Positions 1 to 64,000 of a stretch of 64,000 bases of DNA are shown here, piece by piece. The notes under the pieces were generated by a model. That model was given only the letters and a program-made list of their open reading frames with translations. It was not told where the DNA came from and ran no database searches. Location of the stretch: the NCBI GenBank assembly GCA_949130485.1, contig OX422185.1, positions 9,548,118-9,612,117 on the forward strand, given 5' to 3'. The position numbers and the translations under genes are program-made. Position 1 is the stretch's first letter. Each line of letters starts with the position of its first letter. The stretch comes from Agelas oroides (lineage: Eukaryota; Porifera; Demospongiae; Agelasida; Agelasidae).

Positions 1-1994
1 TAAGCGAAAATGTACTGATTTCACCATCTGCTAAGTCAGAATGTCACCTAGACTGTCTAAAAAACCATACGTGACTCTCACGTCTCCATAGTACTCACAA
101 AAAGGAGCACATGAACTGCTTAGCTACATTTGTCAGTTTGCTCTGTGAGAAAACTCTAAAAGGTTGCCAAGGATGTCTTTATATTTTGGCGGGGGGGGGG
201 GGGAATCACTTCATTGGTGAATGCATTAGAGGTATTGTGTGCTTGTACATATGCAGTGAACATGCTCAAATGCTTAAAACAAGCTCAACACTGGCTCTAG
301 TCAAGTACCTGTCCTTTTTTTTCTCACTTCTTCAATGTCATCACCATCTGGCAGACTGCATGCCTATCATTGACCGGGATACAACCATAAAAATGACACA
401 GTGATCAATCCCTACCATGACATAGACTTGCAGTAGCATGGTAAGTGCAACTCAGTTACAGATGCACCACTCAACCCAGGCGCTACCTTGTCACTATCAC
501 CAAAACCACCATCACCCTGAAAACAACAGCCCCACAAGCCACCATAAGTCTGCATCCCATACAGACATCAACATTAACCTGTGCCACCAGACTCCTTACC
601 TCTAGCGCCCACAACCTACCACAGACAAGCACTCCCAGAACTGCACTACCGCAAAACACCCTTCAGCCTGTCATACAGACCTGCCTCGTATACCCATTTA
701 CCCAGAAACTCTCCCTCATATTGCCAAGCTAGCTTCCACTTCAAGATGCAGGCATTTCAGGCACACACACACACACCACAATCCGACTTTCCACTTCCTT
801 GTCTGCCCTTAGAGCACACATGACCTTTGTGAGTCACTAGCCATATCTACCTGACATGTCCGTTCATCACTCTTTCGGTCACTTTGCCACTACCTACTAA
901 CACCCAAGATGGCTCCCAGCTTTTGAGGACACCATGTTGCCCTTCACCACCTTCCTAGCTTTTGCCCTGTCAGTAAAGTTCTGTCTCTGTGGTGTCTGAA
1001 ACCTCTCCCTGGAACATGGGTTTTCACAGACCCCCTACCAGATTCCTTCCAACCATGTTACCAAGTCACTCAAAGGTGCTTCCTGGACTTCTGGCTCTCA
1101 GTCACGCTATCTTTTCTCAATTTCATTGCCTACTCCACCTAGCCTAAAATAGCTGTGAGATGCATTGTGCTACTATACTAATAGCATTCTTTGATTTCGT
1201 CCAGAGTAGTAGTGCTACTGACTCTGCAACATGCCCATATACTCTTGAGAGGTACCGCATACTAATCCTAGCGTCCAAGACAGATCTCTTCTGGCAAAGG
1301 TCCAATCAAGCTAACTGCTCTGATCTTAGAAGTCTTAGTGATTTTTTAGGAAAACATGCCCCACATGCTCCTTGCTTTGCTGAGATATTTTAACTTGCAG
1401 GCCTGGGAATACTTCTGACTATGCTACATAGACTCCTGATCTTGTTTCTTGTGCAACATTACGACCTGAAACTAAACATGGCTTCAAGACAAATACATGT
1501 ACTGTCTTGTGAAAGAGTGGCCCAACCACAGCTTTTGCCTCACGTTTCTGCATAGGATTAAGTAAATACCCACCACACACTTGAATAGCTAGGGGTTTTT
1601 GCTTGCTTTGCTTCAGTATGGATCTAGCAATTTCACTCTAAAGTGAAATATGCTTGCTTGAATTTGCCATCCAGTAAGTGAAGAGCAAGTACATTGGACA
1701 GTAGTGGAATAGTGTTCCTAACTCTTAAAAGAGTCCTCGTTGCACTCAGGACTATAAATAGCAGTGGCATGCCTAACATGAAGGTCCAAATTGCGTCTCT
1801 AAGAGCTTAGCATGATTCTTGATGAATGACCCACGTTTGTTTACATAGTGGTAAAGGTCTTTTTCGTAGCTCACTAGGCCGAGAAATCAACCCATCTTGA
1901 TCCCCTCTTTTTTGGCAAACATTTAAGATGCTTTTGTACATCAAAGATTGGAGAAGTCTGTGTGATTAAACCTTACTTGCACAATCGATTTCAG
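1..1994. other. Region upstream of the first recognised exon, no gene identified
   Basis: I see no open frame here with a recognisable domain or a good splice context. A Pro/Thr-rich open stretch near 445-823 looks like chance readthrough of pyrimidine-rich DNA. A poly-G run lies near 189-203. The first recognised exon of the DEP-ankyrin gene opens in phase 0 with charged coiled-coil residues, so earlier exons must exist, either hidden here or before the window. Confidence 0.5.
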
Positions 1995-4900
1995 GAACAT
2001 GCCCGCATTCGCCATGAGACAGAGGCTGAGTTCCAAATGAAAATAGCTGAACTGGAAACTGAAAAAAAACGGTAAGCAGGCTGGAATGTGCAATGTACAG
2101 GCATAAGAATACAATTACAATACTAGATTACTATGTAGTTTAGAGTTAGAGTTAAACCACACCCCTAGATCCTCTAAAATGTAGTGTTCATGTTCAGTAC
2201 TACTTAAAATTTTAGCAAAACAAAGCTTTACCATACATGACACGTCTATCATTAATAGAATAGAAAGGCATGCCTGTACCACTTACGCACTAGAACCATA
2301 GTAGCACGATCAATACAACTAATGCTCATTTTCCATAACATGAATGATATTACACATCAGTCTCCAGAATGAAAGGGAAGAAGTGGAGAGACAGAAAGAA
2401 TACTTTTCCAAGCTGAGGGCAGATTTTCAGCCAGATGGGCAGAGGGTAAGAATCATAGCTTTAGAATATAGTGGAACCCACTATTAAATGCAAACACCAT
2501 GGGGACCACACTGCATGTCCGGAATGTGGAGGCGTCCGTATTTCGGTAGCTTCCGGTATATTTTCGGTAGGTGTGGCAATACATACTCATTCTGTTGAGC
2601 ACCAGAGGAGGTCAGACATTGCATGCTCCCATACATAACTTGGAGCTGGCCAAAGATAGCTTGCTGGTAGTTGTGTTATAATGTACAGAAGGTGATCCCA
2701 GCCTGATCCCCGAGCAAAACTCAACAGGATAGCAGAAAACACCAGTTTAGTGTGCTTAATTGGCTCAGGAATGTAATAAATATGTGCATTAAATTACATT
2801 CCTGAGCCAATTAAGCATACTGTTTCCTGCTATCCTGTTGACTTTTGCTCAGGGATCAGGCTGGGATCAGCTTCTGTGTGTCATAACAAAACTACCAGCA
2901 AGCTTTCATTGACCAGCTCCAAGATTTGATTTTTTATGTCCTACCTCCTCTGGTTGAGCGCTAAGACTAACCAAAGGCTAGTGCTATACGTACCAGTGTT
3001 ATTATAATATCCAGTTGTTAAATCAACCAGCAGTGCCAGACAATCTTGCATAAGAGGCATGCCAGCGTCCGCATTATCCAGTGAATTATGTGCAGTCCAG
3101 GTACTAGAAGGACCAATAAACCTGTCTGCTGTACAGAACAGCGAGGTGTCCGCATTAATTTCGGGGGTTATGTACAGCTGCTAATGGAAATACAATTCAT
3201 ACCTGAAAACGAGGTGTTTGCATTTCAGAGGAAGTTCAGAATAGCGAAGCTCCACTGTACAGGGTAAAACAGAAAGGTGGGACATGTGAAACCACTTGCT
3301 CAAATGCTGCAAAGTACAATATTATCTGTATGGACATTTTCAAGTTTGTTGTTGTTGTTGTTGTTGTTGTTTTTTTGGGGGGGGGAGGGGGGTTCAAGCC
3401 TAAGCGCAGGCGCCAGTTGACATAAGGTGGTTAGTAATCGTAGGTGTTAATTGCATTACCAGTTACTAACAGCGTAGGTCTTGGCACCCAAAAATCTGCA
3501 AGCTGGCTGACATGCACGCGTAATTTACTTCCCTGAGCAATCTGATTGGTGCGATAACATGCTGATACGCTTTATCATTTGGCCCCAGTTTTACCAGTGA
3601 AGGTGTCCAGACCCTATTTTTCGACAAGGCTGCAGGGTGCATGCAAAAAATTTGGTGTGGGGACGAGACTAGTCATGCAGGTGAAAATACAGGTGGGGTC
3701 TGGGCATGAGGCAAACTACAACCAGAGATGCAATAGTTAAAACGAAGCTACCGTAGCTCTGTCCAGACGCAGCAGAATGACCCCAATAGCTTCTTTTTTT
3801 TTACTTTAATCTTGGTGCTCATCATTCTGATTTGCCTTGGTAAGGTATCACTGAGCAAGGACCTCATTAATTATGTTTATTAATTCATTGATTCAGTGAT
3901 TGCATCACAATGTTTTTCTTCTTATTTGGCACTGTAATCATATTCATTCAGGCTGATGACTCCCCAGAAGAGCTGGAGCGAGGATCATGTGAGTTGCTGC
4001 AGCCATGGCATTGTTCAGGAGAGACAGAATCAATCCTGTTACACTAGAGCATGCTCTGTCTGCAAGTACCTCTTCTCTATGCTTGCCATCTCTTTAGCTC
4101 CAGTGAAGACCCCTTCCCACTCTGCAGCATATCCGAAGACAAATCCATTGCTGAGGGACGCTACATTACGTAAGGCATTAAGGAATTATTACTACATTGC
4201 ATTAGAATCACTAAGTGGATAACTGTATGTCTATAAGTTCTTGGACTCAGGTTCATGGAGCATAGATATAGCAATGTTTTGTAGTGTTCTGTTGTAACAT
4301 CTCATTAGCCTAAGTTCTGAAGAATGCTGTCCTACATAGCAATGTCCCTACACACATACAATGATTATGTCTGCACCATTATTCAGCTCCAGGGTCCCTT
4401 GTCCATCGTACCCCTCCTTCTGGTGCCTATATTCCCTCAGGCAACACCTCCTTCCCCAAACCTCCTAATAGAATAAGCAGTGCAGAGGTACTCCCACCAA
4501 GGTAACATTTTTGGTATTTTCTGATTTCAACTGAAACTGTAATGCACTTTGTTCTTAATCTGGTTTCTCAGAGCTTCACATATCAGTGCAGGCACTAGAC
4601 GGAGATCATACACTCCACCTCGTTCCGCAAATGGTGGAAAGTATGAGATGGTGAGAATGCCCTACTGTATTTCTAATAGAAGGCATGATCCATCTAGCAC
4701 AAAAAACTCATGCTTAGAACTCTTGCCTGATGTTGGAATAAAGAGAATTTAGATGTTAGTGAAAAGGCCGGCAACATTAACTAGCACTGATTGTTGTAGA
4801 CTCGTCGTCTCATCTTGGTGGGGTGTCTGGGAGGCTTGTTCAGTGGTAGGCGTTTCTGTACCGAACATTCTTTTGCTGGACATTCAGGTCTGTGCTGTGG

Positions 4901-7900
4901 CAACTGCTCGCGGTGAGTATATTAGTAGTTTGTGTGTGAACGCGGTCGGCAAGCCAGGTGTCCTGGGTTCGATTCCCGGTGACTGCCGGCCTTTTCACTT
5001 TCCTCTATTTTCACCTCATATAACATCTAAATTCTCTTTATTCCAACATGAGGCAAGAGTTCTAAGCATTTAGACTGAGAAAAACACTCAGCATGTGTTC
5101 TCCGGTTGACCCCTAACGGAGTTCTGACGGCACATGCTGAGTGACTGCCAGGTGTGCGACTGAGGCATTTCAGTCCCACCTGTGCAGTACATATAGAGGA
5201 TTGTGGGGCCTGGTGGTTGTCCAGTTGTCGTAGCTCAGTGGCAGAGCACTAGCTGCACAAGCCATGTGTCCTGGGTTCGATTCCTGGTGACTGCCCGCCT
5301 TTTCACTTTCCTCTATTTTCGCCTCATAATATCTAAATTCTCTTTCATTTTGAAAAAACTTCAGTTCTGAGAATATGAGGGTTAGCACAAATCAGTACTA
5401 CATAATGTTGGATTGATCAAATGCAGTGCAATACCGCGAATTAAGTCTCACATTTGCTATAGTCAGAGACAGGTGATCTATACAATTTTCAGAAGAAAGA
5501 GCTAGCCCATAAATATCCTACTTGAGCTTTGGGATATCCCATGGTTGCTGCAGCTACTCCATGTGCTAAGAGCTTCATTTGACAGCAAGAAATCTGAAAC
5601 AGAAAGCTGAACACCAGTAACTTGCTTTGTACTTGTATTTCAACATAAATTTTTGCATTTAAAAACACATGATCAAATCAAAGCCACGAAAATCAATTCA
5701 TGGATTTATGAGTGGATCTAACTCAAACCCATGCCCACTCAGATTATTAATTTGCTTGCTACTATTAGAATAAGAGTTGGATGTCTAATGTACTGCACAA
5801 TAACTCCATCAAAGGTATTGTGTTCACTTAAGCAATAGGAATTACTTCAATGATTACTACTCTACAGATCTGATACTCACATTTTGTTTGCCATTGTGCT
5901 TCCAGGTCTATCCCCTTGACAGTGTTGTGGTTGGAATGGCTAACCCCCTGAGCATCTCTGGGCTGAAAGCTAACATCCAGCTGGTATGTCAGTAAATACT
6001 TCCTTGATATCATCAGTTTGTGAAATACATTTACTCCTCATTGCTACATAGGATGGTGCATCTGCTTATGCCTTGAGGGAATATGCATCGGCATTAGCGC
6101 ATCCCAAGACTGGAATACCATGTCAAGTATGTTATAACATAAAGCAATTGACTGGTGTACATGGACTTTCCCACACTAAATGTAACAATTCTATCATCTA
6201 CTATTTACAATGAATTTTGTAAAAAAAGATAGGATGACAACAGCTTTAAAATAGACAAACAATGACAAATTCACAAAGATTTCTCACACACAAATCAGCG
6301 GCATTACAAGATATATCTCTGCGGTCTCAATTTTTCACAGGAAGTGTCCGGGATACATATATTCACTGGATCCACAGCCGTGAAATGGTTTATGAAATAC
6401 ATGGAAGGAGTCACTTCAGTGCAAGTTGCACGAGTAGGTGTTAACATTTCACTTCAGCTTCTAGCACTTGTACAAGTACAAACATACACACTCCTGTGCC
6501 AAAAATAATTAAATAACCACTGTTTCAGAATGTTGGTCAGAGGCTCATGGACCTTAATGTCTTCACAGAGATACAAGGTTAGCGTGACACATGTGTCCTG
6601 TTGTACTACTACTAAACATAAAACTACAGTCACAGTAAATTCTAACTGTGCCAGTTTACACATACTTGTTGGACATTTTGACAATTCTTTTAGTAGATGC
6701 TGCATTTTTTGTAACTAGACTGTCACATATAATTATTTGAGTGCAGACAGTTACTTGGTTAGAACTTTTTCAAGCCAAGTGAAGACAACCTGCAAGTGCT
6801 TGTCTATTTTCACCTAAACTGAAAAATCCAAGACTTGGATTTAGATGTACAAGGGCATATTTATAAATTGCCACAAAATCTGTTTCTCCTCAAAATTTAT
6901 TGCTTCGCTGTGTTGTTCTTTTTATGTGCACAGTGTAATAACAAAGTGTAATTGTGTGTGGACCATCTGAGCAAGTAGGTACCGGTAGATCTCTATATGG
7001 TGTTATCAATACATACTAAAGTGCTCCAATTATTGTTGAGCATGGTATCATTTCATTGAAGACCTTTGAATGTGAGTAGTTCAAACACAACAAACTTGTC
7101 CTTGTCTACCTATCACTTACATCTAATTGCACAATGATCTATCTACCAGAGGCTGATACAGATTCCAAGGCTTGCACTCGACAGTCATGGCGTGAATGTC
7201 ATATAAAGCAACTAGGCTTTCATTAATTAAGGAAAGGATATTGCTAACTATTGTGCCACATGCATTACTAATGAAACATCTTGGAAAATGAATTAAAAAT
7301 GATGTAAAGTTGTAGATGCCAACAAATTACTTAGCCTGCACTGAAAAAAAAACTCCTTTGATGATTGCAGGTGGCAACCAGTTCATTATCTCAGACACAG
7401 TTTACTATCAGTTTTGTGAGACAGCTCTCACATCAACCCTTCCAAAGGGACAATTTCATATCAACAGGTATGTATAACCAGCATCCTAATGTGAGTGCAT
7501 TTAAGAAGTTAACAAAATGTGCAATAACTAACGAGCTTTTTGTCATGAACAAATGTATTTCCATATCCATTTCAATCAGAGCTGTATCTTCACCACATCT
7601 GACCCCCTACTCTGCCAGTTCTTCTACAAGCCTACAGAGATATGGCACCACAGAATCAGTTTTTCAAAGAGGACAACTAGCATGTGGCAGTGGACACTCA
7701 AGGTAGGACATAACTTTTCTGTGTTAATACTAGACTTACACTCTTTAGACTACGAAACATGCAGTGAGCCATAAAACTTGCGTGTATGGTAACAAGCATT
7801 TCTCAATTAACTGGACATTATTATACTATGTAGATTAATCAACTTTGTCTCTCACCAGCACTTGGGAGTTTTCTTCCACTGCATCACTGAGTCAGTCTTT

Positions 7901-10900
7901 GGCCTCCCTTCATAATGGTGGAGATCTCCTTGAACACTTTGGACTGACAGACTATGCCCCATCTGAACTTCATATTGCAGCCATATATGGTGAGTGAACA
8001 TAATATTACGTAATGAAGAAAACTCTTGAATCATATGGGCGTATCAATCACTGGACTGGATTGCTGGACTGGACTGCTGGACTGGATTACTGGATTTAAT
8101 TTGTTCGTATCACATGACTTCCACCCAATCAAATGCACTGAATTTGGTTACATTAACTGCTTTATTATAAGCTGTACTTCATCATCCCACTGCATGCTAG
8201 TGAATGTACATGAGTACACACTGCACAAGCTACATGGACGGATGTGTGTACCATGAGTTCATTGTGTACACACAGTGAGCTCACAGCACCCTCCGACTGT
8301 GGCAACTATGTAACAGAACTAGTGACAAAAGGCACTTCACCAAAGAAAATTACTGTGCATGCAGAATGGTGGTGTCAAATGCTATAGTGGTTTGTGGTTA
8401 CCAGGCTATTACCCGTAGTTTTGTCGATCATAGTCATGCATGTAAAAAATATCCTTGGTCAGTGACAGGTCTTTAATAGACATAGTGCCAATTGGCCTAG
8501 CAAGCAGCCAATTTGCCTAGTAAGCAGCTAAAAGCAGCTAAATGGCATGGAGAGCGTGCAGCTCCATCTTTTAAGGTCTCTTCAGCACAAAACTCCCACA
8601 CTTACATGCCACGTCCTTTGTTTCACGGCAATCTAGTCAAATATGTGACCCAATTTACCTCGTCTGATTGGGTGGAAGTCATGTGGTACACACAATTTAA
8701 GTTCAAAGGTCATCCAGTGATGCAGTCCACAATCCAGTCCAGTGATATAGAACACGACCGGATCATATTAGCTTTGTGTTGAAACCCATCTTCTAAAAGG
8801 ATACCTTGTGCTCTAGATGCTTTAAATATGTGTTCTTTGCAATTTATTAACTCAAAGGTCTTGCAAACATGACATGGCTGAAGCCAGCATAGGCTGCATA
8901 TATGGCTGGGTCACCCTTAAAGATCTGATCGGCAGCTTCCAGTGTGTTGTTATTTGGTGAGAGTATGAGTTTCAGAATCATTAATTTTGGGGAAGTCCCA
9001 GGAGACAAGTCTAACCAATCTCATGTAGCTGGTCACACTACCCTACTCCATACAGGGATATTTTGCCATACAATTGACCAGTATTTAGACTTGTTCATCC
9101 ATCTGAATTGCACTTCGAGATGCTCCTCAGGCTAGTCCCAGATTGGTGCGACTTTCCTTACCACTGTTATTATTATTATTTATGTATAGCACACACCAAT
9201 AAATAGGTGTAGTAGGAGAATATATATGACTAGCTAACTAAAGAATACAAAGCAACTACAACAACAGCCAAAAAAAAACAATGAAATTTCAATCACAAGC
9301 AATACTATAAATCATATCTTCATAGTCCTCATCTAGATTAGCACAGGAGCGGAGGGAACGAATAACTGTAGCACACACACAATACTGATAGTCGTAACAC
9401 TTTTCATGACACAATCCAAACAAAGAGTTATAGCCAAAGAAAGAATAAGAGGTGCAGGAGGAATGACGAAAGATTGGGATAGACGGACAGTAGGGCTGCA
9501 GACAACAGAGAAGTAGTGCGCTGGTAGACAAGGTTGTATAGACTGTCCAGATTTGCCACGCAGTGAACTATACATGTATGACTTTGGGTAGGCGCCAAAT
9601 CCTTCTAAGAACCTTGTTGAAGGCAACCTCAATGTGATCGAGGGCAGGACAGGAAAGTGACCAGAGTGCTGAACCATAGAGGGGAAGACAAATAAGTCTG
9701 AAACAGATGGGTCAGAATAACAGGACCAACATGGGGGAAGAAGGCTAATAAACAATTAGCCTTCTTAACCATGTCACGCAACTAGTGATTACCTGGGCAT
9801 CACTCAGATCATAATGAGTAAGATGCCCCAGGTGTGTGACCGTGTCAACAAAGACGAGTTGTTGACCACAAAACATGAAATGAGCTCTACAGGAAGAGGA
9901 CAGAGACCATGAAAAACAAATTGAGCGTGCATGGAAGAAGTGTGCCTAAACATAGGTAGCCCTTTTTAAAAATTAATACCTTTTCTACCTGCAGGTGACC
10001 GTAGCAAGCTAAAGCTGCTGGCAAACCAAGGGTCAAATACAGACCGCCTGGATGCAGTTTGCCATACACCACTAATGTATGCTGTAATGGGCAAGCATTC
10101 CAAGGTATGAATCTATATTATGAGAGAAGAAAGCATATTTTTATCTCTTAGGCTACCTTTCAGGTATTATAGGAGGAACATCATCACTTATATCATAGAA
10201 ACCTGACTATGACCACTTCAGTTATTAAATGGAGGGGAATTCCCCAGCCAGTAACACCGCTGTAGGACCCAATACTTGTCCTTGTTAACCCCAAGACGCC
10301 CAGCCATTCAGACGTCATGCATAAGGCGCAACACAATGCACGCACTCACTTTGCTGCTTGTTCCAGGAGTAGTTGGTGCACTAGCTTGGGCAGTTAAGTA
10401 TGTGCACCATACTTCCCAAACTGAAAGCACCTCTCTTTTCACCTTTAGAGATGATCTGCACGCATCCTTCTATCAGGAGCGTTATGGGTTGGAAAGGGGC
10501 TTTAGTTGCATCTAGTCAGCCCCATGTGGAGGTTGCTGCAGCCACTTGTGACTTGTGGCTTGATACCCTCCCTGTACCCCGAGCTAGGGTGTACACGTCT
10601 GCCAGTTTCATGGCCTGTTGGAGAAACTCTTGCTTCCTCTCTTTGAGCCACATTGTAAAATCTTCTAGCACCCCTGCGAGGAACTGATCTGGGACCATAG
10701 GTTCGTACACTGGCAGTTTTCTATCTTACATCCATCAGGTAATTCTAAAAAGTGGTCAACGAGCCGGTCTCCTCAATTCTTGTAAAACCCTTCTGGCATT
10801 TTACAGTCAGAGTGGAAAAGATGCTGCTTGGACTCTTCATTCACATAGTAGCAATGCAAAATCGCTTTCTTTACGTCCTTGTAGGTCACCGCACTGTTCA

Positions 10901-13900
10901 AGCTGCAATAGGCTGCCATAGGCTGCCATGGCTTTTCCAGTCAGTAAACCAGCCAGCTGAATGGCCCATACCTTCACTGGCCATCCCTGCTGCTTTGCAA
11001 TCCACTCAAAGTGTACAGGGAAATGCACAATGTCATCATCCAGTCCCAGTTTTTCAGGGTTGGGTTTGGTAAATGGACCACTGTCCTCCTCATGTCATAT
11101 ACTGCGCCCTCACCTCTACCATCTCCTTCTGATGCTGCATGAGATCTTCTTTCTATTGCTCCACCAGAGCTAGCAGTATCTTCTGCTGCTCCTGTTGAGC
11201 CCTCTGCTGTCACATGAACAACTCAAGCAAAGTCTTCATCCAACCCTCCACTACCTGTATTCAATCACACTACTTTTCTCGCCTCTTTCACTTTGTCTTT
11301 TTGACATGGTATTTCTGAATGTGTCCTACTGACAAAGTTTGGTATTCAGCACAAATCCCACATTGCTGCCACCAATTGTAGCGTAGTTGATGTGCCAAGC
11401 GCTGGTTAGCAAAATATTAACCGCTCATGCGGGTGTTATTTCGTTCTCAACTGACACACATATGCAAGCAAAATGATATACAAAAATGAAACACAGTGTA
11501 AGAAATCACCTACAACCAAAACAATTTGTGCAATATCCACCTACGGTCGCAAAGGTAGCAAATACTGAAAACTTCATTACATAAATATTACCTATTGAAA
11601 TGATCTAGAAGGAAAAAATCTCCAAGCTTTACAATAAAATAAGTCAACTCAAAGTAATCAAAAACTCAAGTACATAAAATATTATGTCTACTTCACTACA
11701 GTATCTCAGTATACGTATATCACAGTAAATTGTTTTGCCAAATTATTTCAAGCACCTGGGAATGAAGGTAGACTAACATCACAAAGCTGAATCAGCTCTA
11801 TGAGATGTTAGTAACTAGTGCCCCACAAACAAAAATGAGAAACACTCACTCTCTGCACCTGCTGATATTTACAGTAAAGCTTTTATTCAAAGTTCGTTTA
11901 CATTCATAGTGAAGTTTTTACTCAAAAAGAAAAACTTTAAAGCCAACAAATCTTGCTAACTTGAAGTTTAATGCTTGCTAATTAGTGGCTATACTTATCT
12001 AAACACTTTTGACCCTAAAAGAAATACAAATCAATATTTTTGGCAATCCTGTCGCCTACCTGCATTATCAAATTTCACATCACACTGTACACATTTAACA
12101 TTACTTATGTTCTTCTAAATCGCTTCCTCTAAATGGTTTCATCATTACAGGATTTCTCTTTCAGCAATGGGACTGACATATTCAGAAAAGGTGTTTAGGC
12201 CTGTTACTTGAAACTAAGAGTTTATAGCTTTCTATGGAGCTCTACACCTGATGAACATCAGTCCTTACAGACTTACAGCAAACTTGAATCATGGAGTTGG
12301 ACAAATTATTGTTGCGTCCTGTACAGTATCTCACTCAAACGTTGAGTTTGAGTTGTAGAATGTAGGGAACATTGACAAAACCTTGCATATCCCAATGGAC
12401 ACATGCTACATACATGGTACTAGGCTGATGTATTGTCACGTGTATAATTTTATAGAGAGACCTACTCGTATGTTTAATAAGCTGTACAACTGATGAGGGT
12501 ACAAGTGATTACAGTAATATTTTATGCCAAAAGAGTGGTAGTGTGAATTACTAGGGGCCTACTAGGTAGAAAGTATACATTGGTACCATCAATACTGTCC
12601 TACTACACCATTATCTACAGTAGTACAATGCATAGCAACTTTATCCCTTATGTACAGTGTTGCCTGCAACTCATACGTCTTGGTGCTGATGTAAATGCCG
12701 CTAACCAGGCAGGACAGACTCCTCTTCTTTTGGCAAGCATTGCAGATCAAAGTGAAATTATTAAACTGCTTTTGAAGTGAGTTACAGTCAATGGTAATCC
12801 TACATAAACACGTTGCTACAGAAAACTGTGAAGACATAAATTTTCACTCCTGTTGGAATATCTAAATGTCTTTGACAGTTAAAAATTCCATATACCCAAG
12901 TATGTTTGCTATTTTTACCATACAGGAATGGTGCACAAACTCACTTCATTGACCAACAAGGACAAACAGCATTTCACATTGCAGCAAAGAGTCAGAGTCA
13001 TAGGTAAAGCAGCCGTAGCATAAAACTCTTAGCATCATTCAGTTGAAGCCTTGTTGGGTTGTGCCCTAGATATCTCTTGACTAAATTTATTCCAAGGAAT
13101 CTACTTAGGAATCTGCGCAATCCTGAAATTGTGCAGAGCTTTTTCAGAATTCTAGTAATGTAGTGCAATTTTGTGCCAATCTCAGAGCTTTTTCAGAATT
13201 CTAGTAATGTAGCGCAATTTTGTGCCAATCTCAGAGCTTTTTCAGAATTCTAGTAATGTAGCGCAATTTTGTGCCAATCTCAAGATTGCACAATTTGTCT
13301 ACTGGATTGAAGTTTGTCACAGTCTGATGTCAAAGTTATCCAAACAAGATGTATATTGAACAAGTGAAAGGAAGTTAAACTTTTCTTTTAAAAGAAGTGT
13401 ACCAGGTATAAACATTCATATACAATTCTCCTTTATCAGATGCCTTGAGTATTTGTGCAAGTATGCTGCAGCATTACATGGAATCAATGAGAGGGACCAT
13501 GCTTACCACACTCCACTACATGTTGCAGTGCTGAACAACTTGCAAGGAAACACAAAGTGCTTACTGATGGCAAAGGTTTGTTTCATTCATTAGCACCACC
13601 AACCAGAATGCACTGTACAACTTATAGTGGAGTACTTTCAAGGAAGAGGCCTTTGACTAATTCTACGGCTAACAATTAAACAGATCATTATGTACACGGT
13701 TAATGCCATGGCTATATTTTGAACCATACATACCAGTAGCACTAAGCCTGTTGTAAATAAAGCTATAAATGAAAGCAATATAGATTAACTCCAGATAATA
13801 GGACTGGGTTTTGCAAGACTAGGGACAAAACTGTCTGTAGCTACATGCAGTAATAGTTGTGTTGAGTGGGGGAGAAACAAAACTGACTTGCACATCATTG

Positions 13901-16900
13901 TTCTTGTACATGTAGGTGTAGGATTTTCTGCACATATATTTAGTATGGAGGCAAATAAGTTGGGATTTTAAGTCATTCGGGGGGCTGGGGCAGTTATAGT
14001 TGATGGGTGGGGTATTTTTAGCTAAATGAGCGGGGCAGTTACAGCTAAATGGGTTACAGGTATTTTGTGTATGCTAAAAATCACTTCATTGCACTTCCCT
14101 TACAATCCAAAGGTCAATCAAGTATATACCAACATAGAGAGTAAGAGAGGTCCTCTACTATCTATGATACTAGTTTTGGCCATCAATGCTCACTACCATT
14201 CTACATTGCTTTGTCAAGGGTCCAAGCTCAGAAATAACTGTTCGAAGGTATTTCAAAGACAATGCTTACTTGGAGTTTCTGAGCTTTGCACACCAGGACC
14301 AATAATCTCGTTAACATTGGAGCTTTTAGGTGCGTTGACGACTTGTCAACATTCAAGTACTATTCTTGGTTGCTTTGACAACTTGTCGACAAAGCCTTAC
14401 AAAGATGATATTTTTAAGACTTAGCACACTTCACGCAGGAGGGGAGACACCCACTCCCGCTCCCCATTATGCTGATCAAAAGAACAAGCTTGAGGCCTTT
14501 TCTTGTAGTTTCTACCCCAAACGCTGAAGTTTCGAACGTTTGCAAAGCGAAAAACATACTGCTCCTGGTTCAAAATGACGTCCACAAAATGCGATCGGTG
14601 GGTGACCCCTCCCCCACTCTGTCTACCAGGTAGACACTGACGTCATCCACGTGATAAAATGGACCAGATCTTCCCCCTCTGTTTTGCATACTGCAAGTGA
14701 TCAAAAACTGGACGGTGAGAAGGCCTGGGAACGAGGCTATTAAAACTGCACATGGAGCTTAGGTATGTCACTCCACTATCTATGGTGGATACCAGGCTCC
14801 TTTTTTACCACACCCACCAAGAACATAGGTATGAGGCTACACAAATACATACCAACTTGTTTGTTTTGCAAGTTCAGGGATGATCACGTGTTAGTTCTTC
14901 ATTGAAGTCTGTATCACCTCTCAATCAAGATGTTAGTCTCAGTACCAGACCCTCGCACACGGAGGAGGAGGAGGGTCTGGTAAACTTGCATGCATAAACT
15001 CTTTATGGAATATGGCCTCCTTACAGGCTTCCTAAGCAATAATTGAAGGTGTTGATTGGGTGCAAATATGAATGTCCTCAATTAGCTATCGTAGACTTTG
15101 TTGTTGCCAGTAAATTCTATAACGAAGCAACCATTTGATGGTACCTTGGAGAGCCACTGCTACTTTTGGCAGACAATCATGTTAAACAGTGAAGTAGCAG
15201 GGCAGCCCAGAACTGTGGTGTTGGCTACCGAAATAAGCATAACTTATATCCATTGCTGTAAATGCTTCAGCTGAAGCATTTACAGCAATGGATATAAGCG
15301 TGAGGGCATCCAGAGGGCTTACAACAACTATGATGGACTTACGTCTACCTCCGTGACTTCCATGTGCCAAAATTCACCGATGAACACAGACTACCATAGC
15401 GGAGGGACTTTCACAGTTCCACTGCCCGGGTAGTGAAACCAAAGACTTCTAGCCCTTTCATAACAGCTTTCCAGCTGCTTGAGATTTGCTGAGGATATCT
15501 AAGCTTGGTGAACAATGCCAATGGTTGCTTCGATTCTTGTATCAATCGCTGGTCCATCATTCAAATTCACCATGTTGTTATTACAAAGCAATCCTCATCA
15601 TGGCTGATTTTTCAAGAACCAAACAAGGAGCAAGATCTCTACATTACAACGGTTTCCAGTACACTATCAACAGGAGAGGGAGAGATGCCAGACTTATTGG
15701 AGATCCATTGATCACTCATGTCAGGGAAGAGCAACAATATATAACAGAAAAGCAACAGAAGTCGGCAGCAGGTGGGACAGTGAGAAACACAAGGAAGAAG
15801 TACCGCACCAAACAAAGAGACTTGCCAAAATAGGAGAAAAGTTTGAAAGGGGGGACTATACACTAGAAGAGTATATAGATGGTATTAGCAAGTCGATACA
15901 TTTTAGTACGTAGTGTGTACTCTGCCATCATTCATTTTCTTTATTCTGACATCATTCTTCCGAAAAGCAAATGTAGACGAATTGAGACTAGACGAAATGG
16001 GAGTAGACGAAACAGTACAAAAAACTTAGTAGACAAAACTGGAGTAGACGAAATTCACACGAACACATGTCTTCGTGGGCAGAAATGTATAACACAGTCA
16101 TCAGCCGATTAGATTCATCCCACCAAATTAATATATTCTGCGGACTTCAAATTTTTCTGTACACTAGTTTACCAGACCCTCCTCCTTCTCCGTGTGCGAG
16201 GGTCTGGTTCCGAGACTATCAAGATGTGTGTTGTATGTAATAGTGCTGCTGCTTCTCCCACTCCTCCCTTTGCTTTTTTCCACTAGGTAATGTACTTTAA
16301 ATTATGTAATGATATGGTAGTATATAGCTGTGAATGGTAGTTACAAAAGGCAGACATAATGAAAGCAAAGTGATAGGAACACACTAGTACGCTGGTTGTA
16401 TAATAAAAACATTAATGAAGGCCTGATTACATAAAGTGCCACCACATTTTACCAATCTCCAATCGTATCTCTTTGTTGGAATGTTACTTCAGTTACACAA
16501 ATTAATGCTATTTTTCTATAGGCAGATTTGGGTGCCAGTGATGAGAATGGACTGACAGCACTTCATTATGCAGTTTCTCAGAACAGCCTTTCTTGTGTTC
16601 ACACCATTACAGAAATAGCTGTGAGTTAGGCATTTACATAAGCAGTAGCATTAATGTTTTTGTTTCACTTATACCACATGATGGGAATCTAATATGTACT
16701 TCACCAGCAGAGCATCCAATTACGCCTGCAGAATGATTTACTAATTTTAACATGCTTTACATGCTATGTATGTTATGCATTCATATTATCTTACTAACTG
16801 ACAATATTCAATGCAGCCTAACGATATTAATCTTGTGGATACATCTGGGCAGAGTGCACTTCATCTGGCTTGCCAAAAAGACTCTGTGCAGTTGGTTGAT

Positions 16901-19900
16901 ACCCTACTTTCAAAACCAAGGTACTGATAGCATTGGCACTTCATGTACATTATGCAGTAGCAGACAGAAAAATGTAAAACCCAGGATTTTTGATACAGAT
17001 GTTTGCCCCACATATGTACAACAAAGAATTTTGCTGATAATATAGTGTAATTTTGTGATATGATCACTAGGACATTTGGTGATTTTGTGTCCTTGTAGAT
17101 ACTAAGTTGCCTTGGCTATGCAGTCACCTAGTTCCCCTATTTTAACTCTCATGCACTAACAACTAAAGGTCTCCATAGAAGGCATACTTCACACTGCTTT
17201 TCTATTGCACAGCTACCCAATAGGCTGCATGGATGCATAAATGTTACTAGTACAAGCAAGAGCAAAGCTACTTCCATTCATCCATAAAATACATTGTTTA
17301 TTACTGTAGCTGTGACATAAATCTCAGAGATCAAAGGGGACTTACACCTCTTCACATCAGTGTGCTTTGCAACAGCCCTGAAACCACTAAAGTACTGGTA
17401 CAAAGAGGTGCAAGTGTGACCATCAAGGATAACCAAGGCAAAACAGCACTTCATTATTGCATGGAGAGGGTAAGTGATAATTCATTTTTCAGGGCTTTAA
17501 CATTAGTTTAGATGAAAATAATAGTATGGGACAAATATTGAGTGCCAGGATGGCAGTAATTATACCCCAAGTGGAGAGAAAAATACCATTTTGCAACCAT
17601 CCATATAAGAAACTCAATTTTAGTCTGCAGGTATTACTTGTAATGACTACATTATCGTTAAAGTATAGAAAAGTAAAAGCTAAATCCTGCTTGGCCATGG
17701 CTACCATTGAAGTGCTTGACCACTCGGCATTGATTAGTTGTCTGCCTTAGGGCTTGAAACGAAGATACTAACAAATCCTTCCATCTGTGGTATCAAATCA
17801 GTCCTCCTGGGCTAGGAGAGGAAGGTCAAAATAACTTGCAAAATGAAACCACTTTCATTGCATTGGCCAAACTAACTGCTTTATCACGAAGGTATATCTA
17901 TTTGCTAAATCTGAGAAGCTACATTTTTTTGCTACTGCGTTATAACCAAATCGCAATACGTGGAAACACGAACACCTACTTTCCCATGCTACGTATGTAG
18001 GTAAGTGTAAATCTGTTTTTACCTAGAAGTTGTTGTTGTTGTTTTTTTTTGAGGCTAACCGCACCCCAAGTGGAAAGAAAACGGTGTACAATTTTCAAAA
18101 TTGTACTTGCACATCCAAGCATGTACAGAAGCCAGACTATAGAAGTCTGGATGGTGAAGCCACTCAGTGCAGTTGGCAAACACTGTGGTTACATGCTGAA
18201 TACAGAGTTTACACAAGTCCTGCAACTATTACTACTGCTACTACTGAACTTGTGTGGCCTTTACTTTCTTCCCTCAGCTTTTTTTCTTTCTACTTGAGGT
18301 GTAAATTCTATAAAATTGTATGCAGAAAAAGTGCACAGGATACACACAAAAAATATAAGTACTAAATGAGGATGTGACGAGCCTCTCAGGGAGTGTATTC
18401 CATATGCTTGTAGCATGTGGTACAAATGAACTGTGGAAAGTATTTGTTCAACCAAAGAAATTGTCTATCTGATCGTTGGGAAACACTGGGTCTCTGTGAG
18501 ATGATGTCCGGAGGAAAGTAGCACAGGCCATGTACAATCTTATACAATGTACACATGCAGGATTGTAGCCATCTGGATTCCAGGGAGGGAATATTGACCA
18601 TATTCAGCAGATCCTGGTAACCAGTATCCCACTTTCTAGTTACCACCTTCATGGCAAATTTCTCCACATCTCCAATCGTTTTTACTTGTTTACGTGTGGA
18701 GGGATTCCAAACTGTGCTCGCATATTCCATTGTCAGGTACAGCTGCAATAGGGTATCACTATTTGCCCTGTTGAATCTCCTGTAAAGAAGGCCAATTATG
18801 TTCCGGCCTTTGGCCTGTCATTCAATATGCTTACCGAATGACGTATCGCTAGAGAGCAGGAGGCCAAGATACTTGAAGCAGTCCACTTTCTCTAGCAACT
18901 TGGAGTTAGATAGTTGGAATTCACCCAGTCCTCGATCATTAGGATGTCAAGCTGCAAGCATTGATAGTCTTCCTGGCTCTGAATTGGACGGAACAGTAAC
19001 AGGTCATCTGCATAGAGCACAACCTGATCACCATCCAACAAGGGCAGTCATGCCAGATCGTCAATATACATTAAAGAGAGTAGCAGGCCCAGAACTGACC
19101 CCTGCAGTACTCCAGACAACACAGTTGTGTGCTGAGATTCTTCACCATTAACCACAACTTTCTGTTCCCTACATGTAAGATAGTCAGTGATCCAAGAAAG
19201 TATTGGGTTACCCATTCAAGTCCTTTTAATCTATTCTAGTAGAACCTCATGTCGAATTGAATCGACAGCTTTTCTTAGTTCGAAAAAGACAGCACCAATC
19301 TCTCCACCACCCTGAAGTATACTAAACCAGTTGTGTGTAGTTGTGAGTAGGCCAGTTACGGTTGATTTTCTGGGTAAGAACCTCCACTGTGATTCTGCCA
19401 GAGGGTGAAAAGTTTGAAGGTGAATTGTGATTATACCATACATGTAGCACTCGAGAAATTTGCTTAGCACAGTGAGTACAGAGACTGGCCTATAGCTATC
19501 TGGTGTACATGCAGGAGAAATTTTTGGAACAGGCACAACAGTAGCATTCTTGCTGAAAACCTTGCATACAGGCCTAGATGCTTTCAAAACGTCTAAAGAA
19601 GATACAGTCCACAAACTTCCTCACAGTAGATCGTCAATACTTGAAACCTCACAGGTGCTTGCAATGGGGACGTTACTTGGAGAAAGAAGTGGGAAGCTGG
19701 ATTAAAACGAGTGGAAAAGGAGTTCAACATATCTGATTTTTGCTACCCTATCCCCATCATGATTGTTTTTCTTAGTCTGATTAACACAGGTATCTGTGTC
19801 TTAAATCTTGCATCCATATTTGCATCAAGTTGTATTGTGTAACAGACATCCTCTCTTACTATTTTACTCCATGCATGCATGCACAAGCAGGTTTAAGCCA

Positions 19901-20427
19901 TCACTCTGTGGTGTGTGTGCACGTGTGTGTGTGTATGGTTCGACTCTGATTCAACTACACTTTCGTTTAACTTCAACACAATTATAATTACAGAAGAATG
20001 GTTTACACCTCTCATAACTTACATATTAAGTGAAAAATTGAATATACAAGAGCAAAAACTTCAACTACAGAAACGTTGGTAACTATCACAAAATGAGGGA
20101 AAGATTAGATTTACAATGCTGCAAACGGCCAACTCCAGACAGAGACTTGAAGTAGAAGCAGGATGTGACAAAATAAAATCTTTGGCACAGGCCACAGACA
20201 TGTCTGCAATCAGAATGTAGAACAGAAAAGCAGCCATATTTGCAGTAACCAAATGCTGCTTTTGTAAAGCAAAAATAACCACCATTTTTGCCCTACATAA
20301 TTATTGTTGTATTCACACAGACGTAATGCTTGCTGACCAGTGACCACTTCTATGTCACTAAACGGTGTTATCCTTTCCTCAACAGGGTTTTGCAGACTGT
20401 GCTAAAGCAATTCAAACTTCATCATGA
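1995..20427 (+). CDS. Coiled-coil, DEP domain and ankyrin repeat protein, 21 exons, 5' end missing
   Basis: Exons: 1995-2071, 2361-2445, 3952-3988, 4098-4169, 4387-4501, 4572-4650, 5906-5983, 6052-6126, 6341-6433, 6529-6577, 7371-7467, 7580-7702, 7859-7989, 9995-10104, 12658-12776, 12926-13003, 13440-13575, 16522-16620, 16817-16920, 17310-17469, 20386-20427. All borders are GT..AG and all phases agree, giving about 652 residues. Residues 1-55 are an E/K/R-rich coiled coil; 56-180 are Ser/Pro-rich; about 206-270 are a DEP domain; 287-355 are low complexity; 361-652 are eight full ankyrin repeats and a partial ninth. DEP domains usually act in membrane or receptor signalling and ankyrin repeats bind partners, so a signalling adaptor is likely (inference). 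I recognise no named orthologue; the ankyrin block also recalls IkB/NF-kB-type arrays. No initiator Met or promoter is seen. Confidence 0.88.
2446..3951 (+). other. Intron with a palindromic element and a (GTT)n tract
   Basis: This intron lies between coiled-coil exon two and the next short exon. It holds a long fold-back element (2595-2961), a (GTT)n microsatellite near 3346-3370 running into T and G tracts, and otherwise AT-rich DNA in which I see nothing else. Confidence 0.7.
2595..2961. repeat. Long palindromic MITE-like element
   Basis: The two halves are near-complete reverse complements. The left half starts near TTGAGCACCAGAGGAGGT and the right half ends near ACCTCCTCTGGTTGAGCG. Matching inner blocks include CTTGGAGCTGG / CCAGCTCCAAG, AGCCTGATCCC and TTGGCTCAGGAATGTAA on both arms. 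The centre is near 2785. No reading frame is present. The shape fits a fold-back or MITE; I cannot assign a superfamily. Confidence 0.75.
4710..5069 (+). repeat. tRNA-related SINE copy with inverted flanks
   Basis: A B-box-like GGTTCGATTCC lies at 4966-4976, followed by a pyrimidine-rich tail at 4990-5045. The tail and beyond (4984-5069) are repeated in reverse at 4710-4773, so the unit can fold back; the left arm lacks about 22 bases of the right. An A box is not clear in this copy. It is best read as a decayed tRNA-derived SINE joined to an inverted half copy. Confidence 0.55.
5220..5345 (+). repeat. tRNA-derived SINE, second copy
   Basis: The A box TAGCTCAGTGG is at 5231-5241 and the B box GGTTCGATTCC at 5274-5284. 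Between GTTGTCG and TGACTGC the acceptor and T arms can pair imperfectly. The downstream tail (CTTTTCACTTTCCTCTATTT and on) is nearly identical to the copy at 4990-5045. The shared tail and weak cloverleaf argue for a SINE, not a working tRNA gene. It sits in the intron 4651-5905. Confidence 0.65.
6341..7467 (+). other. DEP-domain coding exons of the ankyrin gene
   Basis: Three exons (6341-6433, 6529-6577, 7371-7467) encode the DEP core. The first carries the helix with FTGSTAVKWFMKY, the family's pattern of Phe-x-Gly then a Trp-hydrophobic pair. The second gives the NVGQRLMDLNVF helix. The third closes the fold with the strand FIISDTVYYQF, matching the usual closing aromatic residues. The introns are phase 0 and phase 1. 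The match is by motif; an HMM search would settle it. Confidence 0.82.
6578..7370 (+). other. Intron, no internal element recognised
   Basis: An AT-rich intron that splits the DEP domain between its second and third exons. I see no repeat, open frame or RNA-like structure that I can support. Confidence 0.6.
8046..8751. repeat. Inverted-repeat DNA element in intron
   Basis: The left arm (8046-8150) and right arm (8640-8751) are reverse complements: both have CACTGGACTGGATTG at the outer side and ACATGACTTCCACCCAATCA at the inner side. The left arm also has a short direct repeat of CTGGACTGGA. The interior has no convincing coding frame. It resembles a non-autonomous DNA transposon. Confidence 0.65.
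9140..9960 (-). mobile_element. Decayed LINE 3' end on the minus strand
   Basis: The minus strand encodes, in broken frames, the C-terminal region after the reverse transcriptase of a non-LTR element: VKKANCLLAF, then SLYGSALWSLSCPALDHIE and FNKVLRRIWRLPKV, then IRSLRSC-LDEDYEDMI. The 3' side ends in an ATT/TTA-rich tail near 9165-9180 on the plus strand. At least two frameshifts and one stop are present, and no catalytic region remains. The pattern recalls RTE/Ingi-like LINE tails; clade uncertain. Confidence 0.6.
10500..11213 (-). pseudogene. LTR-retrotransposon gag (SCAN-like) remnant
   Basis: Read on the minus strand in broken frames, the block near 11060-10890 gives DDDIVHFPVHFEWIAK and WAIQLAGLLTGKAMAAYGSL. 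It continues as VKKAILHCYYVNEES and, near 10690-10560, QFLAGVLEDFTMWLKERK. This is the capsid/SCAN-like region typical of gypsy-type gag. In-frame stops and frameshifts break it. No protease, RT or integrase follows before 10276, so the copy is truncated. It is an intronic fossil. Confidence 0.72.
11358..11375 (-). promoter_or_regulatory. Primer-binding site of the LTR element
   Basis: On the minus strand this reads TGGTGGCAGCAATGTGGG, which starts with the TGG expected for pairing to a tRNA 3' CCA. It lies just inside a TACA end at 11377-11380 and upstream of the gag remnant, as expected for an LTR retrotransposon in this orientation. Confidence 0.6.
13134..13280. repeat. Three tandem 49-bp repeats
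   Basis: Three head-to-tail copies of a 49-bp unit starting CAGAGCTTTTTCAGAATTCT; the first differs from the others at a single position (TAGTGC versus TAGCGC). The near identity suggests a recent expansion. It lies in the intron 13004-13439. Confidence 0.9.
15243..15298. repeat. Perfect 56-bp palindrome
   Basis: Two 28-bp arms without spacer, starting CTTATATCCATTGCTG, with the symmetry centre CAG|CTG between 15270 and 15271. It lies inside the MULE element. The bases just outside do not extend the symmetry. Confidence 0.95.
15600..15900 (+). pseudogene. MULE transposase remnant: FLYWCH-like start fused to C-terminus
   Basis: The plus-strand frame gives FSRTKQGARSLHYNGFQYTI then NRRGRDARL, which resembles the first half of a FLYWCH zinc-binding domain found at the N-terminus of many MULE transposases. 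It then jumps to THVREEQQYITEKQQKSAAG. After a frameshift near 15825 it continues as LAKIGEKFERGDYTLEEYID, the usual MULE C-terminal tail. The zinc ligands and DDE core are missing, consistent with internal deletion. Confidence 0.6.
17470..20385 (+). other. Last intron of the ankyrin gene, with an antisense LINE
   Basis: A 2.9-kb intron holding a minus-strand LINE (about 18361-19760). Short blocks resembling CCCCAAGTGGARAGAAA occur near 17567 and 18064, with an inverted one near 18285, possibly ends of small DNA elements. Otherwise nothing is recognised. Confidence 0.6.
18361..19760 (-). mobile_element. Decayed CR1-like LINE reverse transcriptase (copy E)
   Basis: On the minus strand, 19614-19231 encodes the RT fingers (SYRPVSVLTVLSKFLECYMY, ESQWRFLPRKSTVTGLL, FFELRKAVDSIRHEVLLE). 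The middle carries QGSVLG, LYADDLLLFRP and FKYLGLLLS in shifted frames, and 18748-18386 carries the C-terminus (LYLTMEYASTVWNPSTRK, GYQDLLNMVNIPSLESR). Key positions have decayed, for example KAFDS to KAVDS. No endonuclease is seen. The C-terminal wording is closest to copy D at the right end of the window, so the two look like one family. Confidence 0.78.
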
Positions 20428-21219
20428 TTTTGTGTAGACCAAAATATAAACTGTGTTTTATTTCTATTTGTATACACCTATTTCCCGTTGATATTAACTT
20501 CTTTTGTGCAATTAAGTGTTTTCTTGCTTGCATTCATAATTACATTAACTTTTGTAGTTCTTTAGAATGAGTGGTTACCTAACAATGTATTGAGTGACAT
20601 CTGATGTATGCAACATTGCATTAATTGATTCTTTGTGTATTATTAATTATTTATAGTACACCTTAGTGATCACAGAGCTTGATCTAGATTTTTACACAAT
20701 GTCATATTAAACCACAATCAGCATTGCAAACAAGCAGAAAGGTGTATCACTTTGAAGTATATTGGAACTTGCATGTACTATAGACCAATGTTCAGTATAC
20801 TGCAATTTGATGGTGGCATTACTGAATCAATTCCAGCATGTTAACATTTTTGAAAACAGCTTCTCAGGAATGGCTTGAGCTAGAAATGACCAATGCATAT
20901 CAATGTCCCAATGGCTGTTTTTTGAAAGAAAAAAAAAGTGATTGTGGGTTCTCCAAACTACTGTCAGGCTTACTGGTACTGGTCCAAACTACTAAGCAAT
21001 TCCCTCTAATACCTGCAGATTTGCAAATTTGGCTCAGTATAAGTAGGCCTCCACAAGTTTTTCATGCACAAGTCTATATGAGTCTTTCCAGCATTTACTC
21101 GTAGATAAACTGGCCTCCACAAGCCTTTCTCGCAATCGCATGTAGCTAAACTGGCCTCTACGAGTCTTTTCAGCCCTCATTTGTAGCTAAGCAAGGTGTG
21201 TGCACACAAGATCAATTTT
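20428..21219. other. 3' flank of the ankyrin gene
   Basis: AT-rich DNA after the stop codon. It presumably contains the 3' UTR and polyadenylation site; I see no canonical AATAAA placed clearly enough to call. Around 21050-21190 there are loose repeats of CTCCACAAG-type words (GCCTCCACAAGTCTTTC and similar). No gene is recognised. Confidence 0.5.
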
Positions 21220-21830
21220 CATGAGATCAACTCCCACGTGGTCAACTCTTACAAGATCAACTTTTTATGAAATCAACTGCTATGAGATCAACTTCAACAA
21301 AATCAACTCAATGCCTGAAATCAACTTTTTGAGCTATTAGTGCATGCCAAGGCTTGACAGGTATTGATGGGTCAGTTGACAGGCTTTGAGTAGTGTGTTA
21401 GTGTGTTGTCAAGCCTCACCCAAACATCTTTGCATGGATTGAATTCATCCAAAGAGAGGAGGCAGTGACCAAAGCCAAGATTCAGAGCTTCAGGTCTGGA
21501 GCTACAGCTCAGCCACGGAGACGCCATATGAAGGAGGAGAAGAGGATACAGACTCTTTTTGACTGCTTCAACGCAGGTGACATATCCCTCAATGAATACC
21601 TATATAGGAGCCATCAAGCACCTTACTGAACTTTAGTTAGAATTTAGTGGATCAATGTAATGCCTTTTCATCAGTTTTGTAAGTTGATTTCGTAAGAGTT
21701 GATTTTATAGAAGTTGATCTCATAGCAGTTGATTTCGTAAGAGTTGATTTTATAGAAGTTGATCTCATAGCAGTTGATTTCATAAAAAGTCGATCTTGTA
21801 AGAGCTGACCACGTGGGAGTTGATCTCATG
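21220..21830. mobile_element. Short MULE with inverted, tandem-repeat ends
   Basis: The ends are reverse complements: 21220-21301 (CATGAGATCAACTCCCACGT and on) and about 21668-21830. Both consist of 15- to 20-bp direct repeats of the type GATCAACT...; the right arm holds a 45-bp block twice in tandem. The interior encodes the C-terminus of a MULE transposase. I could not find a clean target duplication. It is a compact internal-deletion derivative. Confidence 0.7.
21408..21629 (+). pseudogene. MULE transposase C-terminal fragment
   Basis: An open frame of 73 codons ends in a stop at 21627-21629. It reads HPNIFAWIEFIQREEAVTK, then RRRHMKEEKRIQTLFDCF and AGDISLNEYL. The HPN-(W/F)-x-F-I start followed by a basic stretch and a short acidic helix is the standard tail of MULE transposases. 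The DDE catalytic core is absent. Confidence 0.65.
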
Positions 21831-22400
21831 TAATCCTAAGCAAGCCTCCACAAGTATTTCACGAGTCTATATGGGTCTTTACAGGACTTGTTTGTAGTTA
21901 ATAAGCAGGGTTCCCGAGCCTTTCACGCACTGGTTTGTCTCTAAACAGGGCTCTGCGAATCATTATTGCATTTGAACTTCAAACGTTCGCCGGTAACGTG
22001 ACAAGTTAAGTTGATTTTTTGCGCTCTCGTCTTTCACGAACATTCTCGCCGTATCCCTGCAGGTATCTATTTGCCTTGGGTGCCATTGAATACATCTCTC
22101 TTGGTACAACAAGTGGATACTAAATTTGTCGTATTTTCATATCTCTAGCAGTAGTTGGAGTATTTTCGCACCTCACTCGACGGATCATCACTATCAACCA
22201 ATTGTCAAGAGACCCGAACCCTGTACAATCGCCACAGTTGAAGTGAAGTGCAAGCAAAGTGAAAAAGTATCAAAACACAGGACAAGCTGCAACTGCAAAA
22301 CAAGTTAACTACTTATCCGTAACTTAGGTGTGAAATTCTTCGTTCGTCAACTGAGCTCAAGGACAGTATATAGTAACGAGCCCCTCCCTCCCGCATGTGA
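21831..22400. other. Unassigned DNA between the short MULE and the LINE
   Basis: No confident gene. A 60-codon open frame at 22126-22308 ends in a Cys-containing stretch (SCNCKTS) that faintly recalls CXC domains, but nothing else supports it. Confidence 0.4.
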
Positions 22401-22734
22401 AGCGCTATCTGTAATTGCTCCACTACTGTGAGTTATTTACAGCCCCACCGGACTCTCTTTACCAGTTTAATATTAGCTAGCTAGGTTTTCTGTCCTCTCA
22501 ATACTGCAGAGAGACTACCTCCCTCCTCAACTCCTCCCTTTACCCTGTTGTAAGTAGTTATTGTGTCCCTCCTTTAATATCTGTTTGTGACCCCTGTCTG
22601 TCTTACCTGTATGTGTATATGCGTCACTAAAACTCTATAAAATCATTCCTTACCGACACTTTTAGTTCTTGACTACATTTAATACATATTTGTTTCCCTA
22701 AGACTTTGTCCCCATTCATACCTGTGCTGTTTTC

Positions 22735-24610
22735 TGCAAAAATGCTGGCAAGAAAGACCAACACCTCCACAGATGTTGTTGATTGCCACTGCGAAACCGC
22801 TGTAGAAGATGGTTACTCGTTTTAAGGTAGGACAACCTTGAATCGGGCCGATTCCACTCATGAATAATTAATGAGGTTGGGTGACCATAATGGCACGATT
22901 GAAATTCATTGGCTTGTTTACACTTTCCCATGGCGGCAACCGGAATCAACAAGGGGGACATGTCCCTTTGATGTGGCCTGCGGCCCTTTGTACTGGTCTG
23001 GCGGCACTTTCATGTGGCTGGGCGGAACTTTGAAGAAATCCTCCAACACTAAAATAAAAAAAAACACTAAAAAGATTTTCTAGCTCGTTGAATGTGATGG
23101 TTGGCTATTTGTGTGTGCAAAGCTTGCCTGAGTGGGCTTGAATGTTTGTGAGTGTGGTGGAAAGGCAGAGAGCCATCCTGGAAGACGGGTATCATCACAC
23201 AGTTGTCTGGCAAAGGTACTGTAGAAAGCTGACTCTTCGGGCTTGTAGGCCCCGCCCGATTTTATGCTAGCGGGAATGTGTGTAACTTGGCTCCATTCTA
23301 GGGGCAATGACAGGGAGTAAGTTTGTGGGCATAACTCCCTGGCCTGGAGGTGAGCGGGAAAAAGCGTACATAGTTTTGTAGGGGGTGAGTTGGGCTTTCT
23401 GAAACTGGGCTCAGTTTTGGTTGGTTTGAGTGGAGGTGTGTCGAATTTTTCGTGAAAGCCAGCACAGCCAAATTCACTGTTTTTGAGGTCAAATGTGTGT
23501 TTTGGCCTGTAGACTGGAATTGAAGTGGTCCCAGGACAAATCCATACGTAAAGCTTTTACTTGTTTTGTGTGTGTGTTGATGATGTGGTCAGACTGGGGG
23601 TGAAGCCTTGGAGAGGGTGCAAATTTTGATTTTAGCTGAGGGACTAAAAATTGAGTTTTTTGGCATTATCAGGTAGAGAAAGCAGTTTGGTACAACCTTT
23701 TTGTGAATCTTGTGTACACTTAGACATTACCCATCCATCCGTCCCCATGACTCGGAGATTTGTGATTCAAGGTTGTCCTACCTTAAGTGTGCTGCTTGGG
23801 AACACATTTCTTGCACTTTTCCTCCCCCAACGCTACTGCTAAATTGGCGTTCCTCTATCATCGGTGCAAGTGTGATGTATCAACACAATCTACAACCAGT
23901 CCTCCCAAACTGTTGTCTCTGCCAACACCTGTTCATGCACTTGTACATTTGAACTCTCTCAGCTTCGACAAGAACTTATGGACATGAAGACACAAATGAA
24001 AAATCAGTTGAAAATTCTTTACAACACCATGATGGCTCTTTCAAACGCCCCATCACTAGAGCTGGCAGCCAATACCATGCATTTCCCCTGGCTCAAACCC
24101 TACAGCATCAAAGAAGGAAGCTATGCAAGTGCTGTTCCTCTCAGCCTCCCAGTCACCACAGACACCACCTCTACTCAAATGCAACCCTCTCTCAATGATT
24201 TTCAGCATATATTCCCATCCACCCCATTGAAAGAAAAACTTCCCACAGCTCAGTCTCCCCTCAAACATCCTAGGGTAGTCACTATGTGGGGAACTTGTAG
24301 ATTGACCACTGAGCTTGAGGTGTCCCAAGCCATTAGACAAATAGGCTGCAACAATCTCCAAATTGAAAGACGGACCTCCAAAAGCACTCCACAGAGGCGA
24401 GGAACTTGGAGATTTGTGATTCTTGGGGAAGAACAAGACATTGCCTACCTAGAAGATAACTGGAAGAAGATGCCAAAATGGTGGAAGCTACGATGTCCTG
24501 CAAGCCCAAAGTCCAATCCTGACAACTTCCAGCAAGGTTTCCCTTTTTCCGGAACATCAGGCCACCTATTCAAACAGGTACAATCCAAAGGTGTCCCCAT
24601 GTCCAGTTAA
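22735..24610 (+). pseudogene. LINE ORF1 with PHD-like zinc finger
   Basis: The first segment ends DVVDCHCETAVEDGYSF just before the TTAA at 22822. After the inserted element, one frame over, it resumes KCAAWEHISC. The order C-x-C ... C-x2-W-x-H-x2-C is the core of a PHD finger, a known ORF1 module in CR1-like LINEs. The ORF from 23978 (helix LSQLRQELMDMKTQMKNQLK just upstream) is predicted coiled coil followed by an RRM-like half with RVVTMWGTCRLTTELEVSQA and GTWRFVILGEEQDIAYLE. These would bind RNA. A one-base frame difference at the insertion makes this copy defective. Confidence 0.6.
22826..23782. mobile_element. TTAA-flanked DNA transposon, family 1 (957 bp)
   Basis: Perfect 19-bp terminal inverted repeats: GGTAGGACAACCTTGAATC at 22826-22844 and its reverse complement at 23764-23782. 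TTAA lies directly outside at 22822-22825 and 23783-23786. There is no transposase frame. The target is the PHD region of a LINE ORF1. TTAA targets occur in piggyBac and Kolobok elements; the GG start favours Kolobok (RRG termini), since piggyBac ends usually start with C. Confidence 0.9.
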
Positions 24611-24611
24611 G

Positions 24612-26474
24612 ACCACACCCTTTTACCTACAGTCCCCTACCACATTTGAATCACCAACACTAAAACCTAGGTCTTTGGTCTCAGGTTCACACTGCCCATT
24701 AAAGCTTGGTTGCTGGAATACTAGGGTTTGGCCTTTAGACAGTCAATTTAGAAGTAGAGTAATAAATTCTCTGGATCTGGACTTAAGGTGGCGGTGAAGT
24801 CTTTCGGCGGAGGTTAACGAAAACATAAACATGGGTTACAGTCAGGACCAGGGTTACTCCTAGTTTCAGGGTTAGGGTTTGCTTTAGCGCAATCTTGCTT
24901 TGCCTAATTTTAAAAAGGGTTTTAGTAGCTTATATTCATGAACCCAAAATTGCCACTCGATGGATGCATCTACATGCTCACCGTAGGTAGCGTCCTAACC
25001 ACCAATGTATCTCAAATCAGTCTGTGCCAGCTTTTGTTCAGAGCTACTCTCAAAGTCAGGCTAGACTCATGTTTGGCGCTACTCTTGGAATGGACAACTT
25101 TGACTGCACCAAAATGAATGCACATTTCAAAAAAAATCACAGCTTGTCTACGGGAGGGGCTCATTCACGAGTGGAAGCAAGCATTACTAGCCCCACCTCT
25201 CCCCCTTATGTCGCTAAACAACTCACGGTTCTGTTCCCCACACAGCTCCTCTGCAGCTTTCTAGTCAACGGCAACTGACGTAGTACCAACGATATATCAG
25301 TGCGCATTCTAGTTAAAGCCCAGCCCAGCACTCGAAGCACCGGGCCACGATCACCTACTAGGCTTGGCATACGATCGCAAGACCTGGGCCTGCCCAATGA
25401 GTACAGTCTTGGCCACTGTGGCCTTTCTGCTGCTTCTAGACATTCACAAGCAGGCACTTCACACTACTCACAGCTACTGACACTACAGCACTCTACTAAA
25501 CTCCTTCTTTTTTTTCTTTTTTTTAAGTCGATCTAAGCTTATCTTCAAAGTTCCGACCACCACATGAGGGGTTCCGCCAGGCCACATCTTTATAAACTGA
25601 TTATTGGATGTCAATGCCGACAGGAAATGGGGAAAATCCCCAATTTTACGGACAGTGAACGGATGAAGTCTCCCAAAACGGACTGTGCGCTAAAAGTTTA
25701 CAAAGACAAAGAATTCTATCAGCTTGGATTCCAGGTTTGTTGACAAACACAGGGTTCTCTGCCACCTTAATAGGTATCTGTGAAACATTCTTACGAGAGG
25801 ATAATGAAATACATCTAGAAGGCTATACTTGGTTAGGCAATAACCGTAAACAGATATCCAAAAGAGCAATTCGTGGCTCGGGGGGTGTGGGGCTTCTAGT
25901 GAAGGACACAGTTTTTCATAAATTTATTGTAAGTGTCTAAAACAGAAGGTATTCTATGGGTTCTACTACTAGACCAAGCCTTCCAACACTCTATCACTCT
26001 ACGTGTCTGCTATTTACCTCCCTGTAATTCATCCAGAGGTGACATCTCACTTGAGTTCTTTAACAACCTAAGGCTACAAGTTTCAAAGTACCAAGACTCA
26101 GGTCTGTTATGCATTTGTGGTGATTTCAATGCTCGCATAGGCTCTCTAGTGGATATCGATATAGAAGCAGTCGCTGATTCTGTACCAAAAAGAGTAATTT
26201 TAGACACAGCTTCCCCTAATACCCATGGTAAGGAGCTCATTGAGTTTGTCAGAGATGTAGGAATGGTTGTCCTCAATGGTAGAGGATCCAGTAACAATGA
26301 CTCTTTTATGTTCATTAGTACAAATGGTTCCTCAGTTGTTGACTACTGTCTCATCCCCACTGAACAATGGAACCTTATTGGACCATTCTCAGTTCTATCA
26401 CCACTCGAAGTTTCTCACAGATTCCACATCCCAGTTGATTGTAACCTCCCAGACCACTGCGACAAAGCCATTTA
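24612..26474 (+). pseudogene. LINE APE-type endonuclease, interrupted by a transposon
   Basis: Before the insertion the frame reads KLGCWNTRV ... RVINSLDLDL; after it IGICETFLREDNEI, GYTWLGNN and GSGGVGLLVK. Then, past a frameshift near 25935, LRVCYLPPCNSS, CGDFNARIG, SVVDYCLI and PDHCD. These are the Asn, Glu, GDFN and (S/P)DH landmarks of apurinic endonucleases used by LINEs to nick target DNA. Removing 24787-25766 with one TTAA copy leaves the frame open across the junction. The last residues run into the 72-bp array. Confidence 0.72.
24787..25766. mobile_element. TTAA-flanked DNA transposon, family 2 (980 bp)
   Basis: The start is GGTGGCGGTGAAGTC and the end GGTTCTCTGCCACC, flanked by TTAA at 24783-24786 and 25767-25770. 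Copies of the same family are at 36511-37056 (3' truncated), 59721-62784 (full, with nested insertions) and 28134-28210 (end fragment, reversed). A T-rich tract lies at 25505-25530. There is no transposase frame; the short open frame at 25024 recurs in all copies but matches nothing that I know. Confidence 0.88.
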
Positions 26475-26749
26475 ACCACTGTGGAGGTCCTGTGAAGCAC
26501 GTGCAGGCCTGTTTAAGTGCCAGGAAAGACGGAGAAAGCAGTTTTCACCACTGTGGAGATCTTGTGAAACTCGTGCAAGCCTGTTTAAGTGCCAGGAAAG
26601 ATCGAGAAAGCAATTTTCACGACTGTGGAGGTGCTGTGCAGGCTTGTTTAAGTGCCAGGAAAGATCGAGAAAGCAGTTTTCATCACAGTGGATGTGCTAT
26701 AAAGCTCGTGCATGCCTGTTTAAGTGCTGGGAAGGTCCGAGAAAGTAGT
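26456..26749 (+). repeat. 72-bp satellite, forward block 1
   Basis: Head-to-tail units with a 72-bp period (CCTGTTTAAG starts at 26508 and 26580; later units have small deletions). Core words are CCTGTTTAAGTGCCAGGAAA, GAGAAAGCAGTTTTCACCAC and TGTGGAGGTCCTGTGAAGC. The period is 24 codons, so translated frames repeat a 24-residue peptide on both strands. The block is cut on the right by the TIR element at 26755. Confidence 0.9.
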
Positions 26750-27749
26750 TTTTACAGGGCCGTAGGAACAGGTCTGGCAGGTCCGGCGGCCGCCGGACCA
26801 ATATTCGGCCAACCAACCCGCGCAAAAATGCCGTAGCTATGAGCTTCGGCGGGTTGTTCAATTCTTGCTCCAAGAGTACACTGACTAGCAGGGATCTCGG
26901 AAGACAGCTGTCATCCAAAAGATTTTTGGTGGGGGCTGGAGGTGAACACGCTTTGTCGCCTGCAGAAGGGATTCACTTTGTTCACCGATTCTGAGGTCAG
27001 GCACGTGCGCTGTGATTACGTAATGCATTACTCGAGTGTACGTAAGAGGCGTATCCGAAACACAGAAAAGCAAGGTGAGGGCGAAATTTGTGTAAAGCTA
27101 GTCTAAAAGTCTAAAACGCCCCTGCAAAGTGATAGTCTGATACGTTGAGGTATAAATATGGGATCTGTGCCTTCCAGTGGCACACATGTATGTACATGTG
27201 TGCCACTGGCAGGTCTTGATGACACCCCAGCTTGAAGTGCTCAAGCATCTTGGCCTTGCAAACTTTGATGACAACAGATCAGCAGAATTGAAGCGATTTT
27301 ACCATTTATCGCTGTTTGGGATGATGTTCAAATGAAGTATGGCCTTAGTTTAAGCTACATGGAAGCCACCAAATTGTTTATCAACAAATTATGCAGGGTT
27401 TGTTGAGATTGCCATTTTCTCCCCAAGGAGCTGGAATAACTCCATGGTGGGTGTCATTAACTTTATGCCTTGGCTGATGATCATGTAAGCCAGACCAAAC
27501 CAACCACAGCACAGATTGCGTTCAGTGTCATGCACAGGGAAGGGTCAGGTGGCTTCTCAGAGGGTTTGTGTGTTTGTGGAATGCACTCAGAGGAAAAGCT
27601 GATTACTAGCTTTTAAAAGAGAACCCAAGTTTAAAATTGGTACCTGCTCACTCTTTAGTTAAACCCCACCCTTTCACCAAAAAGTGTCTGCTGACACAAG
27701 CCAAATACCTAATTGGGCTTACTCCAGATTTTTAATCAGTAATATAATG

Positions 27750-28132
27750 TAGTCTCGCAGGCCCGACCCACTTCCGCAAAAGAAGGGAAGGGTCTGGTGA
27801 ACTGCGTATACAAGCCATGTCCCACTGGAATGCAATTAGCTGGATGATGTAACCAGATATCAAATAATGCACTCTTGAATTACCTGTTGTGGAGTAAGCA
27901 CGCTATAGTCCAAAGTGTTTTCACAGTTCCTGCAGTAGTGGAAAAGATGCCCTAGCTCTCTTTCACCATTTTCAAGACTGATATTGCTACTCAAACAGTC
28001 ATGTAATGCATCATGTGACAAAATACTGCGATGTGATTGTACTGCACTGTACAGTGCGGCGGGACACAGCTTGCATACGCATTTCACCAGACCCTTCCCT
28101 TTTTGCGGAAGTGGGTCTGGCTTGTGAGACTA
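27750..28132. mobile_element. TAGTCTC-type MULE MITE (383 bp)
   Basis: The ends TAGTCTCGCAGGCCCGACCC and GGGTCTGGCTTGTGAGACTA are inverted, and each end is a small hairpin around CTTCCGCAAAA. The design matches the MULE at 14934-16218. The flanks AATATAATG and AATATAAGT are an imperfect 9-bp duplication. No coding frame. Confidence 0.75.
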
Positions 28133-28133
28133 A

Positions 28134-28210
28134 ATATAAGTAACCCTGGTCCTGACTGCAACCCAAGTTTATGTTTTCGTTAACCTCCGCCGAAAGACGT
28201 CACCCCCACC
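28134..28210 (-). mobile_element. End fragment of TTAA family 2, reversed
   Basis: About 77 bp matching the first 77 bp of the family-2 element (AACCTCCGCCGAAAGACGTC complement). It ends in CCCCCACC followed by TTAA at 28211-28214. The other end is missing. It adjoins the MULE MITE, suggesting loss of the rest by a later event. Confidence 0.7.
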
Positions 28211-28214
28211 TTAA

Positions 28215-29310
28215 TGGTCAGTTGTTCTTGAGAAGCAATTTTGTCTAGCCAGGCGGCTTCAGTTTTGCTGAAAAATCCATGTGCCCACATTGACTTGGTC
28301 CATAGAGCACTAGTTGTAGCTTGTATTCATGGTTGTTGCTCTTGGAATATCGTACAGCACATTGTCAATGCCACATGTGTAGTATTATTGACAACTGGAC
28401 TCTGGGTAAATACTCATCAGACTGACAGAACCCAATAAGTACAACAGAGCTCGTATTTATACAAAAACTGTCTGTTACCAAATATGGCATGATCAAACCA
28501 CTGGGAAACGTAGATGCAACGTAAATGCTAATGATAGTGGTGAGTAGGTGAATAGGGGTGATAAAGAACAACATAAATAGTCCAAGGGAATAGTGTTCAT
28601 TCCACAAAATGGTCACCATGGGCCAGTGTGGCAGTGCATATTATGTCATTGCTGAATGCTAGGAATTTCATTCTCACTAATCCATTAATGTGATGTTTAC
28701 TATTCCCATTAAGTTTCCGAGACTGTCACAGATCTCTACCAAATTTGCAGACACAGTAGCACTTTGCTTGTGTCACTGTTCTCATCTTCAGCTAGATAAT
28801 AAAATTTTGCATGGTTTCATTTCAGTGAATCTTGTGTATATTTTACTTTATCAGAGAAAAGCTAAACCCTACATATTGGCATGCGTAGCCTGTATACCGC
28901 CCGTGCCAGCATAAGTTTAGTTCGGCGCGCGAATGCGCCCAGCATATTCTGTCACGTGGTAATCATGTGCCTTCTGTCCTCAGAGTCGGTGAACAAAGTG
29001 AATCCCCCTGCAGAAGGACCCCGTCGAAGCGTAACTGTTTGGGAAAACTACTGTGAATTGCTCACAATAGGTCGTGATTACACGTGCCATTACGGCGGCG
29101 AAGATAATAAAGAAAGCAGACGTAATGCCTCGTTCTCAAGTGTAACTGCTGGTACTGAATTCGGCGACAACGGCTTCAAAAGGGATTTTGAGAGCAGAAC
29201 AATTTGTTAATTTCTAGGGATGGGGCAGCAGGTGGGGCGTGCCCCAGAACGGTTATTTTGCGCGCGCTTCGCACGGCCGGACCATTACAAATTTGCTTCC
29301 TACGGGCCCG
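28215..29310. other. Interior of the 2.56-kb element, right half
   Basis: No gene recognised. The segment near 28255-28370 (TTGCTCTTGGAATATCGT and around) recurs, diverged, at 34845-34975, so it is repetitive. The last 350 bp are GC-rich and mirror the left end of the element. Confidence 0.5.
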
Positions 29311-29640
29311 TTTTAACCACCATGGAGGACCTGCGAAGCTCGTGCAGACCTATTTATGTGCCAGCAATGATCTAGAAAGCAGTTTTTATCACCGTGAAGG
29401 TGCAGAGTAACTCGTGCAGACCTGTTTAAGTGGCTGGAAGGTCCGACAAAGCCACTGTGGACGTCCTCTGAAGCCCGTGCAGGCATGTTTAAGTGCCGGG
29501 AAGGTGCGACAAAGCCATTTTAACCACTGTGGAGGTCCTGTGAAGCTCGTCCAAGCCTGTTTAAATGCCAGGGAAGATGAGGAAAGCAATTTTCTCTAGT
29601 GTGGAGGTGCTGTGAAGCACGTGCTGTTTAACTGCCAGGA
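29311..29640 (+). repeat. 72-bp satellite, forward block 2
   Basis: Continues the same array in the same orientation. It mixes two unit types: one with GAAAGCAGTTTT and one with GACAAAGCCATTTTAACCAC. It ends at GTTTAACTGCCAGGA, where the LINE at 29641 begins. Confidence 0.88.
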
Positions 29641-32283
29641 AGTAAAAAATATGGCGTCAGGAGCAACGATCCGTGTCTGTGTGTTAGAGGGCCAGTACGC
29701 TCAGCTGTCTAATCTGGGCTTCCCCGTCTCCCTTGTAATGGAGTTGCAACAAGGTGGCCTTCGCCTAGACCGGCAACGCTAAGTGGTCGTCTCGCCTCTC
29801 TGATGCAGGTTTTTCGGTGTCCTTCTTCTGGCCCGTTGCCTGGACAACTCAACGTCGTCGGCATAGGCAAAGAAGAAGAAAATCAAGAGCCAATCCCGAC
29901 TCTGGGAACATTACTACTACTACTGTGAGTAAACAACAATGTAAAAGTCCTCCTATTCCTTCATTTTCGCGGGAGGCACACTGACATCTCGTTCTAACTG
30001 GTGCCCACCCACCTAGTTCTTCCCCTGGGTCCTGTTCCTCGGGAGCCACATCTGCAGTAGTTGATGGTGAAGTTCTGTTGCCCCCTACCAGCTCCCAGGA
30101 TCCTCCATTGCCTCCTACCGGCCAGGATCCTCTTTTGACTGTGGGTCTTGACGACAGTGTGGATTCTGATGCCAGTGAGTGTGAGTACTGAGTCTGAGGT
30201 TACTATTGCAGATTCTCCCCAGAGCAACAGCCCCCCACAAGCTCCCCTACCTCCTCCCAGCTCCCAAGATATTTCTGCGACTATGGACTCTGATGTCAGT
30301 GAGAGTTCTGAGTCTGATGCTGCTACACCTGATTCTGCCCAAAGCATTGGTCTCTTACAACACCTTGAAGATGCTGAGGTGGTTGAATTTGAGATCAGGA
30401 ATGAACAACCTGGTGTGAAGTATACTACCGATGGTCGAGTTGGCTGGACACCTATAAGTATTAGAAACCGTTTTTCAACTAGGAGTGCACACTAAGTCAC
30501 ATCTCTACAAGTTCTAGAATGGGTTCGAGCTGCAAATGGTGGTGAAAATAAGGTGGATCCAATTTCAACGCTAGCTCTCCAACCAGCCTTTTCATGGTTG
30601 TATATTCTGATCTGCTTACATCGCCTCAAGTATTTCACATCATACTCATCACTTCTGATTCACACTCTAACAACTTTTTATTTTTGTGTACTTCCCAGCT
30701 ACTCTTGAACTACAAGAGTAGTCTGTCAGCCAACATCCCGTCATTTATTTTGTCACTCAACTATTTAATATTTCCATTCGACTTGGGGAACTACCAGACG
30801 AGTGGAAAATTGCTCGTGTTACACCTATTCCCAAGTCGCATAATAAATCCGTTCCTGAAAACTATCGCCCGATATCCTTACTCTCAGTGCTGAGCAAACT
30901 CCTCGAAATTCATGTTCGAAATGTCCTAATTGATCATCTTGAGAACTACTATCCTCTTTCTGCTCATCAGTGGGGATTCACTCAAGGCAAGTCCACAACT
31001 GGTGCCCTGCTAGATGCAACTGATCAATGGCACAGACAGCTTGACTTGGGCCTAGACATTTGCTGTGTGTTCTTTGATTACAGCAAGGCTTTCGATTCAG
31101 TCCCCCACAGACCTCTGCTGCAAAAGCTGAAAAACATCAGTGTTTGTCCACACATTCTCAGATGGATCACACATTACCTCTGCAAGAGAAGTCAGTATGT
31201 CTGTGTGAATGGTTCATCTTCAGGTGTATTACCTGTAACTTCTGGAGTACCACAGGGGTCTGTGCTTGGGCCACTCTTGTTTATTTTCTATATTAATGAC
31301 ATCACAATGGTCCCATTGTCAGATGGCACTATGTCACTCTATGCTGATGACTTAATACTTTATCGCCCTATTTACTCAGCAACTGATTACCATCTGTTAC
31401 AAATGGACATTGACAACCTCTGTGTATGGTCTGATGATAACCTTTTGAAGTTCAATGGCAGAAAATGCAAATATATGATCATCTCCAGAAGAAGGCAACC
31501 CTCCCTCCCAGTCCCACCTCTCAAGCTTAAACAAACATGTATGGAGAGGGTACACTCCTATAAATATCTTGGAGTCTGGCTCACTTCTACTCTCAATTGG
31601 TCTATACAAGTCAGTGAAGTATGCAAAAAAGCACGACAACAAGTGGGTATTCTATACCGAAAGTTCTATCACTCTGCAAATAGTTTATCACTCTTGCAAC
31701 TCTACCTGGCTTATATCCGTCCACATTTGGAGTATGCAGCACTTGTATGGGACCCCCATCAACAGGGACTTATCAACTCTCTGGAGAGAGTGCAGAAGTT
31801 TGCACTTAAGGTGTGCACCAAAAACTGGAGTTCCGAACACGAGTCTTTGCTTCAAGCATGCAATCTGCCCACCCTTGCCAGCAGAAGACACTACCTGAAA
31901 CTGTGCCTACTTTATCAAATTGTCAATGGACATCTGAATTTCCCTATTGCACCCATTATACCACGAAACCTGTCCAGATGTCTCAGAAACACCAGCACAC
32001 TAGCCCTTGAAAGGCCAGTAACACATACGAATGCCCATCAGTCATCATTTTTTCCACATACAATTGCCCTATGGAACAGCTTACCTCCACCTGCACAAAA
32101 CTGCCGGTCATTGCATTCTTTTAAACAAACTGTATTTTGTCACACATTTCATACCTCACCTAACCCCTAACACTAATATTTAAGTCTTAGTTAAGTTAGA
32201 TTTCTTTCTGGGTGCATTATCAAGTTAGCAATTGCTATTTATGTACCCTTGCATTATTGCAAAATTGTTATAGAAAAAAAAAA

Positions 32284-32323
<40 letters not shown>
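29641..32323 (+). mobile_element. CR1-like LINE (copy B), endonuclease deleted
   Basis: The element sits between GTTTAACTGCCAGGA on the left and AAGACGGAGAAAGC on the right, which join to an intact 72-bp unit. The 5' part (29641-30590) is a UTR and an acidic, Ser/Pro-rich ORF1 remnant (about 30148-30495). The reverse transcriptase follows from about 30730. No endonuclease is found between them, so about 1 kb is missing. The 3' end is an A tract followed by (TAA)n at about 32284-32325. There is no obvious long target duplication. Confidence 0.85.
30760..32170 (+). CDS. LINE reverse transcriptase, open to the stop codon
   Basis: The frame is open from about 30760 (VTQLFNISIRLGELPDEWKI, IPKSHNK, ENYRPISLLSVLSKLL). 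It continues through HQWGFTQGKSTTGALL, VFFDYSKAFDSVPH, SGVPQGSVLGPLLF, LYADDLILY, YKYLGVWL and RPHLEYAALVWDPHQQG to the stop at 32168-32170. All catalytic motifs including YADD are intact. It would copy LINE RNA at the nicked target. The upstream part is shifted by a frame near 30740, so this is the surviving half of ORF2, not a complete protein. Closest in wording to copy C. Confidence 0.85.
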
Positions 32324-32326
<3 letters not shown>

Positions 32327-32908
32327 GACGGAGAAAGCTGTTTTCACCACTGTGGAGGTCTTGTGAAGCTCGTGCAAGCCTGTTTAAGTGCCAGGAAAGA
32401 TCGAGAAAGCAATTTTTACGACTGTGGAGGTGCTGTAAAGCTCATGCAGTACTGTTTAAGTGCGGGGAAGGTCCGAGAAAGTAGTTTTAATCACCGTGGA
32501 GGACCTGCGAAGCTCGTGGAGACCGGTTTAAGTGCCAGGAAAGAGCGAGAAAGCAGTTTTTATCACTGTGGAGGTGCTGAGTAACTCGTGCAGACCTGTT
32601 TAACTGGCTGGATGGGCAGATAAAGCCCTTTTAACCACTGTGGAGGTCCTGTGAAGCTTATGCAGGCGTGTTTAAGTGCCGGGAAGGTGCGACAAAGCCA
32701 TTTTAACCACTGTGGAGCTCCTGTGAAGCTCGTGCAAGCCTGTTTAAAAGCCAGGAAAGATGAGGAAAGCAATTTTTTCCACTATGGAAGTCCTGTAAAA
32801 AAAACGTGCAGGCCTGTTTAAGAGCAAGGAAAGACGGAGAAAGCAATCTTCACGACAGCGGAGGTGCTGTAAAGTTCGTGCAGGCCTATTTAAGTGCTAG
32901 GAAGGTCG
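32324..32908 (+). repeat. 72-bp satellite, forward block 3
   Basis: Array units resume exactly at AAGACGGAGAAAGC after the LINE tail and run to AAGTGCTAGGAAGGTCG. Both unit types are present, with several indels. Confidence 0.88.
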
Positions 32909-33690
32909 TATAGACATTAACGTAATTTTAGGTACTGGTTGCACGCACTAACGTGGCACGGATTTACGTACGGGATTCGTTACTTTCACAACGCCTGGTG
33001 CCCCCCACGTGATCTAACCATATTTATACTCAGAATTAAGTAGCAAGTTTTGCGAACTTGACGGTCATGACGGTGAGTTCTGTTATCATGAGTTCTGTTA
33101 TCACGAGGCTGTCGAGGCTCAAGAAAAAAGGGTTTTCACAAGATTAGAGGACAACACAGACAACATGCAGAGCCAGGACAAACACTGAGGCAGGCTGGGA
33201 ACAAGCCAGAAAGTACTTTAACAAGCTAGGCCCAGTACAGAGCGCTTGCTATAGGCCTTTGGAGAATTATGTCAGCAATGCAGCATACATCTGAGAATAA
33301 TACATGCAGTGTAGAAACATGTTTAAATACGCTCCTATGCTGCGTGCATGTGCATAACACAATGTTGGCAGCAACTATCGCTTTGTGATAATTTGTGGTG
33401 TCCATTTTTGATATTCACATGCATCACAAACTTAATGTAACGATATTACAGCAGACAGGTACACAACTTCATAGCTACTTCCAATCCACCTAGTTCAACT
33501 GATCATATTTGTAGTGAACTCAGTTCCTTGGGTCAGAGGTCATTGATTACCACACTAAAATTTTGACTTGCATAATCAAAGAACATTTTTGGTCAAAGGA
33601 CAAGTGTCTGTCCATGAATACGACAGAGAGAATACAGAAACAACATAGCACAAAATTAATACAAATGCTTGGATGTAGAGTGTGACTGAC

Positions 33691-33828
33691 TAGCCTCGTT
33701 CCCAGGCCTCCCCTGTTTTTGGCTTCTGTTAGTGTTCACAATAATACACAGGAGTGGAAAACCACTTCCGTGTATTATTGTGAATGCAAACGGAAGTTAA
33801 AAACGGGGGAGGCCTGGGAACAAGGCTA
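33691..33828. mobile_element. TAGCCTC-type palindromic MITE (138 bp)
   Basis: TAGCCTCGTTCCCAGGCCTC at the left and GAGGCCTGGGAACAAGGCTA at the right are inverted, and symmetry continues inward (CACAATAATACAC / GTGTATTATTGTG). The flanks share only GAC directly, an imperfect duplication. Same end type as the elements at 39636 and 48206. Confidence 0.8.
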
Positions 33829-35768
33829 GACTTTGACAATGGAGCAACAGTTTGATAGTCCCTAGACTGTTCTGGAGGTGCAATGTGAAAGCACAGTCTG
33901 CTCAGTTGATTGATATTCTTTTCCCATTAGTGATAAGTACAGTACAAGGAATACATGCAGTAGTTGCCGCTTTTCTTCATACCTGCAAAGTACAAGGAAA
34001 ATACAGTACAAATTAAAGCATTCACAAAATACATCCCCCACTCAATGCAACAATTATACTTTGCCCAAAAACTGAAATAACAGTGGCTGACGCAGGAATC
34101 ATATGAGGAGCTAGAGTGGCTAGTCACTGGAAGACGCTCTAGAGTGTGGGTGCTGTTGTACAGGGGGTGCTGTTTTGCTTTAGCAGAAAGAGCAGACAGG
34201 AATACAATGAAAGCCCAAATTATCTCTTGCGATGGTTTTACTGGTAGATAGTCTCTTCTTCTGGTCAACAGAGTCTAACTCCATGAGAGCTTGCAACTTT
34301 CAGCTTCAGCAGTTGCCACTGGATGCATATGACTGAGTGAGTACTTTGCATCCCACATGGCTATATATGCTATCATGATAAAAACCTACAGACAGTACAA
34401 CTTTCAAATAATAAATTTAATGTCACAAATATATGAAAGTATATGGATAGTAGATGGAGGGCATGGCACTCTATGGCGATTAAGTGCATGTGCAAATGGC
34501 TAAAAACTGACCTTTACCCCTCCTCTTCAGGCCTGGGAACAAGGCTAGCCCTTGTACATGCAAGGACCAAACAACCTGCATGAATAAACAGGCCTAAGCT
34601 TTGGAGACGCTGACCCTTACAAGGGCTGAAAATGGAAGAACGGGTGGCGACACCACTGGATCAGAGGAGGTAGGACACGATCACGTGATGACGACTATTA
34701 ACTGACATTCCAAGGCCAATAAGTGTGGATGCAAGCTAAACGAACAACTATATGGACAAAGTCCATGATGGGTGCAACAGGCGTACATGGTTTTCGACAA
34801 AACTTAGCCTGCGAGGTGAGTCATATTAACCAATTTTGACTAGCCAAATAGTTTCAGCTTAGTCGAAAACCCCATGCGCCCTTCATAACTTAGCCCATAG
34901 AGCGATCCTTGTAGCTTCCATCCACGATTCTTGCCCTTGGAATATCATCAGAGCGCACTAATTGTCGCCACATCATGACATCATGTCCTCCCTCCTCTCC
35001 CCCTGGATCACTCCTTGATTGTGGACTATAGAGTCTTATGTGATAACCAATCTACTTTGGCATTTATTTATGGGCAAGTCTTTTAAAATTATAGTAACCA
35101 AGGGGTCTAAAAATCGGTTATACTGACATGCAGGAACTTTTCTCAGTGCATGCACTGGCCTTTTAACATAATTTTAGCTTTACTTACAACGTACCACACT
35201 TTTGCTGCTGGTCGATGTTCTCACCGTGGGCTGATAGTGATAGATAGTACAGCTGAATCAGCAAGTTACATGTCAACTCGTGATAATCACGTGGTGGGGG
35301 TCATGAGTCGTTGTGAAAGTAACGAATCCCATTTACGTACAGCTTGCCACGTGTATACGTAGCAAGGTTTTATGTCTCTCTCGCCACGTTTATACATGGT
35401 AGCGGTTTCCGTACGACGTAAATCCATGCCATAGTAATTCTCGTGATACCCCGCTCAAGGCAGTTTTTTTACGTAGGACGTAAATCCTTGCCATATCAGT
35501 ACACACTCCATCCGAGGCTACTATATACGTATACTTTTTAAGTGTCTTGCCAGTTTTATCACAATGAGAACTGTATTTATAATAATTCATGTAAGCATTT
35601 ATTATACTAATTATTTATATTGTTTTGATTAAAATTATTATCCTACGTCTAACTCACGCTAATCATGGGAATCAATGGGGAAGCCTTGCAGCTGCACGCA
35701 GTTTATAAAAAGCCGTATTTTATACTACAAGTCACGCGAGAATCCATATCAGGTACTACAAGTCACGT

Positions 35769-36283
35769 GCATGCGTAGGGTGTCCAACCTGAAATACAGA
35801 AGTGTGCGCATTGGTTCCAAAACAGTGGTTTTCATAAGAGCCAACCGAGGTAAGAAAGAAACCACAGACGGATTGGGCTCGCATGTCATTTCTTTTGGGA
35901 TCGGTGCACTTTTCCGGAAGTGGTAAATTCCGGAAAATGGCACGTGACCAAAAATTTGTTCGCCGTAACCAATAAAATTATTTCGTTCCTAGACCCACTG
36001 ACCACTGCCAGCGAGGCTACTTTAAACATGGCAGTGAGTTATACATTAGGTCTGTGAGGGTAAGTGTTTTGGGAGATAACTAGGCCCATGGCTTGATATT
36101 GGTCACGTACCATTTTGCGGGACTTACCACTTCGGGAAAAGTGCACTGTTTCCGAATAAAATTGACATTCGAACCCGATCCTTCTGTGGTTTCTTTCTTA
36201 CCTGGGTTAGCTCTTATAAAAACCACTGTTTTGGAATCAATGCGCACACTTTCATATTTCAGGTTGGATACCCTAGCATGCGT
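35769..36283. repeat. Fold-back element with 185-bp arms
   Basis: Arms 35769-35952 and 36099-36283 are reverse complements: GCATGCGTAGGGTGTCCAAC, AAAACAGTGGTTTT and GGTAAGAAAGAAACCACAGA on the left all recur inverted on the right. The spacer is about 145 bp. No coding frame. Confidence 0.75.
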
Positions 36284-36319
36284 CTGAACGTGCAATGAGG
36301 TTCGTATGATAAAATCATT

Positions 36320-36461
36320 ATCACCATAGTACCAAGCTATACCGGAAAAAAATATCACTCGTTTGTTGCCGTTGGCATTGTTACTCGTGCTGCGCACTCG
36401 TAACAATACAGACGGCAACAAACTCGTGATATTTTCCGGTATAGGTTTGTACTATGGTGAT
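36320..36461. repeat. Hairpin-forming inverted repeat (142 bp)
   Basis: The arms start ATCACCATAGTACCAAGCTA and end with its imperfect complement, sharing CTATACCGGAAAA and TTTGTTGCCGT blocks; the loop is about 30 bp. It directly follows the larger fold-back. Confidence 0.75.
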
Positions 36462-36510
36462 ACTTATATATAATCACAGACGTACAAATTCTTGATGAAA
36501 TGATCAATAT

Positions 36511-37056
36511 AAGGTGGCGGTGGAAGTCTCTCGGCTGAGGTTAACGAAAACATACACCTGGGTTACAGTCAGGACCAGTGTTACTCCTAGTTTCAGGGTT
36601 AGGGTTTGCTTTAGCGCAATCTTGCTTTGCCTAATTTAAAAAAAAGGGTTTTAGTAGCTCATTAATATATTCATGAACCCAAAATTGCCACTCGATGGAC
36701 GCATCTGCACGCTCACTGTAGGTAGCGTCCTAACCACCAATGTATCTCAAATCAGTCTGTGCCAGCTTTTGTTCAGAGCTACTCTCAAAGTCAGGCTAGA
36801 CTCATGTTTGGCGCTACTCTTGGAATGGACAACTTTGACTGCACCAAAATGAATGCACATTTCAAAAAAATCACAGCTTGTCTACGGGAGGGGCTCATTC
36901 ACGAGTGGAAGCAAGCATTACTAGCCCCACCTCTCCCCCTTATGTCGCTAAACAACTCACGGTTCTGTTCCCCACACAGCTCCTCTGCAGCTTTCTAGTC
37001 AACGGCAACGTAGTACCAACGATATATCAGTGCGCATTCTAGTTAAAGCCCAGCCC
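36511..37056 (+). mobile_element. TTAA family 2, 3'-truncated copy
   Basis: Near-identical to the first half of the element at 24787, from GGTGGCGGTGGAAGTC to GTTAAAGCCCAGCCCA. It then changes abruptly to unrelated DNA. The 5' flank reads TATAA, not TTAA, suggesting a mutated or lost target site. Confidence 0.8.
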
Positions 37057-37353
37057 AAAGTATTAAGTATCAATGATCAATATATATATAGCAGGATGTA
37101 TGGTAAATAGCAGCAGCTTGATAAGCGGATGATAATGAAATATAAAACCAAACCAGTAACAATGAGAAAATGTAGGTATATAAAAGAGCTATATATTTGA
37201 AACCACAGAAGTTAGCTAGTCCAGAAAACACACATCCTGATCGTCTACAGAGACTGTGACTCCAAATCATAATTGTCATAGGGGAAGTGGGCAGTACATT
37301 TGTGTTCAGATGGATTGTAGTGTGTGTGATCTTTCCCTTAAACCACTGCAAGT

Positions 37354-38019
37354 AGTGGCGGACCTAGAAATTTAGAAAGGGGGGTTCAGCGTACCGGAAT
37401 TTTTTGGGTTGCCACGCCCACTTTCGGTCACGTGAACGCATTCATACAAAATATAGCTGGAAGGCCGAACCGAGGGGTCCGTCACAAAAGAAATCTCGTA
37501 CACTGTCCGATAGTGTTGTTTTAGTTAACTATGACTTTAACTAAACACATTTTAGTATGGCCTTTTTAACATTTAGTTAACCAAAACTTCAACTAACTAA
37601 AAAAAATTTGCCAAGCTGGGAACTATAACTAAAATATCCAAGACATACAAGAAGAAACCTGTCGGCAGAAATCCAAACTGAAATCCAGAAATCCAAACTG
37701 AAATCCAGAAATCCACTGTGAAATCCAGAAATCCACTCTGAAATCCGAAATCCACGTGAAATCTCGTACGCCGAGGCGCGCCGTGGCGGACTCCTCGGGC
37801 CGAACTGAATATCTCGAAGCAACTCTAGGCCTAGTCAAACGTCTGGAGATCAGTAAGGAACTGATACGTGAGTGTGTAACTGTGCCTGGTTGTTGTTGCT
37901 GCATGCCACTGCTGCATAATTATTTGATGGACTCGTGCAGTTATGTACGCAAAATACATTACTAGCCGCCAAAGGGGGGTGCATTTGCACCCCCCTTACC
38001 CCCCCTAAATCCGCCACTG
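37354..38019. mobile_element. AGTGGCGG-ended DNA transposon, copy 1
   Basis: The ends AGTGGCGGACCTAG and CTAAATCCGCCACTG are inverted and GCAAGT flanks both sides. Direct repeats of AAATCCAGAAATCCA lie near 37675-37745. Copies 2 and 3 are at 59916 and 61031. The ends look hAT-like (CAGTGGCGG), but the flanking duplications seen are 5-6 bp, not 8. No transposase frame. Confidence 0.8.
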
Positions 38020-38120
38020 GCAAGTTACCAGTGTCTTCCACAAAAAATTTCATTTTTATGCTGCGGCCCACATATAGGACGTCACTCCCTTATGGAACCG
38101 AGTTAGGTCAAATGTTTCAG

Positions 38121-38411
38121 CTAGAATGCAAAACTTTGAAGCTTCCTGGAATGTATCATTGATAGAAGGAGAGTCGGTAACATCATTATGTATACTTTCT
38201 TCATCTGAATGCTGATCAATCTGTTGTGGTCTGTCATCTGAAACTGGGACTGGTTGGTGGTTTTTTCTGGAGGGGTGCTTATGAAACAACAATCACTGCA
38301 GAAAAATTTTCCATTGTAAATTAATGTTCCTTGTACGAAGCATATATCACATTCTCCACTTCCACCTTTGCCTCGAATTATCAGTTGAATGTTGGAATTA
38401 TTGGGAAGTTT
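38121..38411 (-). CDS. Possible zinc-finger exon or remnant
   Basis: A 96-codon open frame without a start codon on the minus strand contains SGECDICFVQGTLIYNGKFF followed by CSDCC, a C-x2-C-x13-C-x2-C pattern that suggests a small zinc-binding fold. It ends LQSFAF-stop. No splice sites or neighbours confirm it. It could be a host exon or part of a dead transposon protein. Confidence 0.3.
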   Translation of the reverse strand, partial: KLPNNSNIQLIIRGKGGSGECDICFVQGTLIYNGKFFCSDCCFISTPPEKTTNQSQFQMTDHNRLISIQMKKVYIMMLPTLLLSMIHSRKLQSFAF

Positions 38412-39220
38412 TTAAAATCCATCACAGGTAAGTGGTTTGTTACAATACAACAGTTGTTGATATTGCTTTGGAATTCCAAGAGTAGAAATGAGATGTGACT
38501 GCAGATCATTGAGTCACAAATGTTTATTCCATAAGACCGTGACTATTGATCCAAGTGGTGAATGAACAAAGTAGGTTTTAGTTCCTGCAAAGTATATATT
38601 ACATGTTGATATCAATTTTAATACATGCCAGGCAAGAAGTATAACAGAAATGTAATGCAACAGTGCATGGGCTTCAAGAGAAGGTGTAGATAAGGATACT
38701 CAGTGGATTGTACATTCATGTATTTAGTTTAAATATGCATTAGAAGTACAATGTGGTTTGGCTTGATGTTTAATATTTTGCCTATCACAATCCTGTAATT
38801 GAGAACAATGAGGTGACAATTGTACTAATGATTGCATGCTAATGACAGCTTATTAGGTGATACTGTAATATTCCGTTGATTACATTTTTCATATTACAGC
38901 TACTCTTACCCTGAGCACTGAAACTTTTTGCTCCCAGTATTGAACCATCTTTAAGAACAAGTACCTGTGTACAAAAACTTAATGTACTACAGTGGCACAG
39001 TATACACTAAGCTATACTATTAGCTTTGACATCCAAGTTGATTACATACCTTGAGGTGTGATGCCATGGTATCTTCATAATTTGGTACACACTACACAAC
39101 AACAGAAAGCACAGTAGAAGGGGTGCTAATAAATGATAGGAGTGTCCTTCAGAGCTAATTAGCCATAATCATAAATTATGCACTAACCATGTCTGCATAG
39201 GTCTTTTCAATCCCAGCAAT
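38412..39220. other. Unassigned AT-rich DNA
   Basis: No open frame, repeat or RNA structure that I can support between the zinc-finger-like frame and the hairpin at 39221. Confidence 0.5.
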
Positions 39221-39408
39221 ACAGCAGATTGCAAAAGTCTTGCAACAAGCAAGCTGAACAGTGGAAAACCACAATTGATTTACCCACGTATGAATCTAAT
39301 TATCTTTCCCGCCTCAGCATGCCCTTCCTCTTGGTTCATACACAGTAAATCAATTGTGGTTTTCCACTGTTCAGCTTGCTTGTTGCAAGACTTTTGCAAT
39401 CTGCTGTA
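39221..39408. repeat. Hairpin element with 60-bp arms
   Basis: 39221-39282 (ACAGCAGATTGCAAAAGTCT and on) is the nearly exact complement of 39347-39408. The spacer is about 64 bp. No coding frame. Confidence 0.85.
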
Positions 39409-39635
39409 CCAGTACTACAAAGCCATCACAAAGTACATCAAGGCAGATGGTATAGTCTGACAATGGTGATTGTCCTTACTGGAGCACACAGGAGGTTACA
39501 TCTGTCTGCAGCTAGCAAACGATCATACGCCTCATCAATGACAGTACTAGGTGCAACTGGAGGCTGGAGTGCAACCAGAAAAGAGACAAGAAGGCACCAC
39601 TTCAGCAGCCTCACGGAAATGGTCATGGTTTATCT

Positions 39636-39684
39636 TAGCCTCGTACCCAGGCTCCCGCTCACCCAGGGCCTGGGTACGAGGCTA
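39636..39684. mobile_element. 49-bp minimal TAGCCTC element with 9-bp duplication
   Basis: TAGCCTCGTACCCAGGC and GCCTGGGTACGAGGCTA are perfect inverted ends around a 15-base centre. GGTTTATCT flanks both sides exactly. Very little but the termini remains. Confidence 0.85.
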
Positions 39685-39858
39685 GGTTTATCTCTGCCTC
39701 TCTCCATGCAGAACTTTCCTGGTAGAAAATCCCGCCAGATATACTTTTGCCGCCAGAATAGCCCCACCCTTACGTTTACCGCCGAATAGCAGCATAGCAG
39801 CCCCACCCAGTACGTATTTGCCACCCTCGCTTTCACGGACTCAACGCAAAATGGTTAA

Positions 39859-41081
39859 GGTGGCGGGTAAGCTATCCACGCAAGCGCAATAATTGTTTCC
39901 GGTTTACGCCCACCATTGTACAGCTGGTTTTTATTCTTCAATGAAGCAAATCACTGTAGCAGCTGCTTCAGTAGTAGCTTATCGAAGAGCTACCTAGCCG
40001 TACAGCCGTACTACAAGCGACAAAAGCATGAAGGAAACCCTGAGAAGTTTCTACGTCGTCGATCGCCGTACATCAATGGCCACGCCCACCAAGAAGGCCA
40101 TGGATACTTCTTTTTCGCGACGCTTCGTGAATCAGGTAAACGACTTTAGCAACTCTCTTTACTATAAACAGCATCTCCAGTTGTTAGTCGAGGGGGTAAC
40201 GTAAAGTATTCGTGACTAACAAACGCCGGGGAGAGTTCGTACCGCGAAACGTCAAAAAAAGTGACTTTCCAATAACAGTTTCAACTCGCCATCCGTTAAG
40301 CTTTACAGCTTATGACCAAAACTCTACGTAGCCCCCTCTAGAGACTGTTGAACTTTCTCCAAGCCAAAAATGGAGGATGTGGCTCTCGTACTGTGCGAGT
40401 GAAACGTGATGAAAAATTGTAAAACTCAACCACTGCTCTCGGCGCTATATTCTGTAGCATGGTATCAAGATTTGTTGACACAGATAGGCTTGAGGCGATT
40501 ATGCCAGCATAATTTCTGGAATAATAGGAAGTTTCTGGAAGCAGGCATTATGCGGGAATAAACGGTGGAAAACGGGGGAATAATGCCACGTTGCATGGCT
40601 TTTCTAAATATCGCCCACTACATGTAACAGGATGGCAGAGTCTAGCAGTGCTGAGACTAGCACTAGTAGTAATTTTAGTGGTAGCAGTACAAATTTCAGT
40701 GCCTACACAAGTGAGGCAGAATCTGATTCTGTGGCGAACTCAAATGAAGCTGGCCCGAGCTTACGAGTGGTCTCTTTGTTGGATCGTTTGACAGTATATA
40801 CTGATGTGTGTAAGATAATAATAAAATGTATTATGTGGAATAATGACTTTTTTGAAAGAATAATCGGATTAAATCTAAAGAATTATCGGAACACTTTTTA
40901 GGAAGTGCGGAATAGAATAATCGGCAAATTTTTGAGCACAATTGCCTCAAGCCTAGACATAGATAGTACTTGCCATGCAGTACTTGAATATCAAGTTTGA
41001 CTGTAAGTGATTGCACAACTAGTAAGATAAGACATTTTATATATGGCAGATAATTTATTGTGAAATTATTTACCCGCCACC
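39859..41081. mobile_element. TTAA-flanked DNA transposon, family 3 (1.2 kb)
   Basis: Perfect 12-bp inverted ends GGTGGCGGGTAA and TTACCCGCCACC with TTAA at 39855-39858 and 41082-41085. Inside, a frame from 40632 reads MAESSSAETSTSSNFSGSST ... EAGPSLRVVSLLDRL, possibly the first exon of the parental transposase gene; the rest is missing. Its outer 8 bp equal those of family 2. Confidence 0.88.
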
Positions 41082-41350
41082 TTAACGTAAAAAGGAGCCG
41101 ACTGTGAAGTTACTATTATTGATATGGCAATGATTTACGTCGTACATAAAAAGGTGCCTTGTGTGAGATACTTGGGTAGATATTACATGGCAGTGATTTA
41201 CGTACCACGTAAATCAACGCCATGTATCAGACGTGGCATGGGAGACGTAAAGGCTTGCCGTGTATACACGAGGCACTCCATACGTATTTCGATGCCATGT
41301 ATTACACGTGGCATTTATTTTTTAAGAATTTACGTCAAGCTCTGAACGAC

Positions 41351-42342
41351 GGCCAGGAAAGATCGAGAAAGCAGTTTTCATCACTGTGGATGTGGTGTAA
41401 AGCTCGCGCATGCCCGTTTAAGTGCGGGGAAGGTCCGAGAAAGTAGTTTTAACCACCGTGGATGATCTGCGAAGCTCGTGCAGACCTGTGTAAGTGCCAG
41501 GAATGATTTTCACCACTGTGGAGGTTTTTTGAAGCTCATTCCAGCTGGTTTTATGGCCACGAAAGATCAAGAAAGCAATTTTCATCACCGTAGAAGTCCT
41601 GTGAAGCACGTGCAGGCCTGTTTAAGTGCCAGGAAAGACAGAGAAAGCAGTTTTCACCACTGTGGATGTGCTATAAAGCTCGTGCATGCCTGTTTAAGTG
41701 CGGGGAAGGTCCGAGAAAGTAGTTTTAACCACCGTGGAGGACCTGCGAAGCTCGTGCAGACCTGTTTATGTGCCAGCAATTATCTAGAAAGCATTTTTTA
41801 TCAGCGTGAAGGTGCAGAGTAACTCGTGCAGACCTGTTTAAGTGGCTAGAAGGTCCGACAAAGCCATTTTAACTACTGTGGACGTCCTCTGAAGCTCGTG
41901 CAGGCATGTTTAAGTGCCGGGAAGGTCCGACAAATCCATTTTAACCACTGTGGAGCTCCTGTGAAGCTCGTGCAAGGCTGTTTAAACCCCAGGGAAGATG
42001 AAGAAAGCAATTTTTTCTAGTGTGGAGGTCCAGTGAAGCGCGTGCAGGCCTGTTTAAGTGCCAAGAAAGACGGAGAAAGCAGTTTTTACTACTGTGGAGG
42101 TCTTGTGAATCTCGTGCAAGCCTGTTTAAGCGCCAGGAAAGATCGAGAAAGCAGTTTTCCTCACTGTGGATGTGCTATAAAGCTCGTGCATGCCTGTTTA
42201 AGTGCAGGGAAGGTCCGAGAAAGTAGTTTTAACCACCGTGGAAGACCTGCGAAGCTCGTGCAGACCTGTTTATGTGCCAGCAATGATCTAGAAAGCAGTT
42301 AGTGAAGGTGCAGAGTAACTCGTGCAGACCTGTTTAACTACC
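41351..42342 (+). repeat. 72-bp satellite, forward block 4
   Basis: About 14 units in forward orientation, alternating between GAGAAAGCAGTTTT units, GAGAAAGTAGTTTTAACCAC units and GACAAAGCCATTTTAAC units in a partly regular order. It ends near GTTTAACTACCAG. Confidence 0.9.
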
Positions 42343-42849
42343 AGATGAGATGCCTGAATACCTTGAATTGACTATATGCAATCGAAAAATCTATGCAGGT
42401 ACCATTACTAGGTAGTCCTATTTAGCGCACAGAATCCACTTGGAGTATACGGCCGTAGTGTTGCGAAAACTACAAGCGAAGCGAAGCGGATCTAGCCTGT
42501 GCGTAGTCTCGTTCCCCAGACACCAAATTCTTTGCGCGCGCCCTGCGGCCTAACCCAACGAGTCAACGAGGTGACGTCATGTCCATGTGGCAGCACTATC
42601 AGAAAGTTGGAGACTAACCTTGTGCAAGACCGCCAAGCGATTCTCACCAGCAGACAATCCCCCAGTGAGCGAAAGTTGGAACTCACAGCAGCAGGTCGCA
42701 GCTCTGTCTCAGTGCACTACAGAACAACCTCGCATTTCCCGTTGGTTTGGTGAGTTAGCCTGAGCAATTACTCTCTCGTAGTCATACTCTCGTTGGAATC
42801 TGGCCTCGCGAAACTAAGTTCTCTCTGTCTGTCTTTCTATCTCTTTGTC

Positions 42850-42880
<31 letters not shown>

Positions 42881-44419
42881 CTCGCCGCATGTTGTGTGTA
42901 CCGTCTTTGGCTTTGCTTGTGATCAACAAGGCACAGCTCTAGATCTGTCTTGATATTTATGAAGCGCAAGAGATGCTATACCTCCGTAGTCAGCGCTGTA
43001 CCTCTGCTTATAATTTTGGCGTTACAGTGGTTTTAGTGACTTTGCAACACGGGTCAAAAAGCGTAAGCGTAAAGCGGAAATTAAATTTTGGCTTCTTGTG
43101 GTCGGACTACCGCGCTTTCTTGACCAATTTGTGCTGTTTATACAGTCATGCAAATTGCCCACAAATTGGATTAATCGCTTTCCGCCTTAGGAGCACGCTC
43201 TGCAAAGATCACTAAAACCACAGAGCATTCTTATTGTCGTTGCCATGCTCTCTGACACTTTAACGAGTAGTCGTGTGGTTCCTCCGCCGAATCCTCGTCT
43301 GGCCATGTCAGTATGGAGTAGTCCTCCAACCGTTCATTGACATCACGGTCACACCAATCTCTGCTGGGTTCCAACATCTGCGATACCCTGCAGGGTGTCA
43401 AACTGGAGGAGTCACCACCCTTGACTCTCGCCGTGAGGGAATCCAGTCATTCTCCAAATTTGGCCGGAGTTTCCAGCACAGTTGCGCTACCGCGCCGGCG
43501 CTCACCAATGATGTAATGACTAACTATCCAATGGCCAATCATTTCAATTATGGATGATGTAATATAGTAGTATAATAGTCAGCAGTCTTTGCCTCTGTCA
43601 CTTGTGACCAAGTTACAACAGTAAGCTCAGATACTAAAACCTCTCTGTGTGCATGCTGTAGGTTTCTCTACGGGCTGGATCAGGGACTGTGTTAGGGTAA
43701 GGGCTTTGTACTTTATACACGTGTATATATGTGGAGATGGATAAAGACGGGGTCTTTTTGACTACAGCTGTCCTTCCTCTCGCAATTAAATACACTGTGG
43801 TAGCTAAGTGGAGATCCCCTGCGGACGGGGTTGCGGGCCTGGGTGGGTTGACTGTACAAGCACTTTGCCTGAGCGGATACTCTCACTCTCCACCACCTCA
43901 GCCTCTAGCTCAATTATCTCTTCACCAAGGGGCTATCCTATGGTTAACTTTGGTAAATGGGAATGGGGCTGGGACAAGGAATTATTATTGGAGAGATACT
44001 CCCTCATGCACAGTGAGAAGTCTAGCCTGGTGCTTATTGTTATGCTGTTTAGGTCTAAGGCATGCCTGAGGTATCATGGTTGTTAGAACACGTGCGTCTT
44101 CAGGTGTAAACTTAAGACTGTGACAAAATAGCACATCTGGTAGGTTGCTAACTGTTTGCCAGATCTACGAAGAAAGAATGTAAAGCTCATTCAAATTTTA
44201 AATTATGTCACTCACACTTGAGTTATTGTACTAAAAAAATAAAATAATTTTAAAAAATGATGGTTCAGGGTTAGAGTTCAGGTTTAGGATTAGTGTTAGG
44301 GGTAGGGTTAGGGTTAAGTAGACCAGCTGGGATAGGGGGAGAAATGGGCAATGGGTTGTAAAGATGTATTTAACTAAGCTGTGGAAGGCTATACCCGTAA
44401 CGTAACTGTGAGTGAAGCT
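42343..44419. other. Unassigned DNA with a poly-T tract
   Basis: A pyrimidine tract with about 22 T lies near 42855-42882. A frame at 43273-43557 stays open for 94 codons with mixed composition but no known motif, and its splice context is unconvincing. Near 42499 there is a TAGTCTCGTTCCCCAGAC word like a MULE end, without a found partner. No gene is called. Confidence 0.5.
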
Positions 44420-45150
44420 CACAGTAGTAACTCAAGTGTGAATGAGCTTCACACTCATAGCGTAACAGGTAGTAACTCAAGTGTGAATGAGCTTCACCCC
44501 TTACTTTAGCATAACAGTAGTAACTCAAGTGTGAATGAGCTTCACACTCTGTAGCGTAACAGGTAGTAACTCAAGTGTGAATGAGCTTCACCCCTTACTT
44601 TAGCATAACAGTAGTAACTCAAGTGTGAATGAGCTTCACACTCGTAGCGTAACGATGAGTGAGCCTCACAGTAGTAACTAAAGTGTGAATGAGCTTCACA
44701 CTCACAATTTAGAATGTGAATGAACTTCTTACCTTAGCGTAACAGTAGTAACTCAAGTGTGAATGAGCTTCACCCCTTACCTTAGCCCTTTCACAGTAGT
44801 AACTCAAGTGTGAATGAGCTTCACACTCGTAGCGTAACAGTAGTAACTCAAGTGTGAATGAGCTTCACATTCTAGCGTAACAGTAGTAACTCAAGTGTGA
44901 ATGAGCTTCACCCCTTACCTTAGCATAACAGTAGTAACTCAAGTGTGAATGAGCTTCACACTTGTAGCGTAACAGGTAGTAACTCAAGTGTGAATGAGCT
45001 TCACCCCTTACCTTAGCATAACAGTAGTAACTCAAGTGTGAATGAGCTTCACATTCTAGCGTAACAGTAGTAACTCAAGTGTGAATGAGCTTCACACTCG
45101 TAGCGTAACAGTAGTAACTAAAGTGTGAGTGAGCCTCACAGATAACACAG
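44420..45150. repeat. Dyad-containing minisatellite, about 15 units
   Basis: Units of about 40-50 bp with the core AGTAGTAACTCAAGTGTGAA and TGAGCTTCACACTC-GTAGCGTAA. Each unit contains GTGTGAA-TGAGC-TTCACAC, a 7-bp-arm hairpin. Two spacer types (ACTCGTAGCGTAAC and CCCTTACCTTAGCATAAC) alternate over much of the array. No coding frame. Confidence 0.92.
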
Positions 45151-46087
45151 AGCAGCCCCAACCCAGCCCTAGGCCTACCTCAGCCTTGCGGAACCGACTA
45201 CAGCCCTAGGCATACCATTACTATAGTAAAGCACACGCCATAACTAGCGTAACAATGCCGTTACTAGGATAGATACACCGTTACTAAGAGAAGCACGCTC
45301 CCATTTAAAGCCTGTCGACCGAGTATCACACACAAACTACTATACTCACCGTGAGATAGTCACCACAGTACAGACCCAAATGACCAGCGAAAGAATCTTT
45401 GGTACAGGAGTGCCTACCATCGAAGAACAAGCCTCCCAGACGCTCCACCAAGACGACACGATAGCGAACCGGAATCCCATACGTTAAACGTTCGCCCATC
45501 CCCCTATTTAATATTATGGTACCTCCACCCATTGAGCCCCACCCCCAATTTGTTTAGTAATTTGAATATTCATAGCACTGTGAATGCTCATAGCACTATG
45601 TGCCAACCAAAAGCTGGGCTCCTCAAAGCAAACCTTAGGCGGGGAGTGGTCCCGCCCTTTCTGTAGTAGGCCACCGGTCGGGAGTTCAAAGGGACTGAAA
45701 CCCGTGGTCATGCGAGGACCAGAAAGGGTAGATCTACTCCCCTGATGACCAGTGTTTTTTGAGCATATCTCCCAAAAACAGTAACTGCCCCATCCATTTG
45801 AGCCATAAATGCCCCACCCATTTAAGCCATAAAATGCCCCCATCTCCCTTTATGTCACTTTATGTATGTGTGGAACTTCAAACATCGATGTGCCAGCGGT
45901 GTTGGTGCTCCCCCACTCGACACACAACTTAATGTAAGAGCAGTTTGGGTTTACAGCTAAATAATTTTGTTGGTAAGCATAAAACGTTGGTGCTAAGCGT
46001 TTGCTCGTTTACAGCTGTGCTAAGCGTTTGCTCAGGGCTTCAATATTTTCCGGACCAGACCAGTACCAGTGACTAAACACGGAACAT
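45151..46087. other. Unassigned DNA
   Basis: Open frames on the minus strand (45326-45532 and 45514-45843) include a GWGIYGSNGWGSY-type stretch that comes from short repeats of CCCATTTGAGCCATAAATG, so I do not call them genes. CTAAGCGTTTGCTC occurs twice near 45990-46032. Nothing else is seen. Confidence 0.5.
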
Positions 46088-46240
46088 CAATGTAAGTCCT
46101 TGCTGCTACAAACAATCTCCACAAAGGTGTTACCACTGGAGCCATTTTGCTTTACTGTGTAGGTCTCGGCGAGCTCTATCCAGCGGTACTTACCGTACTA
46201 GCCTTGTGGAGATTGTTTGTACCAGCAAGGACTTACATTG
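46088..46240. repeat. Hairpin with 36-bp arms
   Basis: AATGTAAGTCCTTGCTG-TACAAACAATCTCCACAA-type arms (46089-46125 and 46204-46239) are reverse complements around a 78-bp spacer. Likely a tiny fold-back element. Confidence 0.85.
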
Positions 46241-46439
46241 CTGTTCCGGGAAGTAGTGAAGCCCTTTTGCTGATGATAGATAGGTCTGACTTTGTCTCCG
46301 CTATGCCTGTGCACCTCCCCTCACCAGTGCCCATGCTAAGTGTTTTGCTCATGGTACTGGTCTGCTTGTAACTGTTTTCGAATCTTACACTATAACACAT
46401 CTCACCTCCCCAGGTCTTGCGATTTTGGCTCAATCGCAC

Positions 46440-46870
46440 TCGTACTCCATCACCGGTCACCCTTGGCTCCATCACCCTAGGCTCGGTCGCCCCCTACACC
46501 CCTGCTCCATCACCGGTCACCCTTGGCTCTATCACCCCCGGCTCAGTTGCCCCCTACACCCCTGCTCTATCACCCCCGGCTCGGTCGCCCCCTACACCCC
46601 TGCTCCATCACCGGTCACCCTTGGCTCTATCACCCCCGGCTCAGTTGCCCCCTACACCCCTGCTCCATCACTCCCGGCTCGGTCGCCCCCTACACCCCTG
46701 CTCCATCACCGGTCACCCTTGGCTCTATCACCCCCTGCTCAGTTGCTCCCTACACCCCTGCTCCATCACCGGTCACCCTTGGCTCTATCACCCCCGGCTC
46801 AGTTGCCCCCTACACCCCTGCTCCATCACCCCCGGCTCGGTCGCCCCCTACACCCCTGCTCCATCGCCCC
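46440..46870. repeat. C-rich minisatellite with 38- and 60-bp units
   Basis: The basic 38-bp unit reads CATCACCCCCGGCTC-GGTCGCCCCCTACACCCCTG. The 60-bp unit has an extra 22 bases with ACCGGTCACCCTTGGC. The 38-bp length shifts the reading frame, and all three plus-strand frames stay open because the DNA is C-rich and stop-poor. I therefore do not annotate the 195-codon frame as a gene. Confidence 0.92.
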
Positions 46871-48205
46871 CCTCAGTAAGTTTACAGTTTACAGTTTCGC
46901 AGTGCTGTACCTACAGTACCAGTCAAATGAAATGGCGGGTGGTAGCTGATATTATTTTATTATTGGTTATGTTTGAGACTCTGAAAACTAGAACTAAAAC
47001 TTAAGTGGTGGTATAAGGATGACCAGTGTTAGATATCCTAAGTTAAATGAGATGTGAAGCATTGTAGGGGTAGACAGAGGAAATCTTGGACTGGGATTTA
47101 CTTGTTCAGTTAGATTTTGATAAGGATCACTCACCCCTTGTAAATTATGGGGTGCCATTTGTCTCTAAATTACATTTTTATGACATATATAAATCATACT
47201 ATGGTATCTTGGACTGGGATTTATTTAGATTTTGATAAGGATCACTCACCCCTTGTAAATTATGGTGTGCTGTAGCAAACTGCTAATTTACTACTTTGTC
47301 ATGGCACACAGCAGGATTTGTCACTGTCGACTGTTTAACCCAAATTTGATAACGCATAAGTAGCTAAGTTCTCACCAGAGATAAATATAAGTATCACATA
47401 TGCCAGCCATTTCTCCAGCCAAGGCAGCTACACATGCATGGACTAAGCTTTACACCGAAATCGTGAGCTAAATTTCTGGCGTTTATGAGTGCCGTTTATG
47501 CATGGCCCTATCTGAAGCGACCCAGTCAACCACTGTCCATATTAAATTTGTACCGCCTGTGAGCAGCCTGCCGTCGTCGGTAGAAGCACAAACCAGAATT
47601 AAGTTGCCACGTGTGCTTCAACTTCAGTCGTCTTCGCTCCGGGTTGCTGACGCTGCACTCTGACAGCTAATTTGGCCTTTACATGCTACAGGATATCGAT
47701 CTTCGTGAAATATTTGAATGCGCTCATTTAAAATTTACGGTAATTGGTCGGTCCATAGATAGAAGTATAGGCACACGCGTGCGCAATGCAGTCACTCTAG
47801 TGTGGGGCTCGCTCAGGCTCGCCCCAATAAGTGACAGCTAGCTTTATAGCACGACTAAAGCGCTAGTGTAGGCGAGACTTGGGGGGTAGACCCCTACATA
47901 TTGCAAAGTAATAAGCCTGGCCACACCCTTTTACATACATAACCACAAAGCAAAAAGTCAGAAAGGGTGTTACTAACCTGTGTCCTTATTATCTTTATTG
48001 TAGATTAAGCAAGAAACAGGAACTGGAATGGAATACAGAGACACAGTAAGCGACATCAATGTAGAATCATATTTTTGTCCTTGAGCAAGCCGGTACGTGC
48101 TTACACAGTGGAGTCACTTGAACTTTGGATTCACCTCCACGTCAGCACCCATCCCATTTGGAGATAACTTAGTAATATAACTGTAGTCTTGGTCCCATAC
48201 CCAGC
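46871..48205. other. Mostly unassigned; one diverged direct repeat
   Basis: About 68 bp at 47083-47153 (CTTGGACTGGGATTTA ... ACTCACCCCTTGTAAATTAT) recurs at 47206-47270. A 14-codon possible exon (48004-48045) has good splice borders but its phase does not fit the exons at 48904. A small ATG frame is listed at 47502. Confidence 0.5.
47502..47663 (+). CDS. Possible first coding exon or short ORF
   Basis: ATG in the context TGCATGGCC opens a 53-codon frame: MALSEATQSTTVHIKFVPP and on to VADAAL-stop. The surrounding DNA is richer in CG than its neighbours. It could be the start of the gene whose last exons are at 48904-49398, with a splice donor inside the frame (for example near GTGCTT after LPR), but no exon joins them. 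Weak. Confidence 0.25.
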   Translation: MALSEATQSTTVHIKFVPPVSSLPSSVEAQTRIKLPRVLQLQSSSLRVADAAL

Positions 48206-48752
48206 TAGCCTCGTTCCTAGGCTCTCGTGCGTGAGTGGAGAAAAAAGAGCATGGTACACACTGTTTGCGCATGCTTAGTTCCCCCAGAAGATCTGGGAAT
48301 TTGGAAATTTCTGTAAAATCTGCTCCATTACACTAACCTCTGCAAGGCGTGCGTATAAAAGATGCCTGTCACTGACCACGCTCTGTGTGGACAATGACGA
48401 GGGAACGACGAAGATATTCAACTCTTCGCTTCCAGGAATTGTCCACGCGTTCGTGCATTCCAGCTAAACACTGCAGCCGCAATCTTTTCCTTTGAAGTTC
48501 ACCGATTGCCTCGAATGAAGCAATGCAGACCATTACCGTCGAAGCAATATTGTTTTTGACTTAATAACCGGCCCCTATGAGTCGTCTCACAGGGAGTATA
48601 ACCATGCAGTGCGACATTTCAGCAGGTAAACAAAATTGACCGTAATTTTAGTGTAGTGGAATAGTATGCAGGTTACCAAGGGAACTTGGCGCATGCGCAG
48701 TGTGTACCAGGATCTCGTTCCTTCCCCGCACGAGAGCCTGGGAAGGAGGCTA
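48206..48752. mobile_element. TAGCCTC-type MULE-like element with exact 9-bp duplication (547 bp)
   Basis: The ends TAGCCTCGTTCCTAGGCTCT and AGAGCCTGGGAAGGAGGCTA are inverted. ATACCCAGC flanks both sides (48197-48205 and 48753-48761) without a mismatch. The interior has no transposase frame. It lies just upstream of the exons at 48904. Confidence 0.88.
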
Positions 48753-48903
48753 ATACCCAGCTGGAAGTGGAAAAACTTTGGCGATTTTTGCCATGATTCT
48801 TGGGCTTTGCATGGCTGTAAGGCATGTATGTAAATGAAGCTTACCATGCAGACCAACTGGACCATTTCCTGCTACACCAACAATATAATCACTCCCACTG
48901 CAG

Positions 48904-49398
48904 GATACAGCTCTGATAATTTGTTACAACACCATTTAATTGATCTAGCCCTGGCGGCTTCAAACTCACCAGTGACACGAGGTGGGTATGTACTCTGTTA
49001 GAGTCTGGTGTGTGTTGTATGATGACTGCAATGAATATATTTTCTGAATAGGATCCACTCCAGCTGCTTCAATCCAAGACCTACAAAGGTTTATCTTCAG
49101 AGAGATGGCACAGTTCGTGAACCTCACTCTGTGTGGGGTACCGAACCACCCCATTGTAGCCCATAATACGGGCAATCAGTACTGCCTAACCGTTCTACAC
49201 TACCTGACTCTCCAGCAGTTCTCCAAAATCACACAACATCTGACAGAACAATTTTCGGGGGTGCCTGGGACGGGGCACAACGACTGGTCACACAATGCCG
49301 GCCGCCTAGGCTTCATCATCAAAGTGTGTGGATCGGGAGAGGGGGTTGCCCATGCTGAGGTGGTCCAAATGTCTGATGGAATTTTCCAGTACCCATAG
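48904..49398 (+). CDS. Two terminal exons of an unrecognised protein
   Basis: Exons 48904-48981 and 49052-49398 are separated by a 70-bp GTGGGT..AG intron in phase 1 (cga g|ga). They join NLLQHHLIDLALAASN to STPAASIQDLQRFIFREMAQ and continue through NLTLCGVPNHPIVAHNTG, QYCLTVLHYLTLQQF and GRLGFIIKVCGSG to a stop at 49396-49398. The visible part is about 141 residues, mixed alpha-helical, with no signal peptide or membrane segment. I recognise no family. The first exon may extend left, since its frame stays open to 48840. The coherent phase and balanced composition make a real host gene likely; earlier exons are not identified. Confidence 0.6.
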
Positions 49399-49887
49399 GG
49401 CACATTTTTGGGGGGCATAACTTGTATCAAGACCCATAGGCCTATTACTTAAGTTTACATGTGTTCATTCTTGACTCATGGCATAACTTATCAATGTTGA
49501 CTGAGATACACCAACTATACGGGTATAGTAGTGCCGATGGTAACGCAATGTAAAACTGAATTCACTTCCTCAAAGTAGGTGTATATGTAATGTATTGTAG
49601 GGGATATCCCTGTGGTTGAAATCTGTTTATGAGATAGCTACATTTACGTGAAAAAAATAACCTGGAGTATGCATTATATGGTAGCCTTGCACATTATGAA
49701 CTTTTGAGGTACAAATTTGTATGGATCCATGGTGTGGAAGTTGAGTAAATCTGATAGAGAATTGTGTTTGAGTGTTCAGTGTGGAGTGTTCCAGGTACAG
49801 TTTACCTAATTTACTAACTAATTTACTAGCATGATAAAGAGACCATAGTTGCTGCAGTGATGACACTATCAAGATGTGTTTTCTGGT
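49399..49887. other. Space between convergent gene ends
   Basis: Holds the presumed 3' UTRs of the plus-strand gene (stop at 49398) and of the minus-strand exon (stop at 49888-49890). No canonical poly(A) signal or repeat is clear. Confidence 0.4.
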
Positions 49888-50067
49888 TCATCCTGGCTGT
49901 GCTGTGGTGTCCTTGTAACTGGTGGGGGTGAGTGGGCAAATCAAGACGGGGCCGTGTCTGAAGGAGATATGCTGAGGTTTCTCAGTGTGCAGGGCCTGGA
50001 TGACCTCCTGGAGCAGAGACTCAAGCTCCATCTTCAGGGACAGCAGGTTGTGAATCTCTTCTGCATC
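49888..50067 (-). CDS. Probable last exon of a minus-strand gene
   Basis: After an AG acceptor (TTCTAACACAG on the minus strand) a 59-residue frame starts DAEEIHNLLSLKMELESLLQ, goes on EVIQALHTEKPQHISF and ends TSYKDTTAQPG-stop. The first half is a leucine-rich amphipathic helix, likely coiled coil. No upstream exon is found with confidence, so the protein is unknown. The frame in the opposite direction is also open but has no splice support. Confidence 0.4.
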   Translation of the reverse strand, partial: DAEEIHNLLSLKMELESLLQEVIQALHTEKPQHISFRHGPVLICPLTPTSYKDTTAQPG

Positions 50068-50616
50068 CTGTGTTAGAACTTCTCACAAAGCTGGTCTTCT
50101 AGTCATGGGTTCTCCAGCAGCACCTAAGGAGAGGGGAGGAGGGGAGGGAGAGAAAGGGGAAGGGGAGGAAGGGAATTCATAATGTATCCCCTTTTTGGGG
50201 CCGTTAGCTGGTCACACACATTGTTTCAGTAGTTGGTACAATAACTTCACCATTTAAATAGAAAGCTTGTGTGACACTTGCCTGAAGTTGCACAACTTTC
50301 TAGACCCACCCATCTCACTCTAAAGCACAAGTATGCAACCAAAGCTTCTCACTACACCAATCTTCAGAGAATCTTCCATCTAATCACACAAACGTGGGCT
50401 TAGCAGTACTGACCAGATATATCGGTACAAAGCACCAAGACCATCCTCTAGGACACTAGCAATAAACAAACCCACCTGAGACTCAGGAGGAGGAGACCTT
50501 GTGACAAGGAGACTTGTTCATAAAAGTAGTACTATTGTTAGGACTAAAATTACAAAAGAGTTGAAGGAATTGGTGCCTAATCAACCCAGGCAGGCACCTG
50601 AGACAACGTTCAACTA

Positions 50617-51004
50617 TTCGATCTACTGCACCACACAAGGAACCTGGACTATAAGGTGAATAAACATGAGTTCGGGGTAGTTCAATGCTTCCAAACGTGA
50701 TTGAACCAGTGTACAAGACAGGAAAAGAGGCCTATCCTACTCTCATTCCTCTGCAAATCTACTGCTGATTCTTCTCCAATCCTACTGCTGATTATACTGC
50801 TGCTTCTGAGATATGGTAGGTATGCCAGCAAACTTTATGGCTTGCCTTCCTTGATGGCTCCATCCATTCCTTCAACTTTTCCATGTTACGCTCCCCCACA
50901 GGACTGGTTCCCTATATTGTACAGTGGTTCGATAGCAATGAACTGCCCCAAACACGTGTTTATTCACCTTATAGTCCACATTCCTTGTGTGGTGCAGTAG
51001 ATTG
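50617..51004. repeat. Inverted-repeat element with 100-bp arms
   Basis: 50617-50715 and 50905-51004 are diverged reverse complements, sharing CTACTGCACCACACAAGGAA and GGACTATAAGGTGAATAAAC. The spacer is about 190 bp. Non-coding. Confidence 0.75.
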
Positions 51005-51049
51005 AAGAGGTTCGGTAGGGTCGACCACCCCTGTAAACTGCCCCAACAG

Positions 51050-51270
51050 AAACAGTAGAAACAGTAGAGTTGCAGTAGAATGGGAGTAGAATCTGCAGTA
51101 GAATATGCAGAATCACCAGTGGAATGATAGTAGGATGATTTTGATTTGTGCTCTGCAGAATCACCAGTGGAATGATAGTACAATGGGAGTAAGTAGAATT
51201 GCAGTAGAATGGGAGTACTGCCACTACTGCCAGTTCTACAGCACATTCTACTCCCATTCTACTTCATATT
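51050..51270. repeat. Short direct and inverted repeats of AGTAGAATGGGAGTA
   Basis: GCAGAATCACCAGTGGAATG occurs twice (about 51108 and 51156). CAGTAGAATGGGAGTA occurs several times and once inverted near 51247, so the right side can fold back. Confidence 0.7.
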
Positions 51271-52021
51271 CTTCTACTGCAGCTTCTATTACCATTCTTC
51301 ATTATGTAGCACATGGTAATTTTCTTTAGTAATCCATGACTATAAGCAATACTTGAAGCAGTTGATTTTGAAATCAAGAGATAGCAACATTGTAAACATG
51401 TGCTTCGACCAACACTGACCACCATCTCCAGAACTACTACAGAAGAATAGCTCCAGAACTACCTCAATGCACTAAACTATAGAGCAAACAAGCAGTGTAG
51501 TGCAAGTTGTGTACCAGCAACAAACCACCCCCCACCCCCCAAACTCGAAAGAGAGGTGGAGTTGCCTTCATTATGCGTCCCCATTATTCATGGCTCCTTT
51601 ACAACTCACAGGAATTCTCTTTATACATAGAGGAGTATGTGCACTTCCTCACTCTCGTGGAATCTTGTGGGTAGGAGGACAGCTGAAAAGCTTTTGAACC
51701 AGCATGGATGTACTCCATGTTGTCTAGAGCTGTAACTCATTTGAGACCTGTAACAATGGTAGAATAGCTTGCCTTCACTGTCTCAACCAGCAGTTATCAG
51801 ATGGCTTAATTATTAAATGCTTATGCAATTGTATAGTAATTACCAAATCGATTCTAGTAGATGTGCACTCACTCAAGTTAATGTGTACTAATACTTAGAC
51901 TACATTAGAAAATAATTTTAATAATGCAGCTGTTTTTGCTTATTACAATCATAAGTAGAATTGTAGGAGAATGGCATTGAAATGAATTGAAGGGGGGTCT
52001 GGGTATGAGACTAGGGGAACA

Positions 52022-52841
52022 GTGATTAGAAACAGTATTCATGTACATGAAGTCATACTATTGAGGAAATCACGTCAACAGGAGCACTTTCTCACAAGTC
52101 GATTTGAATTTGGATCCTTACTTAGTCTAGAGCATAACATGGGAGAAAGAAGTGAGCTCATTGACCAAGTGATCAAGTCTGTACAGGAAGTAAGCACCTA
52201 TACATTTTTTACACCTGAACACTAATCACCAATGTGTCTGTTCATTCAGCTTACAGCTAGGCCTATATACTAGTGCAGAACTTAGAATCACTTCTATCTG
52301 TGAAGCATTTTTACAAAAGGAAAGATCTCTGGTGTAGTTTGGCAAGTTGTATTTTGTGCCACAAAGTTATATACCCTTCGTTGTGATGTCAAGATTGTCT
52401 GAGTTGATAGCACAAATCAAAATGACAAATGCTGGGTAGGCTTGGTGAAAGCTGCAATCATGTCTTGGGTGATACTTGTATACATTGATGTCATGGCTCA
52501 CAACCACATTATGCAGCTTGTCATTTGACACCCACCTATTAATTTTACATACTTAGATCAATGTGGAACAGTGGATACCAGGCCTATTTTGCCAATTTTT
52601 ACCAACTGCAAGCGTACCCTGTAAACATGAAAGTTGTATTCCTTTTGATACGTTATGTAGGATAATTGTCTGGGATATTGAAACCACAAAGCCAATCGTT
52701 TCTCACACCGGTGAGTTTTTCCCTTTTGATATGCATATGCATAGCATTACTTGCCTAATTAATCATACAGGACATAGTGACACTGTATCATATGTTGGAA
52801 CACATTCATCATCAGAAAACTGCTTTATATCCACTTCACAG
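52022..52841 (+). CDS. Exons of a WD40-like protein, fragment
   Basis: One exon ends at 52189 with donor GTAAGC; its frame reads EHFLTSRFEFGSLLSLEHNM and ELIDQVIKSVQE, and its left border is uncertain. The next exon is 52557-52841 (acceptor CTTAG, donor GTCAGT, both phase 0): VEQWIPGLFCQFLPTA, then CRIIVWDIETTKPIVSHTG, then SITCLINHTGHSDTVSYVG and NCFISTSQ. The I-V-W-D end of one blade and the GHSD...ISTSQ start of another are WD40 hallmarks. WD40 propellers are protein-binding scaffolds. The next 10 kb are satellite and transposons with no further blade, so the gene continues beyond or is broken. Confidence 0.5.
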
Positions 52842-52889
52842 GTCAGTATCAACATTGAGTGTGTATGTATTACCATGCAGATACTATTA

Positions 52890-53983
52890 AACAGGCTTGT
52901 ACGGGCTTCGCAGGACCTGCACAGTGGTGAAAACGGCTTTCTAAATTTTTCGTGGCACATAAACAGGCTTACTCAAGCCTCACAGGACTTCCACAGTGGT
53001 GAAAATTGCTTTCTAGTTCTTTCATGACATTTAAACAGGCTTGCAAGAGCTTCACAGGACCTATACTGTGGTTAAAACGGCTTTCTCAGACATTTCACGC
53101 ACATAAACAGGCTTGCCACGTGCCTCACAGGACCTCCACAGTGGTGAAAACTGCTTTCTAGATCTTTCCTGGCATATAAACAGGCTTGCACGAGCCTCAC
53201 AGGTCCTCCACAGTGGTTAAAACTGCTTTCTAGGTATTTCCTGTCTCTTAAACTGGCTTGCACGTGCTTCACAGGACTTCCACAGTGGTGAAAACTGCTT
53301 TTTAGCTCTTTCCTGACACTTAAACAGGCTTGCACGAGCTTCACAAGACCTATACTGTGGTTAAAACGGCTGTGTCAGACCTTTCTCGCACATAAACAGG
53401 CTTGCACGAGCCTCACAGCACCTCCACGGCGGTAAAATGGCGAGGACTTCCTGAGGTGAAAACTGCTTTCTAGGTCTTTCCTGACATGTAAACAGGCTTG
53501 CACGAGCTTCACAGAACCTCAAATGTGGTGAAAACAGCTTTCTAGATCTTTCCTGACATTTAAACAGGCTTGCACGAGCTTCACTATACTGTGGTTGAAA
53601 CGGCTTGCTCAGACATTTCACACAAATAAACAGGTTTGCACAAGCCTCACAAGATCTCAACAGTGGTGAAAACTGCTTTCTAGATCTTTCCAGGCACTTA
53701 AACAGGCCTGCATGTGCTTCACAGCACCTCCACGGAGGTTATAAAATGGCAATGTCACGCCTTGCCCGCACCTAAACAGGCTTGTACGAGCTTCACAACA
53801 CCTGCACAGTGGCGAAAACTGCTTTCTAGACCTTTCCTGGCACATAAACAGGCCTGCACGTGCTTGACAATTCCTCCACGGCGGTTAATATGGCGATGTC
53901 ACACCTTTCCCTCACTTAAACCAGCTTGCACAAGCTTCACAGGACCTATACTGTGGTTAAAACGGCTGAGTCAGACCTTTCCC
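52890..53983 (-). repeat. 72-bp satellite, reverse block 1
   Basis: The same repeat as at 26-42 kb, now on the other strand. Type A units (GGTGAAAACTGCTTTCTAGA, TTTCCTGGCACTTAAACAGG) and type B units (GGTTAAAACGGCTGTGTCAG, ACCTTTCACGCACATAAACA) are interspersed. It is cut on the right by the LINE at 53984. Confidence 0.9.
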
Positions 53984-54062
53984 AGTATTGTCATCAGCCC
54001 ACTATTGTCATCACCAATTCACAAACAAACAGCAATGACACCTCTTTTTTAGAGGTTCCCCA

Positions 54063-54780
54063 TTGTTAGCCAGCCACAAGCACCATTTTGCGGGTGTAAG
54101 CCTTCATGACCAGTGTTCTCTCACCTCACAACAGACTACAACTTCTAGTAACTCTACCTTCTCCATTGTCTATTTTAATGCTAGGAGCCTCCTCCACAAA
54201 ATTGACTACCTACGTCTAATATGTATGACTAGCCGACCTGACATTGTATGCATAGTTGAATCTTGGATGGAAAATGAGATTTCCGATGCTGAAATAGCAA
54301 TCAATGGATACGATGTAGTCAGAGCCGATAGAAATGGACATGGAGGCGGCGTCCTTATTTACATAAACAAAACTTTTATACATACAGTTATTTTTGGAGG
54401 TGACCATGAACTGGAACTTCTCATTGTGTCAGTAAGTAACCGTTTTGGTAGGTGTGTTTGTTTAGGTGTTTTGTATCGCCCACCAGATGCCGGTCATCTT
54501 ATTTTAGATTGTGTCAGCAGTGTTTTGTGTAGACTAGATAGCAACCTATTTTCAAATTTTGTTCTCATAGGAGATTTTAATATAGATTTTAATAATACTA
54601 ACCATTATTTCTATAATCAACTCACCATCATTTTCACTCACGCAAGTCGTACCCTCACCTACTCGAGTAACCCCACAAAGTTGCACTCTTATCGATCTCG
54701 CACTTGTATCAGAACTCTCCTGTGTCTACTCATGTGACACTATACCACCTCTAGCAAACTCTGATCATTATGGGGTTCTC
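54063..54780 (+). pseudogene. LINE APE-type endonuclease
   Basis: The frame gives VYFNARSLLHKIDYL, DIVCIVESWM, RNGHGGGVLIYI, LGVLYRPP and LIGDFNIDF. Then, after a frameshift near 54640, TQVVPSPTRVTPQSCTLIDL and LANSDHYGVL. All landmark residues of the family (Asn, Glu, the GDFN Asp/Asn and the SDH Asp/His) are present. It would nick target DNA to prime reverse transcription. The frameshift disables it. Confidence 0.8.
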
Positions 54781-54934
54781 CTACAGTTAAGAACACGTAA
54801 AGAACGATGCAACAGAAATGTAACACGCAGGAAAGTGTGGAGGTACGACTTGGCAGACTATACCGGAGCCTGTAATCAGTTGGACGACCTATGACTGGAA
54901 GATCTGCTAGTACCAAATGACATTAATTTAAAGT

Positions 54935-56929
54935 TTGTTGAATTGGAGTGTATTGTTCCTGAGAACTATGCATCAATATATTCCTCATGCTATGCTCCCT
55001 GACAGAAAAACTCTCCCATGGATGACCAAAGCTCTTGTTAATGCCATCAAAATGCGAAACTACTATTTCAGAAAATCTAAACGGACAGGTGATGAAGCTG
55101 CATTCCTGAAGTACAAGCAACTTCGTAACAAGGTAGTAAAAGGTCTTTGCGAAGCCAAACAATCCTTTTTCTCTGGTTTGCACCCTAGCAACAAACAATT
55201 TTAGAAGACCTTGAGGCAAATTAATGCTACTAAGACCACAATACCTGCTCTCAGCTCCTCCTCTAATGATACTACCTTAGCAACTACAAATATTGAGAAG
55301 TCAAACCTTCTGAACAGCTACTTCTCGGACTGTTTTAATGTCAGAGTACCACCGCTTTCATCTAGTGATCTGTGCCATCTTAGTCCCAGTCTCTGCCCAG
55401 AACACCTCCTCACAAGCGAATCTGAAGTATACGAATTACTTGTTAGTATTGATGCGACTAAGTCCACTGGTCTGGACAAAATTGCAGGTCGTATGATCAA
55501 AAACACTGCTTGTAGCGTCACACCAGTAGTAACTGCAATATTCAATCAGTCAATCAGTAAAGGCAAGTTTCCGACAGAGTGGAAAAAGGCCCGTATCACT
55601 CCTGTCCCCAAGTCCAATGATCACTCACTTGTTGAAAACTTCTGCCCAATCTCCATTCTATCTATGCTTGGCAAGGAACTTGAACGTATTGTCTATATCT
55701 GGTTGTTGCAAGAAATTACTAATCGGCATCCAATCTCAGATATTCAGTGGGGTTTTTCACAAGGAAAGTCTACCGTCAGTGCACTTTTAGCTGTTATCAA
55801 CAACTGGCACCAGTCCTTAGAAGCTAAAATGGATGTTTGTGCAGTATTTTTAGATTTGAAGAAAGCCTTTGACAGCGTGCCACACAGGCTGTTACTACTT
55901 AAACTTTCTTCACTTGGTATTGATCCTTATTTAGTGCAGTGGATAGTTAGCTATCTCTGTGAAAGGCAGCAGGCAGTCTGTGTTGAGGGGAGTTCTTCTG
56001 GCTATCTACCTGTGCTCTCAGGTGTACCACAAGGCTCCGTCTTAGGTCCTTTACTATTCTTAATCTACATTGATGGAGTCTCTGAAGTCAATATTTCAGA
56101 TGGTAGCCTAGTACTGTATGCCGATGACATTGTCTTATATCGGACCATTTGCAGCAGCAGTGACTACTTGTACCTTCAGAATGATGTCAATGCCCTGGCT
56201 GACTGCATCTCTGCCTCCTTACTGAATCTCAACCCAACAAAATGCAAATACATGATAATAACTAGAAAACGGCGGGCCATTCTTCCTCCGACACTACTAA
56301 CAGTCTTGGGGAACACCCTTGACAAAGTATCTTCTTTTAAATACTTGGGTGTTTGGATTACAAAGGATCTCTCTTGGTCCAAGCATGTCTCTGAAATATG
56401 TTTCAAGGCAAAAAAGATCATCGGATTAATCTATAGACAGTATTACCAACACAGCAATACTGACACTCTAAAACAGCTCTACATATCCTCAGTCAGGCCA
56501 CACCTCGAGTATGCCGCTGCTGTATGGGATCCTCACCTGCAGAAAGATATCAACAAACTGGAGAAACTTCAAACATTTGCCCTCAGGATGTGTACAAAAT
56601 ACTGGACAGCCGATTACGATTCTCTACTCACTACCTGTAACCTCCCCTCCCTGAAGAAGAGGCGTCTGTTTCTCAAACTCAGTTTTCTTTATCAACTATT
56701 CAATGATCTGGTCATCTTTCCCTCCTACAGTGTATCACATCGTGAAGCACGTTTAAATACAAGGAGTGCCAACTCAGTCCGACTTGTCAGACTTTTCAGT
56801 AGGACAGATTCATACAAACGATCATTCTTTCCAGATGCAATTTACCACTGGAACCAACTGCCTCCTGATATCAAGTCTGCATCTTCTCTATGTACTTTTA
56901 AATATCAATTGAAACAATTCCTGCTCTAA
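54935..56929 (+). pseudogene. LINE reverse transcriptase with one internal stop
   Basis: One frame runs from about 54935 to the stop at 56927-56929, broken by TAG at 55202-55204 (SNKQF-stop-KTLRQ; a single TGG to TAG change would explain it). Motifs in order: TKSTGLDKIAGRMIK, QWGFSQGKSTVSALL, VFLDLKKAFDSVPH, SGVPQGSVLGPLLF, LYADDIVLY, FKYLGVWITKDLSW and RPHLEYAAAVWDPH. YADD is intact. The C-terminal region after the thumb is full. Family assignment to CR1/L2-like LINEs is by motif wording. Confidence 0.85.
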
Positions 56930-57114
56930 CTGTATCGCATGGTCTCTGTTATTATTGTAAACTACATGTATCTCTGTGTTTCACGTGTTAGGGCACATAC
57001 TTTGTACTAACTACATAGCTACTTATGTTGTCCTTGCATTCAACTCTTGATATACAATGCAAAATTTTAATAAACAAACAAACAAAAAAAATTAATAAAT
57101 AATAAATAAATAAA

Positions 57115-57678
57115 TAAACAGGCTTGCACGAGCCACACAGGACTTCAAAAGTGGTGAAAACTGCTTTCTATATCTTTCCAGGCACTTAAACTGGCCTGCA
57201 CGTGCTTCACAGCACCTCCACGGAGGTTAACACGGGGATGTGACACCTTTCCCGCACTTAAACAGGCTTGTGCGAGGTTCACAGGATCCGCACAGTGGTG
57301 AAAACTGCATTCTAGATCATTCATGGCACTTAAACTGGGTTACACGAGCCTCATAAGACCCCACAGTGGAGAAAACGGTTTTCTAGCTCTTTCCTGACAC
57401 TTAAACAGGCTTGCACGAGCCTCACAGGACCTCAACAGTGGTGAAAACTGCTCTTTCCAGGCACTTAAACAGGCCTGCACGTGCTTCACAGCACCTTCAC
57501 GGTGGTTCAAACGGCGATGTCACACCTCTCCCGCACTTAAACAGGCTTGTACGTGCTTCACAGGTGAAAACTGCTTTCTAGATGTTTCCTGGCACTTAAA
57601 CTGGGTTGCGCGAGCCTTACAGGACCCCCGCAGTGGTAAAAACTGCTTTCAAGCTCTTTCCTGACACTTAAACAGGCT
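57115..57678 (-). repeat. 72-bp satellite, reverse block 2
   Basis: Continues the array after the LINE tail. Units alternate between GGTGAAAACTGC and GGTTAACACGGGGATG/GGTTCAAACGGCGATG types. It is cut on the right by the element at 57679. Confidence 0.88.
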
Positions 57679-58683
57679 CTCAGGGGACTTAAGGCCTGGC
57701 TCCAGTACTTTTAGCATGTTTTTTGACCAGATTCATGGCTGTTGTTGGACATAAAGATACAAGTAAAACCACAGAGTGTTTACTTTATATATCAGCCCCA
57801 CCCATCTACTTGTTCCTTGACCACACCCAGACCACACCCCCTGCCTCTGCATAAGAGGGGGCGTGTTCTTCCAATCGTCCCTAAGCACCCTTGGTAGTTC
57901 TAGGCGGAGGTCTTAGGATGGTCTTAAGCTACCTGAATAGTATGCAACTGGTGTACGTGATGTATGCTGACATTCCATCGGATGGCTTCTCAATACGACC
58001 TTCCTAACCATACAAACCGGCAAGTTCTGCAGGTGTGGAAGCCATGGTTAATCAACTTCAAGCGCTATAATTCGGCTTGTAGACATTATTTTCAAAAGCC
58101 ACCTGACAGAATAGTACATCTCTCCAACCTCTACAATGCTACAAGAATGGACCTTGCATACGGTGGCGTTTTGTGTTCCGCCTTTACACATCTCTCTGAA
58201 GTCCTCTTTCGTGCGGCCATTTACTGGTCCAGTCACGCCATTGTCACGCGCATGCGGCCATTAGATCACGTGCCTTATGCAGCTTGGGCTTCAAACTGGC
58301 TGATAAATGGAGCGTGGGTACCCAGCTGGTCTGCTTACCATTCTAGGAGCACTGAATAAACCATCACTCGGTGTCAGCAAATCACTACGGAAAAAATTAG
58401 GCGGTTTCCAGAAGTCAGCAGCATCATTTGTTATTCGTTCGGTATTGGTCAGCCTTCTGTTTCTACTACAGTCACCCAACATAGGTTTCGACAATTTCGC
58501 TCTCATTATCGCTTCACCAGTCGCTGCAAAGGAGCAACGAAGCAACGAAGCAGAAACAACTGCTAAAACATGGCAAAACCTAGTCATCTCAGTCATGTGA
58601 TTATTACGTAAACCACAAACCACATGCGGCGTGCGCACGCAATCTCGGTGCGCGCGCGCGACCCAGGCCTTAAGTCCCCTGAG
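57679..58683. mobile_element. 1-kb DNA transposon with perfect 21-bp inverted ends
   Basis: It starts CTCAGGGGACTTAAGGCCTG and ends with the complement CAGGCCTTAAGTCCCCTGAG; 21 bp match exactly. The array is interrupted as AAACAGGCT | CTTGCAC, which implies a duplication of only CT. The interior is moderately GC-rich with open frames on both strands (57964-58359 +, 58291-58638 -) that match no transposase known to me. Superfamily unassigned. Confidence 0.8.
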
Positions 58684-59716
58684 CTTGCACTAGTCTCACA
58701 GGACTTCAACAGTGGTGAAAACTGCTTTCTAGATCTTTCCAGGCACTTAAACGGGCCCGCTCGTGCTTCACATCACCTCCACGGCGGTTCAAACGGCGAT
58801 GTCTCACCTTTTCGGCTACATAAACAGGCTTTCACGATGTTCACAGGACCAATACTGTAGTGAAAACTGCTTTCTAGATCTTTCCTGGCACATAAACAGG
58901 CATACACGCGCCTCACAGGACCTCCACAGAGGTGAAAATTGCTTTCTAGGTCTTTCCTGGCTCATAAACAAGCTTTCACGTGCTTCACAGAACTTCCTGT
59001 TGTGGAAACTGCTTTCTAGCTCTTTCCTGACACTTAAACAGGCTTGCACGAGCTTCACAGGACCTATACTGTGGTTAAAACGGCTGTGTCAGACCTTTCA
59101 CGCACATAAACAGGCTTGCACGGGTTCACAGGTATTCCACAGTGGTGAAAACTGCTTTCTAGCTCTTTCCTGACACTTGAACAGGCTTGTACTAGCTTCA
59201 CAGGACTTATGCTGTGGTTTAAACGGCTGCGTCAGACCTTTCACCCACATAAACAGGCTTGCACGAGCCTCACAGGACCTGAACAGTGGTGAAAACTGCT
59301 TTCTAGACCATTCTAGGCACTTAAACAGGCCTGCACGTGCTTCACAGCACCTCCACCGTGGTTAAAACGGCGATGTCACACCTTTCCCGCACTTACACAG
59401 GCTTGTGCGAAATTCACAGGACAAGGACAGTGGTGAAATTGTACGATCTTCACAGGATCAATACTGTGGTGAAAACTGCTTTCTAGCTCTTTCCTGACAC
59501 TCAAACAGGCTTGCACGAGCTTCACAGGACCAATACTGCGCTTAAAACGGCTGTGTCAGACGTTTCACGCACATAAACAGGCTTGCACAAGCCTCATAGG
59601 ACCTCAATAGTTGTAAAAACTGCTTTCTAGATCTTTCCAGATACTTAAACAGGCCTGCACGTGCTTCACATCACCTCCACGGCGGTTAAAACTGATTTCT
59701 AGGTCTTTCCTGGCTC
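58684..59716 (-). repeat. 72-bp satellite, reverse block 3
   Basis: About 14 units in reverse orientation of both types. It ends at CCTGGCTCTTAA, where the TTAA-flanked element begins. Confidence 0.9.
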
Positions 59717-59915
59717 TTAAGGTGGCGGGGAAGTCTTTCGGCGGAGGTTAACGAAAACATAAACTTGGGTTACGGTCAGGACCAGGGTTACTCCTAGTTT
59801 CAGGGTTAGGGTTTGCTTTAGGGCAATCTTGCTTTGTCTAATTTTAAAAAGGTTTTTAGTGGCTCATTAATATATTCATGAACCCAAAATTGCCACTCGA
59901 TGGACGCATCTACAC

Positions 59916-60614
59916 CAGTGGCGGATCTAGAAATTTAGAAAGGGGGGTTCAGTCACCGGCGCGCGAAGCGCGCCGGAAATGTTTGGGTTGCCACGCCCAC
60001 TTTCAGTCACGTGAACGCATTCATACAAAATATAGCTGGAAGGCCGAACCGAGGGGTCCGTCACAAAAGAAATCTCGTACACTGTCGATCCGACAGTGTT
60101 GTTTTAGTTAACTATAACTTTAACTAAATGCATTAATTTTTAGTATGGCCTTTTTAAAATTTAGTTAACCAAAACTACAACTAACTAAAATTTTTTGCTA
60201 AGCTGGGAACTATATTATAAACTAAAATATCCAAGAACATACAAGAAGAAACCTGTCGGCAGAAATCCAAACTGAAATCCAGAAATCCACTGTGAAATCC
60301 AGAAACCCACTCTGAAATCCGAAATCCACGTGAAATCCAGTGGATTTCGAAATCTCGTACGCCGAGGCGCGCCGTGTAGGACCCCTCGGGCCGAACTGAA
60401 TATCTCGAAGCAACTCTAGGCCTAGTCAAACGTCTGGAGATCAGTAAGGAACTGATACGTGAGTGTGTAACTGTGCCTGGTTGTTAATTGTTGCTGCATG
60501 CCACTGCTGCATAATCATTTGATGGACTCGCGCAGTTACGTACGCAAAATACATTACTAGCCGCCAAAGGGGGGTGCATTTGCACCCCCCTTACCCCCCC
60601 TAAATCCGCCACTG
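59916..60614. mobile_element. CAGTGGCGG-ended DNA transposon, copy 2
   Basis: The ends CAGTGGCGGATCTAG and TAAATCCGCCACTG are inverted and CTACAC flanks both sides. It interrupts the family-2 element at a place that is continuous in the copies at 24787 and 36511. A run of G (60570) and a run of C (60586) near the right end can pair. Non-coding. Confidence 0.88.
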
Positions 60615-61030
60615 CTACACACTCACTCTAGGTAGCGTCCTAACCACCAATGTATCTCAAATCAATCTGTGCCAGCTTTTGTTCAGAGCTACTCTCAAAG
60701 TCAGGCTAGACTCATATTTGTCACTACTCTTGGAATGGACAACTTTGACTGCACCAAAATGAATGCACATTTCAAAAAATTCACAGCTTGTCTACGGGAG
60801 GGGCTCATTCACGAGTGGAAGCAAGCATTACTAGCCCCACCTCTCCCCCTTATGTCGCTAAACAACTCACGGTTCTGTTCCACACGCAACTCCTCTGGAG
60901 CTTTCTTGTGTACTGCAGCCTACTACCAACGATATATTGCGCATTCTAGTTAAAGCCCAGCCCAGCACTCGGAGCACCAGGCCACGGTCACCTACTAGGC
61001 TTGGCATACGATCGCAAGACCTGGGCCTAC

Positions 61031-62365
61031 CAGTGGCGGATCTAGAAATTTAGAAAGGGGGGTTCAGTCACTGGCGCGCGAAGCGCGCCGGAAAATTTTT
61101 CGGGTTGCCACGCCCACTTTCGGTCACGCGAACGCAATAAAATATAGCTGGAAGGCGCTAGGCCGAACCGAGGGGTCTGTCACAAAAGAAATCTCGTACA
61201 CTGTCGGACAGTGTTGTCTTAGTTAACTATACCCTTTAAGGGTGGTCGGAACTAACAACCGTGCGGATGCAAAAGTATGCAAAAAGCTGTTGTTATAAAA
61301 CAACCTGGGCAATTATTTTGATGACCCCAATCCACTTACTGGAAGCCCCAGGTGTGCCTGCGTTCACATTGCAGCAAGGAGGCTGGATTACTGTACACAA
61401 GAGGCGGTTCTTTCTCAAAGAGCAGCTTGGTGCGGTTTACATAACTCTGTAAAACTCGGCCTGCGTTCACTGGAATTGAACTTTAGTTTGTTTTGCGACA
61501 ACCTGGGGGAGTGGACTTGACCATAACAGAACGTTTTCGTGAAATACGCGCTGAAAAGCCAGGCATTATACGCCGCTAGCCCGTGAAAACGGCGAAGCGT
61601 GTGTCTCCGTTTGTCTTACAATGAAAAGCGTTCTGTTATTGGATTCCTCTCGTAATAACAGCTCTGTAGACGATGTTCCAAGTCAGTAAGTTACTCCGTT
61701 CGGAAGTTTTATCAACAAATATGTCTGAATTTAGCCGCTCCACTGTTCAGCTTGTGGACAAGGTAGATTCATAAACTTGTACGTGTGCTTAGTAGTCCAC
61801 ACGGACGCTAAGTTGCAGCAGGCCGTGCGTTTATAAGCCTTTTTATTGCCGAGATACAATCCCCTAGCAACCGGCCGCGCGCGCGCCCCCAATTAGTTCC
61901 GACCACCCTTAACTAAATACATTTTAGTATGGCCGTTTTAAAAAATTACAACTAACTAAAAATTTTTGCTAAGCTGGGAACTATAACTAAAATATCCAAG
62001 AACATACAAGAAGAAACCTGTCGGCTGAAATCCAGAAATCCAAACTGAAAATCCAGAAATCCACTCTGAAATCCGAAATCCACGTGAAATCCAGTGGATT
62101 TCGAAATCTCGTACGCCGAGGCGCGCCGTGGCGGACCCCTCGGGCCGAACTGAATATCTCGAAGCAACTCTAGGCCTAGTCAAACGTCTGGAGATCAGTA
62201 AGGAACTGATACGTGAGTGTGTAACTGTGCCTGGTTGTTGTTGCTGCATGCCACTGCTGCATAATCATTTGATGGAATCGTGCAGTTATGTACGCAAAAA
62301 TACATTACTAGCTGCCAAAGGGGGGTGCATTTGCACCCCCCTTACCCCCCCTAAATCCGCCACTG
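61031..62365. mobile_element. CAGTGGCGG-ended DNA transposon, copy 3, itself interrupted
   Basis: Same ends as copy 2; CCTAC flanks both sides. It lies in the same family-2 host about 410 bp to the right of copy 2. It is interrupted at 61240-61908 by a TTAA-flanked element; without it the length is about 670 bp, as in the other copies. Confidence 0.88.
61240..61908. mobile_element. TTAA-flanked DNA transposon, family 4 (669 bp)
   Basis: Perfect 16-bp inverted ends GGGTGGTCGGAACTAA and TTAGTTCCGACCACCC, with TTAA at 61236-61239 and 61909-61912. The target is a TTAA present in the uninterrupted copy 2. No transposase frame is recognised; the interior near 61880 is GC-rich. Confidence 0.9.
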
Positions 62366-62788
62366 CCTACCCAGTGAGTTCAGTCTTGGCCACTGTAGCC
62401 TTTCTGCTGCTTCTAGACACAAGCTAGCTTTCACAAGCAGGCATTACGCACTACTCACAACTACTGAACTACAGCACTCTACTAAAACTCCTCTGTTTTT
62501 TTTTTTGTTTTTTTTTTTTTGTTTTTAAGTCGATCTAAGCTTATCTTCAAAGTTCCGACCACCACATGAGGGTTCCGCCAGGCCACATCTTAACTAACTT
62601 AATTATAAACTGATTATTGGATGGCAATGCCGACAGGAAATGGGGAAAATCCCCAATTTTACGGACAGTGAACGGATGAAGACTCCCAAAACGGACTGTG
62701 CGCTAAACGTTTACAAAGACAAAGAATTCTATGAGCTTGGATTCCAGGTATGTTGACCTTGAAAACGCAGGGTTCCCTGCCACCTTAA

Positions 62789-63185
62789 ACTGGTTCCCAT
62801 GTGCTTCACAGGACTTACAGTGGTGAAAACAGCTTTCTAGCTCTTTCCTGTCACTTAAACAGTGCTTCACATCACCTCCACGGCGGTTCAAACGGCGATG
62901 TCTCACCTTTCCGGCCACATCAACAGTCTTGCACGAGCTTCACAGGACCTGTACTGTGGTTAAAACGGCTGTCTCTGACGTTTCATGCTCATAAACAGGC
63001 TTGTACGAGCCTCATAGGATCTCAACAGTGGTAAAACCTGCTTTCAAGCTCTTTCCTGAAACTTAGACAGGCTTGCACGAGTCTCACAGGACCTATACTG
63101 TGGTTAAAACAGCTGTGTCAGACCTTTCACGCACATAAACAGGCTTGCATGAGCCTCACAGTACATCAACAGTGGTGAAAACTGC
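62789..63185 (-). repeat. 72-bp satellite, reverse block 4
   Basis: Units resume at ACTGGTTCCCATGTGCTTCA after the TTAA and run to GTGGTGAAAACTGC, where a T-rich LINE tail follows. Confidence 0.9.
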
Positions 63186-64000
63186 TTTTTTTTTTCTTTT
63201 TTTTTTTTATATAAAACTTTATGCAAAAGGCAAAGGATGCATAAAATAGCCATACGCTAATAAGAAGTGCACCCTGTTAAAGGGGGACAAACACAAAAAC
63301 GAACACACCACTACAAATAAGACAAAAAGCACATAATGTACAGAGTTTAGAACTATAGTTAACAATGTTACTCTTAAAATGCAGCAGAGGTAAATTAACA
63401 ACAGACTCAGGAAGCAAGTTCCACGCATGAACAGTATGTGGCACAAACGAGTGTAAATATGCGTTGGTACCAGCAAATGGTTGTTGGAGCAGTAGTTGCC
63501 TGTTTGTACGCTGACTGTGATTTGGCCTTGTGGTAATCATGTTGGGTGGGAAGAAGCATAAACCATGAACAATTTTAAACAACATGCACAGGCTGGCCTG
63601 AGCTCTTCTGGGTTCCAGGGCAATAATATCAGTCAATGACAAAAGGTCCTGATAGCCACTGTCCCAAGATTTGGTTGCCATACGCAATGCAAATTTTTCC
63701 ACATCCTTCAGCTGTTTAATGTGTTTTTGCATGTATGGATTCCACACTGGACTAGCGTATTCAAGGTGAGGTCTAACCAGTGAGAGGTACAATTGGAGCG
63801 AGGTGTCTTTGCTGGCATTATTGTAGAATCTTCGATACAGGAGACCAAGAATCTTTCTGGCTTTTGAGCAGACAGAGTCTATGTGTTGAGAAAAGGATAA
63901 GTCTCTGGCAAGAATCACGCCAAGATATTTGAAGCATTCTACCTGTTCCAGGGGTGTATCTCCGAGGTATAAAACTCCAGGATAAGTAGGCCTTCTTTTT
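63186..64000 (-). mobile_element. CR1-like LINE (copy D), C-terminal part, runs off the window
   Basis: The minus strand starts (3' end) with an A-rich tail joined to GCAGTTTTCACCAC of the satellite. The frame 63918-63277 and its extension to 64000 encode the reverse transcriptase thumb and tail: ILARDLSFSQHIDSVCSKAR, YRRFYNNASKDTSLQLYLSL, VRPHLEYASPVWNPYMQKH and KIVHGLCFFPPNMITTRP. The catalytic motifs would lie beyond the right edge. The wording is closest to copy E in the ankyrin-gene intron. Confidence 0.85.

Follow-up and report, generated by a model that had tools for sequence, protein, structure and literature searches.

A DEP domain and a nine-repeat, possibly inversin-related ankyrin array in one predicted sponge protein

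Of the described proteins that most resemble the one analyzed here, Dishevelled (DVL) is not known to have ankyrin repeats, and DEPDC5 (GATOR1) continues after its DEP domain with a C-terminal domain of its own. Inversin (INVS/NPHP2) has further repeats after the ninth; neither it nor Diversin (ANKRD6) is known to have a DEP domain, and ANKRD55, for which neither a DEP domain nor an N-terminal coil is known, carries a long C-terminal tail after its repeats. Dishevelled is reported to carry a DEP domain and to belong to the same PCP pathway as inversin and Diego/Diversin, an ankyrin protein for which six repeats are reported (PMC3175158); PMC11414264 states which domains Dsh and Dgo contain. 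Inversin is described as carrying a C-terminal ciliary-targeting region, and data are reported to suggest that NEK8 and NPHP3 bind to its N-terminal ankyrin region (PMC11974183). It is also reported to antagonize canonical Wnt signaling through Dvl, and normal canonical Wnt signaling is reported from the kidneys of inversin-null mice (both PMC8623546).

The gene described here was found on the plus strand of a 64,000-nucleotide stretch of the genome of the sponge Agelas oroides (hereafter, the window). A preliminary description had proposed 21 exons with matching phases, and these could be rebuilt: the spliced model of the plus strand (1995..20427) comprises 21 exons separated by 20 introns, all of them GT..AG, and reads in a single frame through 652 codons to a TGA, with 27 and 39 stops in the two alternative frames (Table 1). 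The donors carry G at +5 in 17 of 20 cases (background 0.21), a purine at +3 in 18 (0.57), A at +4 in 12 (0.26) and G at -1 in 14 (0.20), the background being computed over the window's first 21,990 bases, which contain 1266 GTs; a pyrimidine precedes the AG at position -3 in all 21 acceptors, and the G+C content is 0.46 in exons versus 0.40 in introns. Because the exon boundaries were set with the earlier claim of 21 exons in view, the open frame by itself does not amount to a blind test; independent support for the gene model comes from the fact that the domains continue unbroken over the exon junctions. No Pfam match falls on exons 1-7 or 12, which were modeled solely from the open frame and the splice sites. 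Over the part within the window, the gene is intact.

Table 1. Features of the gene and its 3' flank (positions in the window)
Feature	Position	Strand	Exons or remarks
Charged helical segment, weak coiled coil	1995..2427	+	exon 1 (1995-2071), most of exon 2 (2361-2445)
First linker	2428..5983	+	end of exon 2, exons 3-6, exon 7
Exons 3-6	3952-3988, 4098-4169, 4387-4501, 4572-4650	+	first linker
Exon 7	5906-5983	+	first linker
DEP domain	6052..7467	+	exons 8-11 (6052-6126, 6341-6433, 6529-6577, 7371-7467)
Second linker	7580..7955	+	exon 12 and first part of exon 13
Nine ankyrin repeats	7956..20424	+	exons 13-21
Exons 13-17	7859-7989, 9995-10104, 12658-12776, 12926-13003, 13440-13575	+	ankyrin array (exon 13 also linker)
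Exons 18-21	16522-16620, 16817-16920, 17310-17469, 20386-20427	+	ankyrin array
Last intron with antisense retroelement remnant	17470..20385	+	
Stop codon TGA	20425..20427	+	spliced frame
Poly(A)-signal-like AATATA	20443		downstream of stop
Poly(A)-signal-like ATTAAA	20706		downstream of stop

Several repeats and retroelement stretches lie in the introns and elsewhere in the window. The last intron contains, on the minus strand, a weak RVT_1 match (19231-19620; 23.0 bits against a cut-off of 29.6) and a piece assigned to the retroelement by eye that has no Pfam match (18386-18817); two longer retroelement stretches are present on the plus strand at 30722-32170 (reverse transcriptase, 113.7 bits) and 54039-56929 (an endonuclease domain of 29.1 bits, then a reverse transcriptase of 117.4 bits). 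A tRNA-Val (CAC)-like sequence in the sixth intron (5224-5296, plus strand) was called by both ARAGORN and Rfam (33.6 bits), and it may be a tRNA-derived repeat because a 94% copy of its 3' part together with the following bases (5258-5328) is present at 4950-5020. The second intron holds an inverted repeat (2634-2741 and 2821-2928) with 108-base arms, 87% complementary and 79 bases apart, which looks like a foldback element, and the intron preceding exon 17 holds three copies of a unit with a 49-base period that are at least 98% identical (13134-13282). Just 3' of the gene, runs of a 15-base unit (about AGTTGATYTYRTARN) lie in inverted orientation at 21211-21309 and 21682-21833, their longest arms being 93 bases long and 95% complementary.

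Position 1995 is not the start of the gene. Exon 1 opens in phase 0 behind a splice acceptor, which means that exons are missing to the left, and the true start probably lies in unrecognized exons within 1..1994 or outside the window. The architecture discussed below therefore covers the visible part of the protein, the N-terminus of which lies beyond the model. An alternative is that the model represents the C-terminal portion of something larger, whose function is set by a more N-terminal part such as a motor, kinase or GEF; in line with this possibility, exon 1 not only begins at that acceptor but reads as a charged helix, and the open frame preceding it (from 1878) contains no methionine. 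On the other side, a methionine codon at 2037, within exon 1, could possibly be the start codon, although the base at -3 is C. We consider a larger protein of this kind a possibility with the balance against it, and it would be compatible with the explanation as an inversin-type scaffold developed below.

The N-terminal segment had been described as a coiled coil. The charged helical segment is there, with six heptads in a row that place F, L, L, V, F and F at one core position and mostly charged residues at the other; as a coiled coil it is plausible but weak, given that 925 of 20,000 shuffled versions show an equally good heptad pattern. In the part of the first linker encoded by exons 3-6, P, S, T and G together make up 47 of 105 residues, and an RRR motif is present.

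The DEP domain claimed in the preliminary description is borne out by the Pfam domain search, in which PF00610 matches residues 214-268 (6362-7414, introns counted) with 37.6 bits, above the curated cut-off of 32.7. The closest solved structure is that of DEPDC5 (E of 2e-8 for a two-copy chain and about 0.007 for chains with one copy), with which an HPxTG stretch and the residues that follow it align; the second closest is DVL2 (E of 0.2), and the eight distinct PDB sequences matching at E up to 10 consist of five of DEPDC5 and three that hold DVL2. The DEP domain of Dishevelled is considered to contact lipids via a strongly basic face. Such a face is not evident here, and protein docking appears likelier than direct lipid binding because the domain is about neutral, with 6 K+R versus 7 D+E over 86 residues. 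Relatives of the DEP region were also sought by pattern in viral contigs (9 matches, none of them a relative by tblastn) and in contigs of prokaryote genomes (30 matches, none a relative), which is what one would anticipate for a gene from an animal.

The ankyrin array fills the remainder of the protein. Five Pfam ankyrin models match the spliced protein, led by PF12796 (Ank_2; 158.3 bits against a cut-off of 27.3) and including PF00023 (142 bits over 7 stretches), and apart from these and the DEP domain no further family exceeds its cut-off; the ankyrin models of KRIT1 and LRRK2 were rejected because their scores fell below their Pfam cut-offs. Where eight to nine repeats had been claimed, we counted nine by eye (residues 360-652), the last of which closes the protein. 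The last exon comprises just 42 bases and follows a 2.9-kb intron; this small exon is arguably real because it completes the ninth repeat (...HYCMERGFADCAKAIQ).

We compared the order of the repeats with that in other arrays by scoring local alignments against permutations of the query repeat order, on the premise that plain ankyrin similarity should not depend on order; the sequences of human inversin, human ANKRD55, Diversin and IkBa used here were approximate versions and not database copies. With the approximate inversin, the alignment runs in register from repeat 1 to repeat 9 and scores 371 against a permutation mean of 255 (excess 116), and the approximate ANKRD55, again with nine repeats in order, scores 304 against 211 (excess 93), none of 1000 permutations scoring as high in either case. 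The signal is weak for the approximate Diversin (253 versus 218, excess 35; 28 of 1000 permutations as high). For parts of ankyrin-1 (259 versus 243, excess 16; 153 of 1000) and NOMPC (211 versus 203, excess 8; 295 of 1000), and for the approximate IkBa (153 versus 144, excess 9; 271 of 1000), permuted orders score as high more often, as they do for residues 311-517 of the approximate inversin taken alone (172 versus 176, excess -4; 567 of 1000). Random errors introduced into the approximate inversin weakened the signal, with z values of 3.3 to 5.9 at 10% errors, -0.3 to 6.2 at 20% and -1.3 to 3.7 at 30%, with ten trials each. Compared repeat by repeat with the 15 repeats of the approximate inversin, four of the nine repeats have their positional counterpart as the best match and six have it among the top three; in the other five it is not the best, and for repeat 3 it ranks 9th.

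One alternative is that the protein serves as a general adaptor whose ankyrin array is an ordinary one, its likeness to inversin being due to chance or to the ankyrin consensus only. Strong convergence is typical of ankyrin repeats, the PDB contains 255 distinct sequences that match the array at E 1e-15, and in BLASTP a consensus array scores higher than the approximate inversin (156 versus 145 bits). The consensus also yields some order effect (396 versus 372, excess 24, z 3.2; 1 of 300 permutations as high), which probably reflects a better fit of the two shorter end repeats in terminal positions. Against an ordinary array, the excess of 24 is far below that obtained with the approximate inversin, and the values for the approximate inversin and ANKRD55 stand well apart from those of 8 to 24 for ankyrin-1, NOMPC, the approximate IkBa and the consensus, and from that of the approximate Diversin. 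We consider an ordinary array rather unlikely. No inversin or ANKRD55 chain is among the PDB matches (40 sequences with E no higher than 1e-45 in one search, 8 with E no higher than 1e-50 in another). Overall, judging by these comparisons with approximate sequences, the repeat order follows that of inversin and ANKRD55, so that the ankyrin half does not seem a generic one, and common descent of the array with inversin repeats 1-9 is strongly suggested; because the inversin and ANKRD55 sequences were approximate, this kinship is a strong lead and not a test.

The possibility that a DEP gene and a neighboring ankyrin gene were wrongly joined, for which the long introns of the ankyrin half (2005, 2553, 2946 and 2916 bases) and the low complexity of exon 12 could be cited, is highly improbable, and we rejected two separate genes on the grounds that exon 13 runs from the last part of the linker into repeat 1, of which it encodes the first 12 residues, and that exons 11, 12 and 13 contain no methionine, so that a separate ankyrin gene would require an unseen first exon; in addition, the introns flanking exon 12 measure merely 112 and 156 bases, and the frame is open throughout. 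Exon 12 itself (7580-7702, 123 bp) has the same phase at both ends and hence could be skipped in frame.

The predicted protein thus presents, in this order, a possible coiled coil, two linkers flanking a DEP domain, and nine ankyrin repeats. Pfam contains no family that covers the 652 residues over their whole length, NCBIfam has nothing near a cut-off for the first 360 residues, and no named family combining DEP and ankyrin was found in the literature on DEP-ankyrin proteins within a narrow, phrase-based scope. Some oomycete kinases are reported to have DEP domains and some ankyrin domains, and the combination was not seen among the kinases as they are described there (PMC3019232). The earlier statement that no standard family has this order fits all these sources, with the qualification that the ankyrin half resembles the approximate inversin and ANKRD55. 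Provisionally, then, and with novelty judged against Pfam, NCBIfam, the PDB and a narrow literature, these are familiar parts in an unfamiliar combination.

Repeats 1-9 of the approximate inversin line up, in the same order, with the nine repeats of the sponge protein, but the latter stops directly after repeat 9, without further repeats or a ciliary-targeting region, and identity as inversin was rejected because no sequence follows that repeat. The nine repeats of the approximate ANKRD55 also line up in order, and Diversin is likewise an ankyrin protein, with the weaker order signal given above. Dishevelled shares the DEP domain, with DVL2 as the second-best solved structure, but its PDZ domain, which precedes the DEP domain, is missing from the 652 residues (Pfam, E up to 1), and identity as Dishevelled was rejected accordingly; the DIX domain of Dishevelled is N-terminal and would fall beyond the modeled part. 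DEPDC5, the best structural match of the DEP domain, with the HPxTG stretch in common, differs in what comes after this domain, which here is a linker and ankyrin repeats; its identity with the sponge protein was rejected for that reason, and no other DEPDC5 domains are among the Pfam matches in the visible 652 residues, the N-terminus lying beyond the model.

Judging by its parts, the designation of the protein as an adaptor is reasonable. We lean, if not strongly, toward a single gene encoding a cytoplasmic scaffold with a helix, two linkers (the first of them flexible), a DEP domain and a nine-repeat array of the inversin/ANKRD55 type. Most likely, the role of such a scaffold would be to link a DEP-docked complex to inversin-type partners: the N-terminal helix might hold copies of the protein together, the DEP domain could dock on a receptor or a membrane-bound complex, and the ankyrin array may hold a partner, for example, a NEK8/NPHP3-like or Wnt/PCP protein. 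One chain would then unite two functions that in vertebrates are split between Dishevelled, with its DEP domain, and inversin/Diversin, with their ankyrin repeats, all in the same Wnt/PCP pathway, where a protein of this two-module kind would have a place. A further proposal, which we regard as tentative and rather doubtful, is that this is an early animal protein, a natural fusion of a DEP domain and an inversin-type ankyrin array, two kinds of module that otherwise act on separate proteins, Dishevelled and inversin/Diversin, in Wnt/PCP and ciliary signaling.

If the array is not related to that of inversin, the gene would be another instance of domains combined in a signaling adaptor of animals. 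If it truly is inversin-related, the fusion hints that inversin-type ankyrin scaffolds and DEP complexes share one pathway, and the gene would provide a testable entry into the origin of the inversin family.
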